From: Orobanche coerulescens
Lineage: Eukaryota; Streptophyta; Magnoliopsida; Lamiales; Orobanchaceae
NCBI GenBank assembly: GCA_033398695.1
Contig: CM065814.1
Span: 20,799,501-20,863,500, forward strand
Direction: 5' to 3'
Length of the DNA: 64,000 nt
Shown here: positions 1 through 64,000 of the stretch, piece by piece
Position numbering within the stretch: the stretch's first letter is position 1
How the letters are laid out: each line of letters begins with the position of its first letter
Position numbers and translations under genes: made by a program
The notes under the pieces: generated by a model
What the model was told of the DNA's origin: nothing
The model's database searches: none
The model's input: the letters and a program-made list of their open reading frames with translations, nothing else

Positions 1-2252
1 ATGAAGAAAATGGTAACATGGAGATATATACCTCGGATATGTTGTTCTGAACGTGATTTCGGATATTTCATGTTCTTGAAGAACTCTTGAATTATACGAG
101 GTGATAAAAAAAAAAATTTTAGAAGTGTTGATGTTTTGAAAATGAATATGGAATATTCATATCTAGAGCTAAACTATGTGTTGGAAATAATATTCGTATA
201 GGAAATACGAATGTGATTATGAGCTTGATGAGACTATTATTCATCTCTGAATTTGGAAGCCCATACGTACGGAGCAAATATTCAAATCGAATGATTGGAT
301 TGTTCGATAACCTTTTTAATATGATTATCTATTATTTTGAACCAGTCGGATGATTCGAATTGATAACGGTCATAAGTAAATTTTAACGACGGATTTACGA
401 GAAGGGAACCTTGTCAATTCGTGTTTAAGAATTGAGTTTGGAACATTTAGACCCTTATTATTGGTCCGAATTGGTTGCTGATATGATCATCATATTTCGA
501 CTCGTATTGTGGACAGGATTTGTAAGTGTCTGAGTTGGATTGTTCAGACTGTGATTAGCCGAGATATGGTGAAACGATTGAGTTCGTAGTTTGGTGGTAT
601 TGATATTGGTCGTCATCGAACCGGTTGATTATCAATCCTTCGTTTTACAATAAGATATGATGTTTGATCATAGATTATGACTGTGTGTTGCGGTTAAGGT
701 TGAAGGGCTCGTAGATTAACTTGGTCGGGACTGAGGAACTCGCAAGACGAAATCAACTGAATTAGTGATTCGATGTATTGATATCGAGGCAAGTTTTATA
801 CTTGTATTAATCAATGAGATTAATGTTATCGTGTAGGTGTACGAATGTGTGTATCATTTCGAGACTCGGCCTCTTTATGATTGTATTGATATCAGGGGAT
901 CATTGATACGACGCCCGTCGGAAAATTATGCCAAATGTTACTGTTGTTTGTAAAAGGTCGGTTCGAGGCATTACGATACTTGTTGGCAAGTTGCTATCGA
1001 TAGCCGGTTCACGGTATCGATGTATCGATTATTATTGTTCGCGATTAATGTCGTTCTGAGACATCGTTGAATCTTTGTCGTCGAATTGGAACTGTTGCTA
1101 TGATGTTGCGTTAACCGATTGGGGACGTTTGATATATCCTTTTGTCATCTCCGTTTCGGTGGTCGGTTTAAGACACCGGGATATCTATTCTATCGTATCA
1201 TTGATTATCGATTGACCGTTCTAAGGTAATCGAGGTATTGAATTGGGATTATCGAAGATAATTCCCATCCGTTGTCAAAGATATTTTCATCCGTTGTATC
1301 GTTGTTATCGATTGGCCATCCTACGGTAATCGAAGTATTGAATTGGGACTGTCGAGGAGAGTTCCCATCCGTTGGATTATTATTGCCGTGTTGGCCGACT
1401 CAAGGCAGCACACTATTATTTTTGTGAACTCGATAATTTTGTGATCGCTGAGGGTTGAGGATTTCCCGAACTGTTGTGTTGTGATCGTTGCTCGTGTTAA
1501 TCGGTCCTTAGGGATTTTGATCCCAGGATGGTTGCTTTGAATATTGTTGGTCGTGTCGATCTTTCATTATTCGTGTGTCATCGTTCACTTGGTGAGTCGT
1601 ATGATCCATATTGGATGTTTTATCCCTTGAGTTTCGTTGTCATGTTGTATCGTGGCATATCCGGAATCATGTCTGCGTGCCGATTGGTTATGTGTAGGAT
1701 TTTTAGCCGGCACCCGATGGTCATGCGTGGATATTTCCGCATTGGACCGTGCACACGAGACGTAGTTCTTGAGGCTAATTAGGTACATTGTCACACGTAT
1801 ATTCGGATTCCGTATACGGGGTGGACATGTGCACGGACACATTTCCGGATCGGTCGTCTTGTGATGTCCCTCTTGAGCTTTATTGATTGATCGTTCGTAG
1901 TCCATGTTGTATTGGATATGTCCGACGATTTGCATCGTTGTTCATACGCCGAGGGGTATGTCCGATCGAGTTGGTCTCTTTGAGATCTATTTTGTGATGA
2001 TTTGCAGCTTTGGGCTGTTAGGCTTTCAGACCAGTGTGATGTATCGGTATTTCCGGTGGAGCATTCGGGCATGGTGAATTCGTATCTTTTCGGCATTGGT
2101 TTGGTTTACCTTCGGGTAATGTATTGTTGTGTTCTATATTGATTATTCGCCGTTTGGGCGTAAGTTTCTGCTCTTGTGTATCTCGTTGAGTTTTTCCTGG
2201 CGAAATATTTCTTCTCCCTGCCTGTTTTAAGTTTCGGGACGAAACTTCTTTT

Positions 2253-2265
2253 AAGGAGGGTAGAA
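2253..2265 (+). other. Polypurine tract of LARD
   Basis: The purine run AAGGAGGGTAGAA lies directly before the LTR start TGTAATACCCG. It would prime plus-strand DNA synthesis. The block just upstream (TTTCGGGACGAAACTT) is itself an inverted repeat and is present before the LTR of almost every gypsy element in the window. Confidence 0.85.
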
Positions 2266-2640
2266 TGTAATACCCGTAATTTTGTTTCCCGGAAATTTTC
2301 TATTTTTGGCGGAAGTCCGTTTTTGACAACTTGCTTGGGACCGTTTCGTCATCCCGAGAATGATTAATTCTACACTTTTTGTCATCCGAGTTCGTTTCGG
2401 TATCGTTCTGTTGAATTCCGTGTTCTTTAGCGACTTTTCCACGTATGAGTTCGACTTTGTTAAATCACCTTAAATTCTTCGAAACTCCAAAAATTCTGAA
2501 TCTTTGCAATATTATAAATCATCGAGTTAGCTTTCCAATGGTTCAAACGGTGAGTCAATCGGAGTCCAGACGAGGGAGTTATGGTCGAAATAGCTAAGTC
2601 ACTCTCATTTTCCAGATTCGGCCAAAACCGCCTGTACCCG

Positions 2641-2740
2641 GTGCCGCGGCACACCTGGGCTGAGCCGCGGCACACTGCCGAGCCCTGGGAGCGAATTTTG
2701 GGCCTGTGCCGCGGCACACATATACTGAGCCGCGGCACAC
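2641..2740 (+). repeat. Palindrome array, GTGCCGCGGCAC type (4 sites)
   Basis: CCGCGG cores start at 2644, 2665, 2709 and 2730, so the steps are 21, 44 and 21 bp. Each core sits in a full or near GTGCCGCGGCAC palindrome, and the spacers are unrelated. The array lies upstream of the likely TATA box in U3. Confidence 0.85.
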
Positions 2741-3612
2741 ATGACAGATTACCCCTATATCTGCGTTTTTTGTGCGATTCAACCTATACTTTTCCCATTT
2801 CTTCACTTGGGCGAGAGAGAAGGTTTGAGAGGAAGATGTTTCTCCACCTATCACTTTAGTGAGTCATTTCTCTTCATCTATTTTCGATTTTTAAGCCCGG
2901 ATCATCGTTCCATCGCATGCTCTTCGAATCATAGTGCTTGGATCTTCAAGAGGTAATTTCTTCAACATCTTGGATTTCGATTTTGTATTGGGTAATGATG
3001 TTTTGGATGTTAAAATCATGGGGTATGAAGTGAGATACGCATGATTATGGTCTTGTTGGAGTATTCATCGGATTATTGAAAGATTATTCAAGAACACTTT
3101 GAATTTTGTGTTGGAAATTGGGGATTTTGTTTGACTTCATCCTTTTAATCTGTAGTAATTTAGATTAGTGATGGATTGATGATGATTTAGGTGTATTCTA
3201 TCATTCCCATCGTTATTCCTTGGTTGGAGTGTATTGATTCGTCGTTTTGGTTGAGTTATTAGTCGACGCCTTCAAGGTGCCCGACAAAAGGTCTAGGAGG
3301 GGGGGTTTGTGCGTTGTACGATTATTATTCATCGTACGATTGTTGATTTATCATTGATATGACTTAGGGACGGAATCCTTGTGAAGAACTCAAGTCGAAA
3401 CCCTTCCGTTCGTTGTCTTCTTCGTGGTTCAAGCTTCCCGGAACCGTGTTCTTGGATTTTCGGTAACGTTTATTAAGGCAAGTATACATTTATGATTGTA
3501 CGTTCTCGACTTTGAAAGTATGAAATATTGATGATATGATTATTTCTAGCCACTCCGGGACGGGCCTATGGTCCTCTGAGGGTTTCGTAGCCTCTGGTGC
3601 GATTCCATGGTT

Positions 3613-3745
3613 GATATGAACGAACCGTTTCTACGGCATTCATATGAAATAATGTTGGCATGTAATGAACGAACCGTTTTGACGGCATTCCTACATGTAA
3701 CGGCGTATGATATGAACGAACCGTTTTTACGGCATTCACATACGT
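3613..3745 (+). repeat. Subrepeats with internal inverted repeat in LTR
   Basis: Three units about 47-49 bp apart (3615, 3664, 3711) share ATGAACGAACCGTTT followed by ACGGCATTC. CCGT...ACGG and ATGAA...TTCAT pair within each unit, so each could form a hairpin in RNA. The reverse copies at 52548-52720 and 58540-58715 have four units. Confidence 0.7.
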
Positions 3746-4298
3746 CTTGAGATTTTAGTCATTCCGGAATACTAGTCTTATATTGATGAATTGACGGATA
3801 TTGATGAATTGACGGATTACATTTACTTTATTGTCGAGGAGTATTATGTCTCATATTGTTATACTTGCACTAGCTATTCGACGGCTAACCCCTTTATGGG
3901 GGAAATACGTTTCATGTATTTCAGGTTCCAGGAGAGCGGACAGACGGGTATCGGGTCTGCATGAAGATGATGGGCAAGTGTGATACTGTGTTTTGTCTCC
4001 GGTTATTTTCTTGGATTCCTCCATTCAGTGTTGTTGTACTGGAATGGATTTTTAAATACTCGAGTATTGTATTTCAGTTTCCTTGTTGTTCCGGCCTGTG
4101 TTGCCGAGGTATTGATTTGTACAGTGATGTATATGTTTTCATTGGTTATGGTTTTGAATACCATTTGTATCGTCTTTCTTTCTATTGTATGTAGACCTTA
4201 TCGGTCAAATTTGTAGTTCCGCGTATGTTTAGCCTTGTGGGTCCCACGGCGGGGCTCACGGCGCTGTAATATACCCTGAATAACTTGGGGGTGTTACA

Positions 4299-4721
4299 GT
4301 TTCGATATGATATTTTTTACTTCAGAATAATTATCGGGGATTTGGCTCTGATATTGCTTCGGTGCCATGCCTTTGTTGCTTTTGATGATATAATTCATTG
4401 CTTTTTGTGATGCATTTTACGTCATCTTGAAATTCATTACCTCCGTAACCCACTGCAACAACGACTTATTATGAAACTCATATAAAGGTCAATCAGTATA
4501 CTCTAAAAGATCATAAAATAATTTTACTTCACAATTTGGCTCTCCCGGCTCATTATCAGTGTAATTGCGAAATTGAGAAAAATATCCATGACCATATCTC
4601 TTTGTGATGTAAAACCAAGGTTTACATGCCCTAACCGTAAATGCCACAGATATGTTGGGTTTATGCTTGAAGGTTCTTTTCTCTTTTTAGGTTTAGACAA
4701 AGAGTTAAGTGATTTGTGCAT
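4299..4721 (-). pseudogene. copia GAG-pre-integrase / integrase start (decayed)
   Basis: The frame 4721-4524 contains YLWHLRLGHVN, the histidine motif of the GAG-pre-integrase domain that precedes the copia integrase. Further downstream (to 4299) only weakly recognisable sequence with stops remains. The D,D,E core is not visible because the LARD interrupts it. Confidence 0.65.
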
Positions 4722-5238
4722 GGGAGTTTATGCAGTATTAACGACATACAGTCCATCATTAAAAATATCTTTGCAAATATATTCACCGTTTCTTTTCCTA
4801 ATAATAGCATCATCATTAAAAGAAACTGAATAACCATCACATTTTAATTTAGAAACCTAAATTAAAATTCATTTCTAAAATCGGGTACTAATAAGACATT
4901 ATTGAGGACTAATAATTTACCATTAATCTTCAACTGCACGACTCCCACTGCAACAGCCATAAGCCTGGAATAATCGCCCCAGTTGATGGTAATCTAACCC
5001 GCACTAAGCTGATTGGTTACCTAAAAACCATGCGAGTCAAACCAAACATGATCAGTGGAGCCTGAATCAACTATCCACGAAGTGGAAGAACAAGCTGCTA
5101 AATATGTTTTGACTACTAGTGCACGAGACATACCTTTCTTAAGAGCAGGGAAGTCCACTTTAAAATATTCTTTCTGAACGCACTTCTAGCACTTTCCCTT
5201 TGGCTTTGTGTTCGCCTAGGGGTGAGGAGCCTTGCTTT
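4722..5238 (-). pseudogene. copia protease region (decayed)
   Basis: On the minus strand at about 5079-5049 the motif WIVDSGSTDHV is readable, the active-site D-S-G of a copia aspartic protease. It is followed by a typical beta-rich stretch (LKINGKLLVLNNVLLVPDF). A degenerate zinc knuckle lies upstream (about 5200-5150). Stops and frame breaks are present throughout. Confidence 0.65.
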
Positions 5239-5940
5239 TCACTTTGAGAGTTGCCACTTGCTTCTGGTCAAATTGTTTTTTCTTCTTTCCCATCTGGGTT
5301 TGAAAGAGGTAGCACCGGTTGCCGCAAGAATCTGATGATACCCTTGTTTGAAGAGACCTTCAGCAGATTGAAGATCTGTCAGAAGTTCCGCCCAAGTATA
5401 TGTCCTACGGTTCATATTGTAGTTAAGGTGGAACTGCTCAAAGCTTCTTGGTAAGCTGCCCAAGATAATATCGAACCGCGACTCCGCATCGATAGTAGCC
5501 CCCAGTATGCTCAGTTCGTTCAAATGAGACATCATTTCCAGAACATGATCCCTTACTGGGGTCCCTTCAGACATTTGGGTTGTCATCAATGCCCTCATTG
5601 CATTTTGCCTAGCCGCCCGGTTCTAATGACCAAACATCTCAGTGAGATTTTTCATCATCTCCGCTGCTGAGCGCATCGTCTGATGCTGATGCTGCAATAC
5701 ATTTTTCAGCGAAGCCAAAATGTAATAGCGAACCATCACATCAGACTTGTTCCATTTTCGAAATTCATCCAACTCTCCAGGAGTGGCATCCGGTTCTGGG
5801 TCGAGAGGGCTCTCCTCAGTTAACACAAATTTATGCCACTCGGCAGTCAGGACAATGTCAAGATTTCTTTTCCATTCGGCAAATTTAGTGCCATTAAGTT
5901 TATTTTGTTTGAGAATAACAGCAAGTGGATTGAAAGACAT
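5239..5940 (-). pseudogene. copia gag (capsid) with an in-frame stop
   Basis: The frame starts MSFNPLAVILKQNKLNG at 5940, the usual opening of plant copia gag (LNGxNFxxW-like, here LNGTKFAEWKRNLD). It runs in one frame to 5239 with a single TAG at 5623-5625. Conserved features include LxxLxNxLQHQHQTM-like and ILGSLPRSFEQFHLNYNMNR blocks. The zinc knuckle that should follow is degraded. About 233 codons remain. Confidence 0.75.
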
Positions 5941-7110
5941 CTGAGATAAAAATTAAAAATATCCATCACATAATGCATAGCAAAATATATTGAAAAACCT
6001 CAAAACACAATATATATGCTAGCAACCAACACCTCGAAAAACCCGCATATGCAAGTCACGATCGTGTGGATGTTTACACACACATTTTTTAAGTAGAGTT
6101 TTATGTCTTTAATTTTACTATCTAGTCAACTTACGTTATGACAAGTAGAATTAATAGTTGGATCCTCTTGGCCATGTATTAATTAACATAGATTCCGATG
6201 GGGAGCTTATTAATTGATACACCTAAGTGAATACCACAATTCAACATCCTTAAAATATTATCCTTTAAATAATAGTTCTACAGATGGAGATGTCCTATCA
6301 TAAAAACAATATTTACCTTATGTTATCATTTAAAATTTAAAACTAGTGAACTTATAATTAGCATATCCGATATGGAGGAAGACCCTAATGTCAACGCGCA
6401 TGCTAATTACTTCACAATTTAAATTAATTATGGAGGCCAATTTGTTTTTATTTCAAAAAAATCAATTTAATCACTTAGTTCTTTTCGCGTTAAGGTTTTA
6501 ATTTTCTCGTCATAACATGCAGAATACATATCACGCATACATTCATACATGTCATACATCAAAACAATAAAAACCAAAAATAAAGCATGGATAATTAAAT
6601 TATCCAATTATCATGGTCTTCTTCCTTGAGTTGAATCCGAGAAAATCTTCGAATCGATCTCTCCCACGGAATCAAGCATCTCGTCGCTCCTCCCCGTCCG
6701 GTCCGTGGATTTCCAAAATTGAAATCTCACTTTTATGCAAAATTAATTACATAAAAAAATTTAATTTTAAATTCCGACTCTCCAGCGGACGCAACGAAAG
6801 GCAGGAAACGGACCGGACCAAAAACTGGACCACCAGACCTGAACCGGCGAACCGGCCCAGACCAGGCTGCCTGCGGCTCCTATCAGCATGCTCGGCGCTG
6901 CTCGGCAGTGCGTGCTCGCTGCTGTCGGCCGCGGCTGCCCAGCAGTCCCGGTTCTGCTCTATTTCGTCGTGATCCCATCTTTTCCGAATTCGATTACAAT
7001 TTTACACAAAATAAAATACATCGAAATTACAGCAAGATTACACGAAAAATAAAATACCTAGATCTACCTGCGGATTTTCTCACGGAAAAAACCATTACAT
7101 ACCTCAAACC
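5941..7110 (-). other. copia untranslated leader / intergenic stretch
   Basis: AT-rich sequence with no convincing gene. Together with 15695-15896 it links the copia gag start to its primer site. One GC-richer patch (6780-6970) gives short frames on the + strand that look accidental. Confidence 0.5.
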
Positions 7111-8982
7111 TGTAACACCCCCAGGATATCCGAGGTATATTACAGCGCCGTGAATCCCTATATGGGACCCACCAGGCTGAACAAGCATCATACTCATAGA
7201 CTCACTGATACAATGGAAAAATACCTCGTCATAAAGACGCCCGGCAAAATAATCCACCCGGTTCAACCGGTCAAACATAACACCATAATCTGTCACAAAC
7301 ATAATAAACAACAATACAATACCGACGGTTAAAAACTCTTAAGTACTCGAGTACTTCTATTAGTTTAAAGACCACAAAGGTAAAAGGATAAAAAGCAATA
7401 AGACACCACTCGTGCACAATCATCACGCACGGCCATCATCCGCATATTGGTCCAGCACCCGTTCGTCTCGATGAACCTGACCTGAAATTCATAAAATGAA
7501 TTTCCCCAAAACGGGTCCCCAGTGGGGTTAGCAATTACGCTAGTACAAGTAACCAAATGAACGACTTACATCTTACACATATAGTAATGCATGCAATCAA
7601 GAAAACATAGTTCCAAAACACTCATTTCCGGAAATGCCATAATCAAATCACATTTGTAAAAATGTACCACAATTAACCATGGACCCACAGCTTCGTGGAT
7701 CCCTACCGAGACCCCGTCGGATCTAACCCGTAGTGGTTAAAAGCAACTCGCGGTTCCACAACTTCGTGGAGACCTACAGAGACCCCGTCGGATCTAACCC
7801 GTAGTGAGTATACACACACACACATAATTTCTCATACAAAACTACTATGTCAAGATCGTAAGTTCATAAGGGTACTTGCCTCGGTTAATAGACGGTGATA
7901 CGAACGAAAAGGAAGAATCGAACACGACCGCGAAGAACCGGCGGAAATGAACCTAACGATTCGAATAACACAATCACAACCAACTCTAGACGAATACGGA
8001 AATGGAATACACCCGGAAACCCGCCTACGATTCATGTATATTTGTACCAAAAATAACAACGAGGGCGGATCACAACCAAACCCTCTCGATTCCGCAAAAA
8101 CCCACAAAATATCCATGAATCCGTAGGAAAACTAAAGATACTAACAATATTAACCGTATTCATCATGAATCCACCAACAAAACGGAACGAATCGGAAAAA
8201 AATCCCAAAACCCCCAAATTATTCGAAAATAGGGTTCTAAGAGATATTACCTTTGAATATTCAAGTACTATGATCCGTAGAACACACGTTATATTGATTA
8301 TCCGGGCTTCACAACCGAAGAAGAATGATGAAAATCAACCCCCAATTGATGAATGATTGAGAAGTTCTCCCCCCTTAATTCTCTCTCTCGTGCGCAGGTG
8401 AAGAAATGAGGGGAATGGCCGATCTCGTCTAATAAGAACGAGATTATACAGTTGACCGCATGGTGTGCCGCGGCGCAGCTGAAGTGTGCCGCGGCACAAG
8501 CCTAAAAACTGCTCCCAGGGTTCGGCAGTGTGCTGCGGCACCCGGTACAGTCGGGTTTTGGTCGCAGATGTCACACGAGTGTGCCGCGGCCCCGGACGAG
8601 TGTGCCGCGGCACTGACTTGGCACTGTGCCGCGGCACCGGATGGGTGTGCCGCGGCACACAGTACAGTTCGCTCGACCAACAACTGGAGAAATGTGTGTG
8701 CCGCGGCGCACACAACTTGTGCCGCGGCCCACACCCCCTTTGGGTCCCAAAATGGTAAAAATGATCCGGAAAGAGAATAAAAGCGATGGGAATCAATATT
8801 TGGGAAACAATAACACGAAATGGATCCACGGCAACCCCAAAACGGCGGTTCCACACAACAACAACGAGAATTAGATCAATAGATGACAGGAGAGACACAC
8901 TGAAGGATACACGAGGGTTACTACAATCGAGAAATGCACCGAAAATGAAAATACAAGGGAAAGGAAAAATGCGGATATTACA
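7111..8982 (-). repeat. 3' LTR of the 7111-15694 gypsy element (1872 bp)
   Basis: Read on the minus strand it starts TGTAATATCCGC and ends CTGGGGGTGTTACA. It is nearly identical to 13886-15694 apart from a stretch of roughly 68 bp (about 7870-7936) missing in the other copy. It holds a nine-site palindrome array (8463-8735), a TATA-like run (about 8440) and two subrepeats around 7680-7805 with the block ccgtcggatctaacccgtag. Confidence 0.93.
8463..8735 (-). repeat. Palindrome array, GTGCCGCGGCAC type (9 sites)
   Basis: CCGCGG-type cores start at 8468, 8489, 8533 (one mismatch), 8584, 8605, 8629, 8650, 8701 and 8722. The steps are 21, 44, 51, 21, 24, 21, 51 and 21 bp. Spacers are unrelated to each other. 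On the minus strand the array lies just upstream of the TATA-like sequence. The same nine sites occur at 15180-15450. Confidence 0.9.
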
Positions 8983-8995
8983 TTCTGCCTTTCTA
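8983..8995 (-). other. Polypurine tract
   Basis: On the minus strand the run AGAAAGGCAGAA stands directly before the 3' LTR, preceded by the GTTTCGGGACGAAAC inverted repeat common to these elements. Confidence 0.8.
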
Positions 8996-9017
8996 AAAAT
9001 AAGTTTCGTCCCGAAAC

Positions 9018-10058
9018 TTAAGAAACAAACAACTCAGGGTACTTAGCACGCATGCTATCCTCAGTTTCCCAAGTCGCCTCCTCGACACCATGTTTCGACC
9101 ACTGCACTTTGACCAAAGGAATGGTCTTATGCCTCAGTCGTTTCTCGCGGTGCTCCAAAATCTTCAAGGGACGCTCCTCGAAGGTAAAGTCCTCAGCAAT
9201 ATCGATCTCACTATAGTCGATGATATGACTAGGATCCGGGACATATTTCCTTAGCTGGGAAACATGGAAAACGCTATGCACGCAACTCAAGGCCGGAGGT
9301 AATGCCAAACGGTATGCCAACTCACCGACTCGCTCGAGAATCTCAAAGGGTCCAATAAATCTAGGACTCAACTTCCCCTTCTTCCCGAAACGGAACACTC
9401 CTCTCGTCGGCGACACCTTCAGCAAAACGTGGTCTCCTACCTCGAATTCTAAAGGTCGACGACGGACATCGGCATATGACTTCTGTCGATTCTGGGCAGT
9501 CAACATCCGTTCCCGAATTAATTCTATCTTCCGTCTCGTCTCTAAAACGACATCTGGTTCAGTCCTGACCAAATCGGATGCCTCATTCCAACAAATCGGC
9601 GATCGACAATGCCGCCCATAAAGTGCCTCATACGGTGCCATCCGAATCGACGCGTGCCAACTGTTGTTGTACGTGAATTCGATCAATGGCAAATGCTCCT
9701 CCCAGTCATTGCTCCAATCGAGAGCACAAGCACGCAACATATCCTCAAATGTCTGGATAGTGCGCTCCATCGCCCATCGATCGGGATGAAAAGAGGTACT
9801 CAGACGCAAACGAGTACCCAACGCCTTATGCACCGCCTGCCAAAAGTGCGATACAAAACGGCCATCACGATCCGAAACAATAGATTTCGGAGTACCGTGA
9901 AGCCTCACAATCTGCGCGATAAACACACGAGCTAACTTCTCCGAGCCCCAAGTGTCCTTGATGCCCAGAAAGTGTGCCGACTTGGTCAGACGATCAATAA
10001 TCACCCATACCATATTCATGCCCGACCTCGATCTCGGCAAACTCGTAATGAAATCCAT
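9018..10058 (-). pseudogene. gypsy integrase core and chromodomain-like C-terminus
   Basis: The 346-codon frame holds the integrase catalytic core. The first Asp is in MDFITSLP, the second in IVSDRDGRF, and the Glu in MERTIQTFEDML. The last falls in a locally altered stretch (FHPDRWAMER) that is one codon short. Next come the GPY/F-type region (HVLLKVSPTRGVFRFGKKGK, RFIGPFEILERVG) and a chromodomain-like end (KVQWSKHGVEEATWETED...YPELF). It is out of frame with the upstream part because of a frameshift near 10060-10080. Confidence 0.9.
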
Positions 10059-11029
10059 CGATATATCTTCCCATTTCCATTAGGAGCAGAAGAGACGCAA
10101 CAACCCAATGGTTGCTGATGCTCGATTTTGACCTGCTGACAAGTCAAACATCTCGCTACAAACTGTGCGACCTCCTTCTTCATATCATTCCACCAGAAGT
10201 TCCCTCTCAAGTCCTTGTACATCTTACTCGAACCAGGATGAACGGAGTAAGGTGTAGCATGGGCCTCCCGCAAAATACTCTGTCTCAACTCTGAGTCGTT
10301 CGGCACACAAAGCCGACTCTGGAATCCCAAAATACCATCCTCGTGAATCACAAACCCAGGAGACTTTCCCTTAAGAACGTTCTCTCGGATTTGAGTAATC
10401 ATCGGATCCTCTAACTGCTTCAGCTTAATTTCATCGATTAAAGATGATGAAATCTCTAAAGCACAAAGTTGCCCGACAGCTCCAGGCAGCAAAACCTCAA
10501 CATCTAACTCGATCAAAGCCCGCCGAAGCTCAGACTGAGATGTACGGATCTCAAGCATTCGCAATGCGACCGGTTTCCGACTCAAGGCATCGGCCACGAC
10601 GTTCGCCTTGCCTGGATGATAAAGGATTTCGAGGTCATAATCCTTAATCAGCTCTAACCACCTTCTCTGCCTCATATTCAACTCCCGCTGGGTAAATATG
10701 TATTTCAGACTTTTATGATCGGTGAAAATCTGGCATGCAGAGCCGAAAAGATAGTGACGCCAAATCTTGAGTGCAAAAACGACTGTCGCTAACTCCAAAT
10801 CATAAGTAGGGTAGTTCAGCTCATACGGCCTTAACTGCCTCGATGCATAGGCAATGGTCTTGTTGTGCTGCATCAATACGCACCCAAGACCCTGACCCGA
10901 AGCATCGCTATAAACGGCAAAACCCTCGTTGCCACATGGCAACACCAAAACCGGGGCGGAAGTCAAACGCTTCTTCAGTTCCTCAAAACTCGACTGCCTC
11001 TCGGCATTCCAGACGAACTTCTCGGATTT
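10059..11029 (-). pseudogene. gypsy RNase H and integrase zinc-binding domain
   Basis: Same frame as the RT fragment upstream, separated by a TAG at 11030-11032 where CAG is expected. RNase H motifs are [10 protein letters not shown] (first Asp), [11 protein letters not shown] (Glu) and [10 protein letters not shown] (Asp). It is followed by the typical linker [16 protein letters not shown]. The integrase HHCC finger follows ([10 protein letters not shown] ... CLTC). The frame breaks near 10060-10080. Confidence 0.9.
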
Positions 11030-11509
11030 CTAGAGCAACTGCGTGAGTGGCCGATCTAGTTTCGAGAATCCCTCGACGAACCTACGATAGTAGCCAGCCA
11101 AACCCAAGAACCTACGGATCTCTCTCACATTCTTGGGCGGTGCCCAATCCAACACCGCCTCGATCTTCCGCGGATCTACACGAACCCCCTCGGCTGAAAT
11201 CACGTGACCTAGAAACATCACTTCCTTCAGCCAGAACTCACATTTCGAGAACTTCGCATAGAGTTGCTCGGTCCTCAAAATGTCTAACACTACCCGCAAA
11301 TGATGGGCATGCTCTTCCTCGTTCCTAGAATAAATAAGAATATCGTCAATGAAGACGACGACACACTTATCCAAATACTCGATAAAGACTTTGTTCATCA
11401 ATTGCAAGAACACCGTCGGCGCATTAGTTAACCCGAACGGCATAACTACAAACTCATAATGTCCGTATCTCGTCCGAAAAGCTGTTTTCGGCACATCGGA
11501 CTCCCTCAC
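11030..11509 (-). pseudogene. gypsy reverse transcriptase, C-terminal part
   Basis: Contains [26 protein letters not shown] and the catalytic box [11 protein letters not shown] (the two Asp are present), then [11 protein letters not shown] and the connection [18 protein letters not shown]. It is bounded by two in-frame stops, TGA at 11510-11512 and TAG at 11030-11032. Both fit C-to-T changes of the expected Arg and Gln codons. Confidence 0.92.
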
Positions 11510-12667
11510 TCAGAGCTGATAGTACCCCGATTTCAAATCAATCTTCGAGAATACCGCAGCTCCCTGCAACTGGTCGAACAAGTCATCAATTCTCGGCAAG
11601 GGATACTTGTTCTTGATGGTTACCTTGTTTAGTTCGCGATAGTCGATACACAAACGTAGCGAACCATCCTTCTTCCGTACAAACAGGACCGGTGCGCCCC
11701 AAGGCGAGGCGCTCGGTCGAACATACCCCGACTCAAGAAGCTCACTCAACTGCTTCTTCAACTCGGACATCTCTGAAGGTGCCATGCGATAGGGCACCTT
11801 CGAAATAGGAGCCGCACCCGGATCTAACTCTATAGCAAACTCGACCTCACGATCCAGTGGCAATCCCGGTAACTCGTCAGGAAATACATCAGGAAACTCA
11901 TTAATGATTGGGATTGACGAAAGATCGACTCCACCACTCTCTGCCTTCAAGGCGTAGCACCAATAGCCAGTACACCCCTTCCGCAGGAGTCTCATCACCT
12001 TCAAGGCGTTAATAACAAATTTCTGGTTCCCCCTCTTTCGCCCGACGAAAGAGTGCTCAGTGCCGTCGTCGGCTAACATGGTGATGATCCTCGTGCGGTA
12101 GTTCATGATCGCACCATGACGCTCGAGCCAATCATCCCCGAGAATTAAGTCCTCACCCTCAATACCCACAACAGTAAGGTTAGAGGGCCAAGCCCTCTCA
12201 CAAATAAATACAGAACAGTCTCGAACCTCGTGATCACCAACGATCCGATCACCGCTAGGAAGCTTAACGATGAAGGGCTCACAAGGCGTCAAACAGTCGA
12301 GACTCAAACGGCGCATACAATCCATAGATATGAACGAATGCGTAGCACCAGAATCGAAAAGCACACTGACAGGATGAGAAAGAATATGAACGGTACCTGT
12401 CGCCACGGTAGCCGCTAGGTCATCGGCTCTCCGCATCTCATAGACATGCGGGTGGGCTGAGCCGACACTGGAAGCTCCCCCATTAGAGGGCTGACCCCGA
12501 CCTCTCCCCCGACTAGCACTCGGCGGAGATTGAGGAGCAAACGATCCTTGATTCACACTTGGTTCCCTAGGCGCTGGAATGGAGACCCGAGCACCAAGAA
12601 TTTTCTCCCTCTCAGCAAAGAAAGCAGCCTTGTAACCCGGCTGGCCACACTGATTACATGTCAGCAA
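11510..12667 (-). pseudogene. gypsy second zinc knuckle, protease and RT N-terminus
   Basis: The frame opens in the second zinc knuckle ([14 protein letters not shown], last Cys lost). It then has a serine/glycine-rich linker, protease [13 protein letters not shown] (Asp at about codon 105, near 12355), a second protease block ([18 protein letters not shown]), and the RT start ([41 protein letters not shown]). It ends at an in-frame TGA. The RT fingers continue in the next entry. Confidence 0.9.
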
Positions 12668-13647
12668 AGGGTTCGGACAAATATGACTGATGTGGCCCTG
12701 CTAGCCACAGTTAAAGCACTTCACCTCTCGAGAAGGGGCACTGGTAGCCCTACGGGGAAACCCAGTAGGTCGAGCTGGGCCACCACCAGTGGAAAAGTTA
12801 GCAGACTGGAATTTCTGCTGACCCCCACCTTTGTGGCCCGAAAAATTCCCGGCGGACTTCTATTTCTTGCTCTCGTGGGCCGCCTCACTCGCCATCACAG
12901 ACATATCGTAAGCAAGGGCCCTACTCTGGTAATCCTTCAAGGTAGTACAGACGAGCCCCGACATATAGTCCCGAATAGACAATTTCATCCGTCTGGAAAA
13001 ATGGAAAATTTTGTCGCTCTACTCGACAACTTGGGTCTTCACATAACCCAACTCCTTATTAAAATCGGCAATAGCTTGAGATACGGGGATATCCCGTGGT
13101 TGAGCATCATAGAAAGCATGTCTCGAGCCTGTCTGACCGGCCACGGGCAATATTCGGTCTCCATCAGTTCCTGAAATTGGGCCCACGAAGCCACATGGTC
13201 TTTGGGCCCAACGGCCTCCCACCAATCCGTAGCGTCCCCTGTGAGAAAGTATTGAGCAATAGGGACTTTACGGTCCTCGGGACAGTTGGTAGCAGTGAAG
13301 ACTTTAGATATCTCCTTGATCCACCCTTCCCAGCCGATCGGGTCTGAAGCTCCCGAAAACTGAGGAGGATGCATCTTGATGACATCCTGAAGCCAACGAT
13401 CCGCTCCGCCCCGATTAGCATGGCCCGGATCCGGGTTCTGAACCGCCTGAGCTATTGCCGCCATTTGATTCACCATTTGCTGCATAACAGCCGCAATACC
13501 AAGGTCAGCGCGCTCCTGAGAAGAAGCATGACTGTGACGGTCGCCGGTACTGCCGGCTCCCGAAGAATGCGACGTTGCCGCCCCACCGGCTGCCCCACGT
13601 CCCCGGCCACGTCCGCGACCACGACCACGACCTCTTCCAGCATCCAT
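12668..13647 (-). pseudogene. gypsy gag
   Basis: The start codon at 13647 follows the conserved leader. The N-terminus is an Arg-Gly run (MDAGRGRGRGRG) that becomes AAGGAA, the same opening as the gag at 63928. The capsid shows FSGASDPIGWEGWIKEI and YFLTGDATDWWEAV. A frameshift near 13100 breaks the frame, and a TAG falls inside the first zinc knuckle ([17 protein letters not shown]). Confidence 0.88.
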
Positions 13648-13760
13648 ATTGGAGTTAAATAAGTAGCAAAAGCCATACGATGGTAAGTACAAGAAAAGAA
13701 CAATCACAAATCGAGAATCAAAGGTACGATACAAGAGTATAAGGAACAGAGGAAAGAAAA

Positions 13761-13765
13761 CTTAC
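13761..13765 (-). promoter_or_regulatory. Conserved leader splice-donor candidate (GTAAG)
   Basis: On the minus strand CCCGTAAGTTTT follows the primer site by about 115 nt and precedes the gag start. The same GTAAGT occurs at a similar place in the leaders at 26353, 57881 and 63823. Confidence 0.5.
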
Positions 13766-13867
13766 GGGCACTGGTAGTACCGAAATCATGGCAGCGTGAT
13801 GATGATGTGCAAAACAAAATACAACAAGACCCAATAAACCGACAAGCCTAGGTATCCATAAACCTAG

Positions 13868-13880
13868 TTTTCTGATACCA
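13868..13880 (-). other. Primer binding site (tRNA-Met type)
   Basis: On the minus strand, five bases after the LTR end, TGGTATCAGA matches the complement of the initiator tRNA-Met 3' end. The next bases (AAA) depart from the usual GCC. Confidence 0.8.
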
Positions 13881-13885
13881 TTTTC

Positions 13886-15694
13886 TGTAACACCCCCAGG
13901 ATATCCGAGGTATATTACAGCGCCGTGAATCCCTATATGGGACCCACCATGCTGAACAAGCATCATACTCATAGACTCACTGATACAACAGAAAAATACC
14001 TCGTCATAAAGACGCCCGACAAAATAATCCACCCGGTTGAACCGGTCAAACATAACGCCATAATCTGTTACAAACTTAATAAACAACAATACAATACTGA
14101 CGGTTAAAAACTCTTAAGTACTCGAGTACTTCTATTAGTTTAAAGACCACAAAGGTAAAAGGATAAAAAGCAATAAGACACCACTCGTGCACAATCATCA
14201 CGCACGTCCATCATCCGCATACTGGTCCAGCACCCGTTCATCTCGATGAACCTGACCTGAAATTCAAAAAAACGAATTTTCTCAAAACGGGTCCCCAGAG
14301 GGGTTAGCAATTACGCTAGTACAAGTAACCAAATGAACGACTTACATCTTACACATATAGTAATGCATGCAATCAAGAAAACATAGTTCCAAAACACTCA
14401 TTTCCGGAAATGCCATAATCAAATCACATTTGTAAAAATGTACCACAATTAACCGCGGACCCACAGCTTCGTGGATCCCTACCGAGACCCATTCGGATCT
14501 AACCCGTAGTGGTTAAAAGCAACTCGCGGTTCCACAGCTTCGTGGTGCCCTACCGAGACCCCATCGGATCTAACCCGTAGTGAGTATACACACACACACA
14601 CACACAATTTCTCATACAAAACTACTATGTCAAAATCGTAAGTTCATAACCGGCGGAAATGAACCTAACGATTCGAATAACACAATCACAACCAACTCTA
14701 GACGAATACAAAAATGGAATACACCCGGAAACCCGCCTACGATTCATGTATATTTGTACCAAAAATAACAACGAGGGCAGATCACAACCAAACCCTCTCG
14801 ATTCCGCAAAAACCCACAAAATATCCATGAATCCGTAGGAAAACTAAAGATACTAACAATATTAACCGTATTCATCATGAATCCACCAACAAAACGGAAC
14901 GAATCGGAAGAAAATCCCAAAACCCCCAAATTATTCGAAAATAGGGTTCTAAGAGATATTACCTTTGAAGATTCAAGTACTATGATCCGTAGAACATGCG
15001 TTAGATTGATTATCCGGGCTTCACAACCGAAGAAGAATGATGAAAATCAACCCCCAATTGATGAATGATTGAGAAGTTCTCCCCCTTAATCCTCTCTCTC
15101 TCTCGTGCGCAGGTGAAGAAATGAGGGGAATGGCAGATCTCGTCTAATAAGAACGAGATTATACAGTTGACCGCATGGTGTGCCGCGCCGCAGCCGAAGT
15201 GTGCCGCGGCACAAGCCTAAAAACTGCTCCCAGGGTTCGGCAGTGTGCCGCGGCACCCGATATAGTCGGGTTTTGGTCGCAGATGTCACACGAGTGTGCC
15301 GCGGCCCCGGACGGGTGCTCCGCGGCACTGACTTGGCACTGTGCCGCGGCACCGGATGGGTGTGCCGCGGCACACAGTACAGTTCGCTCGACCAACAACT
15401 GGAGAAATGTGTGTGCCGCGGCGCACACAACTTGTGCCGCGGCCCACACCCCCTTTAGGTCCCAAAATGATAAAAATGATCCGGAAAGAGAATAAAAGCG
15501 ATAGGAATCAATATTTGGGAAACAATAACACGAAATGGATCCATGGCAACCCCGAAACGGCGGTTCCGCACAACAACGAGAATTAGATCAATAGATGACA
15601 GGAGAGATACACTGAAGGATACACGAGGGTTACTACAATCGAGAAATGCACCGAAAATGAAAATACAAGGGAAAAGAAAAATGCGGATATTACA
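13886..15694 (-). repeat. 5' LTR of the 7111-15694 gypsy element (1809 bp)
   Basis: Partner of 7111-8982 with the same ends. It carries the same nine palindromes (15180-15450), some with private substitutions (for example GTGCTCCGCGGC at about 15315). It lacks the stretch of roughly 68 bp seen near 7870-7936 in the other copy. Confidence 0.93.
15180..15450 (-). repeat. Palindrome array, GTGCCGCGGCAC type (9 sites, second LTR)
   Basis: Site order and spacing match 8463-8735. The first site is damaged (CCGCGCCG), while the third is perfect here and damaged in the other LTR. Confidence 0.88.
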
Positions 15695-15896
15695 AAACCG
15701 GGCCAAACCAACAATTGCATAAATAATAAAATTAAAATAAATAAACCATGTATATAACTATGATAATTGGGTCATATCACCTGCAAGAACACATCGAGCA
15801 AAATATTCCAACATCAAATTACGTGAAATTTAAATTGCTATCAATCAAAATTATTTAAAATAGCAAAAAGCCTAAAAATCCGACTCTCATACCAAT
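15695..15896 (-). mobile_element. copia leader and primer site (right side of the split copia)
   Basis: Continues the copia leader interrupted at 7110. On the minus strand the bases after the LTR end read TTGGTATGAGAGTCGG, close to a Met-type primer site (about 15880-15895). Confidence 0.7.
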
Positions 15897-17687
15897 TGTT
15901 GGAAATAAAACACAGCGAAAGCGAATTTTGATAAACGCGATTTACGCATCCACGAGCATAAGATTTATTTAGGCATGCTAATTAATTAATTACTAAGACT
16001 AATAAGCAATTAAAATATTATTTATTATTTATTAAATAAATATGTTGGTAATTGAAATATCCTAATCTAGATCTAAAAGATCATAGGATATTACCTTTGA
16101 AGAGTAGTGGTTGCTTTCGTGTTGATCACCTTGTATTTATACCTTTAGACCTTCTAGAATATGATCCGCCTTAACCCGGACGTTGTGTGGGCAACGAGCT
16201 GCCGGATCTTTGCTTGGACAACTATGGGGAATCAGCCGAACCACCTTTCTTGTGAGTCACTCGATTTTTCCTTATTTTCTACTATTGTGTAATCACTCTT
16301 AGAAAATTGATGTGTTAAATAAATTGTAGAATCAAAGACACAAGTCTAGATCTACAATTAAACACAAGAAGAAAAATTTGATCTCACAACCTTGCAAAGA
16401 CATCGAAATCGGCCAACCCCATAGATGTCCTATTTATAGGCTCTTGGACTACTACTAGGGATCTTAAGGAGGATTAGGGAATGACTCCCAATAGATTTCA
16501 TCTTACCATATTATGACTCTTCATAATATAATGAATCTATTAATATCAACTTAGTCCACTAAAAGGTTGATATTGCACTTCCTACCAAAATCCAAAATTA
16601 CGAAATTGGGCTCCTTATTAAATATACTCCCTCCGTCCCAGACTTAATTGCTACCTTTTTCTGGGCACGGTTATTAATGTTAGAGTTGTTTATTAGTATT
16701 GTGTGTAATAAAGTGATATTTTAAGAGGGGTAATAGTGGAAATCTGAAATCATATTAGTATTGTGTGTTTAATTGGGTGGGCCCATAATGGCATTTTATT
16801 ATAAATAGATGATCATTGGGGGTGTATATTTAGAGGGAATGATTGGTTTATTTCTTTTTATAGTAAGTAGCAGTTAAGTATGGGACGGACCAAAATGGAA
16901 AGGTAGCAGTTATGTATGGGACGTAGGGAGTATTATTTTCTGTGTTTAAGATATCGAATGTCCATTAATTAATTATAAGCTACTGACAACTTTAATTTAT
17001 TAAAATCTCATCCAAGAGTAGTACCACTCGAACCTTATTATTATATCGGAATTAAATCCACCTGCAGGGTTTAATATAATAATCATTATCGAGCTCCTCA
17101 CGGGGACATCATCAACCCGCACGAGTCGGGACACGATTTCTAGTAATAATAATAACTGTCATATAAATAATATTATTGCCCAAGATATGAGGCTTATTGA
17201 GTCGATCATTCTGACTCTCACCCATGGTAAATCAAAGCAATAAGTATTATAAATACACAATTAAATATTATATTCTTAGAATTAAGAAATAATAATTATC
17301 CGAGATTTACGCTCTTCTTACAGTCAGTACAGAAGACACTATCTCATCTCGATCCAGTTCAACGTATGCAAATACGCTAATGTATGCTAATAGTCAAGAC
17401 CAACTAATCTCAAGCACACACTACAATCTTTCATGTAATTTGTCTAATAATTATATAGGTTGTAAATTATTATATTATTTTATAAGGTACCGATAATATG
17501 ATCTTCCGTGTGACACCAACACACCACATTATCTACAATATAAAATCATTAGACATTTCATTTCCATAACCATAACGTGAATAAATATGCAAAACATGTG
17601 ATTAATGTAATTAATATTCTCATAGGTAGTTACAGGGAAATAAGGCATACAAGCATAAAGTATGTTTTGCAGTATACAATCCTAACA
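15897..17687 (-). repeat. copia 5' LTR carrying a MITE
   Basis: Read on the minus strand it starts TGTTAGGATTGTATACTGC and ends TTTCCAACA. Removing the 304-bp MITE leaves about 1.49 kb. It belongs to the copia whose gag lies at 5940-5239. The other LTR is outside the window. Confidence 0.8.
16627..16930. mobile_element. Stowaway-type MITE (Tc1/mariner)
   Basis: Terminal inverted repeats CTCCCTCCGTCCCA and its near-complement (GGGACGTAGGGAG) lie between TA dinucleotides (16625-16626 and 16931-16932), the TA duplication of Tc1/mariner elements. It is 304 bp with no coding capacity. Near the right end the terminal sequence is partly repeated (TATGGGACGGACC). Confidence 0.9.
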
Positions 17688-17692
17688 ATAAA

Positions 17693-18000
17693 AGGTGGAA
17701 GGTGCTAAAAAATATGCCCCAAATGTCACAAAAGTATCAAATGTCAATTATTGTTTCCACTTTCACACTACATAATTTCAAAAGAATGCACACGCTTGGT
17801 ATAACAATTACACAACATGATGCGAGTGGTCAAGGAAGGGCAGATTCACTTATGTTTGAAAACGATCGTAAAGAAGCCATGCTCTAGGTCCGAAATGCTT
17901 TAGCAAGACAAATTTGGCGATCAAATCGAACAGAGAGTGACCATGAAGGCGACGAAGAATATGGCGTGGAGAAAATAATGATGGTTTTTAATAGTGATCA
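17693..18000 (+). pseudogene. PIF/Harbinger transposase C-terminal fragment
   Basis: The frame reads RWKVLKNMPQMSQKYQ, then IIVSTFTLHNFKRM, the conserved end of the DDE nuclease in Harbinger transposases and their HARBI1/ALP1 relatives (LHNFI-type motif). A TAG at 17885 interrupts it, and RNALARQIWRSNR continues after the stop. The copia LTR truncates the N-terminal side. The catalytic residues are not in this piece. Confidence 0.6.
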
Positions 18001-18009
18001 AGACTGTTG

Positions 18010-18560
18010 TTCTTTTGAGGGTTTTTATTGTTTTAACATTTTATAATGTAATCTTTGATGTAATGATATGCTCTTGAGCATTCTCATGACTACTGGTGAC
18101 TTTTGATTATCACTAGCGAAGGATAATGTCAACTGATTATTCTTTGGACCACTGATGATTCTTGTAAATGCCTATTATTTCTAATACCATATTATTGTAT
18201 TATAATAATATTAATGATATTAATAACAATAATGATAATAATGATAATAATAATAATAATAACAATAATAATAATAATAAATAATAATAATAATAATAAT
18301 AGTAATCAACAACAATAATAAATATAATTATTAATATAGTAAATATTAATAATAATAATGATAATAATCAACAACAACAATAATAATAATAAAAATAATA
18401 ATAATCAAGATTATTATTATTATTATTATTATTAATAATAATAACAGTAATAATAATAACTGAACTGAAATGCACTAAATGGACCTGAACTGAACTGAAT
18501 GGACCTAACCTGACTTGAACTGAACTGAACTTAACTAAAAAACTGAAAAATAAGTTCAAA
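18010..18560. repeat. AT-rich microsatellite and pentanucleotide tract
   Basis: 18195-18460 is a long imperfect run of TAA/AAT triplets with CAA interruptions. 18455-18545 is an imperfect CTGAA-type pentamer tract (GAACTGAACTGAA). No gene is seen. Confidence 0.85.
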
Positions 18561-19490
18561 AAACAGGGTCTATGTGACAATAAGGAATGATATGTAATAA
18601 TTATGAGATTTGATTGAACAATAGAAGATAACTTGAAAAATGAAAATTTAATTTTTTTTTCACATGTGGCAAATTAATTACAAAATTAATATAAGGGGGA
18701 TATTCAGTCAGATCTTGGATTATGAATCTAATACTCCAAAAAAATTAAACTGAATAATAATCCATACTTAATATTAAAAGAGAGTCGCAAGAAAATTTAA
18801 AGGACATGTGTCATCACCACATCATTTCTCTTTTTAAGAAAAAATGAGTATTTAGTTTGGGAGGGAAGTTTGAGGGTTATTCCATATATAATATCTACCA
18901 ATTAAAAATTTCTCTCATTTTATTCCTTTTATTTTTAACTTAATACTTTAAACAATTATAACTTTTTCGTATCAATTTTATTTTTGATAAAAAAATATAT
19001 CAAATTAATTCTTACTTCGTACTCTTTAATTTGACATCCATATAGTATACATATAAAGTAATTTAAATATAATAATGATATATTAGAAGATTAAAATATT
19101 ACCATAAAATATAAGAATATTGAAAAAAATATATATTTTTAGTTTATTTTCATACGTTGTAATTCAACAGTTATCTGAATTTTCAGAATTATTTTGCTCT
19201 GATTGTAAAATAATAATTACAATAATGCCAAATCATATAAAAGAAATTTATATTAGTAAGAAATTATGGTTTTCCTATGTTCCCTTAGATTTATAAATTA
19301 ACGCAAATCAAATAATAGTTTATGTGTATGTGTGTGTATATTGGCCACGCATATTTTCTAATAAATTTACAATATTATTGAAATTCAATCACATATTACA
19401 AATATAATAAAATATTTAATATTTTACGCCGTGCATCGCACGGGAGGACATATAGAAATATATAATACGTGCATACCCGAGCGAATAAAC
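18561..19490. mobile_element. AT-rich stretch, possible non-autonomous Helitron
   Basis: No coding sequence. A TC start (TCCATACTTAATATTAAAAG at 18761) resembles plant Helitron 5' ends. The hairpin CCGTGC-ATC-GCACGG at 19429-19443, followed about ten bases later by ATAG, resembles a Helitron 3' end with a worn CTAG. The expected A/T insertion junction is not clean, so this is tentative. Confidence 0.35.
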
Positions 19491-19495
19491 CAATG

Positions 19496-20754
19496 GTAAG
19501 TAAACGGAATCACCCATCATCAGGACAACAGTCACGCAAACATCTCAAAGATTAGAATTCCACAACAGACATATAACATACACTCATAGTTATCATGGCA
19601 TCGTGCTAGCAAGCACGAACCTCGAAGTCTCGTGACGACGTACCCGTTTTGGATAACCCATGATGAGTATGTAACATTGTCCAAATATACACCCAAAGGT
19701 TATCCTGGCATCGTGCTAACAAGCACGAACCTCGGAGTCTCCTCGAGATATACCCAGTTTGGATACAGGGCCGGCCCAAAGCGAGTTCGAAAATTAGGCC
19801 CTTTAATATCTAATAATAATACTTTATAAAATATTATATTTTATATAAAAAATTTCGATTTTCTTGTAATTAAAAGGCATTTATCAAATTACATTAAAAA
19901 CTGAATATTGTGGGATAATTTAAATAATCTACTATTTTTCGAGCTTTTTGTGACGCACAAAATATCAATGCCGTAAGTAAATTTTAAGAATAAACTATTT
20001 TTATTTGTAGCATTTGGAAATAATTTGTTTACTTGAAAAATAATTTCAATTGCACTTTATACGAATAAAATCATCTTCATATAATTATTTAAAATGAAAA
20101 AATATTTTTTTGGGTACTCAAGAAGAAGAAAGTTTAGAAACTAAACTAACATATATTGTCATTTTTCATGAGCCAATATAAATAATGAATGATATATTTT
20201 CTTTAACAAAATAATCAATGGCATATATTGAGCCAATAAGTAATCAAATAATTCAAAAAGATATCAAAATATTAATTTCACAGATGGAACCTGTGACGTT
20301 ATGAAAAATGAAGTTCTTGCCTACCAACAAGCTACTTTAATTTTAGTGATATGATGCGAAATTTTTTTTACCTGAAAATTTACTTGAGGCCCTTTCTTGT
20401 AAAAAAAAATGTGAGGCCCGAAGCCCTTGCTTTGGTGGCTTGGGCATTGGGCCGGCCCTATTTGGATAACTCTATGGTAAAACTCGACCCATACTAACAA
20501 GAACGGATCCCAGAGGTTTCAACAAACCTTACCCGGTAGAACATCACTTACAAATGATCACTTACAAACGATCACATACCACAAGGAGATATACTTCTCG
20601 AACAACACCGAATAGCATCACCTCCTTACAAAGGAGTCAACAAGCATTACAACACAACATTACGCACTCACCAAATAAATACACATTCGAACGTGCCATT
20701 GGGTCTATAATAGAGCCCAACATGCAACACCATCCGAAACAAAAGACGACAGTT
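19496..20754 (-). repeat. LTR-like sequence with 110-bp tandem repeats, split by a hAT element
   Basis: Two units at about 19590 and 19700 share catcgtgcta.caagcacgaa followed by cctcg.agtct. A third, degenerate unit follows the hAT element (about 20485-20540). This kind of subrepeat zone occurs in the R/U5 part of the gypsy LTRs here (7680-7805, 30361-30500), so a decayed LTR on the minus strand is likely. Confidence 0.5.
19766..20460. mobile_element. Non-autonomous hAT-type element
   Basis: Ends are CAGGGCCGGCCC and, reversed, TAGGGCCGGCCC. The element is flanked by an exact 8-bp duplication TTTGGATA (19758-19765 and 20461-20468), the size expected for hAT elements. It is 695 bp and AT-rich inside, with no transposase. 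Confidence 0.92.
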
Positions 20755-21313
20755 GAAGGTTCAACCACCACCGGTCGTAACGTGAGTCACCGCGGGTTCA
20801 TATTTGATCCGACCACACATCATTGCGCACGGAAAGCCATTATACGCCCCCACCAAAAACACACCCTGTAGGACGGGAGGGAGGGAAACGTGATGTTTGA
20901 CGCCCAGGCAGACGTGTCCTTGTCCAGAAGGCTTCAGGCGCAACTTGCGTTCAAAGACTTTATGGTTCATGGGATTTACAATTCACACCAATTATCGCAT
21001 TTCGATACGCTCTTCATCGATACGAGAGTCAAGATATCCATTGTCTAGAGTCATTTTGACATTCTAGAGACATCCTTTCCCCCACGCACCACGAACGGGG
21101 CGGGCAAGGCAGACGCTTTTATGAGTTTTCCTTGGTGCATGCCGCGTTGGGGTTCGTTAGCCCGCACAACGCACACATAGGTGCCTGCATGCAGGAGTGG
21201 AATGCGACATGACCGCCACAATTCCATATGGTTAGACATGTTCGCAGTCTGCTTTATAGGTATCAACAATGTCCCTTCCGCAAGTTCACTTACGAAAACC
21301 TTGTTACGACTTT
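20755..21313 (-). pseudogene. Nuclear rDNA fragment: 18S end, ITS1, 5.8S, ITS2 (decayed)
   Basis: On the minus strand 21313-21271 matches the 3' end of 18S rRNA (GTCGTAACAAGG ... GCGGAAGG). 21270-21055 matches ITS1 (CCTATAAAGCAGACTGCGAAC start), 21054-20897 is 5.8S, and 20896 to about 20757 is ITS2, ending GGTGGTGGTTGAACCT. Most differences from normal rDNA are C-to-T or G-to-A, as expected for a methylated, non-functional copy. No 26S or further 18S is joined to it. The GACAATGGATATCTTGACTC start of 5.8S shows such changes. Confidence 0.93.
20897..21054 (-). pseudogene. 5.8S rRNA pseudogene
   Basis: About 158 bp. Readable conserved blocks are ATCGATGAAGA (then GCGTATCGAAATGCGATA), TTTGAACGCAAGTTGCGCC and CTGCCTGGGCGTCA. 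Several universally conserved positions are changed (for example ATAAAGTC for ATCGAGTC), so it is not a functional rRNA. Confidence 0.92.
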
Positions 21314-21533
21314 TCAGAAAAAAAAAAATATACTCTTATAAGTTAACACACCAACTGAAAAAGAAATAGACAAGTTATCCTCAAAGGTCAAGATAAGTCT
21401 TAGCCAAAAATGGCAGCCTTGGCTTGACATATACACACATATGCAAGAAGAAGTACTAAAATAACTGAGCTTCACAAAATAACATAAGTTGAAAGGGTTA
21501 AGCCAAAGAGAATTAGAAAATACACATTAAAAT
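21314..21533. other. Short spacer, nothing recognised
   Basis: Starts with an A-run after the 18S breakpoint, then AT-rich sequence without a gene or clear repeat. Confidence 0.5.
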
Positions 21534-22059
21534 CATAATATTCGTACTTTTCTATTCTTAGTAATTTCTATTTTGGTGTATTTTCTGTTTCAGCGACTTG
21601 CTTGTAACCTTTTTGATGTTTTGAGGATGTTTAATTCTGCATATTTTGGCATCCGAGCATGTTTCGTAATTGTTTTACTGGATTTTGTGTTTATTAGTAA
21701 TTTTTTGCTTGTCGGCTCGTTTTGTGCGATTTTTGTGAGAAACTATCATTTCAAGTTTTGTGCGAGTCTGCTTAATGTTATTAAACATGTTGTGAGCTTC
21801 GGCGTGGTTGTTCATTTACGTATCATGGTTTTTGGTTCGTTTCGGGTTGTTTTGTAATTTCCTAAAAGTTTAGGGTAATTACTTTCATGGTCGTATTCCG
21901 AACCTTCCGGTAATCGGAATCGTGTTTTGTTTTAGCGCTTCAGTTCTTCGTTTCGAACTCTTTGTAATTATGTCTTCACATTTCGTTAATCATCGCGTTT
22001 CGATTTACGTATCATTTTTGCACAGTTGTTGGCTAACTGTGGTTCTGAAATGGGGACTC

Positions 22060-22432
22060 TTATGTACGTTATTAGCAATGTATAACGTACGTTATGGGGT
22101 CTTCCTAACATAAGTTAGCCCCTTGTGTAGCGTACGTTAAGGTCTTTAGGGCATGGGCCAGTTGGTGGTGGGATCGGACAAGATTCCCGCGGTGTGAACC
22201 TGGATAGCCTTTTTATAAAGCGGGTCAACGAGGTTTAACGTACGCTATAGGCTGGCGATAGCGCACGCTATGTCCAGATTATTACATACGTAAAGGTGTT
22301 GGTATAGCGTACGTAAGAGAAGACTAGGATCGAGACAGTAGGCTATTATTGGATGTTAACGTACGCTAATGATTTATAATAGAGTACACTAAGATGATTA
22401 CGTACGTAAAGCGTTGAGGCTAACATACGTAA
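22060..22432 (+). repeat. Palindrome array, TARCGYRCGYTA type, 23-bp pitch
   Basis: 12-bp sites start at 22060, 22083, 22106 and 22128; at 22236, 22259, 22282 and 22305; and at 22357, 22380, 22398 and 22421. Within each group the steps are 22-23 bp except one of 18 bp. Examples are TAACGTACGTTA, TAGCGCACGCTA and TTACGTACGTAA. Spacers differ from one another. Confidence 0.9.
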
Positions 22433-22442
22433 TGTTCAGAGC

Positions 22443-22452
22443 ATTATATATG
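22443..22452 (+). promoter_or_regulatory. Likely LTR TATA box
   Basis: ATTATATATGGG lies about 12 bp after the last palindrome (22421-22432) and before a CT-rich leader, the usual plant promoter layout. Confidence 0.6.
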
Positions 22453-23444
22453 GGACAACACCCCATTTCATTTTACCTCGTTCTCTTTCACCCCTTATCC
22501 GATTTCTGAGAGTCCTGAGAGCCTTCCCCCACATTATAATCCTTGATTAGCCTTTCTACTTGGTGATTGAAGTTGGGAAACATCTTGGTTTGGTGTTCAA
22601 GCTCCAGGTGTTGAGTTCCGCCGAAGTGTTTCATCTTTCTCTTCCGAAATAAGGTATGTGAAGCTATCCCAGCCTAGAATTTGTATTATTTTACTGCTTA
22701 GGAGCATGCTACTGGAGTTATTAAGGTTTATTTGACAACTTAGCGAATCGTATATCATGCTTTAGCAGAATTGAGGGAATTTATACGAAGATTTTCATGG
22801 TTAAGTAGAATTGAAGTTGAGCCTTGATTTTGTTAAATATCGTGATGGAGTTTTCTGAAGATTATAGCATGCCTTAGCCAGTGAATTCGAAACACTCTTT
22901 TGATGAATAATGTTGTTAAGATTATCACATGTGTTTGGATGAATGTAGAGGGTGTTCTCCAAATAAATTCATGACTTGTAGGGATTTCTTAACCTTCATA
23001 TTTAAGATTAGAACGTAGTGATTAGGTGGTGTTAATGGTTTTGAACTTAATACCTTGGCAAGAAGAATTACTTGCGGAAGAACGAAACCGTGGAGCTGAA
23101 CTAAATTAGAACTCGATTGAAATATATTTTATAACCGAACCAAGTATTGGAATTGATAATTAGGAATCAAAGTGTGAATTTATGATGATTTGAATATCCT
23201 TGAACTCATAGACGTCGACTTTTCATCTCCGTTCTGGTCATTTAATTCGCCTAAGGTATGCCATTAGTTCGACCGATCGTTCGTCGAATATTTAAGCCAT
23301 GAACCGGCTAACTTAGAATGTAAGTCGGATGTAGTAGACATTAGATGTTCGTACGTTAGGATTGTTACGTAAGTTGAGTTGTCATTATTTTTCTATTGTT
23401 TAAGGTTCGAGCGTTGCGAACGGTTGATCGAAGGGGGCGGCCCT

Positions 23445-26273
23445 TGTGATACCCGAGCCTAACACTACTCACTTGGTCAATATGATTCATGCATAACTTG
23501 TTAATTATGTGTTATTTGGATTACTTGATGTTTCATGGTTCAGTTGATCTTATAGTTAATTTCACTACATAGAAATGTGCTAAACATTTGAACTAAAGTC
23601 TAAAACACAATCGTGGTATATGTTACGGGACTAAGTTATGTTATTCATAGTATTTCTAATACGAAAATAAAATATATGTAAAGATCTTATAAAACTCTAA
23701 GTACAGTTGGTAAGCCTAGAAGTCATAAAGGTGTCACTAATGTGTCTATCGGAGGTTAACTAGCTTATCTCGAGATTTTAGTCGGCGCGTGTACTGGGTA
23801 ACTTTAGATTGATGATTCAAGTGAATAACCATCATTTAATATACTAAGACGTGTCAAGTACCTTGATTCTTGTCAATACCCTATAGGATGCAATCTGTAA
23901 TTGCATGTGGTAACAGTGGTAAAATACTGTGATCTGTCTATACCTAATTCGTTTCAACTGCGGTGGGAATTGAACTTATCTTTTAGTTTATTGTATTAAT
24001 TATATGTTTTTAATAAATAAGTCCTTCCATTCTTATCTACAGTGTCGCATTTGTGAAGTTTTAGAAAGTTTGACAATAAACTCCTTCACTAGCATTTTCA
24101 ACATTGTTCGCATGAGTAATCGAGTTTAAGCAATAAAAATACACCCTAAACTTCTACGAAACCCTTTGAAAGATCATCCATACTTTAAATGAGGTCAATA
24201 TATACTAGGAACCGGTTGAAACACTCCAAGAACCGGATCATAACTACTTGAATCGATCAATTATTTCAAACCTAGTCTCTAGTAGTCATTCGAGGGTATT
24301 TTGGATATTTCACCTTCATAACCGACTTAACACACTTGGTTTATGGATAAAGCCGACCCTCAACCCTCATTTACAGTCTGGACATGAACAAGAAGCACCA
24401 CACTTTCAAAATTCACCAAAAATTCAAGAAGAAATCATCAAAACATCAACACCTCAATTCCTTTGACAATCAAGGTGAGTTTCATTTGTTTCTTCCTTGT
24501 TCTTGATATGTTTCTTAGCTATTTCTAAGGTGTGAGAGCTTTTATATGTTCTTAGACATGTTATAATGAATTCATCCATGGCTAACCCTTGTGTTAAATA
24601 TGGATTTATAAGGCTTAAAACTCACTAAGGCAATAAAGGAATCAATTCTGCCACCTTTTGGAATTAATGGTACATGTTACTTGATCCGTATGTTTCAGGT
24701 GTAGAAGTTTCAATATACTTGTTCTTAAGTACCTTAGGGATATTATTTCAAAAATTGGTGCAAATCCAACTTATATTCTAGTGGTTATAAGTAAAACAAA
24801 AACTGATTATGACAAGACTTTGATAAATTCTCTTAATCAAGTGTATTGTTATAAAACCATGGAATTTTAAGTTGTGAGAGTTGAATGGACTTTATAAACA
24901 GAGACTAATAGATTTATTAGTGAATTATAAGTTCAAAATTGATTGGTTAAAGGGATGGTATATGTCGATAAATAGACATAAAATATGTAGAACACCGATT
25001 ATGCATCATAGGAAGTGGTAAACTCTTTTGATATGAAGAGAGTTAAACCTTGCGTGTGGTATATAAATCCTTTAAACACATTACTTGAAATAGGTTCTGA
25101 AGATATATCATCACAAACACCCCCTATTGGTATAAATGTAAGGGTATTACCCGATCAAGGTAAGTAGAAATCCATCTCCAACTACAATGCATAAACATAG
25201 TATTGTTTGTATAACTAGTTGTTGAACTTGATGATATATTGAGTGTTCTATTGTATTGTATGATTGATCTGTATTATGCTTTTTGCACCTTACATGATCA
25301 TAACATCCATTAGCATCTCCACATGCATTCATAACAGGAGACTCACTAGTGTCTGCATGCATGGTACGATCATGGAAAAAAAAAAGAAAAATATTTTGTT
25401 GGCCGCTGCTAGAACACCGAGGCATGGTATATGCATGCTTTTATGATATATTTAGCACCGTAGATGCGTGCTTATATGATGTGTGGGACATGGTAGATGC
25501 ATGTTCTCATGATATATTTGGTGTGGTAGATGCATGCCTTATATATCTAGCATGGTAGATGCATGCCTTATGATATGACATGATATTGAGCTCATTCCGG
25601 TGCTTAGTACGTGGTTCAATGATCCGAAGGATAATATAATGATTTTGAGAGATTTTCATTAATGATCATATGTCATATGTTGCATCAGACATGATACATG
25701 CATGATTTCTACTGATTGGGCTTTAGCTCACGTAATTTATGCATTGTAGGTGATCCTGATGCTTGAGCATGTTCTCTCGCTGGATGGGTTGGAGTTCCAC
25801 TGTTGCTGAGGGTCGACGTACATGGATGACGACATGTCAGGCTTAACCATGGGCTTAACATGTTTTAGTTCTTGTTTCTGAACCTTGTTTTAAAAATATG
25901 TATTGTAGTAATGTACTCATGTGTTCGAGTGTCGGTGATGGTGTGAGGGGTACTTTAAGTTCACCTAGTATGTTTGTGTAACTTGTGAGGTTGTTTAATA
26001 TCGTAATGTAAAATAAATAAGTGAGTGATTTTGGAAGCTCGAAGTTTTGTTGTTTACCAATCTCTTGTAGTCATAGCTACGGGGATATTGATGTCATGAG
26101 TTTGTTTCGGATTGAGACTAGACGTCTCTGTGTGATACTTGTGTTGGTTTTATGTCACAGGTTTGGGATAGGTACTAACTTAGGAGAAACTTTGCCAAAA
26201 TTTCACCGTAATTTATAAGTACTAATATGATGTAAGACAGGTTAGGTTAGGTAGTTAGTGTGGGTGTGTTTCA
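23445..26273 (+). repeat. 5' LTR (2829 bp)
   Basis: Starts TGTGATACCCGAGCC and ends GTTTCA two bases before the primer site. Its first 1.09 kb matches 35205-36283 directly, and 24588-25390 matches 37471-36665 in reverse. A TATA-like GTGGTATATAAATCC lies at about 25058, and RY-type repeats at 25425-25580. Confidence 0.88.
25425..25580 (+). repeat. RY-type GATGCATGC repeats in LTR
   Basis: The motif GTAGATGCATGCYT or close variants recurs about every 35-45 bp (near 25431, 25461, 25493, 25528, 25557), with TATGATATAT between copies. ATGCATGC is palindromic and resembles the RY/Sph element bound by plant B3 factors. It lies downstream of the apparent TATA box. Confidence 0.6.
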
Positions 26274-26275
26274 GG

Positions 26276-26288
26276 TGGTATCGGAGCC
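26276..26288 (+). other. Primer binding site (tRNA-Met type)
   Basis: TGGTATCGGAGCC, one change from the usual TGGTATCAGAGCC, two bases after the LTR. Confidence 0.85.
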
Positions 26289-26352
26289 CAGCTTGTGCCC
26301 TGTAGACTCTCTCTGTACACGAGCTCAGAGCATGTGGAGTACAGCAAATCCA

Positions 26353-26358
26353 GTAAGT
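26353..26358 (+). promoter_or_regulatory. Leader splice-donor candidate
   Basis: CCAGTAAGTG lies 77 nt after the primer-site start. A pyrimidine-poor acceptor candidate (GATATAG, ending about 26414) precedes gag at 26492. Confidence 0.45.
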
Positions 26359-26491
26359 GTTGTTTTATTTGTGTGCACTCATATTTCATGAATTATATTG
26401 ACCATATGATATAGGGCTCAGTGATAACTAGAAAATAATACCGAGAACAAGAACCGAAGGCAGTGATGGGGGTAGGACACAAGATCCAGAT

Positions 26492-26838
26492 ATGACGTCC
26501 ACAAGTTCTGATCATGATCTGATTGGTCGATTGAGTGAACTAGTAGAAAAGCAATCTCAACAAATCCAACAACTCATCCAACAAAGAGACATGCGAGGAC
26601 AACAGGGAGATGATATGAATCAACCACCACCTCGAGTAGAACAAGTTGATTTAGATGGAGGAAGGTTCAGGAAGTTGAATCCCCCAAAATTTGAGAGCGC
26701 AGTGGATCCTACAGAAGCAGAGGATTGGCTAAGGACTATAGAAAACATGTTCCAATATAGTAAGGTTTCTGAAGAGAACAAGGTACTTTGTGCATACTTC
26801 ATGTTACGGGGCAGTGCAGGTCATTGGTGGGATACGAT
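26492..26838 (+). pseudogene. gypsy gag, N-terminal half
   Basis: Starts ATG at 26492. It has a Gln-rich coiled segment (LVEKQSQQIQQLIQQR), then capsid motifs FRKLNPPKFESAVDPTEAEDW, split here as FRKLNPPKFES and VDPTEAEDWLR, and YFMLRGSAGHWWDT. The frame is interrupted at 26838 by the nested element and resumes at 31064. Confidence 0.88.
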
Positions 26839-27229
26839 TGTAATACCCGTACTTTTATTGACTGTTTAACCTTGCCATTTTCCCTATTTCATCACTCTGT
26901 AAACTCTTGGTGATGTTGTCGATATTGTTATAGAGTTTCGTATCTTGTTTGGATCACAATCGTGTTGTTTAGACCTTGTGGAAGTGCTATGGGTCAGAGA
27001 AATAGCGCAAGCTAGGCCTAGGCTAATGCATGCTAATTCTGCTTGAGTAGCGCACGCTAGCTTTGAGCCATAGCGCGCGCTAAGGGACCAGTCAAGTCAG
27101 AACCAGTAACTCAGACTGCTTTCTGGACTGGCAGTCAATGCCCGCTAGGATTTCGTTAACGCACCTATTCGTGGTTAGTAGCGCGCGCTAACATCCGTCT
27201 GTAGCGCATGCTAACGGGATGGCGAGCAC
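26839..27229 (+). repeat. Truncated 5' LTR of the nested element
   Basis: Begins TGTAATACCCGTAC and tracks 29509 onward through the palindrome array (TAGCGCACGCTA, TAGCGCGCGCTA near 27050-27215). It stops at about 27229, where RT sequence begins. Confidence 0.85.
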
Positions 27230-28225
27230 CTCTATGCAAAATTTTCAAAATGTGAGTTCTGGTTGGAAGAAGTTATGTTTCTCGGCCATGTGATTTCGGC
27301 CGAAGGGGTTCGTGTAGACCCGCAGAAGATTGAGGCAGTGCTATATTGGGCACCGCCTAAAATTGTTAAGGAAGTTCGTAGCTTTTGGGGCTTGATGGGT
27401 ATTACCGTCGGTTTGTCGAGGGGTTCTCGAAACTCGCTCGGCCGTTTACGAAATTACTCCATAAAATGAAAAAGTTTGTTTGGACGACGGAGAGACAAAA
27501 GAGCTTCGATGAGATGAAGAGACGTTTGACTTCAGTACTGATTTTAGCTTTACCACAAGGTAGTGAGGGCTTTGCGGTTTATAGTGACGCTTCGGGTCAA
27601 GGTCTTGGTTGTGTGCTTATGCAGCATGATAAGACGATAGCTTTTGCATCCCGACAATTAAATCCGTATGAGATGAATTATCCTACTCACGATTTGGAGT
27701 TGGCCGCAATTGTCTTCACACTCAAGATTTGGCGGTGTTATTTGTATGGTTCTCCGTGTCGGATTTATACAGATCACAAGAGCCTGAAGTATATTTTCAG
27801 TCAGAAAGAGCTGAATATGAGACAGAGACATTGGTTAGAGTTGATAAAGGATTACGATTTGGAAATTCTTTACCACCCAGGAAAAGCCAATGTCGTCGCG
27901 GATGCTTTGAGCCGCAAATCAGCATCTCTTCAAATGCTCGAGGTTCTTACATCTCAGAAGAAGATTTGTCATGATTTAATCGAGCAAGGGATAGAAGTTT
28001 GGCTTAAACGAGTACAAAGGACAGTTGTGTACTCTCGAAATTACTTCGTCCTTGGTTGACGACATCAAAGGGAAACAGTGGAGTGACCCGATGATTTCTC
28101 AACTGAAGGAAGATGTAATTAAGGGAAAAGCTCCTGGCTTTATGGTTCACGAGGATAGTATTCTGAGATTTCAGGGCAGACTTTGTGTTCCGAATGATCT
28201 AGAGTTGAGGCAGAAGATTCTCTGA
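27230..28225 (+). pseudogene. RT C-terminus, RNase H and integrase finger start
   Basis: Starts in the RT thumb ([20 protein letters not shown]). A frameshift near 27400 joins to [13 protein letters not shown], then RNase H ([37 protein letters not shown]) and the linker [17 protein letters not shown] further frameshift lies near 28025, and a TGA at 28223-28225 replaces the expected Arg before the integrase finger. RNase H Asp, Glu and Asp are all present. Confidence 0.9.
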
Positions 28226-29472
28226 GAAGCCCATGCTATGCCTTACTCAATCCACCCCGGGACGAGTAAGATGTATAAGGACTTGAAACGAAATTTTTGG
28301 TGGAACAACATGAAGAAGGATGTCGCGGAATTTGTAGTACGGTGCTTGACGTGTCAACAAGTCAAGATCGAACATCAACGACCAACGGGGTTGTTGAAGC
28401 TGCTTCCCATTCCCGAGTGGAAGTGGGAAGACATCTCTATGGACTTCATCACCGGCATGCCGAGAACTAGGGCCGGAATGAATATGATTTGGGTAATCGT
28501 CGATCGGTTGACCAAGTCTGCACACTTCTTGGGTATTAAGGATACTTGGGGACCGGATCGATTGGCTCTAACTTTTATAGCTGAGATCGTAAGATTGCAC
28601 GGTGCCCCCAAGACCATTGTTTCTGATAGAAACGGTCGTTTCATATCGCATTTTTGGCAGGCTGTTCATCAGGCTTTGGGTACTGAGTTGAGATTGAGCA
28701 CGTCCTTTCATCCTCAGTCGGACGGTCAGACAGAGAGAACAATTCAGACATTGGAGTATATGTTGCGAGATTGTGCCTTAGACTGGAGTAATGATTGGGA
28801 GCTTCACTTACCGTTGATCGAGTTTGCTTACAATAATAGTTGGCATACGTCGATCAAAATGGCACCATTCCAGGCACTTTATGGTAGGCGATGTAGGTCG
28901 CCATTATGTTGGGACGAGGCTTCGGAGTTAATTGGAATGGAACCGGATATGTTGATGGAGACTAAGGAAAATATTTCTATTATCCGGGATCGATTGTTGA
29001 CCGCCCAGAGCCGTCAGAAATCTTATGTTGATACTCGTCGTCGACCATTAGAGTTCAAAGTGGGGGATCATGTCTTACTCAAGGTGTCGCCGAGCAGAGG
29101 GGTTTTCCGCTTCAGGAAAAAGGAGAAACTTAGTCCGAGATATATCAGACATTTCGAGATCTTGGACAGGGTTGGATATTTAGCTTATCGCTTGGCGTTG
29201 CCCCCAGCTTTAAGTCACGTCCATAGTGTTTTTCATGTGTCTCAGTTGAGAAAGTACGTTCCGGATCCAAGCCACGTTATCGACTATAGTGAGATTGACG
29301 TAATTACCTTTCTGGAGAGACCCGTGAAGATCCTTGAGCGTCGCGAGAAACAACTTCGGCATAAGACCATTCCACTAGTTAAAGTGCAATGGTCGAGACA
29401 TTGAGTCGAGGAGGCGACTTGGGAAACGGAAGAGAAGCTGCGGTCGGAGTACCCCGAACTTTTTATTTATTA
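28226..29472 (+). pseudogene. gypsy integrase and chromodomain-like end
   Basis: One long frame (28238-29404) has the HHCC finger (PYSIHPGTSKMY ... CLTC) and the catalytic Asp in MDFITGMP, Asp in IVSDRNGRF and Glu in DGQTERTIQTLE. It also has the GPY/F-like region and the C-terminal motif KVQWSRH. A TGA at 29402 (Gly expected) separates VEEATWETEE...YPELF. This is the best-preserved integrase in the window. Confidence 0.92.
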
Positions 29473-29496
29473 AGTTTCGGGATGAAACTTATTTTT

Positions 29497-29508
29497 AGAG
29501 GGGGAGAA
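29497..29508 (+). other. Polypurine tract
   Basis: AGAGGGGGAGAA directly before the LTR start at 29509, preceded by TTTCGGGATGAAACTT. Confidence 0.85.
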
Positions 29509-31063
29509 TGTAATACCCGTACTTTTATCGACTGTTTGACCTTGCCGTTTTTCTTATTTTGCCACTCTGTAAACTCTTGGTGATGTTGTCGATATTGTTA
29601 TAGAGTTTCGTATCTTGTTTGGATCACAATCGTGTTGAGTAGCGCGCTAATTCTACTTGAGTAGCGCATGCTAGCTTTGAGCCATGGCGCGCTAAGGGAC
29701 TACCAAAGTCGTAACCGAACTCATACCGCTCGGATCGCGCTAACGCGCTAGGAGTTCATTAACGCACGCTATTCGTGGTCAGTAACACACGCTAACATTC
29801 ATCCGTAGCGCACGCTAACGGGCTGGTCGGCAGAGGCAGTGAGGTTGTCAGGTTTTCTGGACTATCAAGTAACGTACGCTAGTATTCGGATAGCGCACGC
29901 TATAAGAGCTGCGTAGCGCACGCTAAAATCTTTAGAACCCTATTTTTGGGAATTTTGGGGTTTTTCCTAGATTCGTCCGATTTATTCATTTTGAAGCTTG
30001 AGAACCTTGAGATTATGATGTATCTATCCCATATACATGCTTTTCCTATGATTTTATGGATTGGTTTGTGCCGTGTTCGGACTTGTGAGGGTGTGGGTGA
30101 TTTTCCAAACTCTAGTTGTTTACCCTTGTATTTTCGTGAATCGTAAACGGGTTTTGGGAGTTTCTTCGTGAATTATGAGTACGGATTATTGATTATCATA
30201 TCCCTTACAAATCGTTTAGGTGTCGAAAGCGCGTTCTTGGACCTACCGAACTCATACTCTTTTCCATTCAATTTCTCGATGTCTCAAAGGCAAGTATATA
30301 TTTATGATTATATGTTCTCGACTTTGAAAGTAAGATATATGAATGGCATGATTGTTTATACCCACTCTGGGGTGGGCCAACAGGTCCCCTGAGGGTTTCG
30401 TAGCCTTTGGTGCAATTCCACGGATAATTTGGGTTAACCACCCTAGGGCGGGCCGACGGGTCCCCTGAGGGTTCCGTAGCCTCTGGTGCGGTTCCACGGT
30501 TGATCATGTAAATATTGATGTGATGCTATGAGATTTAGTTATTCCGGAATACTAGTCTTGAATTGATGAATTGACGATTACCTTTACTTTATTGTCGAGG
30601 AGTATTGTGTTTCATACTTGATATACTTGCACTAGCTATTCGACGGCTAACCCCTTTATGGGGGAAATACTCTTTATGTATTTCAGGTTCCAGGAGAGCG
30701 GATAGGCAGGTATCGGGTCGGCATGAAGATGATGGGAAAGCGTGATACTGTGTCTTATCTCCGGTTATGTTTTGTGTTCCTCCATTCAGTGTTGTTGTAC
30801 TGGAATGGTTATTGAATACTCGAGTATTGTTTGTTTTCAGTCTTCCTTGATGTTCCAGCCTGTGTTGCCGAGGTTTTGATTCTGTACTGTGATGTATTTG
30901 GATACATTGGACATGGTTTGAATACCCTTTGTATTGTCTTTCATTTGATTGTATTTGGACCTTCTCGGTCAAGTTTTATAGTTCCGCGTATGATTACCCT
31001 TGTGGGTCCCACGGTGGGGTTCACGACGCTTTAATATACCCTGAATAACTTTGGGGTGTTACA
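29509..31063 (+). repeat. 3' LTR of the nested element (1555 bp)
   Basis: Starts TGTAATACCCGTAC and ends TTGGGGTGTTACA. It holds a palindrome array (29640-29925), two subrepeats around 30361-30500 with the block gggtt.cgtagcct.tggtg, and the GCTAACCCC...TTTCAGG block near 30645-30690. Confidence 0.9.
29640..29925 (+). repeat. Palindrome array, TAGCGCACGCTA type, 23-bp pitch
   Basis: Site starts include 29640 (shortened), 29662, 29760, 29783, 29806, 29870, 29891 and 29914. Steps within trains are 21-23 bp. Perfect or near sites are TAGCGCACGCTA and TAACGTACGCTA. Confidence 0.88.
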
Positions 31064-31700
31064 ACGATAAGTGCTATTAAAAATGTGGCAACAATGACTT
31101 GGGCTAAGTTCAAGAAACTCTTCAGAAATAAGTACTTTACAGCTCCTGTTCGTGCAATGAAGATGAACGAATTTATACAGCTGAAACTGGGAAGCATGAC
31201 GGTTTCAGACTACATCTGTTGATTCGAAATGCTGTCCAGGTTTGCTGAGCATATGGTTAGCACAGAAGCACTAAAAGTGGAGAGGTTCCTTGAAGGCTTG
31301 AGACCGGAGCTATATAGAGATGTCAGCATGGCAGGAATTCAAGGAACGACTTATTCAATAGTTGCTGAGAGAGCATTGGTCGCAGAACAGGCAAAACTGA
31401 GGATTCAACAAGCACAAGAGGTTCAGCGTCAATCTGCCCAACGACAAGGCCAACGCTGGTTTAAGAATGAAAAGAAGAGACCACCTCAATCTCAGAATCC
31501 AAAGGCTGATTTTCCATCTAAAAAGGGGCATGAACATGGAGATCCAAGTAAGCGTATGAAGTCTGAATAGGGTAAACCCTTTGTACCATTAACAGCATGC
31601 CCTAATTGTGGAAAACAACATAGTGGAGTTTGCTTATTGGGTTCTAAAGTATGCTTTTCATGTGGACAACCTGGACATATGGCGAACGTTTGCCCAAACA
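31064..31700 (+). pseudogene. gypsy gag, C-terminal half with zinc knuckles
   Basis: Continues the split gag: TWAKFKKLFRNKYFTAPV, MTVSDYIC, then a TGA (31218) where Arg is expected, then FEMLSRFAEHMV and FLEGLRPELYRDV. A TAG occurs at 31568. Two Cys/His fingers follow: CPNCGKQHSGVC and CFSCGQPGHMANVC (31651-31692). Confidence 0.88.
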
Positions 31701-32375
31701 AGACAAAAGCCAAAGCACAGGAAAGGGTACCAGCTAGAGTTTACACAATAACCAGAGAAGCTGCTAAAGCAAATCCATCTATTATCACAGGTAACCTTCT
31801 TATCTTTGGTATTTCAACATCGGTATTATTTGATCCTGGTGCTACACATTCATTTGCATCTGCCGAGTATGTGAGAAGGCTGGGTAGAGTACCAGAAACA
31901 ATTTAGGTATGTTATAATGTAGTTACCCCCTCTGGAGATCCAAAACAAACAAATGAGATCATATGAGCGCGGTATTCCTGTTGAAAATAGGGAACTCTAT
32001 GCTAATTTAATTGTGTTGGACATGAATGACTGTGACATAATCTTGGGTATGGATTGGTTATCAAAATATCATGCTACTGTTGACTGTCGGAGAAAGATTG
32101 TGACACTCCAACCACCTGGGGAAGAAACTTTTTATTTTGTCGGGGTTAGTAAGAATTTTAGATTTCTAGTAATCTCGGCAATGAAGGCACAACGTCTATT
32201 AAACAGTGATTGTGAAGGCTATGTAGTAAGTGTAATGAGCATTGAAAAGCAAGATTACTCGAACGTCAATGAAGTACCAGTGGTGAAACAATACCGTGAA
32301 GTGTTTCCTGATGATCTACCGGGACTGCCACCAGATCGCGAAATAGAGTTTGTAATTAACTTTCAGCCGGGATAG
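31701..32375 (+). pseudogene. gypsy protease with altered active site
   Basis: VLFDPGATHSFAS stands where the family has D-S-G-A-T-H-S-F, so the catalytic triplet reads D-P-G. A stop (about 31904) and frame change follow, then DCDIILGMDWLSKYHATVDC and PDDLPGLPPDREIEF. A TAG at 32373 leads into RT. Confidence 0.85.
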
Positions 32376-33640
32376 GTACCAATATCAAAGTCACCATACA
32401 GAATGGCACCAGCTAAATTAAAGGAATTAAAGGCCCAGTTGCAAGAGTTGTTAGATAAAGGCCTCATTAGGCCTAGTTATTCGCCATGGGGAACGTCAAT
32501 ATTGTTCGTTCGTAAGAAGGATGGCTCCTTGAGGATGTGTATAGACTATTGAGAGCTCAACAAAGTCACGATCAAGAACAAGTATCCTTTGCCTCGAATT
32601 GATGCCTTGTTTGATCAACTTCAAGGAGCATCTATATTTTTCAAAATTGATCTGCGATCAGGGTACCATCAATTAAGGATAAAGGAAGAAGACATCCCAA
32701 AAACGGCATTCAGTACGAGGTATGGACACTATGAGTTTTTGGTGATGCCATTTGGCCTAACAAATTCCCCAGCATCATTTATGGATTTAATGAATAGAGT
32801 GTTTAAAGACTTCTTAGATAAGTTTGTTATCATGTTTATTGATGATATTCTCATATATTCAAAGACCAAAGAAGACCATACAGTGTATCAAAGGAAAGTT
32901 TTAGATGTCTTAAAACAAAAACAGTTATATGCTAAGTTTAAAAGGTGTGAATTCTGGTTAGATCGAGTGGTATTCTTGGGGCATGTTATATCTGGATTAG
33001 AGATTTCAGTAGACCCAAGCAAAGTTGAAGCAATCAATAACTGGCCACAACCCACAAATTCTACAGAAGTACGCAGCTTTCTTGATATAGATGGATATTA
33101 CCGTCGATTTGTAGAGGGATTCTCCAAGATTGCCTCTCTATTAACACAATTGACTAGAAAGAATGTTTCCTTCAAGTGGACAGAATCATGCGACCAAAGC
33201 TTTCAAGAACTGAAGAGGCGGTTGACATCGGCACCGATCTTGACCATTCCAGTGGGAACTGGAGGTTTTTAAGTCTACAGTGATGCTTCAAAGAATGGTC
33301 TGGGTTGTGTATTGATGCAGAATGGTAAAGTAATAAGATATGCATCTAGACAACTGAAGGAGTATGAAAAGAACTACACGACACATGATTTGGAACTTGC
33401 TGCGGTGGTGTTTGCACTTAAAATATGGAGGCATTACCTATATGGAGAACGCTGTGAAATTTATACTGATCACAAGAGCCTGAAATATTTCTTCACTTAG
33501 AAAGAATTGAATATGAGACAGCGCAGATGGTTAGAACTTGTTAAAGACTATGATTGTGTCATCAACTACCACCCTGGTAAAGCTACTGTAGTAGCAGATG
33601 CCCTAAGCAGAAAATCAGCACAATCCATTACGGCCATGAC
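32376..33640 (+). pseudogene. gypsy reverse transcriptase and RNase H
   Basis: RT motifs are [13 protein letters not shown] (TGA follows at 32549), [36 protein letters not shown] and [11 protein letters not shown] (catalytic Asp pair present). RNase H follows a TAA at about 33270: [36 protein letters not shown], another TAG, then [16 protein letters not shown]. Confidence 0.9.
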
Positions 33641-34910
33641 CTTGATCCAGAAGCCAGAATTACACGTTGATGAATATGGATGTAGAAATTATCCAACATG
33701 GATGGCTGGAAGCAAAATTTTCAACACTAACCCTTCGACCTACTTTAATAGATAGAATTCAGCAAGGTCAGAAAGAGGATCAAGAGTTAGAGAAAATAAA
33801 GAAGAACATTAAATTAGGAACCTCATCAGACTTCCAATTGTCAAAAGATGGTATTATTTGATCTAGAAATCGTTTATGTGTGCCTAATTTTAAAGATGTT
33901 CGCAAAGAAATATTACTAGAGGCGCACTCAACACCATATTCAGTACATCCAGGAGCAACCAAAATGTACAGAGACTTGAAATTACACTATTGGTGGCTAG
34001 GTATGAAAGAAGATATTGCACAATATGTGGAGCAATGTCTAACATGTCAATAGGTAAAAGTAGAGCATCAAAGACCAGCAGGCACCTTGCAACCTTTATT
34101 TGTTCTAAAATGGAAGTGGGAGGACATTACGATGGATTTTGTGACAGGTTTACCAAGAACGGTGAAGGGACATGATTCTATCTGGGTTATAGTTGATCGA
34201 TTGACAAAATCTGCTCACTTTCTCCCAGTTTGTATGACATACTCCATCAATTGCTATGCTCAACTATATTTACAGGAAATAGTTAGGCTACATGGAGTCC
34301 CATTATCTTTTGTATCATACAGAGATTCACGATTTGTATCAGCTTTTTGGAAGAGCTTGCATAGAGCATTGGGTACCCACTTGTCTTTCTGCACTGCTTA
34401 TCATCCACAGTCGGATGGGCAATCATACAGAACTATACAAACTCTTGAATATATTCTCAGATCGTGTGTTATGGACTTTTAAGGCCAGTGGAGTAAACAT
34501 TTACCCCTAATTGAATTCTCCTACAATAACAGTTATCGGAGTACAATATGAATGGCTCCTTATGAAGCTCTGTATGGCCGGAAGTGTCGATCACCAGTAC
34601 ATTGGGATGAGGTTGGTGAAGGAAGAGTTTTAGGTCCTAATATGATTCAAGAAATGACAGAAACAGTTTCACTAATCAGAGAAAGAATGAGAACAACTCA
34701 AAGTAGACAAAAGAGTTATGCAGATACCAGAAGGAGAGCACTGGTTGCCGTAGGTGATCGAGTATTCCTAAAAGTTTCTCCAATGAAGGAAATAATGAGA
34801 TTTGGTAAGAAAGGAAAACTGAGTCCAAGATACATTGGGCTATTTCCTATTACTGAGCAGGTTGGTGAAGTGGCTTATCGACTAGAGTTGCCAGCATTAA
34901 TGTCTTAGAT
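33641..34910 (+). pseudogene. gypsy integrase with two catalytic residues lost
   Basis: The finger ([16 protein letters not shown] ... CLTCQ) and the first Asp (MDFVTGLP) are present. The second motif reads FVSYRDSRF where the family has VSDRD, and the third reads DGQSYRTIQ where the family has S/T-E-R. So the triad is D,Y,Y. Several stops are also present (about 33859, 34051, 34480, 34549, 34906). Confidence 0.88.
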
Positions 34911-35164
34911 ACACAATGTATTTCACGTTTATCTACTAATAAAATACATTGCGAATACATATTCTCAATAATGAACCAGTTGAGATGGAGGCAGATTTGA
35001 GTTACAAGGAGATACCGGTACAAATCTTACTAAGAGAAGTAAAGAAACTCAGAAATAAAGAAGTACCACTAGTCAAAGTGTTGTGGAGAAATCAACTTGT
35101 AGAAGAATCCACTTGGGAGAGAGAAGATCAAATAAAGGCTAAATACCCTAATCTTTTCAGGTAA
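34911..35164 (+). pseudogene. Chromodomain-like C-terminus
   Basis: Reads VQILLREVKKLRNKEVPLV, then KVLWRNQLVEESTWEREDQ and KYPNLF, the aromatic/acidic pattern of the truncated chromodomain in Tekay/Del elements. Frames upstream are broken. Confidence 0.75.
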
Positions 35165-35191
35165 GTTAAATTTCGGGGACGAAATTTTTAT

Positions 35192-35204
35192 AAGGAGGGG
35201 ATGA
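35192..35204 (+). other. Polypurine tract
   Basis: AAGGAGGGGATGA before the LTR start TGTGATACCCG, preceded by TTTCGGGGACGAAATTT. Confidence 0.8.
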
Positions 35205-37471
35205 TGTGATACCCGAGCCTGACACTTATCACTTGGTCAATATGATTCATGCATAACTTGGTAATTATGTGTTATTTGGATTACTTGATGTTTCATGGTT
35301 CAGTTGATCTTATAGTTAATTTCACTACATAGAAATGTGCTAAACATTTGAACTAAAGTCTAAAACACAATCGTGGTATATGTTATGAGACTAGGTTATG
35401 TTATTCATAGTATATCTAATACGAAAATAAAATATATGTAAAGATCTTATAAAACTCTAAGTACACTTGGTAAGCCTAGAAGTCATAAAGGTGTCACTAA
35501 CGTGTCTATCGGAGGTTAACTAGCTTATCTCGAGATTTTAGTCGGCTTGTGTACTGGGTCACTTTAGATTGATGATTCAAGTTAATAACCATCATTTAAT
35601 ATACTAACACGTGTCAAGTACCTTGATTCTTGTCAATACCCTATAGGATGCAGTCTGTGATTGCATGTGGTAACGGTGGTAAAATATTGTGATCTGTCTA
35701 TACCTAATTCGTTCCAACTGCGGTAGGAATTGAACTTATATTTTAGTTTATTGTAGTAATTATATGTTTTAAATAAATGAGTCCTTACATTCTTATCTAC
35801 AGTGTCGCATTTGTGAAGTTTTAGAAAGTTTGACAATAAACTCCTTCACTAGCATTTTCAACATTGTTCGCATGAGTAATCGAGTTTAAGCAATAAAAAT
35901 ACACCCTAAACTTCTACGAAACCCTTTGAAATATTATCCATACCCTAAATGAGGTCAAGATCTACTAGGAACTGGTTCAAACACTCCAAGAACCGGATCA
36001 TAACTACTTGAATCGATCAATTATTTCAAACCTAGTCTCTAGTAGTCATTCGAGGGTATTTTGGATATTTCACCTTCATAACCAACTTAACACACTTGGT
36101 TGATGGATAAAGCCTACCCTCAACCCTCATTTACAGTCTGGACATGAACAAGAAGCACCACACTTCGAAAATTCACCAAAAAGTCAGGAAGAAATCAACA
36201 CCTCAATTCCTTTGACAATCAAGGTGAGTTTCCTTTGTTTCTTCCTTGTTCTTGATATGTTTCTTAGCTATTTATAAGGCGTGAAGTCACCACATGTCCA
36301 AGAAATCCAACTCTGTTCAACCAAAACTCACATTTCTTGAACTTGGCATACAACTTCTCTTTGCGAAGTGTCTCCAATGTAATCCTCAAATGCTCTTGGT
36401 GTTGTTCCTTGTCCTTAGAATACACCAAGATGTCATCTATGAAGACGATCACAAATTTATCCAAGTAAGGTTGGAACACCCTGTTCATCAAATCTATAAA
36501 GACTGCTGGTGCATTACTCAGACCAAATGGCATCACTACAAACTCAAAATGCCCATAATGGGTCCTGAAAGCCGTCTTGGGAATGTCACATTCCCTAATC
36601 TTCAGTTGGTGGTACCCCGACCTCAAATCGACCTTCGAAAAAGTTCCAGCTCCCCTCAACTGTTTTCTTTTCTTTTTTTTCCATGATCGTACCATGCATG
36701 CAGACACTAGTGAGTCTCCTATTATGCATGCATGTGGAGATGCTAATGGATGTTATGATCATGTAAGGTGCAAAAAACATAATACAGATCAATCATACAA
36801 TACAATAGAACACTCAAGATATCATCAAGTTCAACAACTAGTTATACAAACAATACTATGTTTATGCATTGTAGTTGCAGATGAATTTATACTTACCTTG
36901 ATCGGGTAATACCCTTACATTTATACCAATAGGGGGTGTTTGTGATGATATATCTTCAAAACCTGTTTCAAGGAATGTGTTTAAAGGATTTATATACCAC
37001 ACGCAAGGGTTAACTCTCTTCATATCGAAAGAGTTTACCACTTCCTATGTAGATGCATAATCGGTGTTCTACGTATTTTATGTCTGTTTATCGACATATA
37101 CCAGCCCATTAACTAATCAATTTTGGACTTATAATTCACTAATTAATCTATTAGTCTCTATTTATAAAGTCCATTCAACTCTCACAACTTAAAATTCCAT
37201 GGTTTTATAGCAATACACTTGATTAAGAGAGTTTATCAAAGTCTTGTCATAATCAGTTTTTGTTTTGCTTATAACCACTAGAATATAAGTTGGATTTGCA
37301 CCAGTTTTTGAAATAATATCCCTAAGGTACTTAAGAACAAGTATATTGAAACTCCTGCACCTTAAACATACGGATCAAGTAACATGTACCATTAATTCTA
37401 AAAGGTGGCAGAATTGATTCCTTTATTGCCTTAGTGAGTTTTAAGCCTTATAAATCCATATTTAACACAAG
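35205..37471 (+). repeat. Rearranged 3' LTR
   Basis: 35205-36283 is collinear with 23445 to about 24534. 36284-36661 is a minus-strand RT fragment. 36665-37471 is the inverse of 24588-25390. The LTR portion matching 25396-26273, and about 50 bp around 24540-24587, are missing. A T-rich run (36662-36680) marks one junction. Confidence 0.9.
36284..36661 (-). pseudogene. Gypsy RT fragment embedded in the 3' LTR
   Basis: The minus-strand frame reads [70 protein letters not shown] and [15 protein letters not shown]. There are no stops inside. It differs clearly from the RT of the host element ([27 protein letters not shown]), so it comes from another gypsy family. Confidence 0.9.
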
Positions 37472-37700
37472 TATGATCAATATTACCAAATAATTATTAT
37501 TTTACATTTCCTATTATTAGTATTATTATTATACCATTTATATTTAACCATGTGTCTTAATTTAACCAAACTATGATTAAATTTAATTAACCACAATTAA
37601 GAATTCTGGTGCAGTCGATCGATGAAACATCAGAATTCTCACTTCCTCAAAACTCCTCAATGTTTATCTAATACACAATCCTAATCCAACTTGAACACTT
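37472..37700. other. AT-rich flank of the Tat-type insertion
   Basis: No gene seen. It ends with cactt, repeated after 46067, so it is continuous with 46068 onward in the pre-insertion sequence. Confidence 0.6.
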
Positions 37701-38342
37701 TGTTGCTACCCAAAATATTATCCGGAGATAGATATTGCTGGAATGGATGGGATAGCAAACAAATGCAAGAGCACTTCCGTGAGAAAGATAAATAACACAA
37801 GATTTGCCGGGGTTGTTAGTCCCGGGCGTGAATGCTCTCGCGAGATATTATTAATACCAATATTCAGGGATACAAGTACTAATGTAAGAATACAATTACA
37901 ATGAGTGTAAAGATTCTTGTTATCTTAGCTAGTGAGCGTGTAGATTGCCGGAAGAACCAGATTTGATGCTCTGTGAGTTCTTGTAACAAAGGAGATGAAC
38001 AGTCGCGGCGGTGAGAGATCGACCGTCTCTCACGGCGAGTATTTAGCTGGATGCTTGGGCTCCTGGGCTTATGAATCCCTTGGAATCTGTCTAGTGGAGA
38101 CTTGCTGCTTCTGTCGATCGTCTTCTGGACGAGAGATTTAGAGAGAGAAGTCCTGAGATGGATTCCGGTGAGATAGATGGGAGCTTGATGATATGTATGT
38201 TCTTCGGTATTTCCGTGAATGTATCGGAATGTGAGAGAATGAGTTCTGAGCATAAGTCAGAATGAATTCGGAACCGTTGGTGGAATGAATTTCGAACCGT
38301 AGGATGAGTCAATTCCGAACCTTTTTCCTGTAGGAGGAGGTT

Positions 38343-38356
38343 CTCTATTTATAGAG
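38343..38356 (-). promoter_or_regulatory. LTR TATA box
   Basis: CTCTATAAATAGAG on the minus strand, about 14 bp after the GGCGATCGCC site. The partner LTR has the same box at 45511-45524. Confidence 0.7.
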
Positions 38357-38369
38357 CTTGGATACGTCG

Positions 38370-38887
38370 GGCGATCGCCTTTTCTGTATTATAATAATCG
38401 GGCGATCGTCTTTTAGCACATGGGCCTGTCCCCTCAAAGTCTGCAGGAGTTGCTGGCAGTCAACTATGCGGTCCAATGGGGAGCTTACACGCGTCCTGAG
38501 TTACTGACACGGGTGGTCCCACTGACAACTTTCGGCGCGCATGCTGGTAGGTGAGGTAGGTGACAGGCTGTGGTCAAAGGTCTTGTCTGTCAGCAAAAGA
38601 TCTTATCTGCTAGCGAAGATCTTGTCAGCGCCTTTGGTGGATCTGCACGTGGGTGTTTTTCTGAGATCCAGTTCTTGATGGTTTTGGCGGGCGATCGTCT
38701 CTGCTCGGGGCGTAGGTCGATTACCCTTAGCCGGTCACTAGGTTAGATCGCCAGCTGCCAAAGGGCGATCGCCTTGGGAGTCGATCGCCAGGCACCTGAT
38801 AGTGGTCTGATATCTTCGACATGGCGAGCTAGCCATAGTTTGACTGATGTTGACTTGGTCGCTCGGCCTTATAGTCGATCGCCTGTC
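38370..38887 (-). repeat. GGCGATCGCC-type palindrome cluster
   Basis: CGATCG cores at 38372, 38403, 38692, 38766, 38782 and about 38876, plus near forms at 38718 and 38745. Several are full GGCGATCGCC. Spacing is irregular (31, 26, 27, 21, 16 bp for neighbours). The cluster lies upstream of the TATA box on the minus strand. Confidence 0.75.
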
Positions 38888-38912
38888 GGGATGAATAAAT
38901 CGTGACACAACA

Positions 38913-38928
38913 ATTGCCCCCCAGCTCG
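38913..38928 (-). other. Polypurine tract
   Basis: On the minus strand GAGCTGGGGGGCAAT lies directly before the 3' LTR. Confidence 0.75.
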
Positions 38929-39263
38929 CTCATACGTTGGAAACGTGGGGTGAGGTGGCTCTCTTGGCGATCGCTGAACTTTTGACGAGCGACTTCGTGT
39001 TTAATCGAATCGCGATCGTCTTTGAGTGATATACTGGGTTCGGACGACTGGTTGGTCATTGAATCGTGAGGAAAAACAATGGGCGTTGAAAAGTCTCCGC
39101 GCACGTGTCGGGCTTCTATTGGAGGACGCCAACGGTCATTAATGACTCCTCGGCTGACGCGTCCTTGTAAAGATGCGTACGCGGGTCTCGAGGGGTCAAT
39201 GCGTCGTTTGAGATCCGACCCCCGAGGTTTCCCCTTATTGCAAACGAGTCCCCTGCCTTCTCC

Positions 39264-39270
39264 TATAAAA
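39264..39270 (+). promoter_or_regulatory. TATA box of the opposite-strand gene
   Basis: CCTATAAAAGGCG lies 149 bp upstream of the start codon at 39413. A GT-rich donor candidate (AGGGTAAG, about 39374) between them could mark a leader intron. Confidence 0.6.
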
Positions 39271-39412
39271 GGCGCGGTCTTTGCGATCTTACTCACGCGT
39301 ACTTTTTGGAGGAAGAAGGACTTGCTGCCGAATTTTCAAGATCTTAGTGCCGATCGTCGTTCGATTTCACTTTAGGGTAAGAAAAATCCTTTTCTCCTTT
39401 TACATTTCGAAA

Positions 39413-42003
39413 ATGGCCGGAACCTCATCATCATTTGGAGCGGGAACCGATTACGCCACGGACATCGATCGTCAGGAGAAACTTATTCCGTCTTTCACTG
39501 GAGACGGCAATGAAGCTATTCGGGCGGAATCGGCAGTGAAGTCGAGGCTTTATTGATGAGGCCGATATTGCTAAGGAGTCGGCTGAGGAGAGACGATCGC
39601 AGACGAGAGAGATCGCGATCGGGGCTTCTTGGGAGCAACATAGCGTTTTCGGTCGGGCATAGGGCTTTACGAGATAATGGAGAGATTGGCGGTCCTACTC
39701 CGAGATTCGATTTAGGGATACTCGGTCGCTTACCCCTATGTGCTTCCCAAACGATCGCGATGCGGCTGCGCGGCAAATCGTTGTGGTCGCTTGGCCGGAT
39801 ACGGAGTTCGGCGACCGGGGAGAGATCCGCCGTCTGGAGGACAAGATTCCATGTCCCTTGAGATGTGGACATGTTCGCGCCGGCGGAGAATGAACGAGCC
39901 GACCCGGCCTCCGATGGGTATGGTCGCGGTGAGTGAGGCCGTTATGGAGGCCGGCTGCGCTTCCCTCTATCCTTTGCGGTCTCCCATCTATTGGCCGCTT
40001 GGAATGTGGCGCCACTTGGTGGCCGACGCCGCACGGCTCCAAATTATCTGCACTCTCACCCTTTTCGGCGGTCACCGCCTGTACTGCCTCCATCGCCGTT
40101 GGAGATGAACCATTTGTTTAAGCGGCTCATAGAGGGTTGGTCGGCGGTTACCATATTCAAGGCCGATCTGGTCGGGTGATTCATGGAGTCCCGAATAAGA
40201 TACGGGCGATCGGACGAAGTGGTTACGGGTCGTCGGCAAGTGGAGAGCTTCGGAGCGACAATCCCACGGCGAACCGGAGATCCCCATCGAATTTCGGGAG
40301 AGGAATCCGTGGGGTTTAGACTCTCCCTTCGTTTGGATGCGTTTTGGACTGATCTAATTTGATTTCGGTTTTGCAGGTTTTCACATTCCGGCGATCGAGG
40401 AGCTGCCTTTCGACTTTCTCGTTGTTTGGGAGCGGATAAGGAGCCTGTCGGACGACGACCTTGACGCCACTCGGATCAACAAGGAGAGTCGCTGGTTGTT
40501 GGCTCGACTATTCCGTTTCCCGAGACATCTCGCGGTGCCAGGTATGAGTTCCTGCGACCTTCAATTTCTAGGCGATCGCCTTATTTGAGGACAGTATCTG
40601 ATTGTTGATCGATCGTCTTTAACTGCAGAGGTTCGCTTTCCTCGCTTTCTGGAGCCTCCGACAGAGATCGCTATGTCGAACCCAGGAGTCCTAGGCCGTC
40701 TTCGCCATAAGAGGTCGACCCGGGCCCCTCCCGTTGCATTGCCTATAGTTCCGGAGGTGGAGCCTCGCGTGGAGCCGGTCGTGGTTGAGGAGGAAATTCC
40801 GGAGGAGGGGCTTCGGGCGAATCGCAAGAGGCCGAGACCGGCAGAAACTTCGGTTCCTGCCCCGGGCGATGAAGTGCCGATCGCCGCGCCTCCGATCACC
40901 ATTGTTGCTCCGGAGAGCGAGCCGCCCTCTGCGGCTTTTATGCGGGAGATGGCGATCGCGGATGCAGAGACTCCTCGAGGGAAACCGTTTTTCGGTCGGG
41001 ATCCCGAGAAGGCTGAGAGGTAGATAGCATTTTTGTGTTGAACATTGCATCTGCGTAGGAGTTGTATTAACTTAGTTGTTTTGATGCAGGATCCGCCGCG
41101 CAGATCCGTCTTGCCCGCCGATGGTCTTAGATTTCCTAGCGAGCCGATCTCCTCGCCATTCCTGCGACATTCCTCCATATGTTAGCAAGGCTGCTTCTGC
41201 TCTGCCGAAGGCATGGACGACTGATCTGGATGCGATCGCTCGGCAGCGATCGTCGAGTTTGATGCACGCTGTTCTCGCCCTTTCTCTTCAGACGGCGACC
41301 ATGGCCGTCAGTGCTCGGGGAGTTTGAGGGGCGGCCCTCCACTATTCGCCTGCAGGAGGATCTCGAGGCGGCTCGGAAAGAGAACGCCGAGTTTGCTGAC
41401 AAGATCGCGGCGATGGAGAAGGACTCCCTGGAGGCGGCCAAGCGGGTGAGCCATGAGCTTGAGCTGGAGAAGAAGGAGACTGAGAAATATCGTATGGCGG
41501 TCGACCGATTTCGGGACCAGATGCAGAATGCCGTCCAGGCGCGGAACGTTGCTGAAGAGGAGGCCGATCGCCAGAAGGTGACGATCGCTCGGCTGACCAG
41601 CGAGCTGACGGAGGCGAGGGAAGAGATTGCTGCGAGGGGGGCCGAGCTCCAGGGATCGCAACAGGCGATGGCGGAGCTGAAAGGAGAGGTTGAGGCGACC
41701 AAGGCCGATCCCTTCCAAAACTTGGAGTACGTCAGCGAGTTCGCCTATTATTTGGCGTTCGCCGACTCGATCCGAGCGGCTAAGAAGGGAGGTTTGTAGG
41801 TCGGCCCTCTTGCCGATAAGTTCAAGGCGTATGCGTTGGAGCATCCTCTCCATTCAGCTTTCTCCCTGCCGATCCTGGATCTTGCGGACATCGGCGTGGA
41901 TTTGAGCTGGTATCCGTCTCCAGCCAATCTTGCTCATCCCGACGCTCCGGAAGATGAGGGGACCGTGCCGAATGCTGATGGCGAAGGCCAGGCAGGGGCC
42001 TGA
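39413..42003 (+). pseudogene. Intron-containing opposite-strand gene of the Tat-type element
   Basis: Four exons are inferred: 39413-40313, 40377-40541, 40629-41019 and 41090-42003. The introns of 63, 87 and 70 bp have GT...AG ends and compatible phases. Exon 1 is broken by frameshifts but retains EAGLRFPL-type text near 39945-39970, as in the Transposase_28 family (putative gypsy-type domain) of plant retroelements. Exon 3 is Pro/Glu-rich. Exon 4 encodes a long coiled coil (LEAARKENAEFADKIAAMEK onward, with LTSELTEAREEI) and an acidic tail. A one-base slip near 41315 and a TAG at 41797 spoil it. Function unknown. Running against gag transcription explains why introns survive. Confidence 0.72.
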
Positions 42004-43253
42004 GGCGCTTCATTTTTGACGTTTTAGCTTGCTTACTTGTAGTTTTGTAGCTTTCTTCCTTGTAGTTTTGTAGTTTTCTTTTGTAGAACATAGGCCTTCG
42101 GGCGACCATGTACTTTTGATCTTCTCAAGCAATGAACTGAATGTTTGATTATCTTCGATTACTTGAATGAATGGTTATTTTTGAGTCTTTGTTTGACTTT
42201 GTACAAATGTGTGAGGAGAGATCGTTGCGAGGGTAGTTCCAAATGAATTGATAAACTCATAAAGACAACTTTCTACAACAAATTCGATCGCTGCACTACA
42301 TCTTTTAAAATGACGATCTCCGTATGTGGTTGAATAGCGACGATCGTCGTGTAGGTAGTCCGCACTCTTATTGCCCCTTGTTTTTATTCACTTTAGTGGA
42401 GGTAAGGGGATGAAAATAATTCCTTGAGTGAGCGGTCTTCAACTTTGTCGAATCCTCGGGGACGGTCGTCCATCTTGAGGAACCGTGCACGATCGCGGAG
42501 TTCGATGGTCCGACTCCTTGATCATGTCTTGATGCGCGAAGACATTGAGTGTCTCGTGACTCACTTTATTATGAGGGTCCTCTGTTAGGCTGCGCCTCGC
42601 CTCGTATTTAAACGAAGGGCGTGCGGTCTTGGTCTAGAGGAGTCCTTGCGCGGGGCAGCGTCGGATCAATCAACTCCACGCCCGCGGCTGGTTAGCTCTG
42701 CTTCCACCTCGGTCAGCCATGGAGATGGCCGACCTCGACGGTGTACGTTGAGACGGGGGTTGTGGCACATCGCATTGTCCGAGTTCACCATGTTAGGTGA
42801 TGAACCTTTGAGGGCGAGCGATCGTGTCCACTGATTTATTTTGGAGGGCCCTCAGACTACGCCGGCCTCGTATTTAAACGAAGGGCGGGCGATCTTGGCC
42901 TAAAGGGACCTTGCATGGCCTAAGCAGTCGGTTCCATCGACCACCAGACCATGTCGCACTCTTCCACCTTGGATCGTCATGTAGATGCCGACCTTCGACG
43001 GTGTACGTTGTGCGGGGGAGGCGATCTCGTGCCTTAGTCCATCATGTTAGACGGTGAACTGTAGATGGCGATCGAGTCCTCCGGTTTCTTGAATAAGGAG
43101 GGAGATCGGGGAGACTTCCGAGGTCTCCTTTTCTTGATTGAAGCATGTGGAGACGGTCGCCGAGGTTGATATAGGGGTCGGCTCGTATGAGCTTTCCAGC
43201 CTGTTTTGCGTTCGACTCGGACGATCGTTTATAGAGAATGGTAGGGGCTTCGG
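42004..43253. other. Non-coding part of the Tat-type element with a 266-bp tandem repeat
   Basis: Two imperfect units begin with CTCGTATTTAAACGAAGGGC at 42601 and 42867. They share the order TTCCACCTYGG, ATGTAGATG/ATGGAGATGGCCGACC, CGACGGTGTACGTTG and CATGTTAG. No gene is seen on either strand. 42120-42140 has AATGAA-type signals that may end the + strand gene. Confidence 0.7.
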
Positions 43254-44174
43254 CTAAACCAATAAGCCGTCCAACTTGCCCTCCTCGAACAATCTCCAGA
43301 GCTGTTTGAGGAGGTCGCGGCATTTGTTGGTGCTGTGGCCGGGACTCTTATGGTAGGCACAATATTGATTGTTGTCCAGGTGACTGTGGTCCCTTATTGC
43401 CTTTGGCTTTTTGAGCTCCTCGTGCCCCTTGATGGCATAGAAAATATGTGCCGGAGTTCGGTTGAACGTATGGAGGAGATGGGCTTCCATGTCCTCGAAA
43501 GCCTTGAGATCTCCGGGTGGCTTGGCGATCGCCTTCTTTGCTTTGGCGATTGCTATCTTCTGGACAGGAGGTGGCATTTCTTCGCCTAGGCGGAGGGTGA
43601 GTAGCCTTTGCCTGGCCAGAAAGTTGGCAGCCTTAGCGCAGAAGATCGCGTAAGTCGGGGGAATATCCTTGGAGAGATGTCTAAACATGGGAGAGTGTCC
43701 GTGGAATCCCCCCATGACTGAATAGAGAGCGAGCTCGTCACTGACGGGTTCGCCGGTGAGGATGATTTCGTCTACCCGGTCGATGTAATCCGCGTCGGTT
43801 TCGTCCTTCCCCTGCTTGATTTTTATCATGCGGTGGGGGCCTTCTGGTCTGGCGACCTTGTTGGCGAAGTATGACGTGAAGTTATTCGCCAGTTTCTTAA
43901 AAGAGGTGATTGATCGTGGTGGTAATGAGACGTACCACCTGTGGGCCAGCTCGCCCAATGTCAGCGGGAAGATCCGGCACTTGGTTGCATCAGATGCCCC
44001 ACACCCAGTCATGTAAATTCGGAATTTACTCAGGTGGGTTTCGGGGTCCGATCTCCCCTCATACAGAGGTGTTTTGGGAGGAGCGATCGTTGGTTGTATG
44101 GGGGCAAGCTCGATGTGGACCGCGAGTGGCTCGGTCGGCCGCGATCTTCTTCTTGGTGCTTGCCCGGTGTCCAA
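43254..44174 (-). CDS. Tat-type gag (capsid and zinc finger)
   Basis: An open frame of 306 codons from ATG at 44174 to a stop at 43254. The capsid core shows YEGRSDPETHLSKFRIYM, FPLTLGELAHRWYVSLP, SFKKLANNFTSYFANKV and RMIKIKQGKDETDADYIDRV. The zinc finger is CAYHKSPGHSTNKC (C-x2-H-x4-H-x4-C), typical of Tat/Athila rather than chromovirus gag. N-terminal frames at 44635-44181 are shifted but look like the Arg/Ser/Pro-rich front of the same protein, so the true start may be upstream and the gene may be broken there. Confidence 0.85.
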   Translation of the reverse strand: MDTGQAPRRRSRPTEPLAVHIELAPIQPTIAPPKTPLYEGRSDPETHLSKFRIYMTGCGASDATKCRIFPLTLGELAHRWYVSLPPRSITSFKKLANNFTSYFANKVARPEGPHRMIKIKQGKDETDADYIDRVDEIILTGEPVSDELALYSVMGGFHGHSPMFRHLSKDIPPTYAIFCAKAANFLARQRLLTLRLGEEMPPPVQKIAIAKAKKAIAKPPGDLKAFEDMEAHLLHTFNRTPAHIFYAIKGHEELKKPKAIRDHSHLDNNQYCAYHKSPGHSTNKCRDLLKQLWRLFEEGKLDGLLV

Positions 44175-44860
44175 GTGCTCTCATCTCGTCGAGTGGCGTT
44201 GTATGGCGGCCATCGCCGTGCTTTGGCCTGCTCGCGGCTCGGCGCTCGGAGCGGTGCCGAGGCGATTAGTCTGATCCCACAGCGATCGGGCGGAGTCGGA
44301 TGGATGACTGCGTTGGTGTGAGGTGGGTAGGCCGAACTCCGTGACGGATTCGGGTTCGTCTTTTCGAGTTGGAGACAGAGTGCCCTTGGCCGCCGGGATG
44401 GGTCGCGCCCCAAGCGATCGAATATGGATCCGTCCGGCCGTGCGAGAGCCTTTCCTCGCGAATTGGGGCTTTCGACGATCGCTTGTTCGGCAGTTGAATT
44501 TCCGTTTTCCCATGCGGCGGATGATCGAGGAGTTATTGCGGGCGACGCACATGCTTTCGTCGCTCCTCCGGGATGGCCATAGCCTCCTCGATCATCCCTC
44601 GGTTTGGGCCCGATCGAGTGAGAGGTTGGGGCCATCTCTCGGATGTGGGATCGAGAGTCTCGCGTTCTGCGGCTTCCCCTGTCGTTGGTGAGGTTCGGAT
44701 TGAGCCGGATATGGTGTCCGGTTCGGAGAGCAGCTTTCTTGATGTGCGGCGGATGTCATGATTACAAGGTTTTCTTTGAAGTGCGGTGAGTGTCACTTCA
44801 AGTATATGCCAGAAACAGTGAGTGTTCTTGGGACGGTAGAAATAAAAGTTTGAGGTTAGA
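44175..44860 (-). pseudogene. Tat-type gag N-terminal region (frame-broken)
   Basis: Low-complexity Arg/Ser/Pro-rich frames overlap in two phases (44635-44030 and 44552-44181) ahead of the capsid frame. No domain is recognised. The best reading is one gag leader region with indels. Confidence 0.45.
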
Positions 44861-44861
44861 T

Positions 44862-44879
44862 CCCCTTCCTCTAGCGCCA
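44862..44879 (-). other. Primer binding site (TGGCGC type)
   Basis: On the minus strand TTGGCGCTAGAGGAAGGGG follows the LTR end. TGGCGC openings are usual for Tat-group elements. I do not assign the tRNA. Confidence 0.7.
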
Positions 44880-44880
44880 A

Positions 44881-46067
44881 TGGTTGCTACCCAAAATATT
44901 ATCCGGAGATAGATATTCTTTGGAATGGATGGGATAGCAAACAAATGCAAGAGCACTTAGTGAGAAAGATAAATAACACAAGATTTGCGGGTTGTTAGTC
45001 CCGGGCTTGAATGCTCTCACGAGATATTATTAATACCAATATTCGGGATACAAGTACTAATGTAAGAATACAATTACAATGAGTGTAAAGATTCTTGTTA
45101 TCTTAGCTAGTGAGCGTGTAGATTGCCGGAAGAACCAGATTTGATGCTCTGTGAGTTCTTGTAACAAAGGAGATGAACAGTCGCGGCGGTGAGAGATCGA
45201 CCGTCTCTCACGGCGAGTATTTAGCTGGATGCTTGGGCTCTTGGGCTTATGAATCCCTTGGAATCTGTCTAGTGGAGACTTAACATACATCGATCTTACG
45301 GACGAGAGATTTAGAGAGAGAAGTCCTGAGATGGATTCCTGAGATAGCCGGAGCTTGATGATATGTATGTTCTTCGGTATTTCCGTGAATGTATCGGAAT
45401 GTGAGAGAATGAGTTACGAGGCATAAGTCGAGAATGAATTCGGGCCGTTGGTGGAATGAATTTCAACCGTAGGATGAGTCAATTAGAACCTTTTTCTGTA
45501 GGAGGAGGTTCTCTATTTATAGAGCTTGGATACGCCGGCGATCGCCTTTTCGTATTATAATAATCGGGCGATCGTCTTTTAGCACATGGGCTGTCCCTCA
45601 AAGTCTGCAGGAGTTCTTGTGATCAACTATGCGGTTCATAGGGAGCTTACACGCGTCCCGAGTTGGCCGACACGGTGGTCCCACCGACAACTTTCGGCGC
45701 GTCTTTGGTAGGTGAGGTAGGTAAACCGTGGTGAAGGTCTTGTCACAAGAAAAGATCTTATCTGCTAGCGAAGATCTTGTCAGCGCCTTTGGTGGATCTG
45801 CACATGGGTGTTTTTCTGAGATCCAGTTCTTGATGGTTTTGACGGGCGATCGTCTCTGCTCGGGGCGTAGGTCGATTGCCCTTAACCGGTAACTAGAGTA
45901 GATCGCCAGCTGCCAAAGGGCGATCGCCTTGGGAGTCGATCGCCAGGCACCTGATAGTGGTCTGATATCTTCGACATGGCGAGCTAGCCATAGTTTGACT
46001 GATGTTGACTTGGTCGCTCGGCCTTATAGTCGATCGCCTGGCGGGATGAATAAATCGTGACACAACA
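44881..46067 (-). repeat. 5' LTR of the Tat-type element (1187 bp)
   Basis: Partner of 37701-38912 with several short replacements and one-base losses (for example near 45286-45340 and 45660-45745). It has the same TATA box and CGATCG cluster (about 45541-46035). Confidence 0.92.
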
Positions 46068-48120
46068 CACTTAAAAATTTACAACTATAAATATACAAAA
46101 TTCTACTGCAGAAATCCTTTACAAATCCATCGTTCAGCATCCAAAAAAAAAAGAGAAAAAGAAAATACAATACAATACACATTTCATCGCCAGGAAAGTT
46201 TCATACAAAGAAGAAGGAGAAGAAGACATCATCTTCACCGATCCGGCAGTCTCGAGAAAACTTTTCTGCTCAATATCGTTCCAGTCCCAAAACACCACCT
46301 ACAGTTTTTCACCTTCTCTCTTCAGCAATAGGTAAGAATTCCAGATCCGATTCTTGTCCTCATTCTGCAAATTATAGTCAGTTATTATTCCATATGTTTT
46401 TATATAAAACACTGTAAACCCACCATAAACAAGTGCATCAAATCAGTCATCTTAATTCCCAGGAGAACGTCGATTCAAACCTTCAACAGGAACCCAATCT
46501 TCAGCATCAAGAATACATTCAAGCCATTATTAATTTCATATCCAAACTAGACTTAAATTCTAATTCACAAACCGTTGCCTAACCGAAATCATCAACCAAA
46601 ATCGGGCCTCAATCCAGAAATTAAATCAACACATCACAAAAAAACGGGAATCATAATCACCAAACCAGTTTCACAATTTCTGCTCCAATTCGCGACCCTA
46701 AAACCAAAACCAAAAACCGATCCTGAAGATCAATCCAGAACAAAATACCCGATTTGAATCTCAAAACGCAACCCCATCTAACGACCAGGTAGCCTCCGTT
46801 TAACTCTTGTCGTTGCCCTCCAGTTTCGCGACGAGCCTGTACTAGCCGGAGTTGTTCGTGAGCTGGCCTAGAGTCACCGCCGTCGCCGCAACTTGCAGCC
46901 GCGGCTGGATATTTCACGCTCGGGGGAGCGGGAGTGTGAGTGGGTCTTTTTCAGTTGACCCTAGTGTCTGGGTGTGTGGGTTTCTGCCATTTACTTCCGG
47001 CCGATTGGAGAGATGAGATGAGTGAGAGAGTTCTGGAGTGAGGAATAGACGAGAAGAAATGGGAAGTGAAGAATGAGTGGTGTCGGCCGATAGTCTAGGG
47101 ATTTAGGGTATTTATACCCGCGATAAATTAGGGTTTTGCATTTTAGTCCTCTCATTTTCCAGTAGCCTTCAATTCAGCTCCAGACATTTTTAGAATTAAC
47201 TCGATTTTAATCCAGTCAGCTTCTCAATTCTTACAATTTAACCCCAATTAGTTTCCAATACTTTTAACCTAGCCGGTTCCCAATATTTAAATCAGATCCC
47301 TTTTACTCAATTATAAATTCAATAATTTATATTAGTTTATTTTGGGAGCTATATTAATAATAAAATTTAATTGTTATTTTAGGAGACGAGGACTCGGAGT
47401 CTAGGACTTGAACTGCATTCATATCTCAAATTTTCAAGGATCATCATCGTATTTCGAGGTGGGGATTTACGCTTGTTTTATTTAATGCATGATGTTACTT
47501 GTATATATGCTTGTTTCTTGTGAAACATTTATATACTCAAAGTTTGCATATTAATTACGTTGTAGCCTCCAATGAGTAGTAGGCATAATGTGCTCAAAGT
47601 TTGCATATTATTTACGTTGTAGCCTCCAATGAGTAGTAGGCATAATGTGCTCAAAGTTTACATATTATTTACGTTGTAGCCTCCAATGAGTAGTAGGCAG
47701 TATGCACAAAGTTTGCATATTAATGGCCCTCGGGCAATCACCAGGTTCAGGCATGTCATATCTACTTGACAAAATGTATGTATTTAAATTTCACGAAGCG
47801 TTCCCTCCTCACTGAGCGAGTTGAAAGCTCACCCCATTATTTAAACCTTTCAGGTTGAGGAGTCTGGCGTGGCGGGCAAAGGCGTGGAGTGATAATAATA
47901 ATTATCAGCTTTTTATTTATTTCGTTCATTTAAAGTTTTAACTCTGGCTTCAATGTCATGTTGAATATTATGGATGTTTGAAATGTTGAGAATTTATTTT
48001 TATTTACTTGCGAAATGGATGACCTTATTTCAATTTCCGCTGCAATTATTCAATTTTTTGGGGGTGTTTAATTTCCCTTGAAATTATTTTAAAAAGACAT
48101 TTTGAAAAGTGGTCGCTACA
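46068..48120 (+). repeat. Decayed LTR (solo or truncated)
   Basis: Ends GTGGTCGCTACA at 48120 and has the late-LTR layout seen elsewhere (AGCTCACCCC...TTTCAGGTTGAGGAG near 47830-47860). A TATA-like CTATAAATATAC lies at about 46083. No primer site follows, and the start is not identified. Part probably lies at 37472-37700 before the Tat insertion. Confidence 0.5.
47536..47722 (+). repeat. 57-bp tandem repeat (about 3.3 copies)
   Basis: Units start at 47536, 47593 and 47650, with a partial one at 47705. They share CTCAAAGTTTGCATATTA, TACGTTGTAGCCTCC and AATGAGTAGTAGGCA, with few differences. Confidence 0.92.
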
Positions 48121-48660
48121 CATTTCTTACATGTGAACATAGAAATTTAAAGCAACCTAACTATGACAACCATTCTTGTTTTCATATTAGAACATCAAGC
48201 AAGCAATTCAAATGGAACAAGGAATAGTGGATCTCATCTTTGGTAGCAGACAACATGTTGAATCAAAGTAATGAAATATTATATAAGATAATAATGCATA
48301 TAAATCGCTGTTTGTGAAAGATTTTGCCCAAACTTGGTTGTCTCTTTATAACGGGGTTACCCGACTGTCAAACTTAGCTATCTCATTATAATCGGCTTAC
48401 CTGACTGTCCATATTTAGCTTAAGCATGGACTTAGTTTTTCACTTGACTTAGCTGTATGAACCAGGTTGTTCTATACTTAGCTTAAAATAAATTTTAAGG
48501 TTTATAGAAGATACTCATTTGATTCCTTTTTACAATACCGAGTACTTAGAACATACATTTGAATTTAACTTTAATACAGGGATGAAATCATCAAAATTTT
48601 AAGTGTATTCCTAACAAATTCTCCCTGTTTTAATGATGGCAAAATTTAATATTTGTTCCA
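48121..48660 (-). repeat. copia LTR and polypurine-tract remnant
   Basis: On the minus strand TTTTGCCATCATTAAAACAG, then GGAGAATT, is followed by TTGTTAGGAATACAC. This is the gene-end/polypurine/LTR junction typical of some plant copia elements, which places the LTR start at about 48617. The LTR runs left to an undefined end near 48121. Confidence 0.5.
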
Positions 48661-49500
48661 AATATAAAAGTGGTCACACATATAGAAACTTGCACAAGAA
48701 TAAAACTTAGTCTGTTTGAGACAACTAGGAACTGTCATTCACGTCGACTCACTACGCCATAGATGGCCTATCGCCACCTCATGGGCATGGTGTTGCCTCG
48801 TCAGGTGTTGCAATAGCTATGAAATTTTTGCCCTATCGCAACCTTGTAACCTTGGTGTTACCGTAGACATAAATCTGTGTTGCTGTAGCTATAAATAGGT
48901 GTTACATACTGCAACACTATGCATGTGTTGCCTTAGACTATTAATAAATAAAAAGATAAATTTCTTTCAAAATAAAAATTATACTTTAAGACTAATTAAA
49001 ATTTAATAAAACCAAAAAAGATAATTTATATAAAATATGTCTCCATTAAATAAATAGTATATTTATTTTATAAATATTATTTTTTTCCAAAATTTTCTTA
49101 CAATATATAATTTTATTGAAAAATTAAAAAAATAATATGTAAAAATTTATTAAAACAAAAAAAGATATTTTATACAAAATATGTCTTCATTAAATAAAAA
49201 CTATTTTTATTTTATAAATACTATTCTTTTTTCAGAATTTTCTTACAATATGTAATTTTATTAAAAATTAAAAAAAATATATTAGAAGTAAAATACTATA
49301 AACAACTTCACTTTAGCATTTTGTGGAGTAACACAATATATTAGATTTCACTCAAAAATAAAAACACGGGATAGGTCGAAAATTTTAAGTTGAATATACA
49401 TCAGTAATTTGCTAATTGCTGAAGTAAAAAGCACAATAAAATTTTTGAATAAAAATATTTCCCCATTAATCAAATAACATATTATCTAAACCGAAATTTT
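48661..49500. mobile_element. AT-rich stretch with a possible CACTA transposon end
   Basis: CACTACGCCATAG at 48749 resembles a CACTA terminus. The next 180 bp repeat GGTGTTGC/GTTGCAAT...TAGCTAT in both orientations, like subterminal repeats. No matching right end was found. From 48940 the sequence is A/T-rich without genes. Confidence 0.4.
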
Positions 49501-49509
49501 ATCCAAACC

Positions 49510-49763
49510 CTACTTCTTGGTAACCGCCCCCGTCCCCTCAATCTTCTCAGTTTTTTTCATTCTTTTCTCTCCGTCTCTCTGTCCTTCCCCTCCCGATCTC
49601 CCTCTCCCTGTTCTTCTTCTTTTTTTTCTCTCGCAAAACTCTCACACACACACACACTGGGCTCCGCCTGCACACACACGCACACGATTTGAGCAGCAGA
49701 CGTGACATCAGAGGAGCAGCGAGCGGTTAGGGTTGCGGTGCGGCGGAGAGGGCTACGACGGCG
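49510..49763 (+). promoter_or_regulatory. CT-rich 5' untranslated region of a host-like gene
   Basis: A long pyrimidine stretch (TTTTCTCTCCGTCTCTCTG and more) and a short CA run precede a GC-rich start region, a common plant gene leader. The transcription start is not defined. Confidence 0.5.
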
Positions 49764-50729
49764 ATGATGGTGGTCGCGGTTGGATGTGAAGCTCTCCCCA
49801 GTCAGGTATACTTGTTGAAGACCTTTGTTTTCATACCTTATTGTTTATTTCCTTGCTCCAATTGTCTACTGAGTGACTAATTCGGCTAGACTAGGTATCA
49901 ATTTGGTTTCTTCATTTTTGGATCGAGTCTGATTTATGCTGGAAGTGAAGTGTAGAATGCTGAGTTTGCATCACATGTGATAATTCTATGAACGAGAAAA
50001 TTTTTGTTAGTAATAGTTATGTTGCAATTGAATTAGGAGGGACAAATTGGGTTATAGATATTTCCTTGCCTGAATCCATCTCGCTTGTTCTTCGAGATCA
50101 TTCCTAATTTCGGTTCTTGTAACTATCATGATAGATATAACATTCTTTCTTTTCCTTCCTAATGCAAGCACACTGCCATATATTTACTATTGTTTGTTGC
50201 TACACTGACGCAATATTTTATTACCTCTGGAACATCTCCCGGGTAATTTTATATACCAACTACTTATATGGTCTTGACGCTAAATAATTCTATTTGTAAC
50301 TTGTGCGAAGTATATCTTCTGTTCCATTTTCGTCTGATAGACTTGGGCTTCTGTTTCTTTCTTTCCGCAAATATCCAGTTTTGTACTCGAGACACAGAAG
50401 GATGTTGATGAAATAGATGCTTCAGCTAGAACAACATTATTTGCTTCAAAGTAAGCAGGTTCTTTTCTCAAACTAACAGCGATTTGAGCCTATTTTTTAA
50501 GTTCATAAGTCAGAACAGTGAACAGATATCATTAGAGAGTTCTTGGTATGGAATTGACTAACTGCAATATCTTTGGGTATGTCTTGTTATAATGTTTAAG
50601 CAAAGACATCCAGTCAAGCAAAAATGGCAGTGTTGTAATCATTGTGGATGGGAGGAACTATCACAGAGGGAATGCAACTTCTTGGACAAAGCTAGTGATG
50701 GATTTATACCCTCCAGGGACATCTATTAG
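49764..50729 (+). CDS. 5' part of an unidentified intron-containing host gene
   Basis: Exon 1 (49764-49805, MMVVAVGCEALPSQ) ends CAG/GTATAC. Exon 2 (50398-50450, KDVDEIDASARTTLFAS) follows an AG and ends AAA/GTAAGC. Exon 3 (50619-50729) reads KNGSVVIIVDGRNYHRGN then ATSWTKLVMDLYPPGTSI and ends at AG/GTAAGT. All three join in one open frame. The family is not recognised. No later exon is convincing before the retroelement fragment at 51786, so the gene looks truncated. Exons 2 and 3 depend on acceptor choice. The introns are AT-rich, as in dicots. Confidence 0.5.
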
Positions 50730-51785
50730 GTAAGTGTATTTATATGATACTTAAAACAGTTCCCTGTTCAGTAAGTATCTAAAGCTTGTCAGTGTCACAC
50801 CTGAATGGCTTCATATTTAAGCTTTGCGTATAATTATTGAGGACACGCTCATTTCAGAGTTAAGAAATTAAATAGTGAAGCTAGCATAACTTTTTCAATG
50901 ATTCTGAAAAAACTATTTGAACAATCTTTCCATTCCTTTTCTTTTGTGTGTACAATAATTCTGGGATTACTCTTTTTTTCCCTCCCTTTTTCCAATTTTA
51001 TTTGAAATATAATTATTCAAATATGAATAGGTGAGTTACGTTTTAAATGCAATTTATTCTTTCCCAGAATGGTAACCCTATTTACTTCTGAGTAGGTTGG
51101 TTACCAATAATAATGATGATAGTAATAATTATATGGTTAAATTTTAAGCAATAACAACATTATTGAGTTTTTTTTACTACATTTAGTTATGCTATTTCAC
51201 CCTGATATGTTAATGGATGTAAAATCTTCAGTAGAGGTTCCTCTTTTTTCATTTGTCTCAATTTAATGCTCAATTTTTCAAATTTCTCAAATCAAGACCT
51301 GAATGTTTTTTTCTCTTCAAACCAGGGCCTATTTTTTGGATTTTGTTTCTCAATTGGGGGCCTAATTTTTGCTCCTGTTTCTCAAATTGGGGCTTACTAG
51401 AGGCCAGATTTGAGAATCAAATTTGTAGTTCGGGTCCCGAACTGAGAATTAAAATCAAAATACGAGTCCTGATTTGAGATTGAAACTTTGATCCTCAAAT
51501 TGAGACCAAAACTTAAATCTCGCCCCCCTCTCCAAGCAACTTTTTGCATTAATGTATCACTTCTTTTTTTCTGAACACCTGCTTGTGTCTTTGTGTTTTG
51601 TCCTGTAAACCTAATTGCTGAAATCGAACGGTTGAATTTCTGAATATCAACTTCTGGTGTTGTACCTAATTGCTTGTGTCTTTATGAATTTCTGAATAAC
51701 AATAGTCCTTGCATTTGAGAGCAAATATTCCACTCCTTATGAAGATAAGGAGATTGGTACTGGAAGTGTTTACTGCAAACATTCC
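50730..51785 (+). other. Intron-like or intergenic sequence with short imperfect repeats
   Basis: AT-rich. 51270-51515 contains several variants of TTTCTCAAATTGGGGCC in both orientations. The phrase ATTCCACTCCTT occurs twice (51728 and 51780), the second directly before the gypsy RT fragment. No gene is seen. Confidence 0.5.
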
Positions 51786-51994
51786 ACTCCTTGAGGGAAG
51801 TTATGTTTCTCGGACATGTGATTTTAGCTGAAGGGGTTCATGTATATCCCCATAAGATCGAGACAGTGTTATATTGGGCACCGCGTAAGAATGTGAAGGA
51901 AGTTTGTAGCTTTTTGGGTCTTGCTGAGTACTGTCGTCGGTTCATCGAGGGTTTCTACAAACTTGCTCGACCGCTTACACAATTACTCCAGAAG
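51786..51994 (+). pseudogene. gypsy RT thumb fragment (left part of a split element)
   Basis: Reads [19 protein letters not shown], then SFLGLAEYCRRFIEGFYKLA and RPLTQLLQK. The LARD interrupts it at 51994, and the frame resumes at 59939 (KSEKFEW), with the shared duplication agaag. The start is abrupt, without the rest of RT. Confidence 0.9.
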
Positions 51995-53928
51995 TGTAAC
52001 ACCCCCAAGTTATTCAGGGTATATTACAGCGCCATGAGCCCCACCGTGGGACCCACAAGGCTAAACATACGCGGAACTACAAAACTTGACCGAGAAGGTC
52101 TACATACAATGGAAAGAAAGACGATACAAATGGTATTCAAAACCACAATCAATGAAACCATATACATCACTGCACAAATCAATACCTCGGAAACATAGGC
52201 CGGAACAACAAGGAAAGCAAATACAATACTCGAGTATTTAAAATCCATTCCAAAGACAACAACCGAAATGGAGGAATCCAAAAAGATAACCGGAGACAAG
52301 ACACAGTATCACACTTGCCCATCATCTTCATGCCGACCCGATACCCGCCTGTCCGCTCTCCTGGAACCTGAAATACATAAAAAGTATTTCCCCCATAAAG
52401 GGGTTAGCCGTCGAATAGCTAGTGCAAGTATATCAAGTATGAAACACAATACTCCTCGACAATAAAGTAAAAGTAACCGTCAATTCATCAATTCAAGACT
52501 AGTATTCCGGAATAACTAAAATCTCAAGACGTATGTGAATGCCGTAGAAACGGTTCACATATCATACGCCGTTATATGTAGGAATGCCGTCAAAACGGTT
52601 CGTTCATTACATGCCAACAATACATATATGAATGCCGTAAAAACGGTTCGTTCATAATATGCCATCAATATATCTATGAATGCCGTAAAAATGGTTCGTT
52701 CATATCATACCATCAATATTCTTACTTTCAAAGTCGAGAACGTACAATCATAAATGTATACTTGCCTTTGAGACATCGAGAAATCGAACGGAAAAAGGGT
52801 ATGAGTTCGGTAGGTCCAAGAACGCGCTTCCGGAACCTAAACGATTCGCAAGGAAATGATGATCAATTATCCATACTCGAAACTACACGAAGAAATTCCC
52901 GAAACCCGTCTACGATTCATGAAAACACACGGATAAACAACTAGAGGTTGGAAAATCGCCCAAAATCTCACAAGTCCGAAAACGGCACAATCAAATCCGT
53001 AAAAACGTAGGAAACGCATGCATACGGTATAGATACATCCTAATCTCAAGGTTCTCAAGCTTCAAATCGGATAAATCGGACGAATTTACGAAAAACCCCA
53101 AAATCCAATACAATATTCAATGTGTTCTTGAATAATCCTTCAATAGTCCAATGAATAATCAAACATGCCGATAATCATGCGTATATCACTTCATACAACA
53201 TGATTTTAACACCCAAAACATCATTACTCAACCCAAAATCGAAATCCAAGGTGATGAAGAAATTACCTCTTGAAGATCCAAGCACTATGATCCAAAGAAT
53301 ACGCGATAGATCGACGATCCGGGCTTCACGATCGAAAAGAAATGAAGAAATTCAAACCCTCAAGTGATGGATGATGAAAGGTTTCTCTCCTCAAGCTCTC
53401 TCCCTCGATGTGTTCAAGAAAAGTGGAGAAATGATCTGATTTTGCTGAAAAAAACGTAATTATACAGTTGACTGTATCGTCTGCCGCGGCTCAGCAGCAG
53501 TGTCTGCAGCACGAGCCCAAAAATTGCTCCTGTGGGCTCGGTAGTGTGCCGCGGCACGAGTCTGACAGTTTTGGCGAATCACGGAAAATGAGAGTGACTT
53601 AGCTATTTCGACCATAACTCCCTCATCTGGACTCTGATTAACTCACCGTTTGAACCATTGGAAAGCTAACTTGATGCTTTATAATATTGCAAAGATTCAG
53701 AATTTTTGGAGTTTCCAAAAATTAATGGTGATCTAACAAAGTCGAACTCGTACGTGGAAAAGTCGCTAAAGAACACGGAATTCAACAGAACGACACCGAA
53801 ACGAACTCGGATGACAAAAAGTGTAGAATTAATCATTCTCAGGATGACGAAACGGTCCCAAGCAAGTCGCCAAAACGGACTTTCGCCAAAAAAAAAAATT
53901 ACCGGAAATCGAATTTGCGGATATTACA
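51995..53928 (-). repeat. LARD 3' LTR (1934 bp)
   Basis: Ends are as in the left-edge LARD. The palindrome array (53484-53554) has only two good CCGCGG sites plus a CTGCAG remnant, unlike the three sites in the partner LTR, although the sequences around it are almost the same. Four hairpin subrepeats lie at 52548-52720. Confidence 0.93.
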
Positions 53929-53941
53929 TTCTACCCTCCTA
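53929..53941 (-). other. Polypurine tract
   Basis: On the minus strand AGGAGGGTAGAA before the LTR, preceded by GTTTCGGGACGAAAC. Confidence 0.85.
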
Positions 53942-56184
53942 AAAAGAAGTTTCGTCCCGAAACTTAAAACAACTAGGGAGAGCAATATCCCGCCAGGAAA
54001 ACTCAACGAGATACACAAGAAACACGTAACTTACGCCCAACGGCGAAACGTTACAAGCAACACAACAATACATTACCCGAAGGTAATCCAAGCCGATTAC
54101 AAGTAAATACGAATCATAATGCTGAAGGCTCGACAAAAATACCAATACATCACAATGGCACGAAAACCCCTCGGTAGAAGTTGTATATCATGATGGCACA
54201 GCCGAATGACCCAAAGTCAGAATCATCACAATGTCTGAGATCTCAAAGAAGCAAACCTCATTGTCGGACATACCCCTCGGCGTATGAACAACCAGCCGCA
54301 AATCATCGGACATATCCAATACAACCTGGACTACGAACGACCAAACAATAAGGCTCAAGAGGGACATCACAGTACGCCCGATCCAGAAATGTGTCCGTGC
54401 ACATGTCCACCCCGTATACGAAATCCAGAATATACGTGTGACAATGTACCTAATTAGCCTCAAGAACTATGTCTCGTGTGCACCGTCCAATGCGGAAACA
54501 TCCACGCATGACCATCGAGTGCCTAGCTAAAAATCCTACACATAACCAATCGGCACGCAGACATGATTCCAGATATGCCATGATACAGCATGACAACGAA
54601 ACTCAAAGGATAAAATACCCATTACGGATCATACGACTCACCAAGTGAACGATGACACACGAATAATGAAAGATCGACACGACCAACGATATTCAAAACA
54701 ACCATTCTGGGATCAGAATCCCTAAGGACCGATTAACACGGCAATAACCACAACACCACAATTCGGGAAATCCTCCACCCTCAACGATCACAAAATTACC
54801 GAGTTTACCAGAATAATAGTGGGCTGCCTTGAGTCAGCCAACACGACAATAATAACTCCAAGATGGGCACTATCCTCGGCGATCCCCATTCAATATCTCG
54901 ATTGTCTTCGAACGACCAATCGATAACGACTCAACGGATGGGAACTATCTTCGACAGTCCCAATTCAATACTTCGGTTACCTTATAACGGCAACTCGATA
55001 ACAACGGTACAACGGATGTCTTGTCACACTTAAATAAGTTACCGATGATGAAGATGAAATTCGAATACATCAATGCCTTCAATCGGCCGTTTACGAACAA
55101 CAATAACATTTGGCATAATTTTTCGACGGGTGTCGTATCAAACAATCCCCTGATATCAATACAATCATAAGGAGGCCAAGTCTCGAAATGATACACACAT
55201 TCGTACATCTACACGATAACATTAGTCTCATTGATTAGTACGAGTATAAAACTTGTCTCGATATCAATACAACGAACTGTTACCAATTCAGTTGATTTCG
55301 TTTTAGGAATTCCTCAGTCTTGACCAAGTTAATCTACGAACCCTTCAACCTTAACCGCAACACAACAGTCATAATTCACGATCAAACATCATATCTTATT
55401 GTAAAACGAAGGATTAATAATCAACAGGTTCGATGACGACCAATATCAATACCACCAAACAACAAACTCAATCATTTCACCATATCTCGACTAATCACAG
55501 TCTGAACAATCCAACTCAAACACTTACAAATCCTGTCCACACTACGAGTCGAAATATGATGATCATATCAGCAACCAATTAGAACCAATAATAAGGGTCT
55601 AAATATTCCAAACTCAATTCTTAAATACGAATTGATAAGGTTCCCTTCTCGTAAATCCATCGTTAAAATTTACTTATGACCGTCATCAATTCGAATCATC
55701 CGACTGGTTCAAAACAATAGATAATCCTATTAAAAAGGTTATCAAATAGTCTAATCATTCGACTTGAACATTTGCTCCATACGTATGGGCTTCCAAATTC
55801 AGAGATGAATAATAATCTCATCAAACTCATAATCACATTCGTATTCCTATACGAATATTATTTCAAACATATAGTTTAGCTCTAGATATGAATATTCCAT
55901 ATTCATTTTCAAAACATCAACACTTCTTAAAAAAATTCATCACCTCGTATAATTCAAGAGTTCTTCAAGAACACAAAATATCCGAAACCCCGTTCAGAAC
56001 AGCATATCCGAGGTATATATCTCCATGTTACCATTTTCTTCATCATGCCATTCATACAACCTTAAGAATCGCAACAATACCGTTATCATCATATGAAGAA
56101 GATCTCAATAATCATATCAACATCCGAAACCTCTTATTACAATTCCAATAAATCTCGTATAACATTATCACATGATACCATAAT
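53942..56184 (-). other. Non-coding LARD internal sequence
   Basis: Homologous to 1-2252 in reverse. Both copies have many stops in all frames and no conserved long frame, so the conservation is that of a transposed non-coding segment. It contains repeated ATYCCCATCCGTTG phrases about every 70-130 bp. Confidence 0.8.
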
Positions 56185-57590
56185 TGTAACACCCCAGATC
56201 CTCCTGGGAATATTACACGCCGTAAACCCATCTCACAAGGATTTACCAGGCTAGGCACAATTTTCCACGTCATTTCAAAAATGCCAAAAAGACCGATGAC
56301 GGTAATATTTTTCAAATACAAAAAAAATCATTTTCCAAATACCGTCAAAACGATCGAGGCCAAAATGCCAAAAACTCAATTTAGGGAATCGGTTTTACAA
56401 AATAAAATTCAGTTGGCAAAATACCAAAAGCCATTTCAAAATACTCACGCAACGGATAAAAGTACAGTCCAATTTATGCACTTTCATTGAAATAAGACGA
56501 ACATCAAAATACACGATTCCCAACATACTCCCTCCCAAGTAGTAATCCAAAAAAAAAAAAAAATGAACCACTATCAAAGGGATACAAGGATTACCTTGTA
56601 TGGACTAACCACGAAGAAGAATAATTTGAACTCCATTCCAAGAATCATCAAAAACTTCAAGAACAATACTTAAATCCGAGCTCTCCATCTTAATCTTGTT
56701 TAAGAGAATCATCTCTCAATGTTTAGGGACTTCAAGTACTTCCCAAGGTTCTCTCTATTGACTGACGGAAGGCAAATGGACAAAATGCCTCTCAGCACTC
56801 GTCTATCCTCTCTATAAAACACATCACTAGCGCGCGCTAGACCTTATATTTAGCGTGCGCTACAGGACTAGCGTGCGCTATCCTTCCTTGATAGCGTGCG
56901 CTATCGGGCAGTGCAGAAGCTACTACATTGATTCGAAATTCATCTAACGTACGTAATGCCCATGCATTAGCGTACGCTAACAGGCGTTGACTTGCTACAG
57001 TGAAATGCTCAGTAGCGTGCGCTATTCTTCGACCTTAACGCGCGCTAAGCGTCGTTGACTTGCTACAGTATCGTGCCCCCACATGCCGAAAGCATCCGTG
57101 ATTACCGGGATTCCTTTGACCGATATGGAATTAGCGTGCGCTAATCATACGGTTTTAGCGTGCGCTAGCTCTACACGACAAACTCTTGCTGACCTTATTT
57201 GGACATGCGTCGAACATGGCCGGGTCCACCCGCCTAAAACTAAGATTCCATTATTGGCGATCTGATGTTAGCGTGCGCTAACCAACATGCGTTAGCGTGC
57301 GCTAACTGTACCAAGTAGCGTGCGCTAACTGTACCAAGTAGCGTGCGCTAATGAAACACTTATTGCGTGCGCTATCGTTACTGTGCCAAGCCATATTCAG
57401 CTATCCCCAACCAATATCTCGACATGCCCATCGAACATACGATACAATGAATACATATACGCATTCAATAACATTATCAAACGTCCACAACGTTCTCAAG
57501 CACAAACATCCATCAACGATATCCAACATATAAATCCAAAATCACCAAGATAACCAAGAATTATCGAATAATCCAAACAACATACTTACA
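56185..57590 (-). repeat. Second, different LTR-like segment inside the LARD
   Basis: On the minus strand it runs from TGTAAGTATG to ATCTGGGGTGTTACA and is followed by ATTATGGTATCA, a primer-site-like word. It has a 15-site palindrome array (56828-57374) and a TATA-like GTTTTATAGAGAGG after it. No 5-bp duplication was found at its borders (ataat and ggtct). Confidence 0.65.
56828..57374 (-). repeat. Palindrome array, TAGCGTGCGCTA type, 15 sites with 23-bp pitch
   Basis: 12-bp sites start at 56828, 56851, 56869, 56892, 56945, 56968, 57013, 57036, 57132, 57156, 57269, 57293, 57316, 57339 and about 57363. Nearest steps are 23, 18, 23, 53, 23, 45, 23, 96, 24, 113, 24, 23, 23 and 24 bp. The larger gaps are near multiples of 23. 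Spacers are mostly unrelated, except one repeated CTGTACCAAG. Confidence 0.93.
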
Positions 57591-58000
57591 GGTCTGTGAA
57601 GTCGATGATGTCCCGTGGTACTAGCATGCGACTCCCAAACAAAGTCTCAACACAATACCGATACACGCTAATATCGAAATTAGCAATTTGACAAAATCTC
57701 AAGGAAGGGTTCACATCCGTAACCACAGTCACGACTTCTTCTCCTTACATCCAACATTCTAAAGGGCACACACGTGCGGAAGTATAATCCAAATCGCACC
57801 TTCTCGAAGTGACTAATTCCAAAGAATACCAAACTAAAAACGAAACGGTCAAGAAAATACAAGAAGAGTGAGAGGACTTACAAGTACCGGTCGCACTATG
57901 ATGATGGCAGAGTAGTGATACTGTGGGCAAATGACGACTCAATCGACCCAAAAGACCGACAACCTAGGTATCCATAAACCTAAGCTCTGATACCATATTC
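57591..58000 (-). other. LARD 5' leader with primer site
   Basis: On the minus strand, five bases after the LTR, TGGTATCAGAGC (57984-57995) is the tRNA-Met primer site. GTAAGT (donor candidate) lies at 57881-57876. The first 120 nt are homologous to the leaders of the coding elements at 13885 and 63706, which shows a shared origin. Confidence 0.85.
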
Positions 58001-59938
58001 TGTAACACCCCCAAGTTATTCAGGGTATATTACAGCGCCATGATCCCCGCCGTGGGACCCACAAGGCTAAACATACGCGGAACTACAAAACTTGACCGAG
58101 AAGGTCTACATACAATGGAAAGAAAGACGATACAAATGGTATTCAAAACCACAATCAATGAAACCATATACATCACTGCACAAATCAATACCTCTAAACA
58201 TAGTAGGAACAACAAGGAAACTGAAATACAATACTCGAGTATTTAAAATCCATTCCAGTACAACAACACTGAAATGGAGGAATCCAAAAAGATAACCGGA
58301 GACAAGACACAGTATCACACTTGCCCATCATCTTCATGCCGACCCGATACCCGCCTGTCCGCTCTCCTGGAACCTGAAATACATAAAAAGTATTTCCCCC
58401 ATAAAGGGGTTAGCCGTCGAATAGCTAGTGCAAGTATATCAAGTATGAAACACAATACTCCTCGACAATAAAGTAAAAGTAACCGTCAATTCATCAATTC
58501 AAGACTAGTATTCCGGAATAACTAAAATCTCAAGATGTATGTGAATGCCGTAGAAATGGTTTGTTCATATCATACGCCGTGACATGTAGGAACGCCGTCA
58601 AAACGGTTCATTCATTACATGCCAACAATACATATATGAATGCCGTAAAAACGGTTCGTTCATAATATGCCATCAATATATCTATGAATGCCATAAAAAC
58701 GGTTCGTTCATATCATACCATCAATATTCTTACTTTCAAAGTCGAGAACGTACAATCATAAATGTATACTTGCCTTTGAGACATCGAGAAATCGAACGGA
58801 AAAAGGGTATGAGTTCGGTAGGTCCAAGAACGCGCTTCCGGCACCTAAACGATTCGCAAGGAAATGATGATCAATTATCCATACTCGAAAATACACGAAG
58901 AAATTCCCGAAACCCGTCTACGATTCATGAAAACACACGGATAAACAACTAGAGGTTGGAAAATCGCCCAAACTCTCACAAGTCCGAAAACGGCACAATC
59001 AAATCCGTAAAAACGTAGGAAACGCATGCATACGGTATAGATACATCCTAATCTCAAGGTTCTCAAGCTTCAAATCGGATAAATCGGACGAATTTACGAA
59101 AAACCCCAAAATCCAATACAATATTCAATGTGTTCTTGAATAATTCTTCAATAGTCCAATGAATAATCAAACATGCCCATAATCATGCGTATATCACTTC
59201 ATACAACATGATTTTAACACCCAAAACATCATTACTCAACCCAAAATCGAAATCCAAGGTGATGAAGAAATTACCTCTTGAAGATCCAAGCACTATGATC
59301 CGAAGAATACGCGATAGATCGACGATCCGGGCTTCACGATCGAAAATAAATGAAGAAATTCAAACTCTCAAGTGATGGATGATGAAAGGTTTCTCTCCTC
59401 AAGCTCTCTCCCTCGATGTGTTGAAGAAAAGTGGAGGAATGATCTGATTTTGCTGAAAAAAAACGTAATTATACAGTTGACTGCATCGTGTGCCGCGGCA
59501 CAGGCCCAAAAATTGCTCCCAGGGCTCGGTAGTGTGCCGCGGCTCAGCCGAAGTGTGCCGCGGCACAGGGTACAGACGGTTTTGGCCGAATCTAGAAAAT
59601 GAGAGTGACTTAGCTATTTCGACCATAACTCCCTCGTCTGGACTCCGATTGACTCACCGTTTGAACCATTGGAAAGCTAACTCGATGCTTTATAATATTG
59701 CAAAGATTCAGAATTTTTGGAGTTTCCAAAAATTAATGGTGATCTAACAAAGTCGAACTCATACGTGGAAAAGTCGCTAAAGAACACGGAATTCAACAGA
59801 ACGATACTGAAACGAACTCGGATGACAAAAAGTGTAGAATTAATCATTCTCAGGATGACGAAACGGTCCCAAGCAAGTCGCCAAAACGGACTTTCTCCAA
59901 AAAGAAAATTACCGGAAATCGAATTTGCGGATATTACA
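58001..59938 (-). repeat. LARD 5' LTR (1938 bp)
   Basis: Partner of 51995-53928. The palindrome array has CCGCGG cores at 59493, 59537 and 59558 (steps 44 and 21). Four hairpin subrepeats lie at 58540-58715. Confidence 0.93.
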
Positions 59939-60694
59939 AGAAGTCTGAAAAGTTCGAATGGAATGACGAGAGGCAACAGAGTTTTGAGGAGCTTAAAAGG
60001 CGTTTGGCTACGGCGCCAGTTTTAGCCCTCCCTTAAGGGAACAATGGATTTTCGGTTTATAGTGATGCTTTGGGCCAAGGACTCAGGTGCGTTCTCATGC
60101 AACATGAGAAGAATATAGCTTTTGCGTCGCGACAGTTAAAACCGTATGAAGTGAATTATCCTACTCACAACCTGGAATTGGCTGTAGTCATGTTTGCACT
60201 AAAGATTTGGCGCCACTATTTATATGATTCTTCGTGTTGGATTTATACCGATCGTAAGAATTTAAAATACATTTTTAGCCAGAAGGAACTGAATATGAGA
60301 CATCGTTGTTGGCTAGAGTTGATAAAGGATTACGACTTGGAGATCCTTTACCATTCGAGAAAAGCCAAATTTGTGGCGAACGAGTCGAGCCCAAAGCCAG
60401 TATCACTTCAGGTGCTTTAGGTTCTCACCCCTCAACTGAAGATTCGACGGGAGTTCATTAAGCAGGGGATTGAGATATGGATTCAGCATGTGTAGGGTCA
60501 GTTGCTTACCCTTGATATTACTTCATCCTTAGTTCATGATGACATCAAAGAGGAGCAGATGAATGACCCGATGATCAATCAAGTGAAGGCGGTTGTGGAA
60601 AAAGGGAAAGCCCCTAGTTTTATGGTCGATGGGGACAGCCTTTTGAGATTCTCGAGAAGACTATGTGTCCCGAATGATTTAGAATTGATGCAGA
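59939..60694 (+). pseudogene. gypsy RNase H and integrase N-terminus (right part of the split element)
   Basis: Continues 51786-51994: KSEKFEWNDERQQSFEELKR, a TAA at about 60034, [41 protein letters not shown] (His changed to Arg) and [20 protein letters not shown]. The integrase finger approach (LCVPNDLELMQRI) follows after stops at 60418 and about 60494. It ends abruptly at a junction with copia sequence near 60694. Confidence 0.88.
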
Positions 60695-61519
60695 GAATAC
60701 AACTCCTTATTCACCTCAATCAAATGGTGTTGTTGAACGTAATAATCGTAATCTTAAGGAGATGACGAATGTGATGTTAATAAGCTTTGGCTTACCCGAC
60801 AACATGTGTGGGGGAAGCTATACTCTCAACCAACCACATTCCTAACAAGATACCACACAAAGGTAGAGATAAAACTCCATGAATTATGGAAAGGTCAGAA
60901 ACTATCAAATAAATACCTTAAATTGTGGGGGTGCTTGGCTAAAGTAGAAGTACCTAAGCCAAAGCAAGTGAAATTAGACCTAAAATGGTTGGTTGTGCTT
61001 TCATTGGATATGCAGACAATAGTAGTGCTTATCGCTTTCTAGTGCACTAGTCAGCAATTCTTGATATAAAATGATGGTATGATCATAGAATCAAGGAATG
61101 TTGTTTTCCTTGAAATGTCTTTCCTAGCAAATAAAGGAAAGAAGTAAAGGTCTAACAAAAGATCTTTTGAAACTGCAGGATTACCTCAAAATGAAGAAGG
61201 GGAACCAAGATGCAGTAAAAGGACGAAAGTAGTTAAGTCTTTTGGTCCTGATTTTCTGACGTATGTGTTGGAAAATGAACCCAGAACCATTCAAGAAGCT
61301 TTGTCTGGTCCAGATGCTCCTCTCTAGAAAGAAGCTATCAACACTGAAATAGAATCCATCATGCATAACAATACTTGGGAGTTGGTTAATCTTCCTTCGG
61401 GTTGCAAACCATTGGGATACAAATGGATTTTTAAAAGAAAGTACAGAGCAGATGGATCTATTGAAAAGTACAAAGCCAGATTGGTAGTCAAAGGATTTAA
61501 ACAAAAGGAGGGATATGAT
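60695..61519 (+). pseudogene. copia integrase end and RT start
   Basis: Begins inside the integrase core (YSPQSNGVVERNNRNLKEM, with the catalytic Glu), then HELWKGQKLSNKYLKLWGCL and EVPKPKQVKL, a degenerate linker, and the RT opening (NNTWELVNLPSGCKPLGYKW, IFKRKYRADGSIEKYKARLV, VKGFKQKEGYD). Several stops and frameshifts are present. The gypsy LTR at 61520 cuts it in RT. The rest lies beyond the window. Confidence 0.88.
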
Positions 61520-63705
61520 TGTAATATCCGTACCTTTGTTTTTTTAGCAATTTTTCATTTTTGACGCTTGTCTATTTTTATCGACTCGCCTGTAACCGTT
61601 TCGACATTTTCAATCTATTTTGTTCTTGGAGTTTTTTCATTTGGACGAGTTTCGGAGATATTTTTACGTAATTTTGTTTTGGGTATGTATTGTCCCATGT
61701 ATGATCGATTCTCGTAAGACTCTTTCGATTACATCATTTATTTGTTTACATGAGTTCCTATGGTTGAGTTATTCATGTTGTGAGTTTCGGTTTGATAATC
61801 CGACGTTGTATCGTGATGTTCGGATGTTTGGGCCATTTTGTAATTTCCTATAAGTTTAGGGAATTTTATCTTCTTTGTCGTATTTCGGATTCTCCGGTAG
61901 TCGGAATTATATTTTCTTTCAAAACATAGCTTCATCGTCGTGAATATTTTGTGTTTACGCTTATGGGTTCTGTCCTTGTGTTGCATCCCGACTTCGTACC
62001 GTCCTGTGCACCAAACTGTATTCAGCAGTGTTGAGTTGCTGCATGCATAATGTACGTTATGCATGCTTTCTTGCGTGCGCTACCGATGCCTTCATAACGT
62101 ATGTTACTCCCTGGTGATAACGTACGTTATGGTCCTCAGTGTTTTCGACAGTGGCTTCTGCCCAGTTTTTGCCAAGTACTTACGTACGTTAACTCGCGGG
62201 TCACGGCTGTTACGTACATAAGTTCCTTATAGCGTATGCTAACTGTCTAGTGTAGCGTACGCTATCGGCCTCAGCAAATTGGGCAGATTGTTCTGCCGAG
62301 CCATTACATACGCTAACACTTGAGTGTTACATACGTAAGAGGCGTAGCATACATTAACATCAGCATGTTAACGTACGTAATGAGTGGTCAGTTTTTAAAA
62401 ACCTGAGCAGACCCTTCATCGCGTCACTCTTTCAATTTTCTCCCTTTCGTCCGCGGTGAGAGTTCTCCAAGAGATTCGAGTTATTCTTCAAGATTTGTCC
62501 GTGGAGTTCCTTGAAAGTTTATCATCATCATAATCATCTTCCTCCGTCCGAATCCAAGGTATTTGACTTAGAACCCTACCTTTATCTATTTTGGGGGTTT
62601 TCCGGGATTTGTTGAGATTTAACTCAAATTGTTCGTTTATGTTGTGATATTTCTTATCGATTATTGTTGTTTGGTGATTCACAATCCATTTCCGTCGTGT
62701 TTAATCCGTGGATTGTTGATTTGGGGAGGTTTTGTGAAAACCCTCGCCCGTATTCGTCGTCCGTGTGTGTTTATGATTGTTAATCGGGGTTGTGGGCATA
62801 GTCCGTTCGATTATTGTTATTGTTTAGGACTGAGTTGTGTTAATTTCTCGTTTAGAAACGGTCGTGTTCCATCCGGGTAATTCCTAGTCGTTGTTTGTTC
62901 CCATTTCGTCGAAGATGTCTCAAAGGCAAGTACTTTACATTTGTTTGCATATTCTATTATATGATTTATGGCTTCCCGTTTATGTTGTGGATGTGAATGC
63001 GTATGTTTATCCAGGGATAGTCTGAGGGGGCCTCTGGGGATATGTAGTGCTGTGTGTATGCGTATTGCGAACTGGGGTTAACCACCCAGGGATGATCCGA
63101 CGGTGCCTTTGCGGGGTGCGGTGGCCGAGAGTCTCGTACCAGCGGTTAACCTTTGAAATGTTTTGTTGGAGAACCATGTTTTGTGCGTGTGCACCGTAAT
63201 ATTCCGGAATATAAATGTTTTCTAAATTAATTTTGGCGCATATTTCATCTGATTAGATTGGTAGTTCAAATTGATTGTACTTGCATTGGCAGTTGTCGCT
63301 AACCCCTCAAATGGGGGAAATACTTTTGTATTTCAGGTACAGGTCTTGGAGGCGAACGAGCATGCGGACAGTACGAGGATGATGGGAAAGGGTGATTCTG
63401 TTCAATGGTCATTCGTTGATGTCATGTCTTTTACATTTTATTAATCATGTCGTTGCTTCAGTACTCGAGTACTTCCTTTTTGTGAACATTGTAATTGTTG
63501 AGTACCCAATTTGGGGTTGATTTAACATTGCATTGCACTATCAAGTTCGGTTTACTTATTTTGTTTGTCTTGGATTGAAAAGTCGTTCGTATATTGATGA
63601 TGTCTATCACTATTGTCATGTCGAGTTTGTGTGTTAGCCTGGTGGATTCCGAGGGATGGGGTCCACGGTGCTGTAATATGCCCTGAATGTCTCGGGGGTG
63701 TTACA
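61520..63705 (+). repeat. 5' LTR (2186 bp)
   Basis: Starts TGTAATATCCGTACC and ends CTCGGGGGTGTTACA. It has a palindrome array at 62048-62380, a subrepeat zone near 63000-63160, and the GCTAACCCC...TTTCAGG block near 63298-63338. Confidence 0.92.
62048..62380 (+). repeat. Palindrome array, TARCGYRCGYTA type
   Basis: Sites start at 62048, 62071, 62095, 62118, 62181, 62211, 62231, 62254, 62304, 62327, 62345 and 62369. Steps within trains are 23, 24, 23; 20, 23; and 23, 18, 24 bp. Forms include TAACGTACGTTA, TTACGTACGTTA and TAGCGTACGCTA. Confidence 0.9.
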
Positions 63706-63710
63706 GAATA

Positions 63711-63723
63711 TGGTATCAGAGCC
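63711..63723 (+). other. Primer binding site (tRNA-Met)
   Basis: TGGTATCAGAGCC, five bases after the LTR, an exact match to the form usual for initiator tRNA-Met priming. Confidence 0.92.
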
Positions 63724-63822
63724 AGGTTTATAGATACCTAGGTTGTCGGTTATTTAGGTCTAGTTGAGTGTCGTTTTTGAACAGTATCACTACTACGCCA
63801 TCATCTCAGTATGCCGGTGCTC

Positions 63823-63926
63823 GTAAGTTTTTCCTAACTTGACTCGTTGCGTTATCCTGTTCTGTTCCTTTCTTAATATTGTGATGTGTTTTGCATTTGA
63901 ATTGTACTCACTAGTTACTTCTTCAG
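63823..63926 (+). promoter_or_regulatory. Predicted leader intron ending next to the gag start
   Basis: GTAAGTTTTTCC opens it and TTACTTCTTCAG closes it, one base before the gag ATG at 63928. It is 104 nt and T-rich, as plant introns are. An upstream ATG (63811) lies just before the donor. The same donor position is kept in three other leaders in this window. Confidence 0.55.
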
Positions 63927-63927
63927 A

Positions 63928-64000
63928 ATGCCTGCTGGTAGAGGATGTAGATGCGGTCGCGGATGCAGTAGGGGACGTGGCGCAGCCGGTGGGGCGGCCA
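63928..64000 (+). CDS. gypsy gag, N-terminal fragment
   Basis: 24 codons to the window edge: MPAGRGCRCGRGCSRGRG then AAGGAA. It is open so far and parallels the Arg-Gly N-terminus of the gag at 13647. In the first three Cys codons TGT/TGC stand where the homologue has CGT/CGC (Arg), consistent with C-to-T change. Confidence 0.75.
   Translation, partial: MPAGRGCRCGRGCSRGRGAAGGAA

Follow-up and report, generated by a model that had tools for sequence, protein, structure and literature searches.

The window analysed here is a 64,000-nucleotide stretch of Orobanche coerulescens DNA (contig CM065814.1, positions 20,799,501 to 20,863,500), and all window positions are counted from its first letter. 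The palindrome array under study lies inside element A (51995-59938), which is on the minus strand and has LTRs of 1.94 kb with 95% mutual identity and a tRNA-Met-type PBS. The following features were annotated in this region:

51995..53928, minus strand: 3' LTR of element A, with class II palindromes (GTGCCGCGGCAC) upstream of TATAAT; TSD CTTCT
53448-53557, minus strand: the class II palindromes of this 3' LTR
56173..56180, minus strand: PBS-like sequence TGGTATCA beyond the 3' end of the inner LTR
56185..57420, minus strand: LTR-derived stretch bearing the focal array, its 3' end (...GGTGTTACA) at 56185
56810..56819, minus strand: degraded TATA-like box TTTTATAGAG, 8 bp beyond the last site
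56828..57374, minus strand: focal class I array, 15 TWRCGNNCGYWA sites, 11 with a CA centre along the LTR
58001..59938, minus strand: 5' LTR of element A, with class II palindromes at 59490-59566 upstream of TATAAT, followed by the PBS TGGTATCAGAGC

The stretch 56185..57420 is homologous to positions 4386-5059 of a relative, L028, which carries TTATATAAG at the place aligned with the TATA-like box of the window. The 5' end of this LTR was not located, and 57420 marks no more than the limit of the alignment. A preliminary description of this DNA had placed the array in an LTR, and this holds in that the stretch is LTR-derived, but it lies outside the two LTRs of element A. In its own direction, element A consists of its LTR, PBS and leader, then the 3' end of a second LTR with a PBS-like site (56185), and then the interior. 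The part from the interior to the 3' LTR is common to a second copy at 1-4301, and in L023 an interior related to that of element A adjoins an LTR end related to the inner LTR. Element A looks chimeric, and its inner LTR may be an internal promoter.

The class I site, a 12-mer, occurs 15 times in strict form (TWRCGNNCGYWA) on the minus strand at 56828-57374. In 2000 dinucleotide shuffles of the same segment the mean was 0.06 sites and the maximum 1, and a chance origin of the array was accordingly rejected. The commonest word is TAGCGTGCGCTA, in which five bases on each side are mirrored about a TG centre; this centre (CA in the LTR direction) is found in 11 of the 15 sites. Successive steps are 23, 18, 23, 53, 23, 45, 23, 96, 24, 113, 24, 23, 23 and 24 bp. 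Of the fifteen palindromes on a 23-bp pitch previously described, the fifteen sites were recovered and 9 of the 14 steps are of 23-24 bp, but 13 sites are imperfect palindromes, with full symmetry restricted to those at 56828 and 56968. Likewise, larger gaps had been said to fall near multiples of 23, which is true of 45 and 113 (within 2 bp) but not of 53 and 96, and one step is of 18 bp. Distinct 11-bp spacers showed 27.8% mutual identity, against a mean of 26.0% and a maximum of 27.0% in 200 shuffles. They hardly align between units, which agrees with the earlier proposal of a selected array rather than tandem copies; lying slightly above all 200 shuffles, they nevertheless keep a little common descent or bias. 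The statement that spacers are mostly unrelated needs one exception, since positions 57293-57351 are a genuine short tandem duplication within the array.

Class I arrays in the window and the genome

Four other class I arrays were located in the window:

22083..22409, plus strand: class I array, TATATA 35 bp downstream
27048..27190, plus strand: small class I array of 3 strict sites, TATA not found
29760..29925, plus strand: class I array in an LTR starting at 29509, TATA not found downstream
62071..62380, plus strand: class I array in the 5' LTR (61520-63706) of a Ty3/gypsy element, upstream of TTTTTAAAAACC

The last of these has TG or TA centres only, its one asymmetric centre being TG, and its LTR is followed by a region coding for protease, RT and RNase H, of the kind found in the coding copy L031-L043-L032 described below. 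In the whole 3.65-Gb genome, exact TAGCGTGCGCTA was counted 507,111 times in forward and 510,633 times in reverse orientation (1,017,744 in total), while its reversed control was found 56 times (33 + 23). The four RY centres (AC, AT, GC and GT) between TAGCG and CGCTA summed to only 768 occurrences genome-wide (control 221). Two samples of the genome were then used: 20 stretches of 10 kb, taken from six chromosomes at round coordinates within their first 17 Mb, a choice that is not truly random, and 12 stretches of 2.5 kb chosen for plus-strand TAGCGTGCGCTA hits, which favours strongly polar arrays. At least one strict site was present in 11 of the 20 10-kb stretches. All sampled sequence together contained 31 arrays of at least three sites, holding 257 sites, of which 5 had no YR centre; the class I centre is nearly always pyrimidine-purine. 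Searches for the same site pairs in IMG/VR contigs and in prokaryote contigs gave none, and a Ty3/gypsy protein piece searched against IMG/VR gave no confirmed locus.

Elements of two superfamilies were found to carry these arrays. The coding copy L031-L043-L032 has an array in both LTRs, which are 96% identical over the 1.34 kb compared, and codes in order for RVP_2, RVT_1, RT_RNaseH_2, Integrase_H2C2 (weak, 19.6 bits against a cut-off of 25.1) and, at the 3' end, Chromo (25.2 bits, cut-off 25.1). This domain order, together with a long LTR and the tRNA-Met-type PBS TGGTATCGGAGC, fits a Ty3/gypsy chromovirus, probably of the Del/Tekay lineage. An RT search gave Tanacetum, at about 41-63% identity over most of the query, among the best named matches in the 120 listed of 7993 scored. 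A separate family comprises L021, L010, L038, L039 and L040. L021 is a gag-only element with a copia gag (PF14223). Its junction CA/ATTGG/TATCGGAGC differs from the Sirevirus junction by one base, and its sequence features suggest that the family is Sirevirus-like Ty1/copia. When the palindromes were masked, 23 array regions fell into seven components without mutual similarity at E 1e-4; in the largest component, the regions are linked by sequence downstream of the arrays, apart from one link upstream. The same word is thus present in chromodomain Ty3/gypsy and in Sirevirus-like Ty1/copia elements whose sequences are otherwise unrelated.

Analysis of the 31 arrays revealed that 107 of 226 adjacent gaps measure 23-24 bp (null mean 7.6, maximum 17), and the 23-bp peak proposed as a check on the focal array is present in arrays of other families. 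Centres were counted in the direction of transcription in 23 oriented arrays, with CA found 154 times, TA 40, CG 18 and TG 9. This count omits 8 of the 31 arrays, in which no TATA box was found, keeps the focal array and that at 29760 (no TATA match, oriented by LTR ends) and takes the two LTRs of one element as two arrays. Exact pairs at 23-24 bp were in the same direction in 37 cases and inverted in 2 in all sampled sequence, and 8 to 1 in the 200 kb sampled irrespective of hits. Polarity is not absolute, because 23,975 inverted CA-TG pairs at this distance exist genome-wide and because CA and TG centres are split 2 to 2 in L035 and L041.

The position of the TATA box was assessed in the 25 arrays that could be oriented by centre alone, six being not orientable in this way. 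In 17 of them TATAWA followed within 80 bp on the proper strand (distance 11-64 bp), and in 6 it was on the opposite strand of that segment; upstream it was found in none of the 25 on either strand, and random 80-bp pieces contained it in 8.7% of cases (610/7000). In 8 of the 25 arrays it was not found within 80 bp downstream. These results extend to most of the oriented arrays the early remark that the focal array ends, on the minus strand, just upstream of a TATA-like box, which is degraded in that copy.

Conservation of sites and pairing of their halves

Site and spacer columns were compared between related elements. In the copia family, 93.1% of site comparisons were identical (5704/6129) against 75.9% of spacer comparisons (15233/20079), as calculated between elements other than the reference and with L038 and L039, a probable LTR pair, taken as one; counted as two elements, they gave 93.4% against 77.4%. 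Twelve sites of the focal array align in register with L028, with identities of 90.5% in site columns (143/158) and 56.5% in spacer columns (178/315). The same contrast was observed for L033/L042 (96.0% vs 85.0%), L034/L042 (96.6% vs 87.0%) and L035/L041 (95.8% vs 83.9%), but there was hardly any for L033/L034 (96.5% vs 95.5%); the alignment of L031 with L023 (51.7% vs 42.9%) was too poor for this test. CpG dinucleotides were kept in 94.6% of cases in the sites, 67.5% in the spacers and 83.3% outside the array in the copia family. The corresponding values were 95.4%, 79.3% and 77.4% in a second family, and 96.2%, 58.1% and 2/9 in a third, in a count that treated L038 and L039 as separate. Apart from the sites, some non-palindromic pieces between them are strongly conserved at 56983-57090 and in L028 (ACTGTAGCAAGTCAAC and CGGCATGTGGGGGCAC, minus strand), and these are possibly sites of other factors.

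The contrast between sites and spacers led us to reject plain tandem duplication as the main cause of the arrays. Neutral growth of a functionless array by copying of a 23-bp unit would account for the local exact copies at 57293-57351, for an extra unit in L010b and for the excess of spacer identity over shuffles. This excess is small, however, sites are conserved and spacers are not, and the same word occupies the same place in unrelated families, so that we regard such an origin as very improbable.

Departures from the consensus were tabulated by half-site in 221 sites. At positions 3/10, changes in one half only gave 27 A.C and 7 G.T combinations among 50 changed sites, and at positions 2/11 they gave 22 A.A and 10 T.T. 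Two protein contacts with double-stranded DNA would be expected to give one-sided changes of this kind. Both halves were changed at positions 3/10 in 16 sites against 4.5 expected (p 3e-8, with sites that are non-independent of one another) and at positions 2/11 in 4 T-A cases against 1.6 expected. Paired changes above chance indicated that the halves do not vary independently of each other. This led us to give somewhat more weight to a different explanation, in which the palindromes act as RNA. Either the 3'-terminal U3 copy of the transcript or an antisense or read-through RNA would fold, and the stems would feed small-RNA silencing, a role already proposed for the palindromes of maize Sireviruses. 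The focal array folds somewhat better than its shuffles (z -2.7), only one in 100 of which folds as well. A single RNA strand would account for the CA polarity, and RNA pairing could also explain the paired changes. In addition, small-RNA hotspots at the palindromes of maize Sireviruses are mentioned in passages of two papers (PMC10760457, PMC5311732) that cite Bousios 2016. On the other hand, the A.C, A.A and T.T combinations would break the stem, silencing would not select for retention of the sites, and the fixed position relative to TATA is left unexplained. We consider an RNA role improbable.

Class II palindromes and the search for an encoded regulator

A second palindrome, GTGCCGCGGCAC, defines class II. 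Besides the copies in the LTRs of element A, the following arrays were found in the window:

2641..2738, plus strand: class II array in an LTR of the second copy related to element A
8465..8730, minus strand: class II array of GTGCCGCGGCAC and near variants at a 21-bp pitch, upstream of TATAAT
15181..15445, minus strand: class II array in the other LTR of the Ty3/gypsy element at 7-16 kb

The array at 8465..8730 lies within an LTR of that Ty3/gypsy element, a coding one whose chromodomain match is below the cut-off (20.1 vs 25.1 bits). In most LTR copies of the window that carry it, GTGCCGCGGCAC is directly upstream of TATA; the copy at 2266-4301 has no evident TATA box. Genome-wide there are 101,126 occurrences of GTGCCGCGGCAC (control 26), and its commonest spacing is 21 bp, with 13 of the 52 gaps shorter than 200 bp among the matches listed. 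Different words in a similar layout are therefore found among elements of one genome. A third palindrome, GGCGATCGCC, is also enriched. Together with close variants it is scattered through the interior and LTRs of the LTR element at 38370-45919, also near a TATA box, and it was seen in L009, L012, L015 and L026; having no fixed pitch, it is not claimed as an array. Overlapping CTCGAG/GAGCTC palindromes form a local cluster in L018 (1150-1560).

Open frames were scanned in elements of both classes. Their matches were to gag, protease, RT, RNase H, integrase, SH3 and chromodomain families or to a zinc knuckle, the remaining ones giving two weak unrelated families or no match, and no extra regulator was recognised among them. 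This result bears on a special case of the protein reading set out below, in which a VANC-like trans-factor encoded by one autonomous family would bind the arrays and lift silencing, the other families parasitising it. According to passages of PMC5735166, the VANC-binding motifs of VANDAL transposons are short and family-specific and lie densely, all in one orientation, in non-coding regions, a likeness to the present arrays, and the two palindrome classes with their different pitch resemble diverged specificities. The VANDAL elements are DNA transposons, though, and their motif is the 9-base AT-rich YAGTATTAY, read by an element-encoded binder. Given that no such gene was recognised in the scanned frames and that copia and gypsy use the word alike, we consider an element-encoded factor of this kind improbable too, marginally more so than a role as RNA.

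Proposed function and comparison with known systems

Our preferred reading, to which we give a probability of about two in three (0.68, lowered from 0.70 by the non-independence of the halves), is that the arrays are promoter-proximal U3 arrays read by a trans-acting protein, sequence-specific and probably dimeric, which would activate LTR promoters or relieve their silencing. The recognition site would be the 12-bp TARCG-YR-CGYTA, a double-stranded DNA word with two 5-bp half-sites flanking a flexible pyrimidine-purine step. Sites would be stacked mostly at 23-24 bp, the array ending about 10-65 bp before the TATA box, and the bound proteins might recruit transcription factors and/or prevent methylation from closing the CpG-rich U3. 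What we infer from these patterns is that a protein binds, that it is a dimer, that it activates or counters silencing and that it comes from the host; the effect could be either activation or protection from silencing. One protein would serve several unrelated LTR families, gypsy and copia. Because two superfamilies share the word, a host factor or a single common trans-factor is favoured, and a binder encoded by the host, or provided in trans by a single family, is more likely than one encoded separately by every element. Several points count against this protein reading, among them that the polarity is odd for a symmetric dimer, with CA polarity hinting at an asymmetric complex, and that a pitch of 23 bp is no whole number of helical turns. 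To our knowledge, none of the consensus sequences of NAC, BZR, SPL, CAMTA and other factors seemed to suit both half-sites and all centres.

A broader proposal, which we put forward tentatively and hold to be somewhat short of an even chance, is that a single trans-acting protein, either a host protein or a shared anti-silencer encoded by an element, reads about a million polar CG-YR-CG sites, copia and gypsy elements of one plant lineage having each built the same phased array before TATA, and that it would be a common switch for much of the genome's retrotransposons. If one factor did act on many LTR promoters of two superfamilies, it would offer a handle on a driver of genome expansion in this plant. 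The putative binding word is defined well enough for a search for the binder.

Repeated activator sites in U3 upstream of TATA have precedents in the 21-bp repeats of HTLV-1 and the BII boxes of Tnt1, which differ from class I arrays in having few copies and other sequences. Literature searches for the class I 12-mers gave no plant occurrence, as judged by titles and the beginnings of abstracts. Among the matches listed, taken mostly from outside the subscription literature, there was no plant report of the class I word, or of one word common to copia and gypsy.

The layout itself has a counterpart in plants. The preliminary description knew of no named plant element so arranged, and this must be corrected, since Sirevirus LTRs have family-specific CpG palindromes upstream of TATA (PMC2829016). 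In the sections of that paper considered here (Bousios 2010), the Sirevirus RMs are palindromic, present in 8 to 32 copies per element and located mostly in the LTR's upper half, and the TATA box follows the CpG island after 37 bp on average; 12 of 13 RMs have a CGG-CCG core, Tnd-1 being an exception, and classic Ty1/copia elements lack them. Class I resembles them in being a CpG palindrome with many LTR copies upstream of TATA, and the copia element L021 has the Sirevirus junction CA/ATTGG/TATCAGAGC bar one base. In contrast, the core is CG-YR-CG in class I and CCGCGG in class II, with no CGG-CCG, and none of the 13 RMs equals TARCG-YR-CGYTA. The 23-bp pitch, the polarity and the sharing with Ty3/gypsy elements, to which part of the class I hosts belong, also depart from Sirevirus RMs as described there.

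Among Ty3/gypsy elements, Cruz 2014 (PMC4029996) reports 5' CpG islands in grass Del LTRs and none in eudicots, the group to which the present plant probably belongs, as judged by Tanacetum among its best named RT matches. The present elements are like Del chromoviruses in having long LTRs with a CpG-rich, variable 5' region; palindromes are mentioned nowhere in that paper. According to the parts of these sources considered here, the palindromic CpG layout upstream of TATA (Sireviruses) and the 5' CpG islands (grass Del LTRs) are already known; the use of one word in both superfamilies, its number, its pitch, the centre rule and the polarity look new. The idea of Sirevirus palindromes is hereby extended to chromoviruses, and the function of such palindromes becomes testable.
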